Part shown: positions 1 to 64,000 of the stretch, one piece after another
Layout of the letters: every line of letters begins with the position of its first letter
Position numbering within the stretch: the first letter of the stretch is position 1
Origin: Sphaerolaimus hirsutus
Lineage: Eukaryota; Nematoda; Chromadorea; Monhysterida; Sphaerolaimidae
Assembly: GCA_964036195.1 (NCBI GenBank)
Contig: OZ038453.1
Location: 26,870,352-26,934,351, forward strand
Reading direction: 5' to 3'
Length of the DNA stretch: 64,000 nucleotides
The notes under the pieces: model-generated
Database searches by the model: none
Seen by the model: only the letters and a program-made list of their open reading frames with translations
Told to the model about the DNA's origin: nothing
Translations under genes and position numbers: made by a program

Positions 1-17
1 CGGGTTTACAAGTTTAC

Positions 18-3000
18 AGGCAGAGGGCCATAAAACGTGTCACAAACAAAATTTTGGACCTTGCGCAGCCTGTGCTCAGCAGACTGCAAAGTATGCACAT
101 AATCACACCATGGATTAATCACACATGGACATTTATTTGAATTCAAACTCACTGACTGGCGTGGCAGCACGGGACATATTCGTGTAATTTGTGTGAAAAA
201 AAGTTGCCATAAATACGTTCAGGGAACGCAGTGTCTCTGAGACATATACCATGGCAGAATATCGGTTGGAAATATGATGGAGACTGGTGGAATTTGGGCA
301 CACTGTGATAATATGACCGTGACCAGATTGTCTGGCAGGTGCCGAATTTGTAAATTGATGTGGAAGGAGCTACAAAGTTGTTGTTTTTGGTGTGATTTTA
401 CTGCAGCTATATATGAAGGGTGTTCTTCTAAAAGTACCAATCTACAAATTTTTCAAATTTGAGTTAGGACCATTTTTGGGGTCCCCAAAAAAACGCGCTT
501 CAAAAAAATATATGATTTGTGGGGGTGCGAAATTCAATTTTGAGATATGGGGGGTTGAAAAATACAAAAAAATAGCAAAATACAATTAATGTAATTAAAA
601 AAGTACCGATCTACAGGCTTTTTCAGCTTTTGCATCTTGAAAAGTACCGATCTACACCTTTTTTTCAAAATTGTGCTTTTAAAGATATACTCGGCAGACA
701 TGATACTATACAATGAGTTGCATGATGTCATATCATGCACGCTGTATCCAACCCGTAGAACTCGGTTTTGGTGACTCGTGCTTACGCATATACGGAATGA
801 GACTATTCAATTGTGCCCGCACAATTCAAACCCCTGTCAAAGTGTAGTTGAGTTTTTTGGCATGATGCCATCCAAGCGTCGTCTGGATCTGAATAAATAC
901 AAAACGGGAACGTTTTCTGAATTCAAAATTTTGAACGTAACAAGTTTTCGTCAAAATGAATCGATAGCGTGTAACTTTTCTAAATATGAATTAGATTAAA
1001 CGTAGGTAAACATATAATCAAAAATTTGCAGCACCTATCGGCACAAAAATTGGAGTAAACGAGTGCGTAAAGAACAGCACATTTTTATTTTCCTTCTTAC
1101 TATCTTTATATTTTCTTTTTTACTAAATTCCTTTCTTGTTCGCTCTACAAGAACAAAATATAACTTTCCAATTTTGTAGAATGATATGTCCGTTGACTAT
1201 ACATATTGACATATTTACGACCCACTGTGCACCATTTTTCTACCGTATTTAAGATGTATCGCACTTCGCTGTTCAGTAAGATGTTGAATTTCATTGACGC
1301 TCAGCGTAGGGAAACATAAGTGGACCAAACCTGTATAATATCATGTCTGCCGACTATACCGATCTGCATAATATTTTTTGTGCTTCTAAAAGTACCGATG
1401 TCAGATCGGCACTTTTCAGCACAAAAGCTCATTTTGTGCTCTTTTATTATGGGTAAAAGTACCGATTTTGTGTTTTTAAAGGTAGTGCTCTTCATGCGCT
1501 TCACAAATTGTACCGTTAGAAGTACCGATCTACAATGCAGGCAATTCACTAAATTTTATTGCTAGTTACACAAGTGTCACCCAAAGACTATACCACGCGT
1601 AACAATAACCAACAATATACCCAAAGTACCCATACCAATACTCATGTCCTCAGTAGTGATGTTAAAGGCACCGGGAAAAATGGCACCGCACCGCACCGGC
1701 ACCTTTGCCAACGCATGAAAAGGGCACCTGGCACCCTGGGGCACCGGCCAGAAAATGGCACCGCACCGCACCGGCACCGGTGCCATTCGGAAAAAAATGG
1801 CACCGGCATTGAAGGGCACCGGCGGGTTGCCGCCGGTGCTAGCACCGAAAGGCACCGCACCGGGCTGGAATTTCAGAAGTAAATATCGGGCAGTTTCTCA
1901 GTGGTCACACATTCGGAAGTGCATATATCCATGAATTTTCAACCGATTTTGATGGTTGAGCACTTAAAATGATCAGAATAATGTGGCGATCACTTTTATC
2001 AAGCAATTACAATGATTACAAATGAATGATAAAATATTTAATTCACTACAATGCCCATAGCCACTATTGTCTACTGATCGGAGTCGTTGCCGTACAGAGA
2101 ATGGAACTATCGCTGTCATAAACTGACAACAAATTTTGAGCAAAAAAGTAAAAGAAATATAAAATATAAAAATGATTTAAAATTCAACAAAATTTTAGAT
2201 TCACTCATCAGATCATGTATCAGGTATAACGGATTTCACAGTAGGTATATTTATTTGATGGGATGTTTACAAAATAGGCAAAAAACGGTTGGGTAAATAT
2301 ATCGCTGTTTTTTTGAAAAATGAATAAGCACATATAATACTATGGACAAAATTGCACAGCACATGAAGCCTTGGCCGGTGCCTTCTCCGGTGCCTTTTAC
2401 TTTGCCCTGGTGCTAGCACCTTTGGCACCGGCAAAAAATGGCACCGCACCGCACCGGCACCGGTGCTATTCTGAAAAAAATGGCACCGGCACAGGCATGG
2501 CACCTCTGAAGTTTGCAATGGCATCGCACCAGCACCGGTGCTGGTGCCCTTCGGTGCCCAGCACCGGGGCACCGGTGCCCTGGTGCCTTTACATCACTAG
2601 TCCTCAGCGCGAAAAGACCCGGGGATATTTCGAGGGGGGGTTAATTCAAATCGTTTTTTTTAATGTTTGGTTAATTCAACGTTTTTTTGAGGAAATATGG
2701 TATCTAGAACAACTATTTCAGTCAAATGTCTAGCAAATTTTTGGTGTCGCATTCCACCATGTCACACCAGAATGAAATCAAATCCCCAATTCCTGAAGCT
2801 CATGTGTGGTCCATAATGCAAGCGACACATGCTTTCTGCAGTTTCAGTGTCCATAGTCTGTCTTCGAATTGCATCATTTTGTTGCTTGGGCATTTTAAAT
2901 TCCACTCTAGACACTGTGTTCAGTTGCAACAGTATCACCTGTACATTGGATGTTCACTTTTGACATATTCCAAAGCATTCTACTTTTGACACTTAACACA

Positions 3001-6000
3001 TAACATTACCTTAAGGCGGTGTTTACACTCAACTCAACGGTGTGATGACACAATTTTTTTCTTCAAAGTTCCATGTCTCAATGAAAAAGTTTCTGAAAAA
3101 TGAATATATACTCATGCACTATCCATACTTCACCGCTTTTTTCTCGAATATAAGGAACTTTTCCACTGAGATATGATACTTTAAAAAAGCACATTGATTT
3201 TTGGTGGCCGTTCAAGGCCAAAAAATTGATGGAAACAAATGTTTACCCTTTTTTTGGAATTTTGACAAAATGATGGAAAAACACCTAATGAAGGCACCCA
3301 CACTACTGCAAATCACAATCAGTTGAAACCCTCTCAGTAGTGAGTGCCCCCCTCAAGTGAATGACTTGCTATTACGGTACTGATGCTGGTTACTTTCACT
3401 TGCTGCCAGTCAACATAAAAATATCGGGCTGGCAAGTTAACGGTTTTCTATTTGGTACTAAAGTGAAATATTGGAATCATGCCAAAGCTCAGTTATATCA
3501 TTTATGAAAACTACAGAAAAAGGAAAATAAAAGCACCAAAGGTGCTGCTACATGTTCATTGAATCAAAAACCAGCAATAAATGCAGGGGCTAGTGAAATT
3601 TGTACTATGGAAGGTAGTCACAATAACTACCCCTCAAAATATGTGTCACCCTGAACAAAGCAGTTTTTGATGACTTGTTCTCAACTGAAAAAAAGCATAA
3701 ACACTTTTTTCCTGAAATTGTGTTCTCTGAAATCTGAATGTATGGCAAATAACCAGAACACAATTTCCATTCTGATCATGTAATCAATGACATCTTCAGC
3801 TATACATTTTCAATTTCTATCTATCAGCACTGTAGTTTTTATACCATGGGTTTAATAATCGTGAGCATTACATTTTTATCATTGATGATGTTGGATTGAT
3901 CTGCAGCCTCCCCAGTCACATGCAACATAAATCCTTCCTTGTGCCACATCTTGTCATTTTGTGTTAACTCTTCCATAACATCAGTTATGTCTACTTCAAG
4001 CCACTTTGATTCAGCCTCTGACCTGGTGAATTTCTGCTGCACTGTAATTGAACTGTCCAGCTGAAAAAAAAACAGTGGGAAAAACAGCCAGTAAAGAAAT
4101 AATAGAAGGTAGTATCATATTAAGCAGGGATTGAAAAATCACAATTTGAATCACCTCATTTGTAAAATCAACTTTTTTAAATAACATAAGTTTTAGATCT
4201 CCCAAGTTGTTATGGTCAGTGTTGAAAGAACAAGCATTGAAAACAGTATTTATCAAGGTTGAAAAAAGCTGAAATTTTAGGTACTCATTCACCAGGTATT
4301 TTGCAATTTTTGCATGTGGATTACCATGGTGCCTGTTTTCATTCATTTTGTTGTATCTTTAATCACAAGCCTTCCATTTCTGCATGTTACCATCAAACCA
4401 TGTAGTATGTTATTGTTATATGTTAGTGTAGTATATAAATGCAACCCATGTGCTTATACATACCATGTGAAAAATCACTTGCATTATGTTAGTCTCCATT
4501 GCAACCTTACATTTAACAACATGCATTTTCTTGTCACATTACTTAAACACCACTCATGAATTTCACTTGCCACATCCACATTCCACCCTTCTTAGAACAT
4601 TTACTTTTATAATTTGCACTATAAAAGTTAATCACATTGACCTGACCCCCCTGCAGCACTCTGCCCACAGTGATTTTCACATCTCCATTTGGCACAGATG
4701 TGAGCCAGAATCCCATCACAGCCCTAGTGGGTTTTGCTGACGCATGCATCCCATTTTTTGCAGTAAACTGTATTTGTAACACTTTGGTTGAATCCATTGT
4801 TGATGACAGTTTGATGGATGCTGTGAAAGTAAAGCATGGCTCATCTCTAGAAAGAATATTGTGTGTATTAATTTCAAATTAAATATCCCACATTTTTCGA
4901 TACCACAGCTCAAAATTGTTATACCCCACATACAGGAAAGTTCAATATGGTCAATATGTTGAGGGTTTACTTGGGGAGTTCAAGTGATTGAGGAAATATG
5001 TTAATTAATAAAATGCAATGTGTTTTTTTACACCCATGTTGTAACATGTCATGTCAAATTGTATCATTTACCGTATTTCTTCTTATAGAACGGCACCTCC
5101 AATAGAACGACAGGTTTTGGCACGTTTTTGCGCTCACGTAAACAATAGAACGGCAGCCTCCAATTGAACAGCACCTCCAATAGAACGACAGGTTTTGGCA
5201 CGTTTTTGCGCTCACGTAAACAATAGAACGGCAGCCTCCAATTGAACAGCACCTCCAATAGTACGGCAGGTAAAAATGTGTTGGGAGTGTGCCAAAGCAC
5301 AAAAATAACTCGTAAAGCGATGATGAGAATGTTCAAAGCATTCAAATAGGTGTTAAAATCTCAAATGAATGCCTTAATGTTAAAATATTGCTCAAGTTCT
5401 TTAAAAATGCTATATTGAAATGAGAAATGTGTGAAAAAATTGGGCTATTTACACAGGTCCCGGCCGGGGACCGGGACCCGGCAAAAAATAATTTTTAGTC
5501 AAAAGTGAATAATTGGCGTGTATGGGTTATTTGCATGTTAATAAGGTGAATTATCACCAGATTAGCATGCACAAAATTTTTGAAAGACGGTTACACCCGC
5601 GGATGCATATTCTTTGGGCGGGTGTGTAAAATTATTCTGATTACCGTATTACCTCGAATTATCCCCCCCTTAAATTAACCCCCCCCTCGAATTAACCCCC
5701 CCCTCAAAATGGGCTGGGGAAATAATAAACCCCCCCCTCGAAATACCCCCCCCCTTCGGAATGATGTACGTCATGTACACAATAAATACGTCATGTATGC
5801 AATGTACATGATGTATATTACTGTTAATTTGCATTGCAGCTACACATAGACTAGTTTGTGTAGTTATCTCCGGTTTTATGTCCAAATATATCCTGTTTCG
5901 ACACATTTATTACCTGTTTTGGGTATGAAAATGCCTACTATTTACTACGATCCTTACGAAAATTTCTGACGAAAAAATAAAACCCCCCCTCGAATAAACC

Positions 6001-7441
6001 CCCCCCCCTCGAATTAACCCCCCCTCAAATTTTGCTGGCGAAATAATAAACCCCCATGGGGGTATTTCGAGGTAATACGGTAGTCTCAAATTTGGCATGT
6101 GTGTACTCCTTTGTTTAGTGATGCCGTTTAGTGATTCATATGCCAAATTCTGGGCAGTTACCGGTTTTTATTTTATTTATACTTTTAATTTCAGTCCCCG
6201 ACTGGGGACATTCGTCCCCGGCAGGGGACAAATTTTTAGTCCCCTGCCAGGGACGAACGTCCCCGGTCGGGGACAAAAATTCTTAGTTTACTGGAAAAAA
6301 ATTTTTCTCACTGGGGACGTTTGACCCCGGTTGGGGCCATTTCGACATTGCCGGGGACCGGGCCTCCGGCAGGATTTTGATCACTATACAAAAATACGGT
6401 GATCAAAAAAAATTAAAGTATAAATAAAATAAAAACCGGTAACCGCCCGGAGCTAAAATTCGGCATGCGTACTCACTAAACAAAGGAGTACACGCATGCC
6501 AAATTTGAGACTAATCGGAATAATTTTACACACCCGCCCAAAGAATATGCATCGGCGGGTGTAACCGTCTTGCAAAAATGTTGTGCATGCTAATTTGGTG
6601 ATAATTCACCTTATTAACATGCAAATAACCCATACACGCCAATTATTCACTTTTGAAAAAAATTATTTTTTTTTGCCGGGTCCTGGCCCCTGGCTGGGAC
6701 CTGTGTAAATAGCCAAAAAATTGGTGGACAAAATAGAATGGCTGCCTCCAATAGAATGGCACCTCTGATAGAACGGCAGGTAAAGAAGTTGGCGAAAAAA
6801 ATAGAACGGCGCTCTTCTATTAGAAGAAATACAGTAATTATCCAATACACTCTCTGCACCTGGTTTTGCCATGAAAGTGTATCGATTGTACCACTCTCTG
6901 AATTTTTGTTGGTTTTCTAATTTGTCCATCAGCTTTTTCATCATTGGTGCTTCCAGAAACTCTGCTGGAATGTCATGTGTCACCTTTGGCAGCTCCTTCA
7001 TGCCAAGCAGATTTAAGATATGTTGTTGCACTTCAAGGTATGTACTCTGTTCCTGTTCCTATGTACAGAATTATAAGTTCATTATTCAACAAATTCATTG
7101 CATTTTGGGTGAAGTATTGCAATTATTGAGTTTTCTGACAGATCACACTTTAGTTCACAAGGGAAAGGTATAATTTACAGTTTATTCTTAATTAGTTCCC
7201 CTAGATAATTGTTCTTCATCAGATTTCTTTGAGTGGGAGACTAATTGTAGTCACTAAAAAAAGTCTACATTAATGATAAAAATAAATGACTCACAGTTAT
7301 ATTGTCTTGATCAGCACAATAGCCACATGTTTTTGCACACCTGACTTTGGCAACATCTGTGTTACATTGATGACTGTCCACATATCTGTGGCAATTACTG
7401 TTGATGTCTGAACAAGCCTCTGTTGTGTTACTGTTGGGGTA
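18..7441 (-). CDS. TGF-beta superfamily ligand-like gene with ShKT domain (multi-exon, runs off left edge)
   Basis: Exons in transcript order, with GT-AG sites and matching phases: 7441-7295, 7058-6860, 4844-4642, 4060-3845, 2938-2768, 369-217, 83-18. The first encodes a six-cysteine ShKT motif ending CAKTCGYC. The next three resemble a TGF-beta/activin-type propeptide: an N-terminal helix (ILNLLGMKELP), a strand region (VLQIQFTAKNG), and the WLEVDITDVM segment typical of the propeptide straitjacket. Exon 2938-2768 carries a dibasic AIRR site followed by a mature-like start (CRLHYGPHMSFRNWGFDF). The secreted precursor would be cleaved by a furin-like protease to release a signalling ligand. 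Oddities: the C-x-G-x-C pair of the cystine knot is not visible in 369-217, and the last two exons are the least certain. The TGF-beta assignment is by motif memory, not by a search. The introns hold hAT, Mutator-like and TA-flanked elements. Confidence 0.55.
425..1545. repeat. inverted-repeat element with AAAGTACCGATCTACA motifs
   Basis: The motif AAAAGTACCGATCTACA or close variants recurs at about 429, 601, 640, 1389, 1449 and 1519. Segment 685-706 (CTCGGCAGACATGATACTATAC) is repeated inverted near 1334-1357. No clear target duplication was found, so the family is unassigned. It lies in the last intron region of the TGF-beta-like gene. Confidence 0.45.
1654..2599. mobile_element. non-autonomous hAT element with GGCACC repeats
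   Basis: The ends are TAGTGATGTTAAAGG and CTTTACATCACTA, flanked by an exact 8-bp duplication GTCCTCAG (1646-1653 and 2600-2607). TAGTGATG ends plus an 8-bp duplication are hAT hallmarks. Both subterminal regions are dense in GGCACCG/CGGTGCC units that could bind transposase. The AT-rich core has no credible transposase ORF. Confidence 0.8.
3001..3838. other. intronic stretch, no gene seen
   Basis: No coding signal on either strand. The piece 3011-3210 (starting AAGGCGGTGTTTACACTC) resembles 8340-8400 plus 10868-10920, where the mirror-image end GTAAACACTGCCTTA occurs, so it is probably an old MITE relic. The rest looks like intron of the TGF-beta-like gene. Confidence 0.4.
5443..6714. mobile_element. 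non-autonomous Mutator-like element, about 210-bp terminal inverted repeats
   Basis: Long inverted arms (5443-5645 and 6500-6714) begin GGCTATTTACACAGG and are flanked by a 9-bp duplication AAAAAATTG (5434-5442, 6715-6723). A 9-bp duplication with long arms is the Mutator signature. The interior has GTCCCCG/CGGGGAC palindromes (about 6190-6365) and a TA-flanked MITE at 5644-6080. There is no transposase ORF. Confidence 0.75.
5644..6080. mobile_element. C-rich TA-flanked MITE
   Basis: The ends CCGTATTACCTCGAATTA and TATTTCGAGGTAATACGG are flanked by TA. Runs of CCCCCC alternate with CTCGAAATA or CTCGAATTA units. It belongs to the family seen at 8731, 29098-29519, 29624-30037, 55781-56232 and 57446-58657. 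It is inserted near the inner border of the left arm of the Mutator-like element. Confidence 0.75.
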
Positions 7442-7794
7442 CTGTGGGGTTGTTGTTGTGTTAAGAGTATGTGTGTCATAGCAAGTATTTAGCATATTTG
7501 CATGTTTCTACATCTATGTATGCTAGAAACAACAATTAAGCCATAGGTGTTGGAAAAAAATCCCCCCTTGGATTACCTCACCCCTCAAAATTTGTTATCT
7601 GAAACAATAAACCCCCTGGGTTTATCTTTAAAAAATATGATATGTATGTTATTGTTCACTTGCTACAAAGATATTGTACTTTGAACAACTCCATAATGAT
7701 CCTATATTCTGTCTTTAACTATTCTTTTTTTAAATGAGAATTTTTTATCAGGTGAGAACACCAAATTAAGTGGATCAAGTAAAGTGAATTTCCA

Positions 7795-7979
7795 GTGCCA
7801 TTCACCACAATGAATGGCCAGGACAAACCAGAGTTGTCCGTTCTGGAAGGGCACTCCTCCTGCAGGGTCTCCTTCTGCCCACGAGGTGCCGATTGCACAC
7901 TGGCAGCTGGCTCCGTGCCAACAAGAAGCATCTATGCAGAAATGTGTACCTTTGCCGTCCCAACCCTGATCTCTTGGAA
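7795..7979 (-). other. possible upstream cysteine-rich exon of the TGF-beta-like gene
   Basis: After an acceptor (TTTTCATATTTCCAG) the minus strand stays open and encodes a Cys-rich stretch containing FCIDASCWHGASCQCAIG. Composition and spacing suggest a small disulfide domain. It lies 350 bp upstream of the ShKT exon on the same strand, so it could be an earlier exon. I could not find a donor whose phase joins it cleanly to 7441, so the link is unproven. Confidence 0.35.
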
Positions 7980-8040
7980 CTGGAAATATGAAAACTGATT
8001 GAGCTGGTGGGTTGCATACTGTGACAGATTAACAACAATA

Positions 8041-8402
8041 AATGACATAATGTTGGTTTTTTAACTATGTTTGATCACTTTTTTGTTGGAAAGTTATAGA
8101 AATTAATCTTCATTAGCAGTTTTTCATATCTTTACTAGAATTACGGTAATGATAGCTCATAACCATAGATACAGAAGTACATTGAGTGATTACGTGACCA
8201 TTTTTTTTTAAGTGAGGTTTTATCAAAAAAATTCATCGTCACAAACCGCGAAAAATTTGTGATGACAAATTTTTTTTAAATCCTATCATTTATGAACGAC
8301 TAGAAAAAATCACCTGAAACTTTGCATGCATGTATATTCCTATAGTATCTATAGTTCACTGCCTTTTCACGAAAATACGATACTTTTACATTGAGATATG
8401 AC
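8041..8402. other. intergenic stretch, MITE relic
   Basis: No coding signal. It contains a short palindrome (GTCACAAACCGCGAAAAATTTGTGATGAC near 8239-8267) and the left part of a relic whose right part resumes at 10869 beyond the hAT insertion. Confidence 0.35.
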
Positions 8403-8730
8403 TAGTGATGTGAAAAGCGCCAGACTTTTGGCGCCAAGCGCCAAAAGCGCCATGGCGCTTTTGGCATGCGAGCGCCAAGCGCCAATGGCGCCACAGCAAA
8501 ATAGCGCCAAGCGCCAAAAGCGCCATGGCGCTTTTCTAGACCATGGCGCCAAGCGCCAATGGCGCCAGGGGATGATGGCGCCAAGCGCCAATAGCGCCAG
8601 CGCCAAAAAATTTTGCTGCATAAAGTGCAGCGATGCAAATGCAGTGCTATCTATTTGTTTGTCAACTGGTTCCCATCCCAATTCAAAGCTTGCTGACAAG
8701 TAGCACTATCCAGTGCTGTATACACATATA

Positions 8731-10040
8731 CCATATTTCCTCGAAATACCCCCCTTCAATTAACCCCCCCCTCGAAATACACCCCGTCTGGAATAAGGTA
8801 GATCATGTATCCAATGAACATGATACATTTATAGCTGCGAATTTACATCGCAGCTATACACGGCCTTGTTTATGGAACAATCCATGATCAGGGTTGGTTT
8901 TATAAAAATTCATTTTAGTAAAATTGTATAAAAATTGTATAAAAATTTTATTTTATTTTTATTTTATTCTTGTTTCATTTTATTTTATTTTATTTTATTC
9001 CCAAAAGTAATTAATAAAATAAAATGACACATTTTACAAAAATTTTACAAAAATTGTACAAAAATTTTACAAAAAATCAGAAACATGCATGCAAGGTCAG
9101 AAAAATGTTATAATTAGACCTATACATGAAAAACCTGTGACAAGTTTTTCCCTTACTTTTCAAAAGTTGCTTGCAGTATGTATTGTTAGCTAGCTGCAAG
9201 TGTAAAGTTACAATTATGGATAAGAATGGTTTGCATTTTCAGTAGAAGGACTACTGGAGTGTGCTGGGCACATTTGTAAAATGTCATGCAAAATGTCAAT
9301 TGTCATGACAAATGTAAAGTAAAGTATCAATTGTCATGCAAAATGTCAAGTGCCATGTAAAATTTCAAGCAGAGTGGCAATTGTCATGACAAATGTCATG
9401 CAAAGTGTAAATTGTGTATCCAAATCTTGTGTTTTTGTATCCAAATGTTCACATAAGATTTGGAGTGAACAACAACACAATTTGGATACAAAACATAAGA
9501 TTTCGAAATAAAACATGAGATTTGAACACAATTTGCTTGACAATTGATTCTTTAATTTTTACATGTCATGACATTGACACTTTGCATGACATTTTACATG
9601 ACATTTGATACTTTACAATGCTTGGGACTGCCCCCAGATCCATGGATAAACAGGTAGAGACTCAAGCAATGAGACAAAATTTTACAAAAAAACTGAATTT
9701 TTATACAATTTTACAAAAAATACAAATTTTTATACAATTTTACAAAAATTTTACAAAAATTTGAATTTTTATACAATTTTTATTTTTATTCTTAAATTTT
9801 TCATTTTATTTTATTTTATTTTATTCTTGAATATTTCATTTTATTTTTATTTTATTTTTATTTTTTTCTGAGATTTTGCCAACCCTGTCCATGATAATAT
9901 GACCAAAATATATCCTATTTGGTCAATTTATAAATTTTGGGTACAAAAAACTATACTTTACTACGACGCTTCATAAAAATTCCCCCCCCCCCCCCGAATA
10001 AGCCCCCCCTCGAAAGGGTTTGTTCTTCATGTAACACACT
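8731..10040. mobile_element. truncated C-rich TA-flanked MITE
   Basis: The left end CCATATTTCCTCGAAATACC follows TA at 8729. The C-rich part resumes at about 9980-10020 after a nested hAT. No right terminus is present, so the right end was lost or destroyed near 10040. Confidence 0.55.
8889..9887. mobile_element. non-autonomous hAT element (CAGGGTTGG ends)
   Basis: The ends CAGGGTTGGTTTTATAAAAA and TTTTGCCAACCCTG are flanked by an exact 8-bp duplication TCCATGAT (8881-8888, 9888-9895). The interior is made of TTTTATTTTA and TTTTACAAAAATT units with a central palindromic insert (about 9262-9630) of TGTCATGCAAAATGTC units. A second copy of the family is at 60895-61925. Confidence 0.85.
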
Positions 10041-10058
10041 TACAGTAACACATTTACT

Positions 10059-10571
10059 CAGGGGTCTCCTAGGGGGGGGCTGGGGGGGGGGCTCCCCCCC
10101 CCAAATCGGCCAGCTATCTATCTATCCCGGAGGCCGCTCAGCTATCTATCTATCCCGAGGCAAAATTTTTGGCTACTACCCCCAAAGACCCCCCCCAAAT
10201 CGCTCAGCTATCTATCTATCTGGAGTGGTTTTTGAGAAATTTTGCCCGATTTTTGCTCAAAATCACCAATTTTCGCACCTTTTTATAGTTTTTCACCTTC
10301 AAAATCGTGCTTTCCGGCTGTATACATGGTTATATACATATTTTTAGCCATTTTATACCCACTTTTGGCTACTTTTAACTGATTATAAGCGATTTTTTCC
10401 CCTTTCTGCCTTCTTAACCTTGAAAAAGCATATATATTGTGCCCCCGCCAGCCCCCGCAATACCCCCCCCCAGCCCCCCCCCCAGAAATTTTTTCCAGCT
10501 ATCTATCCCTCCGGAGGAGCGATTTGCTATCTATCCAGCCCCCGCAAGGGCCAAAATCCTGGAGACCCCTG
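10059..10571. mobile_element. non-autonomous hAT element (CAGGGGTCTCC ends)
   Basis: The ends CAGGGGTCTCC and GGAGACCCCTG are flanked by an exact 8-bp duplication CATTTACT (10051-10058, 10572-10579). The interior has G and C homopolymer runs and several AGCTATCTATC units. Related fragments occur near 24030-24110, 24545 and 26935-27050. Confidence 0.75.
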
Positions 10572-12135
10572 CATTTACTTATGTAACTCATGCAGGCAAG
10601 GTCTGTTTACATAAGAAAAATGATTATTTTTTGTACTACTTGGCGCTTTTTTGGCACTTTATAAAACGCTAGCACCAAGCGCCAATGGCGCCACAGCATC
10701 ATAGCGCCAAGCGCCAAAAGCGCCATGGCGCTTTTCCGAAGCACAGCGCCGAGCGCCAATGGCGCCACAGCAAAAAGGCGCCAAGCGCCAAAAGCGCCAT
10801 GGCGCTTTTTGCTTTGGCGCTAGCGCCAAGCGCCAGCGCCATGGCGCTTTTACATCACTAGATATGACACTTTAAAAAATGGTTGCATCGTCAATCAATG
10901 TATTGTAAACACTGCCTTAACCATCTTCAATAATCAATGAATACTGTGCTTTTGAGTGAATACTTACTAAGACAGTTGGGAAAGAAATTGCGGAACATGT
11001 GATCACACGTCTCTGTGTGTTCCCAAAAATGGTGATCACATACTTTGCTATGCTAAACGCTTGTACCCCACGTGTTGGAACAACAAATGTGCATGAACTT
11101 TCTGTGTCACACATTGTCACAGCAAATAATGTGCTTGTTTTTATTTATTTATTTAACACTCGTACCGCTACTGGCTCTACAAGTCACGGGCATATACTAA
11201 CAACATACAAAAGGAAAATAGACGAGAGCAATATTAAAATTAAAATACGTTTTCATATTGAACAAAGAGCAAAAGTTGAGAACCATTTGTTTTTTAAAAT
11301 ACCGGTAATAGTTATTCGAATACAATCGATATTTAAGGCAGCCTAACATGATACCACTGCACGCAAATAGACAGAACTATATAGTAGGTGATAACAGGAA
11401 TATAAAACAGAAATATCCTAAGCCCTACAAAAGTTCAACATACTAGTAACATAAATTTACCACTAAGGCGAGCGATCTATAACAAGATATAAACGAGAGA
11501 ATCTATGATACCAGGGCCCTGGTTTTACTCTTAAAACGACGGTACAACGATTGTTGGTTATATGTAATATTCAATTTTGGCGTAGTGAGTCTAGAGTGTA
11601 TGTATCGCTGAATAAACTGTCGGGCTGCATGTGGAAGTTAAAATCCCATGCTTTGTCCGAATATAAGCGATTTCAATGTCCTCTACCTCACGATGTAGGT
11701 GATAATACTATTTTAACCTACTTTTCGCCATATCAGTATACACATTACTATGATCAGAGATGTATGTAAAACAAACAGTGAACAGTTTGATACGTATATA
11801 AATACCTACTTGATCATGATCAGAGGCTAGTAATATACTTATCTAATGCTGTGATGTGGGTCAATATTAATTTTCGCGATTTTGCACAGATAGCTCGTGA
11901 TATCTGTGCAAAGCGGCATATCGGATCCACAGAGCAAATCTCTTGTGCACATTTTTCTTCACAGCACTCAGAGCATAATTCCCTTAGCAGTTTCTCGCGC
12001 CAATATATAATACTCATATCTTGGCACCCGTACAAATAGTGTTGAAGGGTTGGCCAGAAATCATGGCCATATTTTTTACATAATTTGCAAGAAGTCCACT
12101 GTTTTTTCCCCGTCCTACTTAATCTGAATTGTTGC

Positions 12136-13701
12136 TAGGGTGTCAAATTTCCGTTTCCGTTTTCCGTTTCCGCCTTTCCGCAGGAAAATTTTTTACCTTT
12201 CCGTTTTCCGTTTTCCGGCAGCCGAAAAATTTTTACCTTTCCGTTTTCCGTTTTCCGGCAGCCGAAAAATTTTTACCTTTCCGTTTTCCGTTTTCCGGCA
12301 GCTGAAAATTTTTTACCTTTCCGTTTCCGTTTTTCCGGCCCATTTTTCCGTTTTCCGGCTGAAAATTATTTACCTTTCCGTTTCCGTTTTACCAGGCCAT
12401 TTTTCCAATTTCTGGCTCGATTTTCAGTTTTCTGGCATTTTTCCATTGTTTTTCCAATCTGTATTTATCTTCAATTGGCTCATCCCATTGTGTTGTTTTT
12501 TGTCTCTTGGAGCAGCATTGACAACTGGGATTTCAGGGTCAGTGAAACAGGTGCTGTGAACCCAATTGGGTCATATGCTGACACCAATAATTTATTCAAG
12601 TTTTGTCTGGTTGGTGTTGTGATGCTGTCAATTTGCAATTTTGGTGTTGATATTGCCAGCATGTCCATTCGGTGATTTTATTTCATGCCCATTACTGCGA
12701 CAATTTTATTCACCTTTGGACTCCTGTCGTTTTCTGCTATTTCATTCATGACTGATCTGGAGTTTGACAGCCATTCCCTCATGTTCATAGAACATTGGTT
12801 AAATAAAGCTTTGACTTTGTAATATAGTTCTAAAGCTTCAACTTCATTCGTGACACTCATGATGAAGTTATCAATGTAAATGTTGTTTATTATCATCGCC
12901 AACTGGTTTCGTTCCTCTTCATTCTGTTTTGTCATCACAGATCTCAATTACTCCATTTTCTAGTTGGTTGTCCAAAACTTTCTGGTATTGTTCGAATAAG
13001 TTTGGATCTTTGTTGAATCTTCTTATCAGTGATTTAAACCACACCAAGGCTTCTGCTTTTCCTGTGGGCAGGTCACTGATACTCTCTTTATACGGCCAGT
13101 CAATATAGTATTGTTTGTTGTTGTTGTTGAATTTTATGCTATTTATTATCATCTCCTCTGCAATGTTGAATCTTATTATCATCAATTGCATAGGAGTCAT
13201 CAGTGATTCCCACTGCTTCTAGACTGTGAAATTGTCATAGTGTTTCCTTTCCTATGGCCACTATGGCTACTTTTTGATGATTTTTTGTTGGTTCAGTTAA
13301 GATTGAACTACAAGTGAAGTTACCGGCATGATCCATAGTTGCAGAATGTACAGCTACCACAATCAAAGCCAAACAGACAAACCTGCATGCAGGTTTTCCT
13401 TCTGCTAATTTGTCTATTACCATGCTAATTTCACTTTATTTTTTTTCCGTTTCCGTGAAAATTTTGCTTTCCGTTTTCCGTTTTCCGGCATTTCATTTTT
13501 CCGTTTTCCGTTTTCCGGCCGACAATTTTTTTTTACCTTTCCGTTTTCCGTTTTCCGCTGAGTGAAATTTTTTTACCTTTCCGTTTTCCGTTTTCCGGCC
13601 GACAATTTTTTTTTACCTTTCCGTTTTCCGTTTTCCGTAAAGTGAAAAAATTTTACCTTTCCGTTTTCCGTTTTCCGTAAAAAAAATTTTTTGACACCCT
13701 A
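12136..13701. mobile_element. hAT element with TTTTCCG repeats, inserted in LINE ORF2
   Basis: The ends TAGGGTGTCAAATTT and AATTTTTTGACACCCTA are flanked by an exact 8-bp duplication ATTGTTGC (12128-12135, 13702-13709). Both ends carry long arrays of CCGTTTTCCGTTTTCCGG units (12143-12400 and 13440-13680), probably transposase-binding repeats. The centre holds a BEL/Pao pol fragment instead of a transposase. Confidence 0.85.
12475..13423 (-). pseudogene. BEL/Pao retrotransposon pol fragment carried inside the hAT
   Basis: Minus-strand pieces in order: 13200-12919 (YYIDWPYKESISDLPTGKAE, matching the start of a BEL/Pao RT), 12947-12678 (NIYIDNFIMSVTNEVEALEL, corresponding to the YVDD region, then MREWLSNS), and 12668-12480 (SAYDPIGFTAPVSLTLK, matching the conserved DPLG-P-x-K segment). 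The piece 13423-13235 upstream is not recognised. Frameshifts separate the pieces and the catalytic YVDD reads YIDN, so it is not functional. Recognition rests on motif order known for BEL/Pao. Confidence 0.65.
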
Positions 13702-16700
13702 ATTGTTGCGCATTTTGCAACAAACCGTGTCGAGTAAAAACCCACGGTAGATCATCAGTATATATTTCGTAGATGTTTAAAGGGGATGGGCATGTGCCCA
13801 GATAACGTTCTATCCGTGATCGAGACAGACTTACAGAGCCCAACGATGCATCTTTCCAGGCCTGTTGTTTGGCTAGCAGTTTAATACTCTTCAAGCCCAA
13901 CATAGGATCGATATTTGCATCATTAAGTAGTGCAGTAGTCCGCCCAGTGGGACTAAAACGCCTTGGTTGGTTCGACTTTGTCTTACCCCAGAGTTTAAAT
14001 GCTACCTTAGTGGTAGAGCTTACTTTATCACTCTCCAAGTAGCGACAGTGACCAACAACTATGCTAGTATACCAAGCCTTCATTGTTGTAACATCACCAT
14101 CAATAGCTAGGCACCTGTTTGAAAGGTGCAGGGGGGAGTGACATACCTTTCTGTAAACAGACATTTGTATGCCAACCAGTTTTGCCAAAGTTTGCTTTGG
14201 CAAGCCAAAGATTTCTACACCGTAGAATACTTTTGTCATTGCGTATAGTGTCCACAATCTGTTCACTGCCCAAAATGGACGTAATGACATTTTTCCTAGT
14301 TCTCCCACCATTATGGCAGCCGTCTGCGCTCGTTGGAGCAGCAGCTGACGCTGTCTACGAAACATATCCCTTTCTGACGTAAGTGTAATACCTAAGTACT
14401 TTATCTCGTCCACCTCAGATATGTATTGGAGACTACCGTTCTTATCCTTTCCTAATGCCCAACGGCATGATGGGTTGGATTTACGACAGAAGTGCAGAAT
14501 CTTACTTTTATCCGGGTGTATTGCTACTCCCCATCTCCATGACCACTCCGTAAATTTATCCATTATAATCTGGAGATCGGGTGCACTATTCGCTAGCAGA
14601 GCAATATCATCGACAAAGAACACTGCTGGTACTTTTAGAGGCCCCAGTTGTGCTCCTATATTCAGACTTTCTAGATCAGTACGTAGATCTGCTAAATAGA
14701 GAACGTACAGACTAGGAGATAGGCAACACCCCTGACGTACGCCAAGAGGGTACGTATACTCAGGGCTGTACGTAGAACCGTATTGTATCACGCACCGCAG
14801 ATCGTCATACGTGCTTGATATCGATTTCACAAATTTTGCTGGATATCCATAATCAAGCAGTTTAGGCCATAACTTGGTACGCGGTACCCTATCAAAAGCC
14901 TTAACCGCATCTACGAAACATGCGGAAACGGTAACATTACCATTTACGCAGCCCTGAATGATAACATGATTATCCGTAGTGCGGCGTTTTTTCCTAAACC
15001 CCCCCTGCATACTTCCGAAACCATCCACGATCTCGAATGCAGATAGTAGCCTATTATTCAATACAGAGCAATATAGCTTTAATAGGTTACATTGCAGGCC
15101 AATAGATCGATAATTATCAATACACGATTTAGAGCCTTTCTTATGCAGTAAAGACAGCTTACAGGTTTTAGCCGCATGGGGTATAGGATTTCCATCAAAC
15201 CAACCGTTGAAAAGTATTTTGAGCACTCTTACTAAATGAGTACCACTACCACGTAACATTTCGTGATAGACTCCCGTTGTACCTGGAGATTTTCCTAGTT
15301 TCAGTCTCTTAATAGCTTGTTTTATTTCTACCAGGCTAATTCCCTCATCGAGACTGACCGCAAGGCTACCTGAGATGATACCAGAGAGTGTAGTTTTGCA
15401 GTTATCTGGGTCTAAGCACATCGGATTTGCCGTTTGAACTTTATCCCAGAATCCCCGCAGTACACTACATATTCTTTCTTTTGTATCTGCCAAGCCTACC
15501 TTTGATCTTAACATCGGATACAGAATGCCAGCCTCTCTATATCGCCGAGCCAGGCTGTACAAATCCGTCTTAGTACTACTTGATTGTAGTTCAATGTCAA
15601 GTCGTTTGCGCTTGATTTCCCTCTCATACTCTTGTTCACAGGAACGTATACAGTCCCGTAGAACCGACACCCTAGCTTTGTACTCAGAGTATACGATGGC
15701 ATTCAAATGTAGTTGCCGCCGTAATTTCTGTATTTCTGCCTTCATGCGCCGAATTTTTACCGCCACGCATGTTGGCTGAATTGTACTAGCTTTTAATCTA
15801 TAACGTCTAGAGGCAACATCTTGTAAGCGACTCAAAACAGTTTCATATGTACACTCTTGATCACTTAACGATGACAAAGACTCTTCAAGCCAGTTTGAGA
15901 ATGGCTCGATGACATCTTCCCCCTTCACCACCCACTCATGTGAATACTTATCGCCAGTTGGCTGTACACGATGTAAGGGCAGTGTAGACAGTTTTAAGTG
16001 CAGCGAGCAGTGATCTGAAGCAATTGACCTATCACTGGTCGGGCTATGATGCGAGAGTTCACTTACCCACTCCGCATTCGAGTCGAATAAAGCTATATCT
16101 AATAGTGAGCGTATTGCTCCCGCTTCATATGACCACCATATATCAGTGACAGAGGTGCCTACATAGAGATCATTCAGCGTAATAAATGAGTTCACAAGTC
16201 TCCCTGTGTCATTTACAGTAGCATTATTTTGCTCCAACCCAGGATAAGTGTTCCCAATGTGACCGTTAAAATCCCCTATAAGTAAAGTAGGACTGCCTTG
16301 TTTTATATTTTCAGAAATCTGAGATGATAGATGGGATAGGATGCATTCATTTTGCTCTAAATAAGCACGATTCCTGGATACTTTTCCTGAATTGAAAAGA
16401 TATACTACTGCAAGCATAATGAAAGTTGATGTTTTTTGGCATCGTAAAGTTAGCCATAAAACATTTTTACAGTCTTCCCAATATTCACCTCCCAAAACGG
16501 AACATTCTAAGTGCACTTTGGTATACACGGCTATACCGCCATTGCCATCAATCGGCTTCATGATTGCATTTAGCGTATATCCCCGTATATCCGGCAGGTG
16601 GACTTTATGTACAGCATTGGTTTCACATAGAGCAATGCAGTCATAATCCATATTCCCAATGTTATGTAGCTGCGCATGTTTATGCCTTATTGAGTTCACA

Positions 16701-17492
16701 TTTTGGTAAAAAACTTTGAGATCAGAGGCGCACCGGACATGCGCTGTCGCGGCTGGGGCTGTGTTTAAGGCCAACCCTACACTCTGGTGCCGAATATCAG
16801 TACCTGTTTGCAGAGTATCGGCTTTTGGCATATTTACATTACGTGATATGCCCGTAACTCATGGTGCCACATTTCTCCCGGTGAGTCCAGCATGATCAGT
16901 ATTTACTGGCCTTATCATGCTACATAAAAAAATGCACGTCACCCGGAGGTAATTGTATAATGACATAAATGAATTTGTTGTTTGTCGGTAAAGCACTAAA
17001 TTACACCTGAGATCCCGAATCGCGATGATAATATGGCATATATTACAAAACCATTTTATAGTTGTAATTAAATTACCGGTCTTGTAATGTGATAAAACAG
17101 ATAATATCTGTCTGAAATACATGGCAAACCTGTCAAATTGCAAGTTCAGAATGGTTTTCCCTTTCAGTCCAACAGTTAGTGATATTATAAACTGTCTTCT
17201 GCCGACTGATGCACATATTGCCATGTATTTCGAACATAAGAACAGAACGCAAGGTGGTGTCTCTTCACAAAGCAGTGCCAATATTAACATGTTATCCACA
17301 AATATCCTAAGGCACATTTTAGGAACTGCCATAAATAATCCAGTTGCCAGGCCTTGTGAAGTTACGCCATATTTAAACTTATTGCTAACTAAGCAAAAGA
17401 GTGACATGGTGGCGCAGCCAATGCAAAAATAATTCAGGATGTCGCGCCTTCTGAAACAGAGGCGCGCACGCTGAAACATCCTAAAAAACAAA

Positions 17493-20400
17493 TCACTTTG
17501 CAACCGAGCTGCTTGCTCCCATTTTATTCGCGGTAGACATACCACAGGCCTTTGCCGCTGCCGCCAGGCGGAACTCCTGGTGGGCCCCCACCTCGGCCGC
17601 CGCGACCACGGCCGCCGTTCGCTCCGCGATTGTTGCCGGCGCCGGCTGACGCGGAACCCCTGAGGTATACATTGTATTACTAGAATATACGTAACCAATG
17701 TAAACGAGCACAGTAAAATTATAACGAATAGCAGAATAGACGGAATTTCACTCGGCACTAACTCACCCGGACCGGTTATTCTGCTGCAGATTTCCTCTGC
17801 GCTCGGATCTGCTGCCCACCGAACTGTTTCGGCTACCCCCAGCGCCACGAATTTGCGCCGCACCGCCATTTCCGCGCCCGTACGGGACTTCACGAGCACC
17901 GCGGCCACGCTTATGCGAACTTCCTGCACCGATTTATTAATGTTCGAGATAGATGCATTTACGCAGCGGCCAGTGTTAACACATGGTGACTTAGAAACAA
18001 ACCTCCTTCGCCTTGGTGAACAGGTCCGCCACCGCCCTTTGCCCCTCTTTGCAAAGATCGGGATCGGTTGAGCCGCACATCTGGCGCCACCTGTAGGAGA
18101 TAGGGTACAATAAGATCTAATACAGACATGCATCCGTGACAGGTGATCTAAGCTACTTATTATATCTAGCTCGTTATCTACTTTCACCCACCTGGCTAGC
18201 GTTGGCGCGCTGTAACCTTCCAGCGCGAACGCGCACTCCCGTGCCAATAAGCGCCCAAAGAACGACTCCCCGTATTTGCTCAGATGGATGCCGTCCGTGC
18301 CTACAATCCCTTCATATAGGCGCATGGTATCCACCCCCATCAAGTGCGGAATTATTGCGGACTTTTTGTTTCGCAATATATAATTCAGGGGTTGGCAGAT
18401 GGTTACGCCAGGTATATTGGCGCAAACCCGTGACAAAGCTGATTCGATGTCTCTGCCCAACCTCCAAATTATAGCTTCGGCGTACGCATTGTGTGCGATC
18501 CCCTCTTGTGCCGGAAAAAACGGCTGGGTCACGCAACACACTATCGGAATATGCGGCAAGCCCTGCTCAAAGAGGATGAAACGCAGTTGTAATAAAGTCA
18601 CGTAAACATTCCTCACGAACTGAAAAATGCCATCCGATTCGCCCAATTTAACAGTGCAGAAGACCGTGTCTATGTAGTCCAGAACAGACTTCCACACCAC
18701 GACTTTCACTTCGCTAAAATCGATCAGCGCACACGCCCCTTTCATTGTCGCCATTCTACAACCCGAGTAGCAGTTGGCAACGTTCGACACAGACACCGTG
18801 TGGGGAAGGTGCGCCGCCTCAGTATGGACAATACTTTTTCGCAAAAAGTCCAGCAGCGGCACCCTCACCGACCTTGCGGTGCTGTCCCCTACTAGCCAGA
18901 CTCGCACAGGGATAAAATCGACCGAAATGCCCACCCAACCCTCGCGCAGACCAGTATGGTCCTGACCGTATTTGTCATCGCGCGAGAACTTGTCAGAGAA
19001 GAAGTTCGATGGGAGGGGGGACAGTGACCATACAGGCGCTTGCCAGGTCATCGGTCTTTTTACATCCTTTTGCAGGTAGGGCTGCCACTCAGAGGGGTCA
19101 TGATCGAACGAGCGCAAGAGATCCCTAATGGTGAACCATCCACAATCAGCGACAAATACTTTATCGTCCCAATTTGTGGTACCGCCCATAGCGTCAGTAG
19201 TGACAGCCATTTTGGCAGCGTTGATAGCCGCCGGCGAGTGTATGTCCACCATTTTAGGGGTCAAACTTCCGCTCTTTTCCGCGAATTTACCAGGCCACAA
19301 CCGCAATGGATTGTCTTCATGGTCCAGATGAAAACGCTGAATCACCTCATTTTCCATGTCCACGGAGCCGTCATCATCTACGGCCTCACCGAGCTCCTCG
19401 GGGGCATCAGCCGCCGCCGCCGCAATGACCGCGGCGCCCGCGGAGCTAGACGACGACTTGCCGCCCTTTTTGCGCTTGTTCATCGTCTGATTGAACTGGT
19501 TCACTGAAAGGTATTGGGAGTTTACAGTCACCATTGAGAGAGAAGAATGTGTGTGGCGTATTGGTTCCGGACATTTACTATAACGTTTAATAACGATATC
19601 CTTCACTTGAAATTCCACTATTTCACCGTCCTCTAACTCAGATTCCTTTATACCGAATTCAAGGTAGTTTTGAATACTAAGAATGGTGTTCTCCCATTTT
19701 CCACGTTTCACACTGAAACTATGCAACCCACCCAACCTACCTTGGTGGATGGATTTGGCCCTTTCTTTGTGCTCCGATATCCCGGGGCCCACAGTCCACA
19801 TTTTGTCTGCCTCGTGGGCCACAAACTCGGCATTGTACGCCTGCTCCTCTTCCGACGTAAAAATCAGAGAGGTAAACTCCGGGGAGGCGCGGACTTCCTC
19901 TAACGCAAGGCCGTACATATTCATGTTCCGGCCATCGCTCGATTTCGTCACGCCATCCCACGCAGTTTTATTAAAGCCGTTGCCGAGGTAACGATGCGCG
20001 TGTGCCGCATTTTGAATTTGCCGCCCCCCTGTCAGTTTCAGGTACATGGCGAAAGCCTTGTTACCCTTTACGCACACTTGCAAAACTGCTATTAGGGAGC
20101 GGTAGGCCGGTGTACTTCGCATACGAGCAGAATCACCGGGAATTGTCTTATCATACCATGAGACGGCTTGATTGTCGTCGGTATTGTCGTAATACAATTT
20201 CCACTGCTCGTTGTGCCACTCTGCCCAGCACTTGGCCATGACTAGGGGTGCCAAGGGATCATATTCCGTATAGGAAACGTTGCACCTTATGGCTTCTTCT
20301 TTGAGAGCCGGCACACCCAACGTCTCGCCTTTGTGCCAAATTAGCGCGCACATTAGGCACTTCCAACGAATGCCAAAAGCCAGGAAGTCAGTCCGATAAA

Positions 20401-21730
20401 AGAAGGACATCGGATCCTGCGGTTCGGTGCTACTCAACATAAATATGTTGTTCACATCGGCCGTCAGATCCACCCCCTTGGCTTGCAAACTCATTTGCAT
20501 TCGCTCGATCATCCCGCGCTGCGTTTTTAACTCGTCAAATAATTCTGACTGCACGCGCTGTGATTCGAGCAGCATCGTCTCGGCAATCATAGCCTGCCCC
20601 AAGTCGATCTGACCACTTAAATAAATGGCATGCTTCAATTTTGCAAGGATCTCCTTGGTTTGGCATGTATAAGGCCCAGGGATTCGGCCTGCAAGAAAGT
20701 GGAATGCGTATTAAACATGACAGTAAACGGTATTGTTATGACGTAGTAGAAAACTACTGTAGATAAATATTCCCTTGTCCTTCCTCGCAATAATTTGAGA
20801 TGATGTGTACAATATAACCCGATAGGATATTCAACAATATGAATTTGATTTATATTAATCAGGCATAGATTAAAGTTGTTATCATAGAAACATGCCCCGG
20901 AACCTACATTAATAGGACCTTTGGACAGCAGCGTCTCCATCGTATTCATCTGCTCCGCCAGCTCTACGTACTTGCCCGACCTGGTGTCCACCAGGTTATT
21001 GACGAAGCTGACGCGTTCGCGCGGCGTCAATGTGCCGAACTTTGTCTTCATAGCGACCGTGTCGTCCGCCGTTGCCATCGGGGACGTTGTCAGCCCCTCA
21101 AATTCCACGTCCATTTCCGAGCGGTTTGCCGTGAAAATCTTTTCACGCTTTGTTTTATGCGAGAGCGCCTGCATCACAACAAACCGCATGTAGCACGTGT
21201 CAATCAAAGGTGTGCGCCCAGTCATACCCACCTCGCAGTAATGCGTATTAGATTTATTCATTCTAAATACGTATAGCATGCTGGAATGGACACACTGTAT
21301 ATACCAATTTTTTAAACGGTAATTTGTGCATAAATAATTAATTTCCGGCATTAGGCGATATACCCAGCTCCACAGATGACGCCCACTACTGCGAGGCGGA
21401 TAACACTCACACCACAGTGACCTTGAATGTCTAATGAATAAAGAAAACATCGCAACACTCAATGACATCTGAGAACTGGAACTGACACTCGAGTGCCTCT
21501 CACCAGTACGCAGATGCCTAACCCACTGTCCCACTAACCGTGGTAGCGTTCCGCTTTTTCGGACCTCCGCTTTGCACCGCACCACCCTTGCTCGCCAGCA
21601 CCCAAAAGCTGCCCGATTTGCGACCCGAACGTCGCAACGGCTGCGATTTTGTGCCCGCAGGGTCTTGGGAATCTTGTGAAGTGTCAACAAAACCGTCGTT
21701 TTCGTTTTCCACCTCCTCAACGAGCGCCAT
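17493..21730 (-). CDS. SGNH/GDSL-hydrolase-like protein, seven coding exons
   Basis: Exons: 21730-21539, 21231-20919, 20688-19741, 19503-18192, 18090-18003, 17923-17767, 17659-17493. All have AG/GT borders and phases match from exon 1 to exon 6. Exon 7 needs either a weaker GTCCGG donor or another frame. The product is about 1050 aa. Exon 1 is acidic, then basic. Exons 2-3 form a largely helical region with no domain I recognise. Exon 4 begins with a Lys/Ser/Ala-rich linker and then an SGNH-like domain: block I VWLVGDSTARSV and block V DGIHLSKYGESFF supply the Ser and Asp/His positions. Exons are clearly GC-richer than introns and the surrounding LINE. The substrate is unknown. It could be a host gene or the cargo of an unrecognised transposon. 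A LINE lies directly downstream on the same strand. Confidence 0.6.
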
Positions 21731-21775
21731 ATAATCCTACAAGATAGCGGATCTGAATGGCAGAGAATCTTGGCT

Positions 21776-22487
21776 TCAAACGCCCAAACTATGTTCCAGC
21801 GCTTTCGAAATTCCAACATATACATATTCTTCGATATCGAGATAACTGTTAAAAACTTCGTCCCATTTCGTTTGGTAAATATTCTCCTCAACCAATTGAA
21901 GTGATCTGTCGGAAAATTTCGCGATATAAATACATCTACCGCGAAATAACCTTTCAATTGAAATGTAAAGCCAAAAAAAACTCTCGTTTTCGTTTGGGAC
22001 ACAAGACACGGTAAATACCGGCTTTGTTTGTGCACCCGCACAAACGAGAGACCCGCGTGATGTGAAACCTTCTGTTTCACCGCCCACTCACCAATTATAT
22101 CGCTCAAATCCGCCGTACCGACCGTCTCGCTCAGCTTCAACGTTCGCCGATATTTTGCTTTTCTCGAATAATCTCGAATACATACGCAATTCATCGGAAA
22201 GTAATACGGACTAGATTTTAAAATTGTTCTGTTCGTTATGAGTATTGATTGGTAACACCAATCCACGTACTGGAAATTTGTGTTATTAGCGGTTCCATAC
22301 GTATTCCGAACATTATTAATATGTATGTTCGGTATTTTTTCAATTCTCAATTCATATGTCGTATCTTTTTCAGATAGACCATAACTCTCAGGGTATATGT
22401 CACACTTGTACTTGTTTGCCCAAGATATGGTAGCAAATGCGTATGTGCATATTTGAAATATACCCAGCCAATAAATGGCGGACATTT
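21776..22487 (-). pseudogene. putative secreted-protein ORF with frameshift
   Basis: From ATG 22487 the product starts with a signal-like segment (MSAIYWLGIFQICTYAFA), then a Cys-containing region to about 22093. The coding look then continues in another frame from about 22085 to the stop at 21776 (VSCVPNENESFFWLYISIER and a helical tail). The two halves meet at a GGTGAGTGGG sequence. The apparent shift is either an indel or a very short intron of about 20 nt, which would be too small to splice. It ends 46 bp before the ATG of the SGNH gene on the same strand. The function is unknown. Confidence 0.35.
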
Positions 22488-22654
22488 TCTTGGCACTGTT
22501 CCCGCTTCTTATGAGCGGTGTATTTACACCTTGGGAACAGGCCATTTATGTCCAAGTTATTAATCAATCTGGCCCGAGTCATCAGCGGTCTTAAAAAATG
22601 ACTGGTCTGATGCACCCTGCCCTCTTATTCTCAACTTCAAGCCTCAAACTCACC

Positions 22655-22976
22655 CCTCTGATGGGAGGTCGTTTTCTCGACTTTTTTCTTTTGTGAAGTG
22701 CATTGGAGTGGTCTGAAGGTCCCCTCGTGATCACACTTCAGAGCCTGATCACCAAGCACTTCACAGCTTGTGATCATACTTCAGAGCCTGATCACGCCTG
22801 ATCACCAATGGAATGCACTTCACTGACACTTCATGGATTTTATTACTAAATTGTTTACAGAAAAAAATATATCATAAATTCGTGAAGTGTGTTGAAGTAC
22901 CTGCAAGCGTCTGCATGAAGACACTTCACCCCAGATCACGACAGATCACCAGTGTATTTTTTGCTGTGTGTGGACA
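22655..22976. repeat. CACTA-like MITE relic (GTGAAGTG repeats)
   Basis: It has repeated GTGAAGTG/CACTTCA and CTGATCAC units and ends TTTTTTGCTGTG like the elements at 24708-25054 and 59788-60077. The left end is not recognisable, so it is probably truncated. Confidence 0.4.
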
Positions 22977-23164
22977 ACCCGACTATGCTACAGCAAAACT
23001 AAAAAAAACATACTATGCTAGTAATTTTCTGTAATACAATGGTCTTGTTGATGGACACCTGCTTTCCCTTCTTATGTTTCCTCTTCTATTCCTGAAACCA
23101 GAAAAAATGTTAATTATTTATATGTAGATCTAAAGTGAAACTGTATTTATAATTTGGAGTCAAC

Positions 23165-23235
23165 CTTTGTGTATTATAGCCCAGAATTAGTACAGTCAGT
23201 AAAATTAATAAAATCAGGATATGTGGCTTGGCCAT
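23165..23235 (-). other. possible signal-peptide first exon
   Basis: ATG 23235 opens MAKPHILILLILLTVLILGY, a strong signal-peptide or membrane segment, followed by AAAG|GTTGAC, a weak donor. No partner exon could be phased to it. The surrounding 22977-23984 is otherwise AT-rich with no other coding signal. Confidence 0.25.
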
Positions 23236-24183
23236 ACTATTTCGCATAAAATTTTTTACTATGGAGGAATGATAGACCACTTGAAAAATGTATCTACCAT
23301 TCATTCTTTTTTACCAATTTTATCCAGATTAAAAATGTGTTCTCACATGACCTATTCAATTGTATCAATGAAATCAATCTGAAATTTTATAAATCTTCTA
23401 ATCTGTTTCACACAGTTTTAGAAGGGAATGGAAATATAATAGACCATAACCACATGCAGTGTTAAATGATACCTACTAAGGCACAGCTTACATGCTATGG
23501 TTATATCTTTATGTTAGTGCATACAATCAGCTGTGTGGTGCATACTGCTCATGACTAATACCATATGACCTCCAATAGGAGGTATACTTCCTATTGGTTT
23601 TCTTGGTGCAAAATGCATGGTATTTATGTCCTGGTTCCATTCATAAACTTCTTTTGTTTGATGATAGTTTTTAACCTTTGTGAGTGGCTACATACAATCA
23701 GCACTAAATGAAGCACAGACCAAAAGCAAGAAGAAATGTGTCTTTTTCATGTTTGTTTTTAAATTTTATTCATTAAAAAAATCAAATATTCTGCTGTCTC
23801 AGAATGAAACGTTTTAAAAATGAAAATATGTTGTTTATTTCAGAATAAGTGTTGTTTATAACAGTCAATGAACGATTTCAGAAATATTTTCCCACTGAAT
23901 GAATACATAAAATTCAATCCCATACTATAAAGTATTGAATTTCATGTTCACTGACAGATTATGACAGCAAATGGAATGGCTGGAGCTCGCTTGGCATGTA
24001 AATCCACTTGGCATGTAGATGCGCTGCGGGGGTCTCATGGGGAGGGAGGGCTCAGGTGGCTATCTATCCCGAGGCTACTATCCCCTAGCCCCGCCCCCCA
24101 ATTTCTCAACGGGGATGGTCCGGCCGTAAAGTAAACCCGGCCGTAAAGTAGAGGGTACTACTTTTGGCCGGGCATCATTACGG

Positions 24184-24478
24184 CAGAGTTGTTTAAAATA
24201 CTGAACTTTTTTCAAAGTAAACGTCAACGTAAAGTATTTTATTTTTAGTCACACCTGAATACAGAAAACGTAAGTAAAAATTTTCCTACTTTTACGCTGT
24301 GTAAAAGGTGAGTAAACGTAAATATCTGTAAATACTCGTTTTCTGTACTCGCGTACTTTCAAAAAGTACGCGAGTAACTGAGTACCGGGATTTTTTCGGG
24401 AGGAAACGTAAACGTATTTACGCAGCACTCGAGTATACGTATTTATTGAGTAAACGTAAATACGTTTGTACAACTATG
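24184..24478. mobile_element. hAT-like MITE (CAGAGTTGTT ends)
   Basis: The ends CAGAGTTGTTTAAAATACTG and CGTTTGTACAACTATG have an 8-bp flanking duplication CATTACGG/CCTTACGG (7 of 8). The interior has ACGTAAACGTAAA and GTACGCGAGT units. It is the same family as the MITE that hosts the giant retrotransposon (31399-55372) and as 57701-58413. Confidence 0.75.
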
Positions 24479-24707
24479 CCTTACGGCCGGATTTACTTTA
24501 CGGCCGGGTTTACTTTACGGCCGAGTTCTCGCCTTTCTCGGTCAACTATCTGCTATCTAAGTGGAGCAAACTTTGAGAGATTTTTCCCCAAGCTTCACCC
24601 AAAATCGCTAAATTTTGTTCCATTTTGTCAATGTTGACGTATCTCATATATATTTTGCCCCAGCGAGCCCCTAGAATAATTTGTTGTTGTGTTTTGTTTT
24701 GCATTTA

Positions 24708-25054
24708 CACAGAAAAAATGGGTGTGAGGCGTCGTGAAGCGTCTTGAAGTGTCTTCAAGCCGACGCTTCCTGACGTTTCACGAAGCTGGTGGCGCTCTCC
24801 AACTCTTCACGAATATTGCCGTGAAAGCACTTCACATCACAGACACATGTGTCACCACGCTGCACAATGTTTGTGAAGTGTTTTCAATGTGTCAGCGTCG
24901 GGAAGCGCCCTTCACGAAATTGTCGGGCTTCGTGAAGCTAGGTGAAGTGAGTGGAAGACACTTCACCGAAAACTTCGTGAAGTGTGTGCTAGTGAGTGGA
25001 AGTGTCTTCACAGAGCGCACTTCCACACACTTCACGAACCCATTTTTTGCTGTG
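24708..25054. mobile_element. CACTA-like MITE
   Basis: The ends CACAGAAAAAATGGGTGTG and CCCATTTTTTGCTGTG are flanked by a 3-bp duplication TTA (24705-24707, 25055-25057). CACAG-type ends with a 3-bp duplication fit the CACTA/EnSpm group. The interior consists of GTGAAGTGT/TTCACGAAG repeats. Confidence 0.65.
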
Positions 25055-25317
25055 TTAGTTGACTATTGACCAGCTGTTAATTACGAATTGTCTTGAAATT
25101 GAACTGCGTATTACTTGATGGAAATGTAAGATAACCTTTTTTTGTGTTCCATTTTTATTTCACACTCAGTCACTAATCCAATGTGCAAACTTGTTTATTT
25201 AATCCATGCATAAAAGTGTAGATGCTGATATGTTAGGTAAAATAGTTTGACTTCTATACTCTTCTATTCTTTACACTTTGTGACTTGGTGACTTTACACC
25301 TTGCACGCGTGGTTCAC

Positions 25318-25470
25318 ATTGGAAGCGTGCCAATGATATTTAATTCACGCAATTTCTATAAAAATACATCGCTGTTATAACGTTGTAATCTTGTTTGTAG
25401 GTTAACAAAAAGCTTTTCATCATTGTACAAAAAGCGGTTGCTATAATTATCATGGTCACGCTTCCAACCT
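25318..25470. repeat. small inverted-repeat element
   Basis: TTGGAAGCGTGCCAATGAT at 25318 recurs inverted as ATCATGGTCACGCTTCCAA ending 25470. A second inverted pair built on CACATGTCCAAGTTCCTTGCG (about 25574) and GGAATTTGGACGTGTGCC (about 25785) follows. No coding sequence was seen in 25058-26200. Confidence 0.45.
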
Positions 25471-26216
25471 GAGACATAAATAGTGAGACATAAATAAAGT
25501 ATAAACTCGGCGGACTTATTGGAAGTCATTGTTCTACGGGATTTTTGTACGAGTGTGAATACTTAAACTTGGCACATGTCCAAGTTCCTTGCGTTTCATG
25601 CAATCAAGTTTAAAGACGCGCGACGCACCGTTTGCGTTCGCGTTTAAGTCAAATTCAGCGACCGCGAATTGCCGCTAATGGCGACCCACGTACTCGTTGA
25701 ATCTTGTGTTGACTTAGGTAATTCCGCAACCGTGCGTCTTTATCGTGGAAATCATGCGTCTAACTTTTTGTTAGGCAACGCAAGGAATTTGGACGTGTGC
25801 CAAATTTCATACGTACTTTTTCGGAGGAATCTATCTGGGCCGCGACGATAAGATCGGGCCTAATGCCTTACAATCCGGCTTTCTGTAACGATATGTCTAT
25901 CAAATTCATATCGTTCTCTTTTAAAAGGTCGGACTGAAAAAAATGTATCGTGAACCAAATGGAATTCGTCCATTCAAGTTCAAATTAAAAAACATACGTC
26001 ATTGGGAACCAAGGGCCGAATACCTGATTCGTTTCATGTCCGCCGAGTTTACTAAATATTTCTTATGATTGGGTGGGGGCAATCACTTAAAAAGAAGTTT
26101 ATCGAATTTCACAAAATAATGATTTTTTACTTGCTCCATTGACAGTCACGGTTTGCTGGTCATATTTATTTCAAGCGAATGCAAACCTGTAATGATAAAT
26201 GGGGGATGTTATTTGG

Positions 26217-26672
26217 GTAAAACATGTGGTCAGGTGGCAATCACAAGCCCTGTAAAGTGTAAAGTAAAGTGTCTAATGTAAAATCAATAAAGTAAAGTGT
26301 CAAATGTGAAGTTATAGGTAAAGTAAAGTGTCAAATGTAAAGTCAAATATCAATTGTCATGCAAAGTGTCAAATGTCAAGTAAATGGTCAATTGTGTATC
26401 CAAATCCTTTTTTGTATCCAAATATTATGTTTTTGTATCCAAACCTAACGTCTAAAAATAAGATTTGGATACAAAAACATAAGATTTAGATACACAATTG
26501 ACACTTTACTTTACATTTGACTTTAAATTTACACATGGCATGACAATTGACATTTGACTTGGCATTTGACTTATGTTGCATGACAATTGACATTGGACTT
26601 TACATTGGACTTTACATTTGACACTTGACTTTACACTTTACAGTGTTTGAGACCGCCCCCTGGGGGCAGTCC
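26217..26672. repeat. palindromic MITE of AAAGTGTCAAATGT units
   Basis: The left end GGCAATCACAAGCCCTGTAAA and the right end TTTACAGTGTTTGAGACCGCC are imperfect inverted repeats. The interior is a mirror of TAAAGTGTCAAATG and CATTTGACTTTAC units around a TGTATCCAAAT core. It is related to the elements at 58809, 59063, 62660 and 63546 and to the inserts within the two CAGGGTTGG hATs. Confidence 0.5.
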
Positions 26673-26676
26673 CGGC

Positions 26677-26743
26677 TAGTGATGGAAAAAGCGCCAGGCT
26701 TTCGGCGCCAAGCGCCAAAAGTCTGGCGCTTTTTCCATCACTA
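26677..26743. repeat. 67-bp hairpin made only of hAT ends
   Basis: TAGTGATGGAAAAAGCGCCAG folds onto CTGGCGCTTTTTCCATCACTA with a short GGCGCCAAGCGCC centre. It is a minimal version of the GCGCCA hAT family at 8403-10860. No convincing 8-bp target duplication flanks it. Confidence 0.6.
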
Positions 26744-27107
26744 CTCGCTCGGCATGTATATGTCAAATATAGCTAGAATATGTATATAACCAGGTGTCTA
26801 TCTCAAAATAGCGATTTTAAGGTGAGAATTGACAAAATGAATCAAGTTCAAGAGTTTAGGTTTTGAGTGAAAATTTGAAAAACTTCCTCAAAAGTGTGCT
26901 CCACGTAAATATATACCTAAATAGATAACTGTAAGAATTTCATTGGGGGAGCTCAGGGGAAAGAAGCCCAAAAATTTGCCTCGGATACATAGATAGCTGG
27001 CCGAATTGGGGGGGGGGGCAGCACAGCTCTCCCCAATTGGAGACCCCTGCAACGGGTCTACATGCCGAGCGGGTTTACATGCCTAGCGGGAGCCTAGGTG
27101 GTTTCGT

Positions 27108-28590
27108 TCACTTGTATTTCATCCTCTGCGCGGCCGCTTGCCTGTAAGCCACGCTGAAGGGGTCTAGGCTGGCGCCGGCGCCCGCCGCCCTCTTGTGCGT
27201 GCCGAAATCTGGCCAGCCGACCATGTTGAGGCCGCGCTTGCCGGGCCGGAAGTAGGTGGGCCAGCTGAAGGGGGGGGGGGGTTTGATACACCCAGGGGGT
27301 TTATTTTTTCAGAGTGAGGATTTTGAGGGGGGTTAAACGAGGGTGGTTTATTATTTCGCCATTGTGGGCCTATGTTGACTCTACTTGAGGGCCATAACGT
27401 GTCAATTTATGTTAATAGGACTATATTTTGCAGGGTTACTCCCGGATTGTAGTAATGTCAAAGGTCAAATGTCATGTAAAAAAACCTGTGAAATGTAAAA
27501 TGGCATGTAAAATGTTTTGCAGTGTCGAAAAAATCATGTAAACTGCCCTGTAACATGACGATGATTGGTAGCAAATAAAATCAAATTTGATATTTAGCTG
27601 ACATTTTACATGGATTTTGACACCTTGTATGGCATTTTACATGGCTGTTGACATATTGTATGGCATTTGACATTTTACAGGCTATTTTAAAAGCGTCTGG
27701 GAGTGGGAGCTGCACCACTTCGGCATAGACAGTCACTGCAGATACAAAAAAAGTGACAAAAATTATTCACTACAATATTTATTTTCAGTTTGGTGTATTC
27801 ACATGCTATTTTCTTGAGCAAACAAATTTTCAGTGTTCATAAAAGTTACTTCTATAAGATATTTGTCACTTTTCCTCGTCACTTTGCCTCACTTCTCACT
27901 TGCATCACTCGCCCCACCAACTTATCTCCGGCCCTCCCTGGACGCAGATATCCGGGGATATTGTACGCGGTCGCGTCGTCTTTGTTGCCCGGCATGAGCA
28001 CGTTGTGCACGTACCGCTTGCTGTCCGAGCCGCCCGACGCCGTTTCGCTGTCTGGTGCGCTCTGGGGGGGGGGGGGGTATTTAAGGGGGGGGGGGGGGCT
28101 GGCGCGTAGGTTTGCATTTGAATTGTGACTGGTTCAGTGTGAAAATGCCCGTGAAAATGAAAAATTTCACACGAAATCAGTCAAATGTTATTACATGTTG
28201 AATTTTATACTCTTTTTTTTCATAGCTTTTTTGATGGTAAAAATGGTGGCAAACGCCAGGTGTGAATAGAAAAAGGCGCTTGGGGCAGTCTCCAGTTTTT
28301 TTTCTAAAATATATCGAATTACATTCTCTTTTTGGGGCGAAAATAATAATGATGTTTTTATTTTTGTTTTTTTTGTATGTTTTTTTCACGCATTTTTAAC
28401 GCGATTTTTTGCTTTCGTAGGGTTATGAGCTCTGGTATATTTATAAGATTTTTCAAAAATCACCCTATTTTTGGAACGCTACTTAGGTGCCCATTAGAAA
28501 ACTACCTATCCTTATATTTACCTCTGCATTCACTTGGCCAGCTGCCAGGAATATCAAAGCCAGTGCCGCCATCGCGCACGTTGAAGCCAT
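27108..28590 (-). CDS. neuropeptide precursor with RP-amide type peptides (three exons)
   Basis: Exons 28590-28522, 28061-27922 and 27264-27108 join in phase. The product is about 120 aa. The first exon is a complete signal peptide (MASTCAMAALALIFLAAG) with a GTAAAT donor. The rest has prohormone-convertase style basic sites: SKR, PGYLRPGR, NWPTYFRPGKR and FGTHKR. The Gly before Arg or Lys-Arg after YLRP and YFRP predicts C-terminal amidation, giving two ...RP-amide peptides, plus a spacer peptide GLNMVGWPDFGTH. RP-amides are a known neuropeptide class in cnidarians. Exons are GC-rich. Intron 1 has G homopolymers, and the last intron donor (GTTGGT) is weak. It would act as a secreted, processed signalling peptide. 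The assignment is by layout, not by similarity search. Confidence 0.6.
27450..27700. repeat. palindromic repeat in intron 2 of the neuropeptide gene
   Basis: AATGTCATGTAAAA units on the left mirror CATTTTACATGG units on the right, as in the palindromic MITE family at 58809-59224. Next to it (27270-27350) is a G-rich fragment of the TA-flanked MITE family. Confidence 0.45.
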
Positions 28591-28737
28591 TTTTGCGCAA
28601 ATTTGCGATAAAAATGTGAGAATGCGGTAAAATGAGAAAGGGGTTACAAAGTGTGGGCATAAATGAAAGTGGAATATTTTGAGGGGGCTGAAATTTGAAT
28701 GTGGCCAGCTAAGTTAAACGAGGAACTGGGTTATCTA

Positions 28738-29038
28738 CCGTATTTAATTGAATAATTCCCTCGGGGAATTTTTTTTGTTGTCAGACTTTTTGAGGGAGAA
28801 AATGTTCAAGGGGTGGGGAATATGTCGAAGAGGTACTTATTTTTTTGTTGAAATTTGTAATCACGTTTATTTGTACTAATTTCACAAAACCTGCTGTATT
28901 AACAAAATAACATGCCATATTTGTTCAAATTGAACACAACAAAAGCCTATATGATCATATTCACAGGGGGAATTATTTTGTCCTCATTCCCCTAACAGAG
29001 GGGAATTATGCAAGAGGGAATTATTACAGCAAATATGG
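28738..29038. mobile_element. TA-flanked MITE, 301 bp
   Basis: The ends CCGTATTTAATTGAATAATT and GAATTATTACAGCAAATATGG are flanked by TA (28736-28737, 29039-29040). It is a divergent subfamily of the C-rich MITEs, with AATTCCCTC in place of the CCCC runs. Confidence 0.65.
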
Positions 29039-29097
29039 TACATCCCATGTACGTGTACATTTGCCTAATTACATGCTCATGTAAATACCGAGTTTCC

Positions 29098-29519
29098 TCG
29101 AAATACCCCCCCCTCGAAATACCCCCCCCTCGAAATGGACACTATGAACTTATAAACCCCCCCTCGAAATACCCCCCCCCCAAATTTAGTGTATAGAAAA
29201 CGTAAATGACAAAGGCTGCGGTTTGTCATCTGGGTAATGCAAAACACACGATAAAAACGATGACTCTGTTATGTGAGAACAGTGATTATACGTCTACACA
29301 CTTATACAAGTCTTTAGAGTCTTATAAATGGCGAGCGATTTTTGTTGCATTTTCGACGTATGCGTACGCGACGACAATTTAGTACTTGGTTTTCAAACAA
29401 TTTCTGGCGAAATAATAACCCCCCCCCCCTCGAAATACCCCCCCCCCTCGTTTAACCCCCCCCTCAAAATTCTCACTCTGAAAAAATAAACCCCCCAGGG
29501 GTATTTCGAGGAAATACGG
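29098..29519. mobile_element. C-rich TA-flanked MITE, 422 bp
   Basis: The ends CCGAGTTTCCTCGAAATACC and GGTATTTCGAGGAAATACGG are flanked by TA. Subterminal CCCCCCCTCGAAATA units are on both sides. Confidence 0.75.
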
Positions 29520-29623
29520 TATGAAGTTGTTTGAGCCTTTGTTGAATCGGACATTATGCCACACGTTGATTGATTGACACATTGCTTCCATTCATTGCAT
29601 GCATTTCCTCACTTCCAATATTA

Positions 29624-30037
29624 CCGTGTTACCTCGAAATACCCCCATGGGGTTTTTTTTCGCCAGCAAAATTTGAGGGGGTTAATTCGAGGGGGTTCAT
29701 TATTTCGTCAGAAATTTTCGTAAGGATCGTAGTAAAAAGTAGGCATTTGTGTACCCAATACAGGTAATAAATGTGTCCAAACGGGCTATTTTTGGACATA
29801 AAAAACTAAGATAGCTACACAAACTATTCTATGTGTAGCTGCAATGCAAATTAGCAGTAATATACATAATGCACATTGTATACATGACGTATTTATTACG
29901 TACAGGATATACATCGTTCCGAAGGGGGGGGGGGTATTTCGAGGGGGGTTTATTATTTCCCCAGTCCATTTTGAGGGGGGGGGGGTTATTCGAGGAGTGG
30001 GTAAATTCAGGGGGGGGGGATAATTCGAGGTAATACG
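29624..30037. mobile_element. C-rich TA-flanked MITE
   Basis: The ends CCGTGTTACCTCGAAATACC and GATAATTCGAGGTAATACG follow the family at 5644-6080 in reverse orientation. Its right third is shared with 55448-55570, so the tandem duplication breakpoint lies inside this element. Confidence 0.7.
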
Positions 30038-30263
30038 TTATAAAACATATTTTTAATCAGGCCATGTTAACTTGGATACAATCCATTTTGCTAATGTAGC
30101 AGATTTGGCTGGGTGCATTGACTTGACAACTGATGAGTTGACAAATGAGTTGACATAGTCAGTTTGACTGGTGTAAGCATTCAAAGGAAAGCCACAGTTC
30201 CATACACTCTGAAACGTTGTGTTTTATGTAAAAATTTGATAACATTGTATATATAAATTAGGC

Positions 30264-30682
30264 AAGGACGTAGCCAAGGGGAGGGGCTTGGGGGGTGCCC
30301 CCCCCTTCCCCGGTCGGACTCAAAAATATGCCAGAAATGGCACTTTTACGATGCGATTTTGTCGGCAGCCCAAAAATTTTTTGCGCGCGTGCGCGCATTT
30401 CGGCGCCGCACCGTGTTTTATTCATACCTACGGTTGAGGACCGAAAAATGACTCAAAATGTGTCCCGGTCGCTGTATATGTATGTAAAATACATGCAAGT
30501 ACAGCACCATTTGGCGCCAATGCCAACGCCAATGGCGCCATGGCGTGACGCTACCAATGGCGCCATTCCTTCACCACTGCGGTCAAATCTTAGCGGGGGG
30601 AGGGGGCGCCGCCCCCCCCCGTTCGCCGGGCTCCGTATACTATCCGCCCCCCCCCCCTCAAAAATCCTGGCTACGTCGCTGA
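30264..30682. repeat. repeat with GACGTAGCC / GGCTACGTC ends
   Basis: AAGGACGTAGCCAAGGGG and CCTGGCTACGTCGCTG are imperfect inverted ends around a G/C-run and GGCGCCA-rich interior. The second copy is at 56243-56643 as part of the segmental duplication. Confidence 0.5.
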
Positions 30683-31100
30683 AATTAGGGATGGTTGGTA
30701 TCTTTGAACTCAAAAATGCGCAATTTCACATGCAAATCAACAACATTTTAAGCACTATCATATTCATATGAAGTCAGAAACATTAGTTAAAATACTTTTT
30801 TGTTGTATAAACCATGAAAACTGCCCTAAATTATATTGTTGGTGATTTCCAGAAAAAATATTAGGCATATGCTTTGATATGCTCTCAGTATAGCCAAATA
30901 TTTTAGCAGCAATGTATTTTTCATTATTTCAAGGGTCACATAAACATAAATACACACATAATGGTTCACTTGCATGCAGCTAATATGGAGACATAAATAA
31001 CTGTGTCTGGAGAGTATTAAGTCACTATATTGAGTCAAAATATCATAAAGTCAGCATGAAGTCATTATGTAACATGTCGCCTAGGTAGATTCACTCAATC

Positions 31101-31319
31101 TCACACAATGTTTATCACTGGTGTTGAGATCATCCCCTTTTCACACAATGTTCTATGTTCCATTTTGATGGTATTTAATCTGTGTTCTGAGACGTGATCG
31201 GGAGTGATGCACATCAATACACCGTTTTCATCATCATCGCATTTTACGCGACGTTTAGAGTAAAAGTAAATACCCAACATGAACTCTGGATCAAATGTCA
31301 CTGGGTCATGGAATTCCAT
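31101..31319 (-). CDS. small ORF in duplicated segment, 72 aa (hypothetical)
   Basis: It opens MEFHDPVTFDPEFMLGIYF and ends at TAA. The duplicate at 57274-57056 is open over the same length with two amino-acid changes (R to G, G to S). Preservation of the frame in both copies and a protein-like composition hint at a real exon, but there is no recognised domain and no clear splice sites. Confidence 0.3.
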   Translation of the reverse strand: MEFHDPVTFDPEFMLGIYFYSKRRVKCDDDENGVLMCITPDHVSEHRLNTIKMEHRTLCEKGMISTPVINIV

Positions 31320-31886
31320 GACAAAATTTCAGTGTGGTAGAACTCAACTTTTTCACCGAACATTTATTTGTACTCATACTTTCGCACAGAATAAATTGCA
31401 GAGTTGTTAGAATTACTGAACTTTTTTAAAAGTATACGTAAACGTAAAGTATTTTTTTTACTCACCACAAAGTATAGAAAACGTAAAATACTTTTTTTTT
31501 ACTCGTACGTACGCGTAAATGTGGGTACTTTTTTGTGAGTGTAGAAACGACTATTTTTGTTCATAGAATGTGTAAAAGTGGGCACTTTTTCATACGTGTA
31601 CAGCACAACGTATGTTTTTCTATAAGCAAGTGACAGATTATATAGTTTTCAAGGTCTCTTTTTTCTAGAAGATAAAAATCAACGTTCTCCCGACTCTTTT
31701 ACCACATCCGTTGTCTCCACAACCATTTCGATTTGGTTGCGAATTTTGATATTTTTAAAGGCACTACCCCGCATATCTAAAATATTCAATGGATCCACTT
31801 CTGTAAATACATAGCAGTGTAGTTACTGTATAAATATGTCCCACATTGAATTTTCATAAATACATTTTCCGTACGCGTACGCTTTG

Positions 31887-32646
31887 TTTAAAGTACCTAC
31901 CTAGGGTAGAAGTGCCAACTTCCCAACCCTAGTCTATTTTGAAAAAGAGATTTAATTTAGATGGTTTAATTAGGTATAAGCATAAAGTTTTGACTGCGGT
32001 ATTTTAATTACTTCTGGTATTTGTGATTAGTTGTTAAGTTAAGTTGTATTACTGAGTCGAAATTGTTTAAAGAACCAACAATTTTATGTAGCAAATCATG
32101 AACGAATCCACCAAAGAAAGGCAGTCAAATTGGATGTGAGAAGTGACATTTCGGACATCATGAGCGGTGGCTCAAATGTCCAGGTTGTGAGTCCTTTGCA
32201 GCTTCACTTCCATCTACAGGCCTGGTCTTTTGGTAATTACCTTTTTATCTCATCGATGTATTTCTTATTCCAAAAGCAAAACTCCAAGTGACTGCCGTTG
32301 TCTGGTAGTCGGCGCAATTAAGTAAAAACCTATTCACATGCAGTATTGCCGAGTATACTGCTGGTGATTACAAAGGTTTTGTGGGCGCGCACGTCTTCAA
32401 AATGCCATAACACTCAATCATGTGGAGCGAAAAAGCGTCTCTAAATACTAAATATAATGAGACTATCTCCTAGTTTGCGACAAAAGTCTACTGTTTGTGT
32501 AATGGTAATGACGTAGATTATAATTAAGAAATTCCTATCTTATATTTGCTACTTATAGATAGTGTTTGTGAACTAGTGTTGGGAAAATTAAATAAAATGA
32601 AAATTTTAGGGTGTTTGCACTTGTTCAGTGCGCCTATACCCTTACA
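31887..32646 (-). repeat. 3' LTR of the giant retrotransposon
   Basis: 760 bp. Its left edge abuts TSD copy CTTTG at 31882-31886 and its right edge abuts a purine-rich tract. Confidence 0.92.
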
Positions 32647-32660
32647 TGCGGCCCCCTATG
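32647..32660 (-). promoter_or_regulatory. weak polypurine tract next to the 3' LTR
   Basis: Minus strand ATAGGGGGCCGCA directly precedes the LTR. It is short and interrupted by pyrimidines, so its role as the plus-strand primer is only suggested by its position. Confidence 0.35.
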
Positions 32661-32833
32661 CTGTCACAGGTGGCCTCACCTGTCAACTTAAGCACTATGA
32701 ATTGTGAATGAGTCTAATAATTACACTACAAGAGAACAGGCGAGATTAACAAATTACCAAATTACAAGAAAACTGACAAGCCAATATAGGATGAAGCAAT
32801 AAGCGAGTCTGATCTAAGAATAATGGGATAATG

Positions 32834-35800
32834 CTAATTTGTGCTAATTTTTAAAGTTTGATGGGCCTGTAAGCATGCTACTGTATCTTGATTGCTAAAT
32901 TCTTTGCGAGTGTCTATCAAATACCAAATGTTGACTATATGTTGTCCGGTTGTATAAGTATGTTCTAAAATCTTAAAATGCACATCATCTTTTCCATTGA
33001 TCACTCGAATTGCCATGCCTGGTGGCACTGAAACCTCAATTCCAGTGGTGATCACTTGTTTTCCTTGTGGCACCAGTACCATGGGGCACCTCGGCTTGAT
33101 TTGCAATGTGTTGTTGAAGTGGTTGGTGCACACTGCAAATGTTGTCGATGCCCGTACTGCCAGCTGGTGCGGTCTGTTTGGTGTCACAACTGGATGTGTC
33201 GTTGGCACCAGTCCCATTGTCCTCTGTCGTGGCTGTTGTTCATTTGCTGTTTCCTGTATTTCATGGATTTCTGTTTCATACTCCATGGACCCTCCACTTG
33301 GCAGTGGTGTGGCCTTCCATTTTGATGCAGTATGGCCCAGCAATTCACTGTACAATGCACCAATTTCATCATTTTCTGGCCTTTTGTTGGCTCTGATCAT
33401 TCTGATCACCTTCTTTTTGGGGTTCAATCGCAGATTGTAGCGCATTGCCCTTGGCTGGCCAGTTGGATATTTGGTCAGTACTGGCAATTCTTCATCTTCA
33501 GATGCAGATGACTCAAGTCCACCAGTCATCATGAATGGTTTTGATTGTGATGGCACACTTGGATCTGCCTGTTTTCTTGCATTTTCATTTGTTTTCGTGG
33601 CATCCTGACTGACATCAGTTGGTGGTGCCACAGCACCAGCCATTTGGTCAGGTTGCTGGGGTACTTGTTCCTCTTGCTGTACTGCTGGGTCCCCATGTCC
33701 AAATGTTGGAAAGACATCATCCCGTGGATGCCACATTTTGACCAGCATCATTGGAAACTTGATACTGGGTGAATCCGGTTCATTCCATTTCTGGAGATAC
33801 ACAGTTTTTGGTGGATCTCCTGTGAGTTTCGTGACCATGTACGGCCCAACCCACACATCTCTTGTTTTTCCAGTTTGGTCTTTGGGAATCGTAAATGACT
33901 TCTTGAGCACCAGGCAACCCAAATGGATTTTCTGCGTATCTGCGCACTTCTTGTCATGGATTGCCTTGTTGGTGTCATTTTGTTCCTGGTTCTTGGCATT
34001 TGTATAAGCCCATATGCGGCGCATATTCACCAGCAATGTATGCATGTACGTGGGGTATTGCATCATAGTCTCAAACTGTTTTGGCTTCAAATCTGCAGCC
34101 AGTGCTGTTCTTGGCAATTGTCCAAACACGCACATATACGGAGACACTCCAGTGGCTGAGTGCACTGCCATTCTGTTTGCCATTAGTGCAAAAGGCAACC
34201 AGGTGGGCCAGTCATGGTGATCTAAATCACGCATGCACGCTGCCAAGAGCCCTAGCAAACTGCGGTTGGCTCTTTCCACAATGCCATTGCTTTGTGGGTG
34301 AAATGGGGCTGTTGTGATTTTCCGAATTTGGAACAGCTTTGTGATTTCTGTGAATATTTCACCTGTGAATGAGGCGTGGCAATCTGATGTCATATATGCT
34401 GGCGCACCATATTTGCAAATCCAGTTTTCTACAAGCATCTGGGCTGCTGTCTTTGCATCAGTCCTTTCAACTGCCCAGCCATCTGCCCAACGTGAGCACC
34501 TGTCAACCACCAGAAATACATAGCTGTGGCCAGAATAACTGGTTGGCAGTTCTAAATGGTCGATGTGGATCCACTCAAAAGGCTGAAGTCTTGGCTGTGT
34601 CTCGGGCATAGGCAATCGTGTCTTTGGGACAGGGCAGTTGCGTGTTTGACAGTGTGTACATGTTTTGATGTAATTGTACACATCTCGTTGCATCTCAGGC
34701 CAGTACAGGTGCTGTGCCATTAGTGACAGTACCTTACGCGCATTCAAGTGCCCGCCGACCACTGTATCGTGATGTTCTGCCATCATTTGCATACGCAATG
34801 TTTTTGGCACAAACACACGCGTACGTTTGGCTTTTTCAGCTGGGTGAGTTGGGTTGCGCACATAAGCCAGCAAATCTGGGTAGGCAAAATGTGGCCCAAA
34901 ACACGGTTTTTCGCCTTGTTCCATCTGATGGATAATTCGTTGTGTCTCTTGGTCATGTTTCTGGGCTGATGACAGCCTGTCTCGCCAGTTGTTCAACTGG
35001 GCTGGTGTGCATTCTCCACTGTCTTGTGGTGAGCGCAGCACTGCCATGACTCTGATTGGTGCCACTTCTGGCTCTGTATTTGTAGTTTTTCTGGGTCCTT
35101 TGTATGGATCAGGAATTTCTTCATTGGGCACGTATGGTGGCAGTTTCTTCCACCATGGTCTTGGCTTTGGAATTTTGCTGTCATCCAACTCAATCTCCAT
35201 TGGTGGATTGTCAATTTTGGTCAGCAATTCGCTATCTCGTCCCGTAGGAGCTCTAGATAGAGCATCGGCCACCACATTGGTTTTCCCTGGTCTGTGTTTT
35301 ACGTCCAGATCATATCCTGCCAGTGTCAGACAGATCCTCGTGATATACTGACTATGGCCTTTTGCGTGCATCAAATATGCTAGTGCCCTGCTGTCAGTGT
35401 ACACTGTCACTTTCCTGCCCATGCAATAATGTTTGTACTTTTCCAAAATCCATGCCAATGCTTCTGCTTCTCTGATCATTGCATTAAAGTCATTGCGGTT
35501 GTCAGCAACTTGTGTTGATGCAAAGGCAATTGGTCTGATTTCTCCTGTTTCAGGTTGGCGCTGTTCTAGTACTGCGCCATATCCATGTACTGGTGGACAG
35601 GCTGCATCAACTGATATAATCAATTCCAGTTCTGGCCTGTAAAAGGCCAGCACAGGAGCTGTCACCATAGCTTTCTTGAGTGCTTCAAATGCATTCAATC
35701 TCTCTTCTGTCCATTCAAATTCAACACTTTCCTTTGTCAGTTCTACCAATGGCTTTGCGATTATTGAATAGTTCTTTATGAATCGCCTGTAAAATCCGCA

Positions 35801-38800
35801 CATTCCGAGGAATGACTTGACACCAGTGCGATTTTGTGGCAGTGGGAAATTTTCAATGGTCTTTGTTTTGCTTTCATCTTGCTCAAGTCCATCTCCTGAC
35901 AATTTGAAGCCGAGAAATATGCATTCTCCAACTCCAAATATGCACTTTTTGGCTTTGAATTTCAAGCGGTACATTCTGGCACGTTCCAGCACTGCTGTCA
36001 GATCTTGCAGGTGCTTTTCAAATGTTGGGGATGCAGTTAACAAATCATCCATGTAAGCCAGAACACTCTTGTTGATGATGGGCTCGAAAATGGTGGTGAT
36101 TGCTCTTGCATAAGATGCTGGAGCTGTACTGAGTCCAAATGGCATTCTGGTGAAATGGTACAATTGACCATTGGCTACTGCAAATGCCGTCTTTTCTGCA
36201 TCGTCAGGGTGCATTGGCAGCTGCCAATATGCTCCCAAGCAGTCCAGGCTACTGAAGAACTTTGGGTTCAGTTCAGCAATGCGGTCAAATATTTCTGCCT
36301 GGTCTGGTGCTGGAAATGCATCTCCTTCTGTGATGAGATTCAATTCGCGGAAGTCTTGGCATAATCTGTGTGTATTGTCCTTTTTCTTGACCATGACAAT
36401 TGCAGCACGCCATGGGCTATTTGATTTCACAATCACGCCTGATCTCAACATTGAATTCAGTTGTTCCTCAACCACCTCCCTCAAATGTGGTGGTGTTCTT
36501 CGTGGAGGCAGCTGGATTGGTCCTTTCTCACCAGTTCTGATTCGGTGATAAATATTCCCTGTGATTGTGGTCAATTCTCCATAATCTAGTGCAAAACAGT
36601 CATGGAACTGCTTCAACAGATTCTTCAATTCCTCTTTTCGTTTGTCAGTAAGCTTGTCACCAAACTCCCACACTGTCTCCAGTTTCTGCAGTCGTTCTTC
36701 CAACTGGTCACCTGTCAGGTGTTGCAGGTCAATTTCATCTGGTTTCTTGTCTGTGTGTGGTTTCTGCACATGGCTTCTGAATTCTTGATTGACATTGTTG
36801 ATTGTATCCACATGTGTGGATCTCACTATTTGTGGTGCCAATGGAATTGCTGTGCCTGCCAGCTCCATGTGACCAATACAGGCACCTTTTGGTAGGCATC
36901 GATGTTGCAGTGACATGTTGTATATATCAATGCACAGCATGTCATGCCCTCCTGGCACTCTGAGGTATGGAAGTGACAATCCACGAATTTCTTCTGCTGG
37001 TTTTGGTATAAACACCAGATTTTGCTGTGGGTCACCTGACGTTAGCCCAGCAATCATGACTGAAATTCTCTTTCTGGTGTTGCTTCTGATGAATTCCTGG
37101 TTTATCAGCTTAACTGGCCATCTGGCTGCTGGTGGTCCTTCTGTTGAAATTGAATCACCTGCTGGTCCAAGTCCAATTTGCCGTGAGCCGACCCACACGC
37201 GGCAGGTGGCATAGCAGATTGTCAGGCGCCTGAAGCGGCGCAGCAAATCACCTCCCAGCAATAGTTCGTCATTGAGGTTTTGCGCCACATAGAATTTATG
37301 TTGCAAAGATTGTCCTCCAATGATCAGATGCACATAAATTCTTCCTGAGATGACCAGTGAGTGACCAGTGATTGATACCAGTTTGTCATTTTCTGCTAAT
37401 GGTATCACTGGTCCCAATCCCAATGCATTGACAATTCTCTCATCAATCAGACTACACTGGGCGCCAGAATCTAGCAATGCTGCCAGAGTTGTGTTCGCAA
37501 TGCTTGTAGCCACATACAATAAATTGTGTTTGTTGACCAGCTTCACTGATTTGGTTTGATTGATGTGTTTTTCATAAGGTTGTCCATTGGCAGTTTGTTC
37601 TGATGATTCTGCCCAGGTTCTATCCACGTCATAATGGATGGTCAATTTCCCAACAGGCCTCAATATGTCATTTCCAATGATGGCTTGGTCACTCAATTCA
37701 TTTGAAATGAACAGTGAATGAGTTCCATGATATCCCATTAACTGAATTTCAGCAGTTGTTATCCCTTCAATAGGAATTTCATGGCCTGTGACTGATGTCA
37801 GATGTATCTGGGATTTTTCTGGCTCAGGCCGCAAGTCCAATGCGCTTGCTAGCCCTTTCCCAATTACACTGCATTGGGCTCCAGTGTCTAGTATGGCATT
37901 GATTCGGTGCTTGTTGACAAGCATTGTGGTGCTTGGCATGTTCTCACTCTCTTCAGCCTCTGTGGCCGCAATCATGTTTATGGTTTCTACCGGCCTCAAT
38001 TCAATGGTTTCGCCATTGATTGTGATGGTTTTTCCTCTTGTCAAAGCGGCAATAGGCCGTGGGCGGCGATTTGACCGTGTCAGGGCTTCTGAGTTTTCTG
38101 GCATCGTTTCAACAGTCACAGTTGCTGTGGTTGGCACTGGTTGATGTTGCGGGTGCCTGTTTCGGAACCTTTGGACTGCTTGGTAGCACCTTGTTAGTGT
38201 GGTTACTTGTTGCCATAACCAGTAACTGAAACTCATCGCCATGTCAAGAGCATTGTGTGTCAGTCTTGCTCTTATGGCCAATGGTAGACAGCATTTCACA
38301 GCAATAAAGCACCAGATTGCCATTATCGGAATGACAATCAGACTGAGTGCTATTTTCAGCCACTTGTGTGAGTTGGCCTCTGTAGCGCCTGTTATCACCA
38401 TGTTCTGGGCTACAATTCTGGTGTTCTCGTCTGCTGTGTTCCCAGGTTGCAAACCAAGGTTTGTCAGCAACTCGTGATGTGTCTGCAGCAAATCGTTGGT
38501 ATGTGCTTTCGTGCCCCATTGTGGATGCTGTTTGTATGGATGTAAGCCAATTGCTTGGTTTGTTGCTGGCTCCTTTTCATTTTGATGTTGATGAACATAT
38601 GCCAGGGGAAGCCTTGGCAGGCTTTGAACTTGGTGCAGTTCTCCTGTTTTCGCAGCATATTTCACCGTGGTGTTGTGAATGTGAAATATCTGATTGTCAA
38701 CTTCTTGACATGGCACTTCAAAAGTCCATTTGATCACCATCAGGGTTGCTGGGTCTAGGAAGAATGGACCATCTTCCATTGCTGCAAACTGAATGGGAAT

Positions 38801-39961
38801 GTGCCTAGTACATTTGTCATCAGTGACATTCATTGGCAAGATGTAATATGTACCATTTGCCAGTGGCCTGCAATACCAGACATGTATCACATTGCCGGTT
38901 GTTTTGGCAGTGAGATGCTGGTGATCCAAGATCATTTGCAGCGTTTCTGTTGGGTCAGCTTTTAGTTGGCTAACAGTGACTGCATGAATTGCCTTCATCA
39001 TTTTGCAGTGATTCACCATCAGAAACTCAAAGTAGAATCTCTGAGCTTGGTCAGCATGCAGCTGCCTCAAGGTGGCTTGGGCTGCAACTACATCTGACGA
39101 GGCTTTTTCTTCAGGCATTATGGTCAAGCCTGTTAGAGATGCAATTGATGTTTCATTGGTCACCACGGTTTCTACTGCGAAACCTTGGTCACTGATGTAA
39201 AGTTGCTGACCACAATCCATTACTTCTTGTGGATTTGTGAATGTCAATGCCAATGTGCCCCCTTCTGCAATCCACTGTCTTTGTAAACTGATCCCTGGGG
39301 CTGTTTTCCATGCTTCATATTGGCATTCCACAGTGGTGTTGGCTTGCCACATCAAAAGTTGATGATCTGGCAATGCACATTGGTTTTCAATGTAGCGGCA
39401 CTTAGAAACATCAGTTCCTAATGTGGACCACATTTGTTTTCTGTCTGATCTCTGGTAAACTGTTGTCTGTTGCAGTGCACATTGCGTCACAATGTGGCTA
39501 ATCGTTTTGCAGCATCTGAATGCTCCATGAGTTGGTAATTCTGGTGCTGGATACCAAGTCCGGTACTGGCCTTTTCCCGACCTTTCCATGTCATTTGCTT
39601 TCATGCATTGCTGGTAATCGATCATTCTTTTGCATTCTATTGCTGACACTTCCACAGGTATGTATGTCACATCTTTATATGAGGTATATAAAAATGTTGT
39701 GTACTTTGTGTGATTTTCTTTCCACTTTGTGCACACATATGCTTTTGTCACATGCTGGTATGTGTTCTTGCGATAAAGTTTCAATGTCAGATGACTTGGT
39801 GCTGCAAACTCTGCCGTAGATGAGAAGTGGCAATTGATGTCGGGTGGTATCGCATAGCTGACTGTTGGTGATTGGTCCACAGGGCACACCATTGGGTCCA
39901 TGGCACGGGCCCAATGAGTGCTGATCAGGAAGGCTAGTGTTGTCAGGAAACATGATGCCAT
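32834..39961 (-). CDS. pol: Env-like/Pol polyprotein: Env, 2 x protease, RT, RNase H, integrase, dUTPase-like, 2375 aa
   Basis: Residues 1-23 form a signal peptide. About 24-533 is a Cys-rich, N-glycosylation-rich ectodomain, and 534-558 a transmembrane segment, so the N-terminus is Env-like. Two retropepsin-like domains follow: DTGAQCSVIG near 692 and DSGAQCSLID near 831, each with a later hydrophobic-Gly motif (AIIGNDIL, LLLGGDLL). RT about 1190-1400 has YMDD at 1303. RNase H has DAA and YTDSRAL near 1520. Integrase has a zinc-binding His/Cys region (CTHC near 1767) and catalytic D1801, D1860, E1896, an exact D,D-35-E spacing. The C-terminal 90 residues include VLVPQGKQVITTGIEVSVPP, resembling the dUTPase fold, without the usual PRSGLA-type motif. 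Env normally follows pol. Here it precedes pol in the same frame with no stop, so processing or splicing must separate them. No frameshift was seen. Confidence 0.88.
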   Translation of the reverse strand: MASCFLTTLAFLISTHWARAMDPMVCPVDQSPTVSYAIPPDINCHFSSTAEFAAPSHLTLKLYRKNTYQHVTKAYVCTKWKENHTKYTTFLYTSYKDVTYIPVEVSAIECKRMIDYQQCMKANDMERSGKGQYRTWYPAPELPTHGAFRCCKTISHIVTQCALQQTTVYQRSDRKQMWSTLGTDVSKCRYIENQCALPDHQLLMWQANTTVECQYEAWKTAPGISLQRQWIAEGGTLALTFTNPQEVMDCGQQLYISDQGFAVETVVTNETSIASLTGLTIMPEEKASSDVVAAQATLRQLHADQAQRFYFEFLMVNHCKMMKAIHAVTVSQLKADPTETLQMILDHQHLTAKTTGNVIHVWYCRPLANGTYYILPMNVTDDKCTRHIPIQFAAMEDGPFFLDPATLMVIKWTFEVPCQEVDNQIFHIHNTTVKYAAKTGELHQVQSLPRLPLAYVHQHQNEKEPATNQAIGLHPYKQHPQWGTKAHTNDLLQTHHELLTNLGLQPGNTADENTRIVAQNMVITGATEANSHKWLKIALSLIVIPIMAIWCFIAVKCCLPLAIRARLTHNALDMAMSFSYWLWQQVTTLTRCYQAVQRFRNRHPQHQPVPTTATVTVETMPENSEALTRSNRRPRPIAALTRGKTITINGETIELRPVETINMIAATEAEESENMPSTTMLVNKHRINAILDTGAQCSVIGKGLASALDLRPEPEKSQIHLTSVTGHEIPIEGITTAEIQLMGYHGTHSLFISNELSDQAIIGNDILRPVGKLTIHYDVDRTWAESSEQTANGQPYEKHINQTKSVKLVNKHNLLYVATSIANTTLAALLDSGAQCSLIDERIVNALGLGPVIPLAENDKLVSITGHSLVISGRIYVHLIIGGQSLQHKFYVAQNLNDELLLGGDLLRRFRRLTICYATCRVWVGSRQIGLGPAGDSISTEGPPAARWPVKLINQEFIRSNTRKRISVMIAGLTSGDPQQNLVFIPKPAEEIRGLSLPYLRVPGGHDMLCIDIYNMSLQHRCLPKGACIGHMELAGTAIPLAPQIVRSTHVDTINNVNQEFRSHVQKPHTDKKPDEIDLQHLTGDQLEERLQKLETVWEFGDKLTDKRKEELKNLLKQFHDCFALDYGELTTITGNIYHRIRTGEKGPIQLPPRRTPPHLREVVEEQLNSMLRSGVIVKSNSPWRAAIVMVKKKDNTHRLCQDFRELNLITEGDAFPAPDQAEIFDRIAELNPKFFSSLDCLGAYWQLPMHPDDAEKTAFAVANGQLYHFTRMPFGLSTAPASYARAITTIFEPIINKSVLAYMDDLLTASPTFEKHLQDLTAVLERARMYRLKFKAKKCIFGVGECIFLGFKLSGDGLEQDESKTKTIENFPLPQNRTGVKSFLGMCGFYRRFIKNYSIIAKPLVELTKESVEFEWTEERLNAFEALKKAMVTAPVLAFYRPELELIISVDAACPPVHGYGAVLEQRQPETGEIRPIAFASTQVADNRNDFNAMIREAEALAWILEKYKHYCMGRKVTVYTDSRALAYLMHAKGHSQYITRICLTLAGYDLDVKHRPGKTNVVADALSRAPTGRDSELLTKIDNPPMEIELDDSKIPKPRPWWKKLPPYVPNEEIPDPYKGPRKTTNTEPEVAPIRVMAVLRSPQDSGECTPAQLNNWRDRLSSAQKHDQETQRIIHQMEQGEKPCFGPHFAYPDLLAYVRNPTHPAEKAKRTRVFVPKTLRMQMMAEHHDTVVGGHLNARKVLSLMAQHLYWPEMQRDVYNYIKTCTHCQTRNCPVPKTRLPMPETQPRLQPFEWIHIDHLELPTSYSGHSYVFLVVDRCSRWADGWAVERTDAKTAAQMLVENWICKYGAPAYMTSDCHASFTGEIFTEITKLFQIRKITTAPFHPQSNGIVERANRSLLGLLAACMRDLDHHDWPTWLPFALMANRMAVHSATGVSPYMCVFGQLPRTALAADLKPKQFETMMQYPTYMHTLLVNMRRIWAYTNAKNQEQNDTNKAIHDKKCADTQKIHLGCLVLKKSFTIPKDQTGKTRDVWVGPYMVTKLTGDPPKTVYLQKWNEPDSPSIKFPMMLVKMWHPRDDVFPTFGHGDPAVQQEEQVPQQPDQMAGAVAPPTDVSQDATKTNENARKQADPSVPSQSKPFMMTGGLESSASEDEELPVLTKYPTGQPRAMRYNLRLNPKKKVIRMIRANKRPENDEIGALYSELLGHTASKWKATPLPSGGSMEYETEIHEIQETANEQQPRQRTMGLVPTTHPVVTPNRPHQLAVRASTTFAVCTNHFNNTLQIKPRCPMVLVPQGKQVITTGIEVSVPPGMAIRVINGKDDVHFKILEHTYTTGQHIVNIWYLIDTRKEFSNQDTVACLQAHQTLKISTN

Positions 39962-40534
39962 TTCGAAGCCTGCGACGACTGATTTACGAAATGATGATAG
40001 AAAAAGTTCAATAATAAAGTTTAAGACTCATGGCGAGTCCTGGTAAAGTACCATTACACAATCATGATTAAGTGATACAGATTTATAATTTTATTACATT
40101 TATTATATTAAGTCTACATAATAAGTAAATAAGTTATTGTATACCCATTTAAGCTATAAGTTCCTAAATTAAGTTGGCATATAATCTATGGGATAAAATC
40201 TAAAATATACCTAAAATAACATTATCTGCTAGCTAAATGTGCAGCTAAATGTGCTAATCACAGTATATAAAGAATATTTATGTGGTCACTAATGGAAGGA
40301 ATTATAGTAAGAATAGATTTCAGTTGATTTTTGTTTGAATTGTAAAGGTATTTAAAATTTTTATTTTGATTGTTTGATCAAGTGAAGTCTATTCTAAAGA
40401 ATCACATTGGATCATTACTTAGAAATTTAAATCTTTGGCCGGACAAAACTGAGGAGAAATTAAAGAGGATATAAAAGTATTAAATAATATTTATGAATAA
40501 TATTTCTCCCAGTTTTGTGTATGCACTATTGTGC
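39962..40534 (-). other. spacer between helicase and env-pol ORFs
   Basis: 573 bp, AT-rich, no ORF. On the minus strand a possible splice acceptor (GTCGTCGCAG) lies 9 nt before the env-pol ATG, which could serve a spliced env-pol message. Confidence 0.4.
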
Positions 40535-43500
40535 CTACTGGCCAGTTTCTTGGTTGTTTAATTCGAAAAAGTCAATTGGATTCTCTGCAGCCACACACAA
40601 TGACAGGTCGTCCTTGCCCAACAATGCCTTGGCTTCAGCCACTCTGTCCTTTGTCATGATGAATGCTCCAGTTCTGGCCACTTGTTCAAACAGTTGCTTC
40701 CATCCCCTTGCAGTCTTTGTCAATGTGAACATTGGTTTGAAGTCCGTGATGATCACAATGGATCGTCTCTGCCTTGTCAGTGCCACGCACAAGCGCATCA
40801 TGTTTGTCAGGTGTGTCAATTGGCTATATTTGGTATTCATTGTCCATCCTGGGACCAGAATGATGTCTGATTCTTGAGACCCTTGTGCAATGTCACATGT
40901 GGTCACTCTGTAGTCCAGATTTGGCATGCCCTCCTGGCTGTGGTGTTTGGCCAGCAGGCAACATCCATCTTGGAGGTCCGACTGCAGTTCTTTGTAATAT
41001 GCCAGGATCCTGGTCTCAGCCACACCATCCCAGCCAGCGGCCTTGTACCATTCGCTCATGAAAGTGACAAACTGGTCCCTGGTGCGGTCACAGCGTCTGG
41101 TCACTTTGTTTCCATCAGTTGTCTGTACAACCACATCCTCTGTGTTCACATCTAGCCAGTAGATGGGTGCCAGGTACTGCTTTGTGCCATCTGGCCTTCT
41201 CTTGAACAGCAGTGGGAAACCTGGTGGCTTGGCTGCCAGGAATTCTGCTCTGGTCTGGTATTCAATGGGTGCCTCCAGGTGCCCATTGTAAATCAAATAT
41301 TTCACCAGGCCTGCATGTTCTACTGAGGCCCGGTACACTTCCTTCAGTCTGAAGCGCCTTCTTCTGCCCACAATTGAGCTCACTCTCTCCAGGCCACTTT
41401 CATTGAAAACTGATTCCATCACTCTTCTGATTGGAGTCTGCCCCAAATTTGGCTTTCCAAGTTGATATTCATCGCCAAGTAGCAAGACAATGAAGCGCCT
41501 GCTGATCCTGTCTTCACTGGTGCTCAACAAAGTCAGAAGTGCACACAGCTGCAGTTTGGTGATTTTTGTGGACTCGTCCACAACCAGCATTGAAAATCTG
41601 CATTCTCTGAGTTTGCTCAATGCCGTGCTGGTGGTTGCACTGACAATCTGGTACTGGTTGTGCAGTGTTCTGTCCAGTGTGGCAGTCTCTTCTTCTTTTT
41701 CATCTTTGTGTTTTTTCATTTCTGCTATCCATTCTGGTGGAACTGCCTCACCTCTGTGCAGCCTGCACCCTGTGGGCATTTTGCCTTTGCGGCCCTGTTC
41801 CTGCTGTTCCATTTTGCGAGAGGTTGCCTTCAATCGGGCATGCAACCATGGGACACTGCCTGACCTGATCCATGCATCCAGGTCATCAGCTAACCGCTCC
41901 ACTGCCTCATTATCTGTGGCTGTGATCAGAACCTTGGTGGCATATGGTTCTTGCCAGTGTCTGTGGAGGCCAGCTGCCAGGTGCTCCTGTATGGCCTGTA
42001 TGGCCACTCTGGACTTGCCTGCACCAGCCGGGGCTCTGACTGTGATGCAGTTGACATTCACTCTCAATGCCTGTAGCACTTCGTACTGTTTTTGATTCAT
42101 GCCTTCAGGTCTTTCTGTTGGATAGTCATATTGTGTCTGGTCAATGTTGGTTGCCACAATTTGGTTGATTTCTCTCAAGCGATTTGGCAGCAACACTTTC
42201 ATGATGGTCAACTCTGCCGCTGTCTTCCATGGGTTCATCAGTGCATACACTATATATGTGTATGTTTGCTTGTCTTGAGCATCATCTATTCTGTTGTCTG
42301 TTCTGATGCAAACTTCACTTTGGTCCATTTCAATGTGCTTTTTGAGGTAGTGAAGGGCAGTTTTGGCCAGCACTGCCACACTCAATTGCTGTTTCTTGCC
42401 ATCCTGGCAGGGTGCCACAGCTGTCAGTGTCCCTGATGATTCCAGGTTTGGCTGCCTGAAATTTACTTTCACTGGTGTGCGGCTGGTCCAGGGGATCTGG
42501 GTGTCCATTGGAATTTCAGTTCTGAATGTCAGGTATGAGAAATCCTCTGACCTCATTATGGTGAATTTGTTTGTCCATGGGGTTTCTCTGTTCCTTGGCT
42601 GATTCATCTCTTGAGTCATTTTGGCTAGATGGAATTCATCAAACAATGCACCCATTGCTTCATAAATCAACATCTGCTCTTCAAATGACTTGATGGCAGC
42701 TAGTTCATCTGCCCAATGCCAGGCCTGCCAGTACATATATTCTATCCTGGCTTCTTGGTGTTGCTGGGTTGACAACACCTTTCCATCAGCATTGTGTTCA
42801 TATCCAAAGAATGCTAGGCATTGTAAATCCCTGAGTCCTTCAGTTGTCTGCAGGAGTGGCAGGAAAAACTGTTCTTGCAGCATCAGTGCACTGGTGGGGA
42901 ATCTCACAAAGGTGTCTCTGATTGGTGGGACAGTTTTGCTATTCCTCCAAATTTCAATTGGTGCTGTTGATGCCAAATCTGATGTCTGCCATAATTTTTG
43001 AATGCCTTTCACGCTTGGGTATATCTGATCTTTTTCTGCGATCCCTGGCATCCAAAACAATGGCTGGTTTCTTTGCAATGTGTCTTCAATCACTCTTGGA
43101 ATGGTCTTGTCACAGATCCAGACCTCCTGTGTCTTCTTTCTGATCACTCTGCCCTTGCCAACTTGGTGGGCTTCACCCAACTCTCTGATTTTGCGCAGGG
43201 CATCCACTATGGGAATCACTCTTCCATCGATACTCATTTTGCCAATGATGTCTGTCAGCATCAGGATTTCACATCCATTCCATCCTGTGCCTGTGGCGTA
43301 CCTGCCAATAGACAGATAATAGGTGGACACATATGTTGCCCACCTTTTTAGCCTTCTCAAAGGCACTTTGATCTGCAGCTGCACCCATTTGCCATGTTCT
43401 ATTGTCACAGTTGCCTCAGTGCCAATCAATAGTTCCCATGCAATCTTCTGCATCAGGTATCGCAGGTCTGCTGTTGCTATGTAATCAGCGTGCACAATTT

Positions 43501-43924
43501 GCAATTCTGGGTGGATCTTTCCATCTTGCATCATTTCTTGGGCATATATGACACCATTTCTTGTTGGATTTCCATGTGGGATGAGTGCCATTTGTCGTTT
43601 GTTTGTGCCTGGTGGATTTGGATGTAACTGCCTTCTCCTCAGATCTGTCTCAAATCCAGCCATGATCAATTTTCCTTCAATTAGCTCTTCAGCAACTTGC
43701 AACTGTTCTGGGTCTGGTGGATCTGTTCTTTCTGGTGGAATTTCTGATTCATCATTTTCCACTGTAGTCAACTGGTCATTTCCTGTTGGCACATCCGGAC
43801 TGGAGCATAACATATCCATTGGGTTATCCGGTTCACTGTTGTCTGCTTCCGCTGTGTCCATCTGGTCAGATTCTACTGGTACTTCTCTCCATTCACCATT
43901 TTCTCCCAAGTCCCAATCATACAT
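40535..43924 (-). CDS. SF1 (Upf1-like) helicase-domain protein of the giant retrotransposon, 1129 aa
   Basis: The C-terminal half has SF1 helicase motifs in order: Walker A APAGAGKS at about 631, motif II VVDEST near 783, motif III LLGDEYQL near 815, an AQGSQESD motif V-like element near 1015, and motif VI VALTRQRRS near 1047. This order is that of Upf1/Dna2-type SF1 helicases. The N-terminal 600 residues start acidic (EPDNPMDML) and hold no domain I recognise. The ORF is intact and lies between gag and env-pol in the same orientation, so it is probably translated from element RNA, perhaps spliced (a TACAG acceptor lies just before the ATG). Possible roles are unwinding during reverse transcription of a very long genome or evading RNA decay. 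Both are inference. A helicase is not part of ordinary LTR elements. Confidence 0.82.
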   Translation of the reverse strand: MYDWDLGENGEWREVPVESDQMDTAEADNSEPDNPMDMLCSSPDVPTGNDQLTTVENDESEIPPERTDPPDPEQLQVAEELIEGKLIMAGFETDLRRRQLHPNPPGTNKRQMALIPHGNPTRNGVIYAQEMMQDGKIHPELQIVHADYIATADLRYLMQKIAWELLIGTEATVTIEHGKWVQLQIKVPLRRLKRWATYVSTYYLSIGRYATGTGWNGCEILMLTDIIGKMSIDGRVIPIVDALRKIRELGEAHQVGKGRVIRKKTQEVWICDKTIPRVIEDTLQRNQPLFWMPGIAEKDQIYPSVKGIQKLWQTSDLASTAPIEIWRNSKTVPPIRDTFVRFPTSALMLQEQFFLPLLQTTEGLRDLQCLAFFGYEHNADGKVLSTQQHQEARIEYMYWQAWHWADELAAIKSFEEQMLIYEAMGALFDEFHLAKMTQEMNQPRNRETPWTNKFTIMRSEDFSYLTFRTEIPMDTQIPWTSRTPVKVNFRQPNLESSGTLTAVAPCQDGKKQQLSVAVLAKTALHYLKKHIEMDQSEVCIRTDNRIDDAQDKQTYTYIVYALMNPWKTAAELTIMKVLLPNRLREINQIVATNIDQTQYDYPTERPEGMNQKQYEVLQALRVNVNCITVRAPAGAGKSRVAIQAIQEHLAAGLHRHWQEPYATKVLITATDNEAVERLADDLDAWIRSGSVPWLHARLKATSRKMEQQEQGRKGKMPTGCRLHRGEAVPPEWIAEMKKHKDEKEEETATLDRTLHNQYQIVSATTSTALSKLRECRFSMLVVDESTKITKLQLCALLTLLSTSEDRISRRFIVLLLGDEYQLGKPNLGQTPIRRVMESVFNESGLERVSSIVGRRRRFRLKEVYRASVEHAGLVKYLIYNGHLEAPIEYQTRAEFLAAKPPGFPLLFKRRPDGTKQYLAPIYWLDVNTEDVVVQTTDGNKVTRRCDRTRDQFVTFMSEWYKAAGWDGVAETRILAYYKELQSDLQDGCCLLAKHHSQEGMPNLDYRVTTCDIAQGSQESDIILVPGWTMNTKYSQLTHLTNMMRLCVALTRQRRSIVIITDFKPMFTLTKTARGWKQLFEQVARTGAFIMTKDRVAEAKALLGKDDLSLCVAAENPIDFFELNNQETGQ

Positions 43925-44166
43925 CAGTCTGGTTTCACCACTGTATGTGTCACTTGCTGATGTCTCTGGCTGGTTGTCTGCTTGATTGTGGGGTGTATTT
44001 TACTATTGTGAGAATTTAAAATTGAAATATACTAGACTTGGTATATGTTTTATGAAGACATACTGGTTGATTTTGTAAATTTTTGTAGAGTTGTGTGAGA
44101 AAAGAAAGCATTTTGCCATTTTGTGACATTGGTCACAAATGGCCCATCACCAGATTGATTCCCATG

Positions 44167-45867
44167 TTACTCTGTTTCATCTGGAATCTCCTCCAGACTC
44201 AATCCTGGATTAGTTTCTTTCAGGGCTGCCAGTACTGTTGGCAGGTCACTCTTAGCCACTGTCAGGTTGTATTCATCCACTTCAGAGTCAGATTCTGGCT
44301 CAGTGAATTCAGTGGCACACTCATGGCTGACCTGCTGGACCATTCTCGTGGCTTTGTGTTTAGTGGTCAGGTCGGAGCTCATGTCAGTGGCTTTGTCCAG
44401 ATACTTATCTTTCTGGCGCCTGTCCATTTTGTCAGCATCACTGGACTGTTTTGCTTTGTCCTTTTGTGCTTCCCTTGGCACAAATCGTGGAGAGCGCTCC
44501 TTGTAACCGAAGCGCTGGTCCCGAGGCCTATTGTTGTTGACCCTGTAATTATTTCCTGGTCTGGCAGGCATTTCTGGCTTTGGTGGCATCAGCCTTCCAG
44601 CAAAATTGACTTGTTGCACATTGCTGGGTACAGGGAAGCGCCATTGGTGTGCTGGTGTTTCATCCAGCTTCACACCATCCCCGTACGTGCCAAAGCTGTT
44701 TACCAGCGCGTTACTGGGCGCCCAGCCGAGACCAGAGCTTCTCATTCTGGTCGCACATTCCTCTAAGCGTTCCAGCATTGTCATTAGCAACTGGAAGTCA
44801 CTTGGTGGCTCCAAGGATTGGAGTGATGCCAGAGCCATCAGCTCATCTGACATGCTGCAGAATATCTTTTCTGCAGTTTTCTGTGTAATTTGCTCTGCAG
44901 GAGCATTTGGGTTCAATGCACGCACCATGCGATGCACATGGTCTGCATACCTAGTGATCGGTAGATGCCCTTGTTTGGCAGCATCCAGTTCCCGCAACAT
45001 TGCATTTCTTTTTGCAGGGCTATTGAACCTGCGTTCCATGGCTTGGCGCAGTTCATGCCAGCTGGTGCGCTGTGCTGGGGACAATTCCTCATAGCACTGC
45101 AGCGCTGGCCCTGTCAGGAATGGTGGCAGAAAGTCACACATTTCCTCTTCAGTCAGGGCCAAGGATTTTGACAGCGTGACAAAACCCTCCACAAAAATAG
45201 CCCAGGATTGATCTGGCTGGCCTGTGAACACATTCACCCTGCGTTGCAGGTTTCCAAGGCGCATTTTCCACATCATGGTGTTCACAACATTTTTTCTGGG
45301 ATCTGCAGGCGCCCTTTGGCCACCAGTTGGCACATTGGCCTGTTGCCGTTCAAACTCCGCCCTTATTTGGGCGCGAATTTCACGTGCCAAGTTTGGGGTA
45401 GCCTGCTGTTGCCCATTGCCTGTGGGCAGGGCATCACTCACATCGATTGGCTGGCCTTGCCCTGGCATGGTTACAGCATAAGTGGTTATGCCCTGCTGGC
45501 CATCACCATCTTGGTTTGGCGGCTGCTGTTGCATTTCCCTGACAATGTCTTCAGCCGTTTCCTTGACTGCTTGTCCATTCACCTCCAACGCTTTCAGCAG
45601 CACATCTACTTTCATGTCTGCCATCACTTCTTGCAGTTCCTCTCTGATTGAATCTGTCAATGGGAGTGTCTCAAGGAGCACCACCATTGAGTTGTATGAC
45701 TCTTGCAGTGGTTTCAGATGTCTCTCCTTGTCCCTGTTTGCCTGAGTGATTAGTTTCACTGCCTCAGTCTCAGTATCTCCCTGTGAGCTGTTGGTGCCAG
45801 CCCGTGCCATTGCACCTGGCTGCTGGACAGCCAGTGCCCTCTGGGCACTACCTGAATCTGCATACAT
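44167..45867 (-). CDS. gag: Gag-like capsid protein of the giant retrotransposon, 566 aa
   Basis: Residues about 175-370 match the Ty3/gypsy 'retrotransposon gag' capsid pattern: WAIFVEGFVTLSKSLALTEE, FLPPFLTGPALQCYEEL, WHELRQAMERRFNSP and a helical C-terminal half. The N-terminal 170 residues are polar, with a possible coiled coil. The C-terminal 150 residues are basic and disordered (repeated Arg/Lys/Asn), ending with an acidic tail (ESDSEVDEYNL). No CCHC zinc knuckle is present, so RNA binding probably relies on the basic tail. It is the first sense ORF after the long 5' region, and the helicase ORF starts about 240 bp downstream. It would assemble the virus-like particle. Confidence 0.8.
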   Translation of the reverse strand: MYADSGSAQRALAVQQPGAMARAGTNSSQGDTETEAVKLITQANRDKERHLKPLQESYNSMVVLLETLPLTDSIREELQEVMADMKVDVLLKALEVNGQAVKETAEDIVREMQQQPPNQDGDGQQGITTYAVTMPGQGQPIDVSDALPTGNGQQQATPNLAREIRAQIRAEFERQQANVPTGGQRAPADPRKNVVNTMMWKMRLGNLQRRVNVFTGQPDQSWAIFVEGFVTLSKSLALTEEEMCDFLPPFLTGPALQCYEELSPAQRTSWHELRQAMERRFNSPAKRNAMLRELDAAKQGHLPITRYADHVHRMVRALNPNAPAEQITQKTAEKIFCSMSDELMALASLQSLEPPSDFQLLMTMLERLEECATRMRSSGLGWAPSNALVNSFGTYGDGVKLDETPAHQWRFPVPSNVQQVNFAGRLMPPKPEMPARPGNNYRVNNNRPRDQRFGYKERSPRFVPREAQKDKAKQSSDADKMDRRQKDKYLDKATDMSSDLTTKHKATRMVQQVSHECATEFTEPESDSEVDEYNLTVAKSDLPTVLAALKETNPGLSLEEIPDETE

Positions 45868-48800
45868 ATTAGTAGATTACTGGAAAGCGAGCTAAATTGA
45901 AATTATTTCACTAAGTATTATTGATTAAAAATGTGGGAGTTTTTGCAGTAAGTTATATAGTTTAAATAGAACATAAATAATTGGGATTGCAATTACGATT
46001 ATGCATAAAAAGCAAGTGATATCTTTGCAAAACATATACCAAGTTTTGTATTTTTGTGACCAACTTGTTGTAGGGTCAGAAGACATCTTGGAGTGACCAC
46101 AGATTTGTAATAAATTTGTTATTGAAGTGCGGGAAATTTGATAAAATAGGAAATTGTTGGTTTAAATAGGTGTTTTTTTAGATATTTTAGTGCCTAAAAT
46201 GTGAATATTTTGTATGAAATAAGTCAATTTATTACAATAATAAAATTACAATGTTGCAAGCCTTACTAATATAAATGCATGCTAGCGCAAATATGAAATT
46301 TGTTGAAATTTTGCTGTAAGGTGAGTGCGAATTTATATAAAATTGACATATGTAAGCCTTAAGCCAGTGCAAAATGTGATGAAATTTGTCTTAAATTACC
46401 TAAATTTATGAGAACGTGTTCCTATGTGAGCGCAAATTTGCATTGAATTTAAATGAAAATGATGTGCTAAGTCCTAAGCAAGCATAAAAGTTGTGAAATT
46501 TGGGAAAATTATACCTAATGCAAGCATATATTTGAATAGAAATTGTATAATGACCAGGCCAGTTTGGTGATTTTTTATTACCTAATGTGCTTAAGCAATC
46601 TATAGCAATCAATAGCAATCTCCATCGCATCCCCTCCCCCAAGGGAAATACCATGCCCCAGGGTATAAAGTAGAAAAAAAAAATGTACAAAAATTGGACA
46701 TAAGGGGAATAAAATACCTAGGAGAGTAAGTATGCAGAGTGAGGGTGTAGGCAAGCAAATAGAGGATCAATAAATCAGTCAAATTAGGTCTCTAAATGAG
46801 TGGAAAAACCAACTTGGGTCTGGGTGTAATCTGGGTGAAAAGTGGTTGAGGGGGGAAGTTTTTGAGACCAAAACCAAAGGAAATCAAACGAAAATGCAAC
46901 AAAACAAAACTACAAAATGAGAAAATCAATATAAAATATATAGAAATCAAATCAAAAAAATAAATTTAAATAAAGTCACCTAAACCAGAATAAAAATTGA
47001 AGTGAAAAAAATCCCAATCCCGAAGTTCTAGATTTGAAGGTTTTTTTGAGAAAATTTGGAATTTTTGAATTTTGAGAAAAAGTTAGAGTTGAGTTAAATT
47101 TATTGAATATTTTACATCACTGGATGTTTAATTGTAGTGTAGTATCCTATTTAAACCATAAAAAGTGGTTTAACATGTTTTGTCAGAATGTATCCAAAAC
47201 TTGATTTTCTCCCAAAAAGAAAAGTAATGCCCGGTCAAGCCAGAACTCACTTGTTTCTGAAATCTTGGAAACTCTTCCACATGGGGCCTCCTTTGTTTGC
47301 CTTGGGTGTTCGAGGTGTTTATGGTGTGTTTGAGTGCTGTCCTAACCACTTTTACTACTTTGAATATTTTTGAAAATATTTGTTTCCGCGCAGATTGTTC
47401 TCCGCCCAGTGAAAAATGGTTGGAAAATTTTGGATCCCAAAAGGTGCTGAAACGAACACAACAGGTTTGTGGGTGTAAGGTGTTTAATTTCGGGTGGTTT
47501 TTACTTGTGTTTTTGTTTGTTTTAGTGCTTTTGGCACTCTGCCAAGTTTGGCCGATTTTGAGAAAAATAGTCTTTTCCCCGGGGAATTTTGGTTTTGCTT
47601 ATCCCTTCACAATTTTAACCCACTCACAGATCCTTGGACACTGGTTGTTGAGGCTCTCTGGCTAAAACTCCTGTTTTCTGGACTGGACTGGATTCCATTG
47701 CTTGGCTCTGCTGGACGATTTTGTGATTTTTGTTTCTCTTGTGGTTCTGCATTGAAATAAAAAGAATTATTTGTATCTACCTACCTTTTATATGTATGTC
47801 AACTGAAAAAGTTGACACATGCATATCTACACCTTTGCATTTATTTGTTGATTTGTTGCTTGAGCGCGGATGGAACGTTGAAGGAGGGTTGGTTTTTTCT
47901 TTTGTAGTCAGAGTCAAATTTGAACAAAAAGCTGAAGTTTTAATGCCTAACTTTGTTATCTAAGAGTGTGTGAGAATAACTTATTCATTTTTGAGGGGTT
48001 TTATTCCCAAAAGAACACATGCTTTCAAAACTCACCCTAAAATCGGCATTATTCTAAGGTTTTTGTTTAAAACTAAAGTTTTTACACAATGCTATTGCAT
48101 TTGGTTAGTATTTGAAAGCTGTGGGAGTTGACACAAGCTTTCATGTGTGTGTACCCAATTTCTTACCCATCCTCTCGGGTTAGAGTTGCCAGAAGCTCTC
48201 TGTGGCCTTTACTAGCTTGTATAGGGCTACTGGGTCCTGCCTATTGGCCTTTCACAAGGTGCTAGGGGGTCGACCCTTTAGTTGTGAGTCAATTAAGGTT
48301 AATCCAGCAGAGTGTGGCTTGGTAGTAATAGCTTAGAGAGGGTGGTCAGAAATAGCTACACATACATTTTTAAACTTTTAATTGAGCATTGTGTTAAAAG
48401 CTTTGGGTTTGATTCTGAGTAGTTTTTGAAGCTGATTGGAACGTTGGTTACACACTGGTTGGTTTCCTTTTCTTTGAGTTTGTTTTGTGGGTCTCAAAAG
48501 GGGTGTGCACCTCCCCTCTCGCGATTTTTTTTTTCTGGGACCCTGAGTATCAAGGTGATCCGATAGAATTAATCCTTGGGTTTTTAGGTTTAAAATGAGT
48601 GGTTAAGTGTCCCTATAGGACTTACGGTTTTAAAGTTATCGTTAATTGGAGTTTTAATGTTTTGTCAGTTTTTTAGAAAAGTGCGAGTTGCGTTAAAGTT
48701 CGCTAAAAGTTCACGTTTAAAATATCGTTTGGCATTTACCCAGTTTTAGTTGAATTTTATTTATGGGGGGTTAATTCAAGCATTCCTTATTTACACAGTT

Positions 48801-49400
48801 CAAATTTGTTAGAATGTGGTGCCAGATAAGCTGGCTTCAAATTGGGGAAATATGTTACAGATATGTTTAAGATGGGGGGGTCCCAACTTTTAGAATCTTG
48901 TCAATCTATTTGACTGGGTTGAAGCTGCATTTCTTATCGCAAATAAAGTGTGAAATAAACAGATGTGAATCCTTTAAGGCACTGTAAAATGTGTTGACAA
49001 ATCTGTGCTTATTATGGGTGAATCACATTATCGATAAGAATGTCCTTGCTAAATGTGTAACAGTTTAACGAAATTGGAGCTTTGTAAATGCTTCATTGAC
49101 TGTGTTTTTAATTCAATAAATTTCTGAAAGTTGAAAGTTTTTGAGATGATTTTGAAAGTTGTTTTGGTGAGTTGAACAGTTTGAAATCGTTTTGAGAATA
49201 CTTTTGAAAAACTTATAAAATGTAAAATAAAATGTCTGTAAAATGTGTAGATTTCTTCAAGAATCAAAATATCTAAATAGAAATCGAATATATTTATTTC
49301 AAGATTACCTAGTTTCCTAAAACTGTTCATATTTAAAAATCGCCCCCCCATGCTGAAACTTATCTTGTATCCAATTCCATATCCAGGTTCTGCTGTGCAG
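45868..49400. other. 5' region of the retrotransposon between gag and the antisense genes
   Basis: Mostly AT-rich with no long ORF in the sense direction. On the plus strand, 47188-47314 (ATG, MYPKLDFLPKRKV) and 47394-47464 (DCSPPSEKWLENFG) could be GT-AG exons in phase, followed by an open stretch at 47527-47757 in a third frame. They might be the start of the ubiquitin-like gene or a separate one. Phases do not close, so I leave them unannotated. Confidence 0.3.
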
Positions 49401-51846
49401 TATCCATCTGGCTGGGTCGGGTTTTCTGGGCGGCCTGTGCAGTTTGGACCGGGCTGATTTGGTCCTAAGGTGTAATGGCACTCGCGAGCAGTTGCAGCAG
49501 GCTGCCAAAGTCCCCTGGGCGCGCCACATCCCTGGTGGTCCATTCCTGGTGCTCTGGCATGGTGACCATTGTCCACCCCTGTTTGAGCTGAATCGCTTTG
49601 GGAAGATTACCATGTGTCATGAAGTGAGCATGGGGTGTTTTTGATGTAAAATTGGGGTTGGAATGTGAATTTTACTGGTAAAAAAGGTTATTTTGAGAAA
49701 GTAAATTGAATTTGTGGGGGGTGGTAAATATTTTCTTGGAAATGGAAATGCAAAGAAATATCTGACAGTTTTTACCCCCCTTTTTACAGGATTTCGGCCC
49801 AGTGGTGTCCACTTCCAGGCCTTTGTCCACTACCACCTGGCAGAAAACCGAGTTGGTTGGATTTCGGGATTTGAGTATTTTGTTTGTTACTTGAGTTTTA
49901 AAGTGTGATTTTTGAAATTGAGTTTACCTGGAGTTTACCTGGGTATTCACTGGTTAATGCTCAATCTTTCCATGACTTACCACTGTTCTAGGCCTTCAAC
50001 TGCGGTGACTGTTGGCAACCTGCCAACTGCGGTGGCACCTGGGACTAGATCCAGCGAGTTGGTCGAGTTGGGCGTTGGGCCCAGGTGAGTGGTGTGGTAC
50101 AGTGTTTTGGGATTTTTTTTAGTTAGTTCTTGTTATTGGTTTGTGTGGTTTGGTTGACAGTGGGTTGTGTAGGTTATGTGTTTTGTAAATTTACCTGGTT
50201 CACCATTTTCTGTAGAAATGGCATACCTGGGTGTAGTCTTCCTTTCCTTTTTGTAGGTTGACTACTGAGAGGGCTGCGTCCTCCACCATCCTGGCACAGG
50301 ACCTGTTTGATTGGATTCGCGTGACCCTGACTGAAAAGTGGGTTATAATTTTGGGTTATTTGTCATGTTTTAAATGAAATGGATGTGTTTCAAAGCATTA
50401 ATTTATTAAATATATAACCTAAATTTTATTTTTTGTTTGTTATAGTTTGGCGCCAACCAAAGCTGAGGTGGCTGTTCCCAGTCCACCTACCAGCAGCACC
50501 ACTGTGGCCACAACTACTCCGGTTTTCTTGAAGTGAGTATTTTATTTAGGATATTTTTGGGTAAATATTAGATGTTTTTGTTGTGGTTTATGTTGGTTGG
50601 TTAGTTGTCAGTGGGTTGAATTCACTACAGCCTTACCGTTTTCACTCACCTCAGGTGTAGAATTCTTACCCTTGACAATTCACAATGGAATAAGTTACAT
50701 AAGTTAATTACGATTTTTATTATGCAGGGTGCAGATTTTCTGCCATGGACTGTGTGCTGGGCAGGTGGCTGAAGTTGCTGTGGAGCCTGACATGAAGGTC
50801 AGGGTGCTGCACAATGTGGCTGTTCATCACTTCGGCCTGGGCGTGGAACCTGTCAGCTTGATGGACAGCCAGCACCGCTATTTGGCACAGCATCGAACCC
50901 TCCAATATTATGGCATTCAGACTGGGGACAAATTGATTGCTTATGGTGAGTATGAGTTCAGTTGGGGTTGTGGTTAAAAATGGTTGATCTATAGTTACCT
51001 ATTTTGAGTGCTATTTTGTTGATTGCAGTGAGGCAGTCCACAACCACCACAACAACAATGGCCAGCAGCAGCACAGATGCCAGCAAACCTACCACTCTGG
51101 TTACTACATCCACACCTTTGATCACCAGCTCGCTCCTGCCATCCACCACCACTTTGGGCAGTGAAACAACTGCCTTGCTGCCCACTGTCTCTGGCACCAC
51201 TTCTGGCAGTCCATCTGGTGGCGATTCTGATGAGTCTTATGATGTAAGTGGTGTTGTTGGTTTTTAGTGTGTGTTGTGCATTTTGGGTTAGCTGAGTGAT
51301 CAAATGTTATGTGTCACAGGTGTTTGCCGTACTGGTGGTGGGTTTCTCGATCCTGGGCGCAGTCATTGGCCTGATGGTGACTGCTTGGTCGCTGTTTGGC
51401 ATTTACCAGAAGGTGCAATCTCACCTGAACCAGTCCAGTGACATCAGCTTGCACTCCCAAGAACTGGCTGTGGCTGACGTGCCAAGTGCCACTGGTGAAG
51501 AAAGTGCTAATCCCGAGGGTGAGAAATATTAAATTTATCATTTTTAGTTAGGTTTAGGTAGTGTTAAGGTATTTTAAAGTTGATATTATTTTTGTTTTTA
51601 GATTGCCAGTCGATGGCCAGCTACAGATCCGCCCTGGACGGAATGCAGATCACCAATGAGACTGTGGAGATGTTCATTGGCATGCCCACACAACCCTCGT
51701 GAGTGAAAATTAGTGTTTTATTTATCAAATTGTTTTGTAGTTATGTTACCTGTGAAATTTGTTATTTTACCTTTGCTTTTTTATTTTTTTCCAGCTCTTC
51801 ACCTGCCTACTTGGTCGACTGCGGGGTCTTGGTGTCCGAAGTGTGA
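49401..51846 (+). CDS. antisense cargo gene: membrane protein with ubiquitin-like domain, ten exons seen
   Basis: Exons 49401-49623, 49790-49851, 49992-50084, 50257-50337, 50446-50532, 50728-50945, 51029-51243, 51320-51518, 51602-51698 and 51795-51846 all have GT-AG borders, and every junction keeps frame. First come about 95 residues of unrecognised N-terminal sequence with a few Cys, then a Thr/Ser-rich linker. Exon 50728-50945 is ubiquitin-like: it starts VQIFCHGLCAG, has VEPDMKV where ubiquitin has its VEP strand, and ends RTLQYYGIQTGDKL like ubiquitin's RTLSDYNIQ. There is no Gly-Gly terminus. A mucin-like Ser/Thr stalk follows (51029-51243), then one transmembrane helix (VFAVLVVGFSILGAVIGLMV) and a cytoplasmic tail of about 90 residues. 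It lies wholly inside the retrotransposon, opposite to gag-pol. The first exon and promoter are not identified. Confidence 0.75.
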
Positions 51847-52216
51847 GAGAGTATGGAGTGATTTGGAGTAAACTGTGTAAAATGTGTTTTTGTAAATTGT
51901 AAAATTTCAGGGCATTGAAGTTAGGAGTAGAGTTAGGTTTATTTTCTTTGGAGACAAGTTTAGTGAAGTCAGTGAAGCTTTATATTTTTTGTGGTAAAAT
52001 GTAAAATGTTTATGTGAAGTGATTTAATTTTAGTAAAATGTGTAAAGTAGCCTGTGTTTTTAATTGTTTGGTTTAGAATTTTTTGTGTTGGTTTAGTTTT
52101 TAAAGCGGAAAAGATTGAGTGGTGAAGTGTAAAATGTGAAATTTTGTCTTAAGTGATTGCTAGTTTTGAATGTTTAGAATGTCTATTGGGTTAGTTAAAA
52201 TAAATTGCAAATGTCA

Positions 52217-52237
52217 AATAAATGAGTATATAATAAA
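52217..52237 (+). terminator. candidate polyadenylation signals of the antisense gene
   Basis: Two AATAAA hexamers lie about 370-390 bp after the stop of the ubiquitin-like gene and before the Ly6-like gene. Confidence 0.4.
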
Positions 52238-52383
52238 TACTATGAATTTGGTAGACACCTGACTGACACATACAGTCTTACTGCAATTTTATCAGTTTTT
52301 GTATTTAGTGGTTACCTTGATGCCTGGTTATCAGTTCTGCAACATGGCTGGCCGCCTGCCCCTCATCCCTGGCATTTCTGCTG

Positions 52384-52955
52384 ATGCTTCCCGCTACCGG
52401 AAAACGACTGGAGGTTGGCAGTGGCACTCCAGACACAAGTCCAGCTGGTGGCTGGTGGGGCGCTGTTGATGGGGCTGTATGGGTATTTACCCTGGCCATT
52501 TGCTACTGGTTAGTGTTTTCTAGTGGGTGTCACTCAGTGCAAAGTAAGTCAGTATTTAGTGGGAAACATGTGCATTTTCAGCGTCCACCTGCCATGACTG
52601 TGTGGTGATGCCCAACTGGCGCCAGCATCCAGACAGCTTGCCCTGCGGCCAGTGCACTGGGCACTACTGCATCAAGATTGACACTATGCTCGGCAGTGGG
52701 TTTCAATTGTCACTTACCATTTCCTGTGGCATTTCTACTATGTATTTCCATCTTTCAGCCGCGCTGTCCACCCAGAAGACCTGCGGTTTTGGCGCCATGC
52801 CGCTGGAGGATACCTGTGAGACTCGCGAGTGGGAGTCTGGCATTTTCCAGCACCATTGCTATTGCACTGGCGACCTGTGCAATTCCGGCCAGATCGTGAA
52901 AGTGCACTTCATGTTGGCGCTGGTGGTCATGTTGGGCATGATTTTGTGGATTTAA
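52384..52955 (+). CDS. antisense cargo gene: Ly6/uPAR-like (three-finger) GPI-type protein
   Basis: Exons 52384-52543 and 52582-52955 join in phase (GTAAGT donor, TTTTCAG acceptor). A hydrophobic segment (VFTLAICYWLVFSSG) serves as signal sequence, though 36 residues precede it from the chosen ATG, so the real start may differ. The mature part has CHDC, CGQCTGHYC, TCGF and the terminal CYCTGDLCN pattern characteristic of Ly6/uPAR folds, then a hydrophobic C-terminus (FMLALVVMLGMILWI) as expected for a GPI signal. An in-frame segment of about 76 bp (52690-52760) could be a GC-AG intron. It sits 540 bp downstream of the ubiquitin-like gene on the same strand, inside the retrotransposon. Confidence 0.7.
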
Positions 52956-54468
52956 GTTGGGTGTAAATTGTAAATAAGTGCATTTAAAGCTTGGCAATCT
53001 CACTTTTCATCTATCTCACTCTGTGTTTGGTTATTTACATTTTTAACATTTAGAGGACATTTTTGTATTTGAGAATTTTCCAGTTTGAGGCACCATGCAG
53101 TGGCATGATTTCTCTTGTTTAGTGATTAGTGATTTGCTAGTTACATGTATATTTTGTAATTCTAAAGCATTTGTGTTATGCAGCGCGTAACAGTAAAGTA
53201 AATTGAATTAGAAAAAACGCGTTAACTGTCATACCTTTGCCATGCTTGGCATTCATACAAAAAGCAACAACTTTGCAGTGTTAGTCCCAACACACTACAT
53301 CAACTAGACAGCAGTTAGGAATGGCCGTAATTCCTGACCCTCCTGCTGGCCTGCTGTCAGGTGGCCACAGGAACCCATCCTGGGTGTGGGCATTTTACAT
53401 ACACCATCAACGGTTTGCGGCACAACGGTTTGAGCAGGTGTCAACCACAGCGGATGCACTTGTTGTTGGACTGTGGTACACGCCTCTTCCATGTCGGCGG
53501 CATGGGGGGGACAGCTTCATCAATGGGGCCCTGGCAGTGCATCTGCCACTAGCGCTGGGTGATGCATGCAGGCAAATTCTGCAACCTAGGGACATTTGGA
53601 TTGCAGGTGTGCACTCCAACATGAGGCTGTAATAGGCACACCCCATTACCTTGGGTATCACAGCCCTGTTTGCTGAATGTTAGCATTGTGCTGTCCGGTG
53701 CTGTCTAGTGACTTCCCACCAGACATTTCTATCACTAATTAGTTATAAATACAATGTTAGAATTTCTTACTCGCGGTTAAATGTTGCGCGCAAAATACGA
53801 TTTTTCAGCATCAATGTAAATACATAATAGATTTTACTACAAGTAAAAACAAGTTTTCAGTTGCATGAACAGCGTGTGAAATAAAACTGTTTTACTCTAA
53901 AGTGTGCATGCAATATTTGATTCACTATGCGGAAATAAAATGGTTCTACATGTGTAAACATACCTAAATATCTAAATCGGAATTCAGAATGAAAAGTTCC
54001 ACTCACTTCTTTCCTGGCATCATATTTAGTAGGTCGATGACTGGTGTTGATCAGGCACTGGTCCTCATCCTTCCAAGGTTTGAGACAGGAAATAATGATT
54101 CTGTGAAGCTTCTATTTATTAATTACTGTTTTTTGTATTTTATTTTTGTCATTGAACAAGTCTTGTTTACTTAATTTTTTGTTTGACTTAATCAATTAAT
54201 TAACTTAATTTAAGTATTGAGCAAAAGTGTTTTAACCAAAACGGAATTCTGAAAAACAGAATTTTGTAAAGTATATAATTGAACTGCAAACTAAAGGGAG
54301 ACATACCTTCACTTACCTTTTGTTTGAGCAGTTTTTATTTTCTCTGTCTTTACTTACCTGTATTGTAGCCATTACGATTTTGCATTGCCAGAAATTACAA
54401 TGGAAAATATATCATTTTTGGACTTTAATACTACAGAGAAATGGGGTTCCAACGGTTGTGGAACGAGG
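52956..54468. other. 5' untranslated region of the retrotransposon, possible small antisense ORF
   Basis: Plus-strand 53321-53632 is open for 103 codons (MAVIPDPPAGLLSGGHRNPS) and GC-richer than its surroundings. It might be a third cargo gene, but no domain or signal is recognisable and the minus strand is also open there. The rest is AT-rich with no coding signal. Confidence 0.25.
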
Positions 54469-54486
54469 TGTTAATCGAGGGAGCCA
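54469..54486 (-). promoter_or_regulatory. candidate tRNA primer-binding site
   Basis: Three bases inside the 5' LTR the minus strand reads TGGCTCCCTCGATTAACA. It starts with TGG, the complement of a tRNA CCA end, at the expected distance. I cannot name the tRNA. Confidence 0.55.
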
Positions 54487-54489
54487 TAA

Positions 54490-55249
54490 TTTAAAGTACC
54501 TACCTAGGGTAGAAGTGCCAACTTCCCAACCCTAGTCTATTTTGAAAAAGAGATTTAATTTAGATGGTTTAATTAGGTATAAGCATAAAGTTTTGACTGC
54601 GGTATTTTAATTACTTCTGGTATTTGTGATTAGTTGTTAAGTTAAGTTGTATTACTGAGTCGAAATTGTTTAAAGAACCAACAATTTTATGTAGCAAATC
54701 ATGAACGAATCCACCAAAGAAAGGCAGTCAAATTGGATGTGAGAAGTGACATTTCGGACATCATGAGCGGTGGCTCAAATGTCCAGGTTGTGAGTCCTTT
54801 GCAGCTTCATTTCCATCTACAGGCCTGGTCTTTTGGTAATTACCTTTTTATCTCATCGATGTATTTCTTATTCCAAAAGCAAAACTCCAAGTGACTGCCG
54901 TTGTCTGGTAGTCGGCGCAATTAAGTAAAAACCTATTCACATGCAGTATTGCCGAGTATACTGCTGGTGATTACAAAGGTTTTGTGGGCGCGCACGTCTT
55001 CAAAATGCCATAACACTCAATCATGTGGAGCGAAAAAGCGTCTCTAAATACTAAATATAATGAGACTATCTCCTAGTTTGCGACAAAAGTCTACTGTTTG
55101 TGTAATGGTAATGACGTAGATTATAATTAAGAAATTCCTATCTTATATTTGCTACTTATAGATAGTGTTTGTGAACTAGTGTTGGGAAAATTAAATAAAA
55201 TGAAAATTTTAGGGTGTTTGCACTTGTTCAGTGCGCCTATACCCTTACA
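54490..55249 (-). repeat. 5' LTR of the giant retrotransposon
   Basis: 760 bp. On the minus strand it starts TGTAAGGGTATAGGC and ends GGTACTTTAAA, so the 5' end is canonical TG but the 3' end is AA rather than CA. It is nearly identical to 31887-32646 by eye. Confidence 0.92.
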
Positions 55250-55780
55250 CTTTGAAAGTGTACGCGTACAAGTGCGTACGGTATTTTTTTGAAAATTATA
55301 TGTAATTGTATTTACCGCGTACTCGCGTACGCGTATTTTTCGAGTAAACGTACGTACCTTTTAACAACTCTGATAAATTGATACTTCTAGATTACATTCT
55401 AAAATGTTTGCCCTATCAAACCAATGCCTTGATAATAAAACCAATGCCCCGAAGGGGGGGGGGGGTATTCCGAGGGGGGTTATTATTTCCCCAGTCCGTT
55501 TTGAGGGGGGGGGGGTTAATTCGTGGAGTGGGTTAATTCAGGGGGGGGATAATTCGAGGTAATACGGTATAAAACATATTTTTAATCAGGCCATGTTAAC
55601 TTGGATACAATCCATTTTGCTAATGTAGCAGATTTGGCTGGGTGCATTGACTTGACAACTGATGAGTTGACAAATGAGTTGACATAGTCAGTTTGACTGG
55701 TGTAAGCCTTCAAAGGAAAGCCAAAGTTCCATACACTCTTAAACGTTGTGTTTTATGTAAAAATTTGATAACATTGTATA

Positions 55781-56232
55781 CCGTATTTCCTCGAAATACC
55801 CCCCGTGGGGTGATTGTTTCATAGTGGTCCCGAGAGGGGGGGGGGGGGTTAAACGAGGGGGGAAGGGTATTTCGAGGGGGGGGGTATTATTTCACAAAAA
55901 ATTTTTGTATATCTCAGTACGAAATTGTCGTCTGAAACGTACGCAGACGTCGAAAAATACAACAAAAACCGCCATTTATAAGGTTATGTAGACTAATATT
56001 AGTACGTAGATGGTATAAACACTGTTCTAACGTGATTCCGACATTGTTTTAACGTGTGTTCTGCACTACGCAGAACACAAACTGCAGTATTTGTCATGTA
56101 CATTCTCTTTACACTCAATCTGGGGGGGGGGTATTTCGAGGGGGGGTGGTTGTTTCATAGTGGTCTCGAGAGGGGGGGGGGGGTCAAACGAGGGGGGGGT
56201 ATTTCGAGGGGGGGTATTTCGAGGAAATACGG
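55781..56232. mobile_element. C-rich TA-flanked MITE, 452 bp, only in copy 2
   Basis: The ends CCGTATTTCCTCGAAATACC and GGTATTTCGAGGAAATACGG are flanked by TA. Copy 1 at 30241-30260 reads straight through ACATTGTATATATAAATT, so the exact insertion point and the TA duplication can be read. Confidence 0.85.
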
Positions 56233-57055
56233 TATATAAATTAGGCAAGGACGTAGCCAAGGGGAGGGGCTGGGGGGGGGGCGGCCGCCCCCCCTTCCCC
56301 GGTCGGTCTCAAAAATATGCCAGAAATGGCACTTCCACGATGCGATTTTGTCGGCAGCCCAAAAAAATTTTGCGCGCGTGCGCGCATTTCGGCGCCGCAC
56401 CGAATGTTTTTTTCATACCTACGGTTGAGGACCGAAAAATCACTCAAAATGTGTCCCGGTCGCTGTATATGTAAAATACATGCATGTACAGCACCGTTTG
56501 GCGCCAATGCCAACGCCAATGGCGCCATTCCTTCACCACGGTCAAATCTTAGCGGGGGGAGGGGGCGCAGCCCCCCCTCCCGTTCGCCGGGTTCCGTATA
56601 CTATCCGCCCCCCCCCCCCTCAAAAATCCTGGCTACGTCGCTGAAATTAGGGATGGTTGATATTTTTGAACTCAAAAATGCGCAATTTCACATACAAATC
56701 AACAACATTTTAAGCACTATCATATTCATATGAAGTCAGAAACATTAGTTAAAAGACTTTTTTGTTGTATAAACCATGAAAACTGCCCTAAATTATATTG
56801 CTGGTGATTTCCAGAAAAAATATTAGGTATATGCTTTGATATGCTGTCAGTGTAGCCAAATATTTTAGCAGCAAGTATTTTTCATTATTTCAAGGGTCAC
56901 ATAAACATACACATAATGGTTCACTTGCATGCAGCTAATATGGAGACATAAATAACAGTGTCTGGGGAGTATTAAGTCACTATATTGTATCAAAATATCA
57001 TAAAGTCAGCATGAAGTCATTATGTAACATGTCGCCTAGGTAGATTCACTCAATC

Positions 57056-57274
57056 TCACACAATGTTTATCACTGGTGTTGAGATCATCCCCTTTTCACA
57101 CAATGTTCTATGTTCCATTTTGATGGTATTTAATCTGTGTTCTGAGACGTGATCGGGAGTGATGCACATCAATACACTGTTTTCATCATCATCGCATTTT
57201 ACGCGACCTTTAGAGTAAAAGTAAATACCCAACATGAACTCTGGATCAAATGTCACTGGGTCATGGAATTCCAT
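57056..57274 (-). CDS. second copy of the 72-aa ORF
   Basis: This is the paralogue of the ORF at 31101-31319 in copy 2 of the tandem duplication. Length and stop are identical, with two substitutions. Confidence 0.3.
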   Translation of the reverse strand: MEFHDPVTFDPEFMLGIYFYSKGRVKCDDDENSVLMCITPDHVSEHRLNTIKMEHRTLCEKGMISTPVINIV

Positions 57275-57700
57275 GACAAAATTTCAGTGTGGTAGAACTC
57301 AACTTTTTCACCGAACATTTATTTGTACTCATACTTTCGCACAGAATAAATTGATACTTCTAGATTACATTCTAAAATGTTTGCCCTATCAAACCAATGC
57401 CTTGATAATAAAATTTTTTGTTTTGCAGACATGATATTGTAGCTACCGTATTTCCTCGAAATACCCCCCTTGAATTAACTCTCTCCCCCCTCGAAATACC
57501 CCCGGGTGTTTGCGAGCTGGGGAGACCCCCCCCCCCCGCCCCCGTCGAAATACCCCCCTCTGAAATGATGCACATAATTTATGTAACATACATGATGTAT
57601 TTATTGTTGCCGGTTTGCACCGCAGCTACACATGTACCCAATGTGAATAGCGATGTACGTAAATTTGCCCACATATATCCTATTTCGTCACATTTATTAC

Positions 57701-58413
57701 GAGAGTTGGAAAAACGTATATACATTTACCCAAAATACCTGGTATATACATTTACCCAAAAATTATATGAGTATTTATACTTACTCTTACGTTAATGTTT
57801 TCCAAAAATACCATTACGTTTTGTTACGTTTTCCTGACCAAAATACCTGGGTACTAGGGAAACCGTAAAAAAGTTGTGATCCTTCAAATGGGCTGGAATA
57901 CTAAAATTTGTCCCCTGCCGGGGACGAACGTCCCCGGTCGGGGACCAAACTTCTTTGTTTACTGAAAAATAAATTTCTCACTGGGGACGTTTGACCCCGG
58001 TCGGGGCCATTTCGACATTGCCCGGGACCGGTCCCCAGCAGGATTTTGATCACTGTACAAAAATACAGTGATCAACAAAAATTGAACAATCAATAAAATT
58101 TGGCATGCGTACTCACTAAATGAAGGACACTAAAGTACACACATGCCAAAATTTAGACAAATCGAAAAAAAATTATACACTCCCCCAAAGAAAATGCATC
58201 AGCACGTGTAACTATTTATCTCGCTAAAATTTTGTGCATGTGAATTTGATGATAATTCACCTTTTTAACACACAAACAACCCATACATGCCAATTATTCA
58301 CTTTTGAAAAAAATTATTTTTTGCCGGGGACCGGTCCCCGGCTGGGGCCTGTGTAAATAGCCTTTACGTTTACGTTTACATTTTCCAAAAATACCAGTAT
58401 TTGCACAACTCTG
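57701..58413. mobile_element. hAT-like MITE (GAGAGTTGG / CAACTCTG ends)
   Basis: An exact 8-bp duplication TTTATTAC lies at 57693-57700 and 58414-58421. The terminal bases match the CAGAGTTGTT family, with the first base changed. A truncated Mutator-like element (about 57900-58362) is nested inside. Confidence 0.75.
57900..58362. mobile_element. truncated Mutator-like element
   Basis: It matches the right half of 5443-6714 (GTCCCC palindromes, then the arm ending CCTGTGTAAATAGCC). The left arm is missing. Confidence 0.65.
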
Positions 58414-58808
58414 TTTATTACCCCTTTTGGGCATGTTTTCACATAATCTTTACAACCAATTTCATGAAAATTTCTGACAAAATAATAACCCCCCCTCGTA
58501 TAACCCCCCCTCGTATAACCCCCCTCGTATAAGCCCCCCTCGAAAAAATACCCCCCTCATATAAACCCCCCCTCGTATAACCCCCCCTCGAAATACCCCC
58601 CTAAAAATTTCCACTCTGAAAAAATAAACCCCCTGGGGGTATTTCGAGGAAATACAGTATGTAGGGTGTCACTAAACTATATCCATGCTCACAATTTTCA
58701 GATCACTTCCAAAATCATTAGCCATTAACTGGCTGAATAGGAACCGGCGACCATCTATCAGGTGCATTTACTGGCACAATTGGTTGTGGGAGGGGGTTAG
58801 GGCCAAAA

Positions 58809-58965
58809 GGCAGTCCCAGACCCTGTAAAATGCCCAGTATTTAAAATGTCAAATGTCATGCAGAGTGTCAAACGTCATGGAAAATGCCCTGCAAAATGGC
58901 AACCGGATTGCCATTTTGCAAGGCATTTTCCATGACATTTGACATTTTACAGGGTCTGGGAGTGC
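58809..58965. repeat. palindromic MITE (GGCAGTCCCAGACCCTG ends)
   Basis: GGCAGTCCCAGACCCTGTAAA and its near complement TTTACAGGGTCTGGGAGTGC bound mirrored ATGTCATGCAAAGTGTCAAA units. Almost the entire element is one hairpin. Confidence 0.6.
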
Positions 58966-59062
58966 AACTGGCTAGCCAATGCCTGGCTGAGGTCGATTCC
59001 ATGGATGGTGGTCCGTAGTCCAAGGAAGTGGATGTGGCCTCGGTGACACAACTGGAACTGGG

Positions 59063-59224
59063 GGCAGTCCCAGACCCTGTAAAAAGCCCTGTAAAATGTC
59101 TAATGTCATGCAAAGTGTCAAACGTCATGTAAAATGCTCGGTAAAAAGGTCATTTTACATGACTTTTGACACTTTACATGACATTTGACACTTTACAGGG
59201 CATGATACAGGGTCTGGGACTGCC
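59063..59224. repeat. palindromic MITE, second copy
   Basis: Same ends and design as 58809-58965, with ends GGCAGTCCCAGACCCTG and CAGGGTCTGGGACTGCC. A diverged third copy follows at about 59268-59474. Confidence 0.6.
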
Positions 59225-59787
59225 ACCAGGTCTAATATTAGGGTTAAAAGGTGTCGTAAATGGTCTGGGGACAGTTCCGCTCTCTGCAAAGTGTAAAGTC
59301 AAGTGTCAAATGTTGTGAAAAATGTCAATTAAAATACTTATAAACTAAATAGTCTATTGCTGATCGTTTGACACTTCGCGTGGCAAGTGACAAATTTGTA
59401 TAAATATGACATTTTAAATTACATTTGACACTTGATTTCTCGCTTTACAAAGCGCGAGACTGGCACCTGTTTACAGGTGGTGGGAATAAAGTTGGTCTAG
59501 CGGTCGTTGGCCTATTAGAATGCTCCAAAACCATCCTGGGGGAATGGAAGCCGCAGCTGCACCGTCCTGCAGCCACAAAAGGCAAAAATAAGTGCCTTTT
59601 GTCAATTTGACAAGTGGACAAGTGACAAGGCAAGTGATAAACAGCCAAGTAAAGATTGTGTCGTTTCATGCCTCTAAAGATAAATTTAAATCAATTGCAT
59701 ATTTTGATGTATTCAAGTTTTTAGCTGTTAATTACCTTTTTCAAATTGACTCATTTGAAAAAATCAATAACTACATTTCTTGGGCTA

Positions 59788-60077
59788 CATTTATGGATTC
59801 TGGGTGAAGTGTCTTCCACACGCTTCACCTATCTTCACCGCGCGCTTCACGCGCATCCAAAATGCGGAAGACACTTCATGCCGCTGGCGCTTCCACACGC
59901 TTCCCCGCGTATAAATTTGTGTGGGAGCACCATATTAAGAAGCGTGAAGTGCCTTCACGCATTTTTTCGTGATGTGTGTGGAAGCGCTGGCATGCTTGGT
60001 GAAGCGCTCGGAAAGTGTTGGCGTGAATACACTTCCCGACGCTTCACCGCGCATCCACACACCCATTTTTTGCTGTG
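59788..60077. mobile_element. CACTA-like MITE (GTGAAGTG repeats)
   Basis: The right end CCCATTTTTTGCTGTG equals that of 24708-25054. The left end is degenerate (ends in GGGTGAAG). A 3-bp duplication CTA flanks it (59785-59787, 60078-60080). Confidence 0.5.
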
Positions 60078-60112
60078 CTAGAACTAACCCACTCATAAAA
60101 CCCCAGACCTCA

Positions 60113-60745
60113 GGGGCCAGATTTAATACTCCCTACAGATTTGTAGGGTAGGGCGTACACCCGACAGATTTTTTAAAGTTAAGCCGCATCGACGCACATG
60201 CATCGAGAGCGAGGCGGTTCGTAAAATATACGAAACCATCCTTTAAGGTTGCCGATATTGCAATATGACGTATATCACTTCGATTTTGGCCCGAAAATCA
60301 CGATTTCGTCATTTCTTGGCCGTCTGCCACTTCGTTTTTTGTTTTATTTTGTCGGGCGGGTTACTCGGATAGGTCGCGCTTTTGTGTAGTCAGGTGGTCA
60401 TTTTTTTAGTGTTCACTGTCTGCAACCGAAACCATGAGGGCAGCGACAAGAAAGAAATGCATGCACGAGCGTACAAAAGCGCGACTTATGCGAGTAACCC
60501 GCCCGACAATATAAAATAAAAAACGAATTGGCAGACGGCCAAGAAATGACGAAATCGTGATTTCCGGGCGAAAATCGAAGCGATATACGTCATATTGCAA
60601 TATCGGCGACCTTCAGGGATAGTTTCGTGTATTTTATGAACCGCCTTGCTCTCGGTGCATGTGCGTCGATGCGGCTGAACTTTAAAAAATCTATCGGGCG
60701 CACGCCCTACCCTACAAATCTGTAGGGAGTATTAAATCTGGCCCC
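60113..60745. mobile_element. long inverted-repeat element (about 290-bp arms)
   Basis: It starts GGGGCCAGATTTAATACTCC and ends with the complement. The arms hold GATTTGTAGGGTAGGGCG, GACGCACATGCATCGA and a TTGCAATATGACGTATATC segment in mirror image around an unrelated core of about 60 bp (60385-60450). No ORF; the target duplication is not clear. Confidence 0.65.
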
Positions 60746-60746
60746 A

Positions 60747-62299
60747 GGTGCCTGTTCCGGAAGTGTACAAGTTACTACATAGTTAAAACATAAGAGTTGA
60801 GTAAAATTACAAATGACAAGTTAAGAGTAAAGTTAAAGTTTAAGAGAAAAGTTAAAATTCAAGAGTTGAGTTAAATGACAAATGATGTTAAGAGCAGGGT
60901 TGGTTTTATAAAAATCATTTGTATACAAATTGTATAAAAATTGTATAAAAATGTATTTTATTTTAATTTTATTCTTGTTTCATTTTATTTTATTTTATTT
61001 TATTCCAAAATAATAATAAAATAATAAAATGGACCATTTTACAAAAATTTTACAAAAATTTTACAGAAATTTTACAAAAAATCAGAATCTTGCATGCAAG
61101 GTCAGAAAAATGTGATAATTTAACCTAAACATGAAAAACGTGTGACAAATTTTTCCATTACTTTGCAAAAGTTGCATGCAGTAGGTATTGTTAGCTAGTT
61201 GCAAGTGTTAAGTTACAATTATCGATAAGAATGGGTTGCATTTTCAGTAGAAGGATTACTGGAGCGTGCATGGCGCATTTGTAAAACATCATGCAAGGTG
61301 TCAATTGTCATGGCAAATGTAGTAAAGAGTCAATTGGCATCTCAAATGTCAAGCAAAGTATAATTGTCATGACAAAAGCCAAGCAGAGTGTAAATTGTGT
61401 ATCTGAATCTTATGGTTTGGTATCCAAACCTTATATTTTGGTATCCAAATCTTACGTTTTTGTATCCAAATGTTCACAGAAGATTTGGTTACAAAAACAA
61501 CAAGATTTGGATACAAAAGATAAGATTTGGATACAATTTGCTTTACAGTTTCCACTTTAATTTATATTTGTCATGAAAATTGACACTTTCCATTCCATTT
61601 CATGACATATATTTGTCATATAATTTATATTTGTCATAACATTTTGACACTTTACATGGCTTGGGACTGCCCCAGCTCCGCGAATGAACAGGTTGAACTA
61701 TAAACAACAGGAAAAAATTTTACAAAAAATATGAATTTTTATACAATTTTTACAAAAATATGAATTTGTATACAATTTTACAAATTTTTTACAAAAATTC
61801 ATGTTTTTATACAATTTTTATTTTTATTTTGAAATTTTCCATTTTATTTTATTTTTTTTTATTCTTCAATTTTCCATTTTATTTTTATTTTATTTTTATT
61901 CTTTTCTGAGCTTTTGCCAACCCTGGTTAAGAGATAAGAGTAAAGTTAAGAGTCAAGCAAGTGTATCCAAAATTTTTTTTCTTATCCAGATCTTATGTTT
62001 GTATCCAAATCTTATGTTCTCTCATAAGATTTGCATACAAAAACTTATGTTTTTGTATGCAAATCTTATGAGAGAACATAAGATTTGGATACAAACATAA
62101 GATCTGGATAAGAAAAAAAAATTTGGATACACTTGCTTGACTCTTAACTCTACTCTTATCTCTTGACTAATCATTTGTCATTTAACTCAACTCTTCAACT
62201 TTTCTCTTAAACTTTAACTTTACTCTTAACTCGCCATTTGTAATTTTACTCAACTCCCATGTTTTTACTAGGAACTTGTACACTTGCGGAACTGGCCCC
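60747..62299. mobile_element. foldback element with perfect central hairpin, interrupted by a hAT
   Basis: The left arm (60747-60894, then 61934-62044) mirrors the right arm (62047-62299). The outer part consists of AGAGTTGAGTTAAA units, the inner part (61931-62163) is a near-perfect hairpin of CTTATGTTTGTATCCAAATC units. The hAT 60895-61925 sits in the left arm. Confidence 0.7.
60895..61925. mobile_element. non-autonomous hAT element (CAGGGTTGG ends), second copy
   Basis: The ends CAGGGTTGGTTTTATAAAAA and TTTTGCCAACCCTG are flanked by an exact 8-bp duplication GTTAAGAG (60887-60894, 61926-61933). It is collinear with 8889-9887, including the palindromic insert. Confidence 0.85.
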
Positions 62300-62659
62300 A
62301 GGTCTAAAATCACAAGAAGTCTGTTGAGTTTATTATCACTTGGGACTTTGTTTTGCACTATAATTTTTTTGTTTTGAAATTTTGCTAAAGCTAACTTCAA
62401 ATTTGCATACAACTGGACACTTCAGCAATAGTGACAGATGCATTTTTGGAAGAATTTTAACCATACACTTTTTCCACCTGTTTCAAAACCTGTAATCACT
62501 GGTTACCAGTTACAAAAAGTTTATCATGGCCTTATCAAACAGTGATTACATCTCAACACACATTCAGAATTTTTGGAAATTTTTTCATAACCATTGCAAC
62601 TTGACTGACCATTCAGCACTTTAATAAACACTTGTCTAGATGGTAAATTGACACCTGGG

Positions 62660-62877
62660 GGCAGTCCCAAGCCCTGTTAAGTGTTAAGTACAGTGTCAAA
62701 TGTAATGTCAAATGCAAAGTAAACTGTCAATTGTCATGCAAAGTTCAGTAATAAAATCTTTTCTTGTTTGTTCTGATTGACACTTTACTTTGCATTTGAC
62801 TTTACATTTGACACTTTACTTTGCATTTGACTTTACATTTGACACTTTACTTTACACTTCACAGGGCTTGGGACTGC
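62660..62877. repeat. palindromic MITE (GGCAGTCCCAAGCCCTG ends)
   Basis: GGCAGTCCCAAGCCCTG and CAGGGCTTGGGACTGC bound TTTGCATTTGACTTTAC repeats. The flanks CACCTGGG and CACCTGAC match at 6 of 8 positions, consistent with an aged 8-bp duplication. Confidence 0.55.
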
Positions 62878-62970
62878 CACCTGACTGGGCCAGATCTAGT
62901 GTCTCCTGGATTGCTCACTACAAGAATTTGTAGTTCATTGTAACTGTATAAAAGTTTGGGGTTGTGGGGT

Positions 62971-63170
62971 GGTATGTATACTCCAGTGACATTACACCTC
63001 ACAATGATATCTACCATATCCCACCTTAATTAAAGAAGAATCATCAAATTTTGATATTGCTCTGATAAATATGATGATTCTTTTTTATATTTGTTCTTTT
63101 TTTCAGATGGGATATGGTTGATTTCATTGTAAGGTGTTCATGTCACTGGAGTAAATATATGAATATAAAA
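62971..63170. repeat. foldback MITE, about 55-bp arms
   Basis: TACTCCAGTGACATTACACC and ACCATATCCCACC on the left are mirrored by GGGATATGGTTGATTTC and GTGTTCATGTCACTGGAGTA on the right. The AT-rich centre holds an inner GAATCATCA palindrome. Confidence 0.55.
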
Positions 63171-63335
63171 ATGAGTGTTGTAGGCACTGACTAGAAAAAA
63201 TGTGATTTACTAAAGTTAGCAGTGACTTCCAGTGATAAAAGTGATCCTAGGCATACAGCATTGAATTAACAAAAAGTTCATCTAGTGATATGTGTGTGAT
63301 CCTTTTTCCCATTTCATTGTTTTAATAGTTGATAG

Positions 63336-63881
63336 CTGAGCCCCACAAGGCATCAGCCAGCACCTGAACAGCCAATGAACCAGCAACCAACAACCAGCTT
63401 CGCCAACTCTAATAAGGAGGTAAGTTTATATTTGAAGAGGTAAATTTTGTATTTGAATTTGGTCAAGCTGTAATTCCAGCTTATATAGCTGAGCTGAAAC
63501 TTCACTACAATCATACATGCTGGTCCAATGGGAGACAGCCCATGTGCCACTCACAGACCCTGTAAAAAGCCCGGTAACATGTAAAATGTCATGCAAAGTG
63601 TCAAATGTTATGCAAAATGCCCTGCAAAATGGCAACAGAGTTGACCTTATGCAGGGCATTTTCTATGACTTTTGACACTTTGCATGACATTTGACATTTT
63701 ACAGGGTCTGGGAGTGCCCCCTGAAACAGAAAAAATAATCCCAACAGACAAATGGGAACCAAACAGTTCATTCACTGACATTTTTCAGAATCTACACTCA
63801 CCTGATGGGATGGCAGCAGCCCCGGATATTGTGAACATGCCCAATGTGGTGAATTGGTCGCCCATAAAGTGTTGGCGGTAA
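63336..63881 (+). CDS. plus-strand gene, two exons seen (hypothetical)
   Basis: Exon 63336-63419 (acceptor TAATAGTTGATAG, donor GAG|GTAAGT) is open with Pro/Gln-rich sequence (HQPAPEQPMNQQPTTSF). A second open stretch from about 63700 to the TAA at 63881 reads PETEKIIPTDKWEPNSSFTD, ending SPIKCWR. Its candidate acceptor TTTTACAG lies in the right end of a palindromic MITE (63546-63717), so the MITE may supply the splice site. No domain is recognised, and upstream exons may lie in 62880-63335. Confidence 0.35.
63546..63717. repeat. palindromic MITE in an intron of the right-edge gene
   Basis: GCCACTCACAGACCCTGTAAA and TTTACAGGGTCTGGGAGTGC ends with mirrored ATGCAAAGTGTCAAATG units, same family as 58809-59224. 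Confidence 0.55.
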
Positions 63882-64000
63882 AAAAGGCTGATTTTCACAA
63901 ATGCCTTCACAAAAAATTGGTCTGAATATTTTTGGCGCCTGGTGGTGGAGGTACTTGGTACAAACACATGCTCTGCTGACTATTTAGAACCTTCAGGGGC

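What the first reader, a model, noticed from the sequence alone, without database searches (positions are those of the whole stretch)
49401..52955. Intron-containing genes carried in antisense by a retrotransposon
Ten exons of one gene and two of another splice in phase on the plus strand, inside an element that integrated as one unit through a minus-strand RNA. Sense introns would be removed during retrotransposition. Antisense introns would not be recognised in the genomic RNA and can survive. This is a neat route for a retroelement to carry regulated cell-surface genes.
Basis: partly seen in the sequence, partly recalled or inferred. Interest (0 to 1): 0.92.

Follow-up and report, generated by a model that had tools for sequence, protein, structure and literature searches.

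The report
Intron-bearing antisense genes in giant retrotransposon
A giant virus-like jumping element carries, back to front, two genes still cut up by introns, and its other copies in the same genome show that these genes travel with it and that their coding parts are conserved, so running a gene antisense looks like a natural way for a retroelement to carry introns.

Summary
The element is one 23,363-bp minus-strand Gypsy-type insertion (31887-55249; 760-bp LTRs with 1 mismatch; duplication CTTTG). The same genome gave 27 further matches to a gene-A piece; 25 of 27 fetched stretches hold LTR sequence; all 24 readable outer LTR edges have different flanks. In the 12 rows (window included) with every gene-A exon, all ten introns are present with GT..AG; exons show 8 distinct indels, introns 80; dN/dS is 0.27 for gene A, 0.31 (wide interval) for gene B. 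A 13-copy subfamily has decayed genes. Not shown: plus-strand transcripts, protein function, host origin (the paralogue search never ran), host species. Closest in what I read: planarian Burro.

The parts
31887..32646 (-). 3' LTR (760 bp)
   Evidence: 99.87% identical to the other LTR, 1 mismatch
54490..55249 (-). 5' LTR (760 bp)
   Evidence: further copies
31882..31886 (.). target site duplication CTTTG, left
55250..55254 (.). target site duplication CTTTG, right
44170..45876 (-). gag ORF
   Evidence: PF03732, E 8e-9
40538..43999 (-). ORF with superfamily-1-type helicase domains
   Evidence: PF13604 8e-10, PF13087 1e-9
32837..40027 (-). single ORF: Monjiviricetes-type fusion glycoprotein, two aspartyl protease matches, RT, RNase H, integrase
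   Evidence: scanned in three pieces: PF24664 4e-10, PF13975 (2 stretches), PF00078, PF17919, PF17921, PF00665
49146..49166 (+). gene A exon 0: ATG, MILKVVL, start of signal-peptide-like sequence
   Evidence: donor 4.5; length and GT kept in 14 of 14 aligned rows
49387..49623 (+). gene A exon 1, rest of signal-peptide-like sequence and Cys-containing ectodomain
   Evidence: dN/dS 0.11
49790..49851 (+). gene A exon 2 (weak donor)
49992..50084 (+). gene A exon 3
   Evidence: dN/dS 1.35 in this exon
50257..50337 (+). gene A exon 4
50446..50532 (+). gene A exon 5
50728..50945 (+). gene A exon 6, weak ubiquitin-like similarity
   Evidence: phmmer PDB E 0.04, PF00240 E 0.095; single-sequence fold uninformative
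51029..51243 (+). gene A exon 7, Thr/Ser-rich stalk
51320..51518 (+). gene A exon 8, hydrophobic stretch (inferred transmembrane) and start of tail
51602..51698 (+). gene A exon 9, inferred cytoplasmic tail
   Evidence: dN/dS 0.08
51795..51848 (+). gene A exon 10, ends in TGA
52199..52237 (+). AATAAA/ATTAAA signals starting at 52199, 52217, 52232, downstream of gene A
52582..52695 (+). gene B exon, Ly6/uPAR-like Cys pattern
52759..52955 (+). gene B last exon: Ly6-like end and hydrophobic tail
   Evidence: PF17064 QVR E 0.0033, below its cut-off
54352..54358 (-). candidate sense-strand splice donor (ACAG|GTAA) just inside the 5' LTR
   Evidence: score 8.7; GT kept in 24 of 24 rows, but 8 of 11 tier-1 rows have the weaker GTAAAT
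45879..45898 (-). candidate sense-strand acceptor just before the gag ATG
   Evidence: rank 24 of 482 AG sites, score 2.4; kept in 13 of 13 tier-1 rows, no tier-2 row aligned. Of the stronger sites, AG at 46830 and 46717 is kept in 13 of 13 tier-1 and 2 of 2 tier-2 rows, AG at 46909 in only 3 of 13

Best explanation
This is an ambisense giant LTR element. Gag, a helicase ORF and an envelope-protease-RT-integrase ORF are read from the LTR on the minus strand. Two cell-surface-type genes are read from the plus strand of the integrated DNA, presumably from their own promoter. Spliceosomes recognise introns only in the plus-strand transcript; in the minus-strand genomic RNA they are reverse-complemented and not removed, so each new insertion inherits them. 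The genes were held by selection through many insertions. Shown: one integrated unit, many independent insertions that include the genes, retained introns, constraint on the exons. Inferred: plus-strand transcription and splicing, surface location, capture from a host genome, and removal of the whole gene block as a sense-strand intron to make gag mRNA.
For: Unit insertion with duplication. 27 further matches to the piece; LTR sequence in 25 of 27 stretches and gag in 25 of 27; the LTR search places a pair around L012 as well. 24 of 24 readable outer LTR edges have different flanks. Ten of ten introns with GT..AG in 12 of 12 complete rows. 8 distinct indels in 1364 exon nt against 80 in 1339 intron nt, Fisher p 6e-17, treating indels as independent. 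Pooled pairwise dN/dS gene A 0.27 (bootstrap 0.19-0.38), gene B 0.31 (0.12-0.83), in both the lowest of six frames; other frames of gene A 0.37-1.26. The gene-A frame has one stop-codon column over 12 rows, taken as the final TGA (codons split by introns and inserted bases not covered). Sense donor GT kept in 24 of 24 rows of both subfamilies.
Against: No transcript evidence: the one protein search with exon 6 found nothing (4 candidates, none E<=1). 4 of 12 complete rows have a 1-nt loss in gene A (L009, L013, L014, L015) and 2 of 14 aligned rows have large deletions. 13 copies with decayed genes amplified, so the genes are not needed in cis for copying. An LTR pair on C2 (7560041/7580830) has no match to the gene-A query. 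Exon 3 shows no constraint (1.35) and gene B's last exon little (0.67). Bootstrap intervals overlap between the annotated frame and one minus-strand frame of gene A (0.37, 0.25-0.50), and broadly for gene B.
Confidence: 0.85

Rival explanations
1. Recent accidental capture: a host gene pair was picked up by one element (or inserted into one provirus) and has no role.
For: No relatives of exon 6 found among 5.8 billion proteins at the tool's sensitivity, so a single odd event was possible a priori.
Against: 27 further matches with the block in the same place, two subfamilies about 85% alike in LTR; dN/dS 0.27.
Confidence: 0.03
2. The block is passive cargo: constraint reflects past host function and the copies are pseudogenes carried along.
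For: 4 of 12 complete rows have a frameshift and 2 of 14 aligned rows have large deletions; the second subfamily is decayed. Of 8 aligned copies whose two LTRs score equally or nearly so (window, L009, L011, L012, L014, L016, L018, L022), 3 are broken in gene A (L009, L014, L022).
Against: pS of 0.071 against pN of 0.020 between element copies, hence after capture; indels about ten times rarer in exons; 8 of 12 complete rows have no frame-breaking indel.
Confidence: 0.08
3. The plus-strand sequence matters as RNA or DNA (antisense regulation, insulator, packaging), not as protein.
For: It lies in the leader, where packaging signals of retroelements lie (general knowledge); antisense transcripts may regulate some elements (PMC7264820, passages).
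Against: Constraint follows the codons of the annotated frame; variable columns by codon position 49, 27, 72 of 447 each.
Confidence: 0.04

Closest known systems
Burro giant Gypsy-like elements of planarians (PMC6431247, section 7 read)
   Same: Giant Gypsy-type element; envelope between gag and pol in one frame with pol; mononegavirus-type fusion glycoprotein; extra cellular-type domains, including a ubiquitin/SUMO-like motif.
   Different: Here gag and helicase are separate ORFs, no MATH/BIR/BCL2/ankyrin domains were seen in Pfam, the extra genes are antisense and have introns, and the host is not identified.
Antisense additional ORFs of plant Gypsy elements: Grande gene23, RIRE2, Retand (PMC7264820, passages)
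   Same: Gene in antisense to gag-pol, present in most copies; for Grande, own promoter reported.
   Different: [quoted passage not shown] here 5' LTR to gag, 11 exons, membrane-type protein.
Host gene capture by crocodilian retroviruses, KIT-ligand and nectin3 (PMC4299795, passages)
   Same: Cell-surface-type genes in a retroelement; purifying selection reported for KIT-ligand.
   Different: Described there as captured host mRNA; here introns are kept.
Envelope capture by LTR elements: Errantivirus, Anakin (PMC12440569, outline and passages)
   Same: Viral fusion glycoprotein taken up by an LTR element.
   Different: Concerns the envelope only.
Antisense spliced gene HBZ of HTLV-1 (recalled; not looked up)
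   Same: Spliced antisense gene on a provirus.
   Different: As recalled: promoter in the 3' LTR and a short spliced gene rather than a separate multi-exon gene.

Membership tests
Ty3/Gypsy LTR retroelements | gag, and pol order protease-RT-RNase H-integrase | tested here: met
   Pfam
Ty3/Gypsy LTR retroelements | 4-6 bp target duplication | tested here: met
   CTTTG both sides
Ty3/Gypsy LTR retroelements | LTR ends TG...CA (usual, not universal) | tested here: not met
   minus-strand LTR begins TG but ends AAA
Ty3/Gypsy LTR retroelements | position in an RT phylogeny | not tested
   no tree was built
Burro | envelope in frame upstream of pol, mononegavirus type | tested here: met
   an unnamed public protein, P0007, has the same order, its envelope only weakly alike (E 0.002)
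Burro | one giant ORF fusing gag to pol | tested here: not met
   separate gag, helicase and env-pol ORFs
Burro | MATH, BIR, BCL2, ankyrin domains | tested here: not met
   none in Pfam scans of the three sense ORFs at E<=0.1
Burro | closest RT relatives are Burro | not tested
   no record named Burro or a planarian among the 120 listed of 277 hits
[quoted passage not shown]
   block lies between 5' LTR and gag
Ly6/uPAR domain proteins (gene B) | significant domain match | tested here: inconclusive
   QVR PF17064 18.8 bits, cut-off 27.3; no Ly6 chain in the PDB search
ubiquitin-like fold (gene A exon 6) | significant sequence or fold match | tested here: inconclusive
   E 0.04, 0.095; fold pLDDT 41

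The most novel reading that the evidence does not exclude
A family of ambisense, provirus-like retroelements whose second strand is a stable home for ordinary multi-exon nuclear genes: the gene block sits inside a sense-strand intron of gag, so splicing on one strand expresses gag and splicing on the other expresses surface proteins, while unspliced genomic RNA carries both onward.
Probability: 0.5. Interest if true: 0.92.

Novelty: new variant of a known kind. Interest (0 to 1): 0.84.

Why it matters
Retroelements are expected to lose introns from genes they carry in the forward direction, and the retroviral captures that I looked up are of host mRNA. Here ten introns persist through many insertions, with constraint on the exons, most simply because the gene is antisense. 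It would be a natural counterpart of the reversed intron cassettes of retroviral vectors, and a route by which complete genes with their own splicing, and perhaps promoters, could move within and between genomes.

Tried and rejected
De novo chain finders did not discriminate; they are reported above as evidence against. The first try at the phase statistics timed out without output and was rerun with fewer shuffles. Helicase relatives: none at E<=0.001 in 7992 scored proteins and none in viral contigs. Exon-6 relatives or spliced transcripts: none. Single-exon folds were uninformative: pLDDT 41 and 57. Exon 1 shows weak similarity to antibody light chains (8 of 9 listed chains, E 0.07-0.69), kept as a lead only. 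Rfam at gathering scores found nothing in the window. Literature searches: in their listings I saw no animal LTR element with multi-exon antisense genes; only the top rows are listed and only open-licence papers are held. Dropped rows: L020 (anchor missing) from the exon alignments; L021 and L022 (large deletions) from dN/dS and indel counts.

Full report
What is there. The window comes from a 348-Mb genome of 762 contigs. Two 760-bp LTRs, 31887-32646 and 54490-55249, differ at one base and are flanked by CTTTG on both outer sides. The element is thus one insertion of 23,363 bp. Read from the 5' LTR on the minus strand it holds gag, an ORF with superfamily-1-type helicase domains, and one ORF with a Monjiviricetes-type fusion glycoprotein, two protease matches, RT, RNase H and integrase. 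An unnamed public protein, P0007 (source given as ncbi), has the same envelope-before-pol order; its envelope resembles the window's only weakly (E 0.002).

The antisense genes. Between the 5' LTR and gag lies an 8.6-kb leader. On its plus strand ten exons from 49387 to 51848 are open in one continuous phase, ending in TGA. An eleventh, first exon at 49146-49166 gives MILKVVL and runs on in phase into VLLCSIHLAGSGFLGG, a signal-peptide-like start judged by eye. Exon 7 is rich in Thr and Ser, and exon 8 has a long hydrophobic stretch; polyadenylation signals follow at 52199-52232. The ten acceptors average 5.26 against -3.72 for local AG sites, the nine donors 3.37 against -4.59 for local GT sites; 0 of 5000 draws reach either. 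0 of 10,000 within-exon shuffles stay open throughout. Exon GC is 0.53-0.62 and intron GC 0.32. Gene B has two exons with a Ly6-like cysteine pattern and a hydrophobic end; its splice sites are weak and its first exon was not found. Two home-made chain finders based on codon use gave no support.

Other copies. The 601-bp piece 50000-50600 has 28 places in the genome: this one and 27 others. I fetched 9.9 kb around all 27. 25 of 27 stretches hold LTR sequence (missing: L012, whose LTR pair appears, and L020). 25 of 27 hold gag sequence (missing: L020, L033). Fourteen belong to the window's own family (88-99% alike in the query piece), thirteen to a second subfamily (73-79%; LTR about 85%). In the 24 copies, window included, in which the outer LTR edge can be read, the flanks all differ; one pair shares a 53-nt stretch at different offsets, and L029 is flanked by sequence like the element's own inner end. 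These are independent insertions, not a segmental duplication.

Introns kept, exons constrained. Thirteen of the fourteen family-1 copies could be aligned with the window (L020 could not). Two of them, L021 and L022, have large deletions. In the twelve rows with every gene-A exon, window included, all ten introns begin with GT and end with AG, 12 of 12 each. There are 8 distinct indels against the window in 1364 exon bases and 80 in 1339 intron bases (Fisher p 6e-17). Pooled pairwise dN/dS is 0.27 for gene A (447 codons, bootstrap 0.19-0.38) and 0.31 for gene B (102 codons, 0.12-0.83); the other five frames of gene A give 0.37 to 1.26, the lowest of them with an overlapping interval (0.25-0.50), and for gene B 0.47 to 0.89 with broad overlap. 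Variable columns by codon position in gene A are 49, 27 and 72 of 447 each. Constraint is uneven: exon 9 0.08, exon 1 0.11, exon 6 0.19, but exon 3 1.35 and the last exon of gene B 0.67. 8 of 12 complete rows have no frame-breaking indel in gene A; L009, L013, L014 and L015 each have a 1-nt loss.

The second subfamily. In the alignment none of the 13 has the first exon whole or a recognisable exon 5; none matches exons 6-10, and the match to gene B is cut to 51-61 nt. Frame breaks are shared by several copies. The one pair of LTRs placed for this subfamily is 11.7 kb apart (C1), too short for the window's full set of sense ORFs, while gag is open in 10 of the 12 parts seen. So this looks like a non-autonomous derivative, copied with decayed antisense genes. 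It shows that the genes are dispensable in cis. It also suggests that the introns were present before the two subfamilies split, since the splice dinucleotides around exon 1 and exon 3 are still there in 13 of 13.

How it probably works. An intron is recognised on one strand only. If the gene points against the LTR, the packaged RNA holds the introns reverse-complemented, and they pass into the next copy; the plus-strand message from the integrated DNA can then be spliced normally. The leader also holds a strong sense donor about 130 nt inside the LTR, GT kept in 24 of 24 rows of both subfamilies, though 8 of 11 family-1 rows have a weaker form than the window. An acceptor just before gag, of middling strength (rank 24 of 482), is kept in 13 of 13 family-1 rows, as are stronger ones at 46717 and 46830; the one at 46909 is kept in only 3 of 13. 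I infer that gag mRNA is made by removing the leader, so that the antisense genes lie within a sense intron. Transcription in either direction was not tested.

Known relatives. The planarian Burro type is closest in what I read: giant, Gypsy-like, envelope upstream of pol with mononegavirus-like fusion protein (PMC6431247, section 7 read). It differs in its fused giant ORF, and that section reports no antisense intron-bearing genes. Antisense ORFs are known in plant elements, between pol and 3' LTR (PMC7264820, passages). Captures of host genes by crocodilian retroviruses are described as captured mRNA (PMC4299795, passages). That introns in the genomic transcript are removed before packaging is stated in PMC2266726 (passages).

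Limits. No host paralogue search, no transcript data, no species name, protein identities weak. The LTR search scored 40 of 100 candidates, so counts are lower bounds, and one LTR pair on C2 lacks a match to the gene-A query. Codons split by introns were not checked for stops, because I left out joining the exons.

Noticed in passing
40538-43999 (-): A helicase ORF between gag and the env-pol ORF of a Gypsy-type element; no relatives at E<=0.001 in 7992 scored proteins.
   Followed up: partly
32837-40027 (-): Envelope-like glycoprotein at the N-terminus of the pol ORF, and two separate aspartyl protease matches in that ORF.
   Followed up: partly
31887-32646: The LTR starts with TG but ends in AAA on the element strand, not CA.
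   Followed up: no
29919-31398 and 55449-57353: Two similar repeats (93-96%) lie close outside the two ends of the element; the right one is flanked by an identical 68-bp direct repeat.
   Followed up: no
13616-22545 (-): A non-LTR retrotransposon ORF with RT and an endonuclease match just below cut-off, and two further long ORFs without Pfam matches.
   Followed up: partly
G000:C2:7560041-7581607: An LTR pair 21.6 kb apart that did not match the gene-A query; may be a copy without, or with a changed, antisense block.
   Followed up: no
L029, outer edge of 5' LTR: The first 30 nt of flank equal the element's inner end next to the 3' LTR, suggesting a tandem or nested copy.
   Followed up: no
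51849-52580: The spacer between genes A and B is more variable between family-1 copies (76-88% identity) than its surroundings; in L012 it holds an insertion of about 1.4 kb.
   Followed up: no
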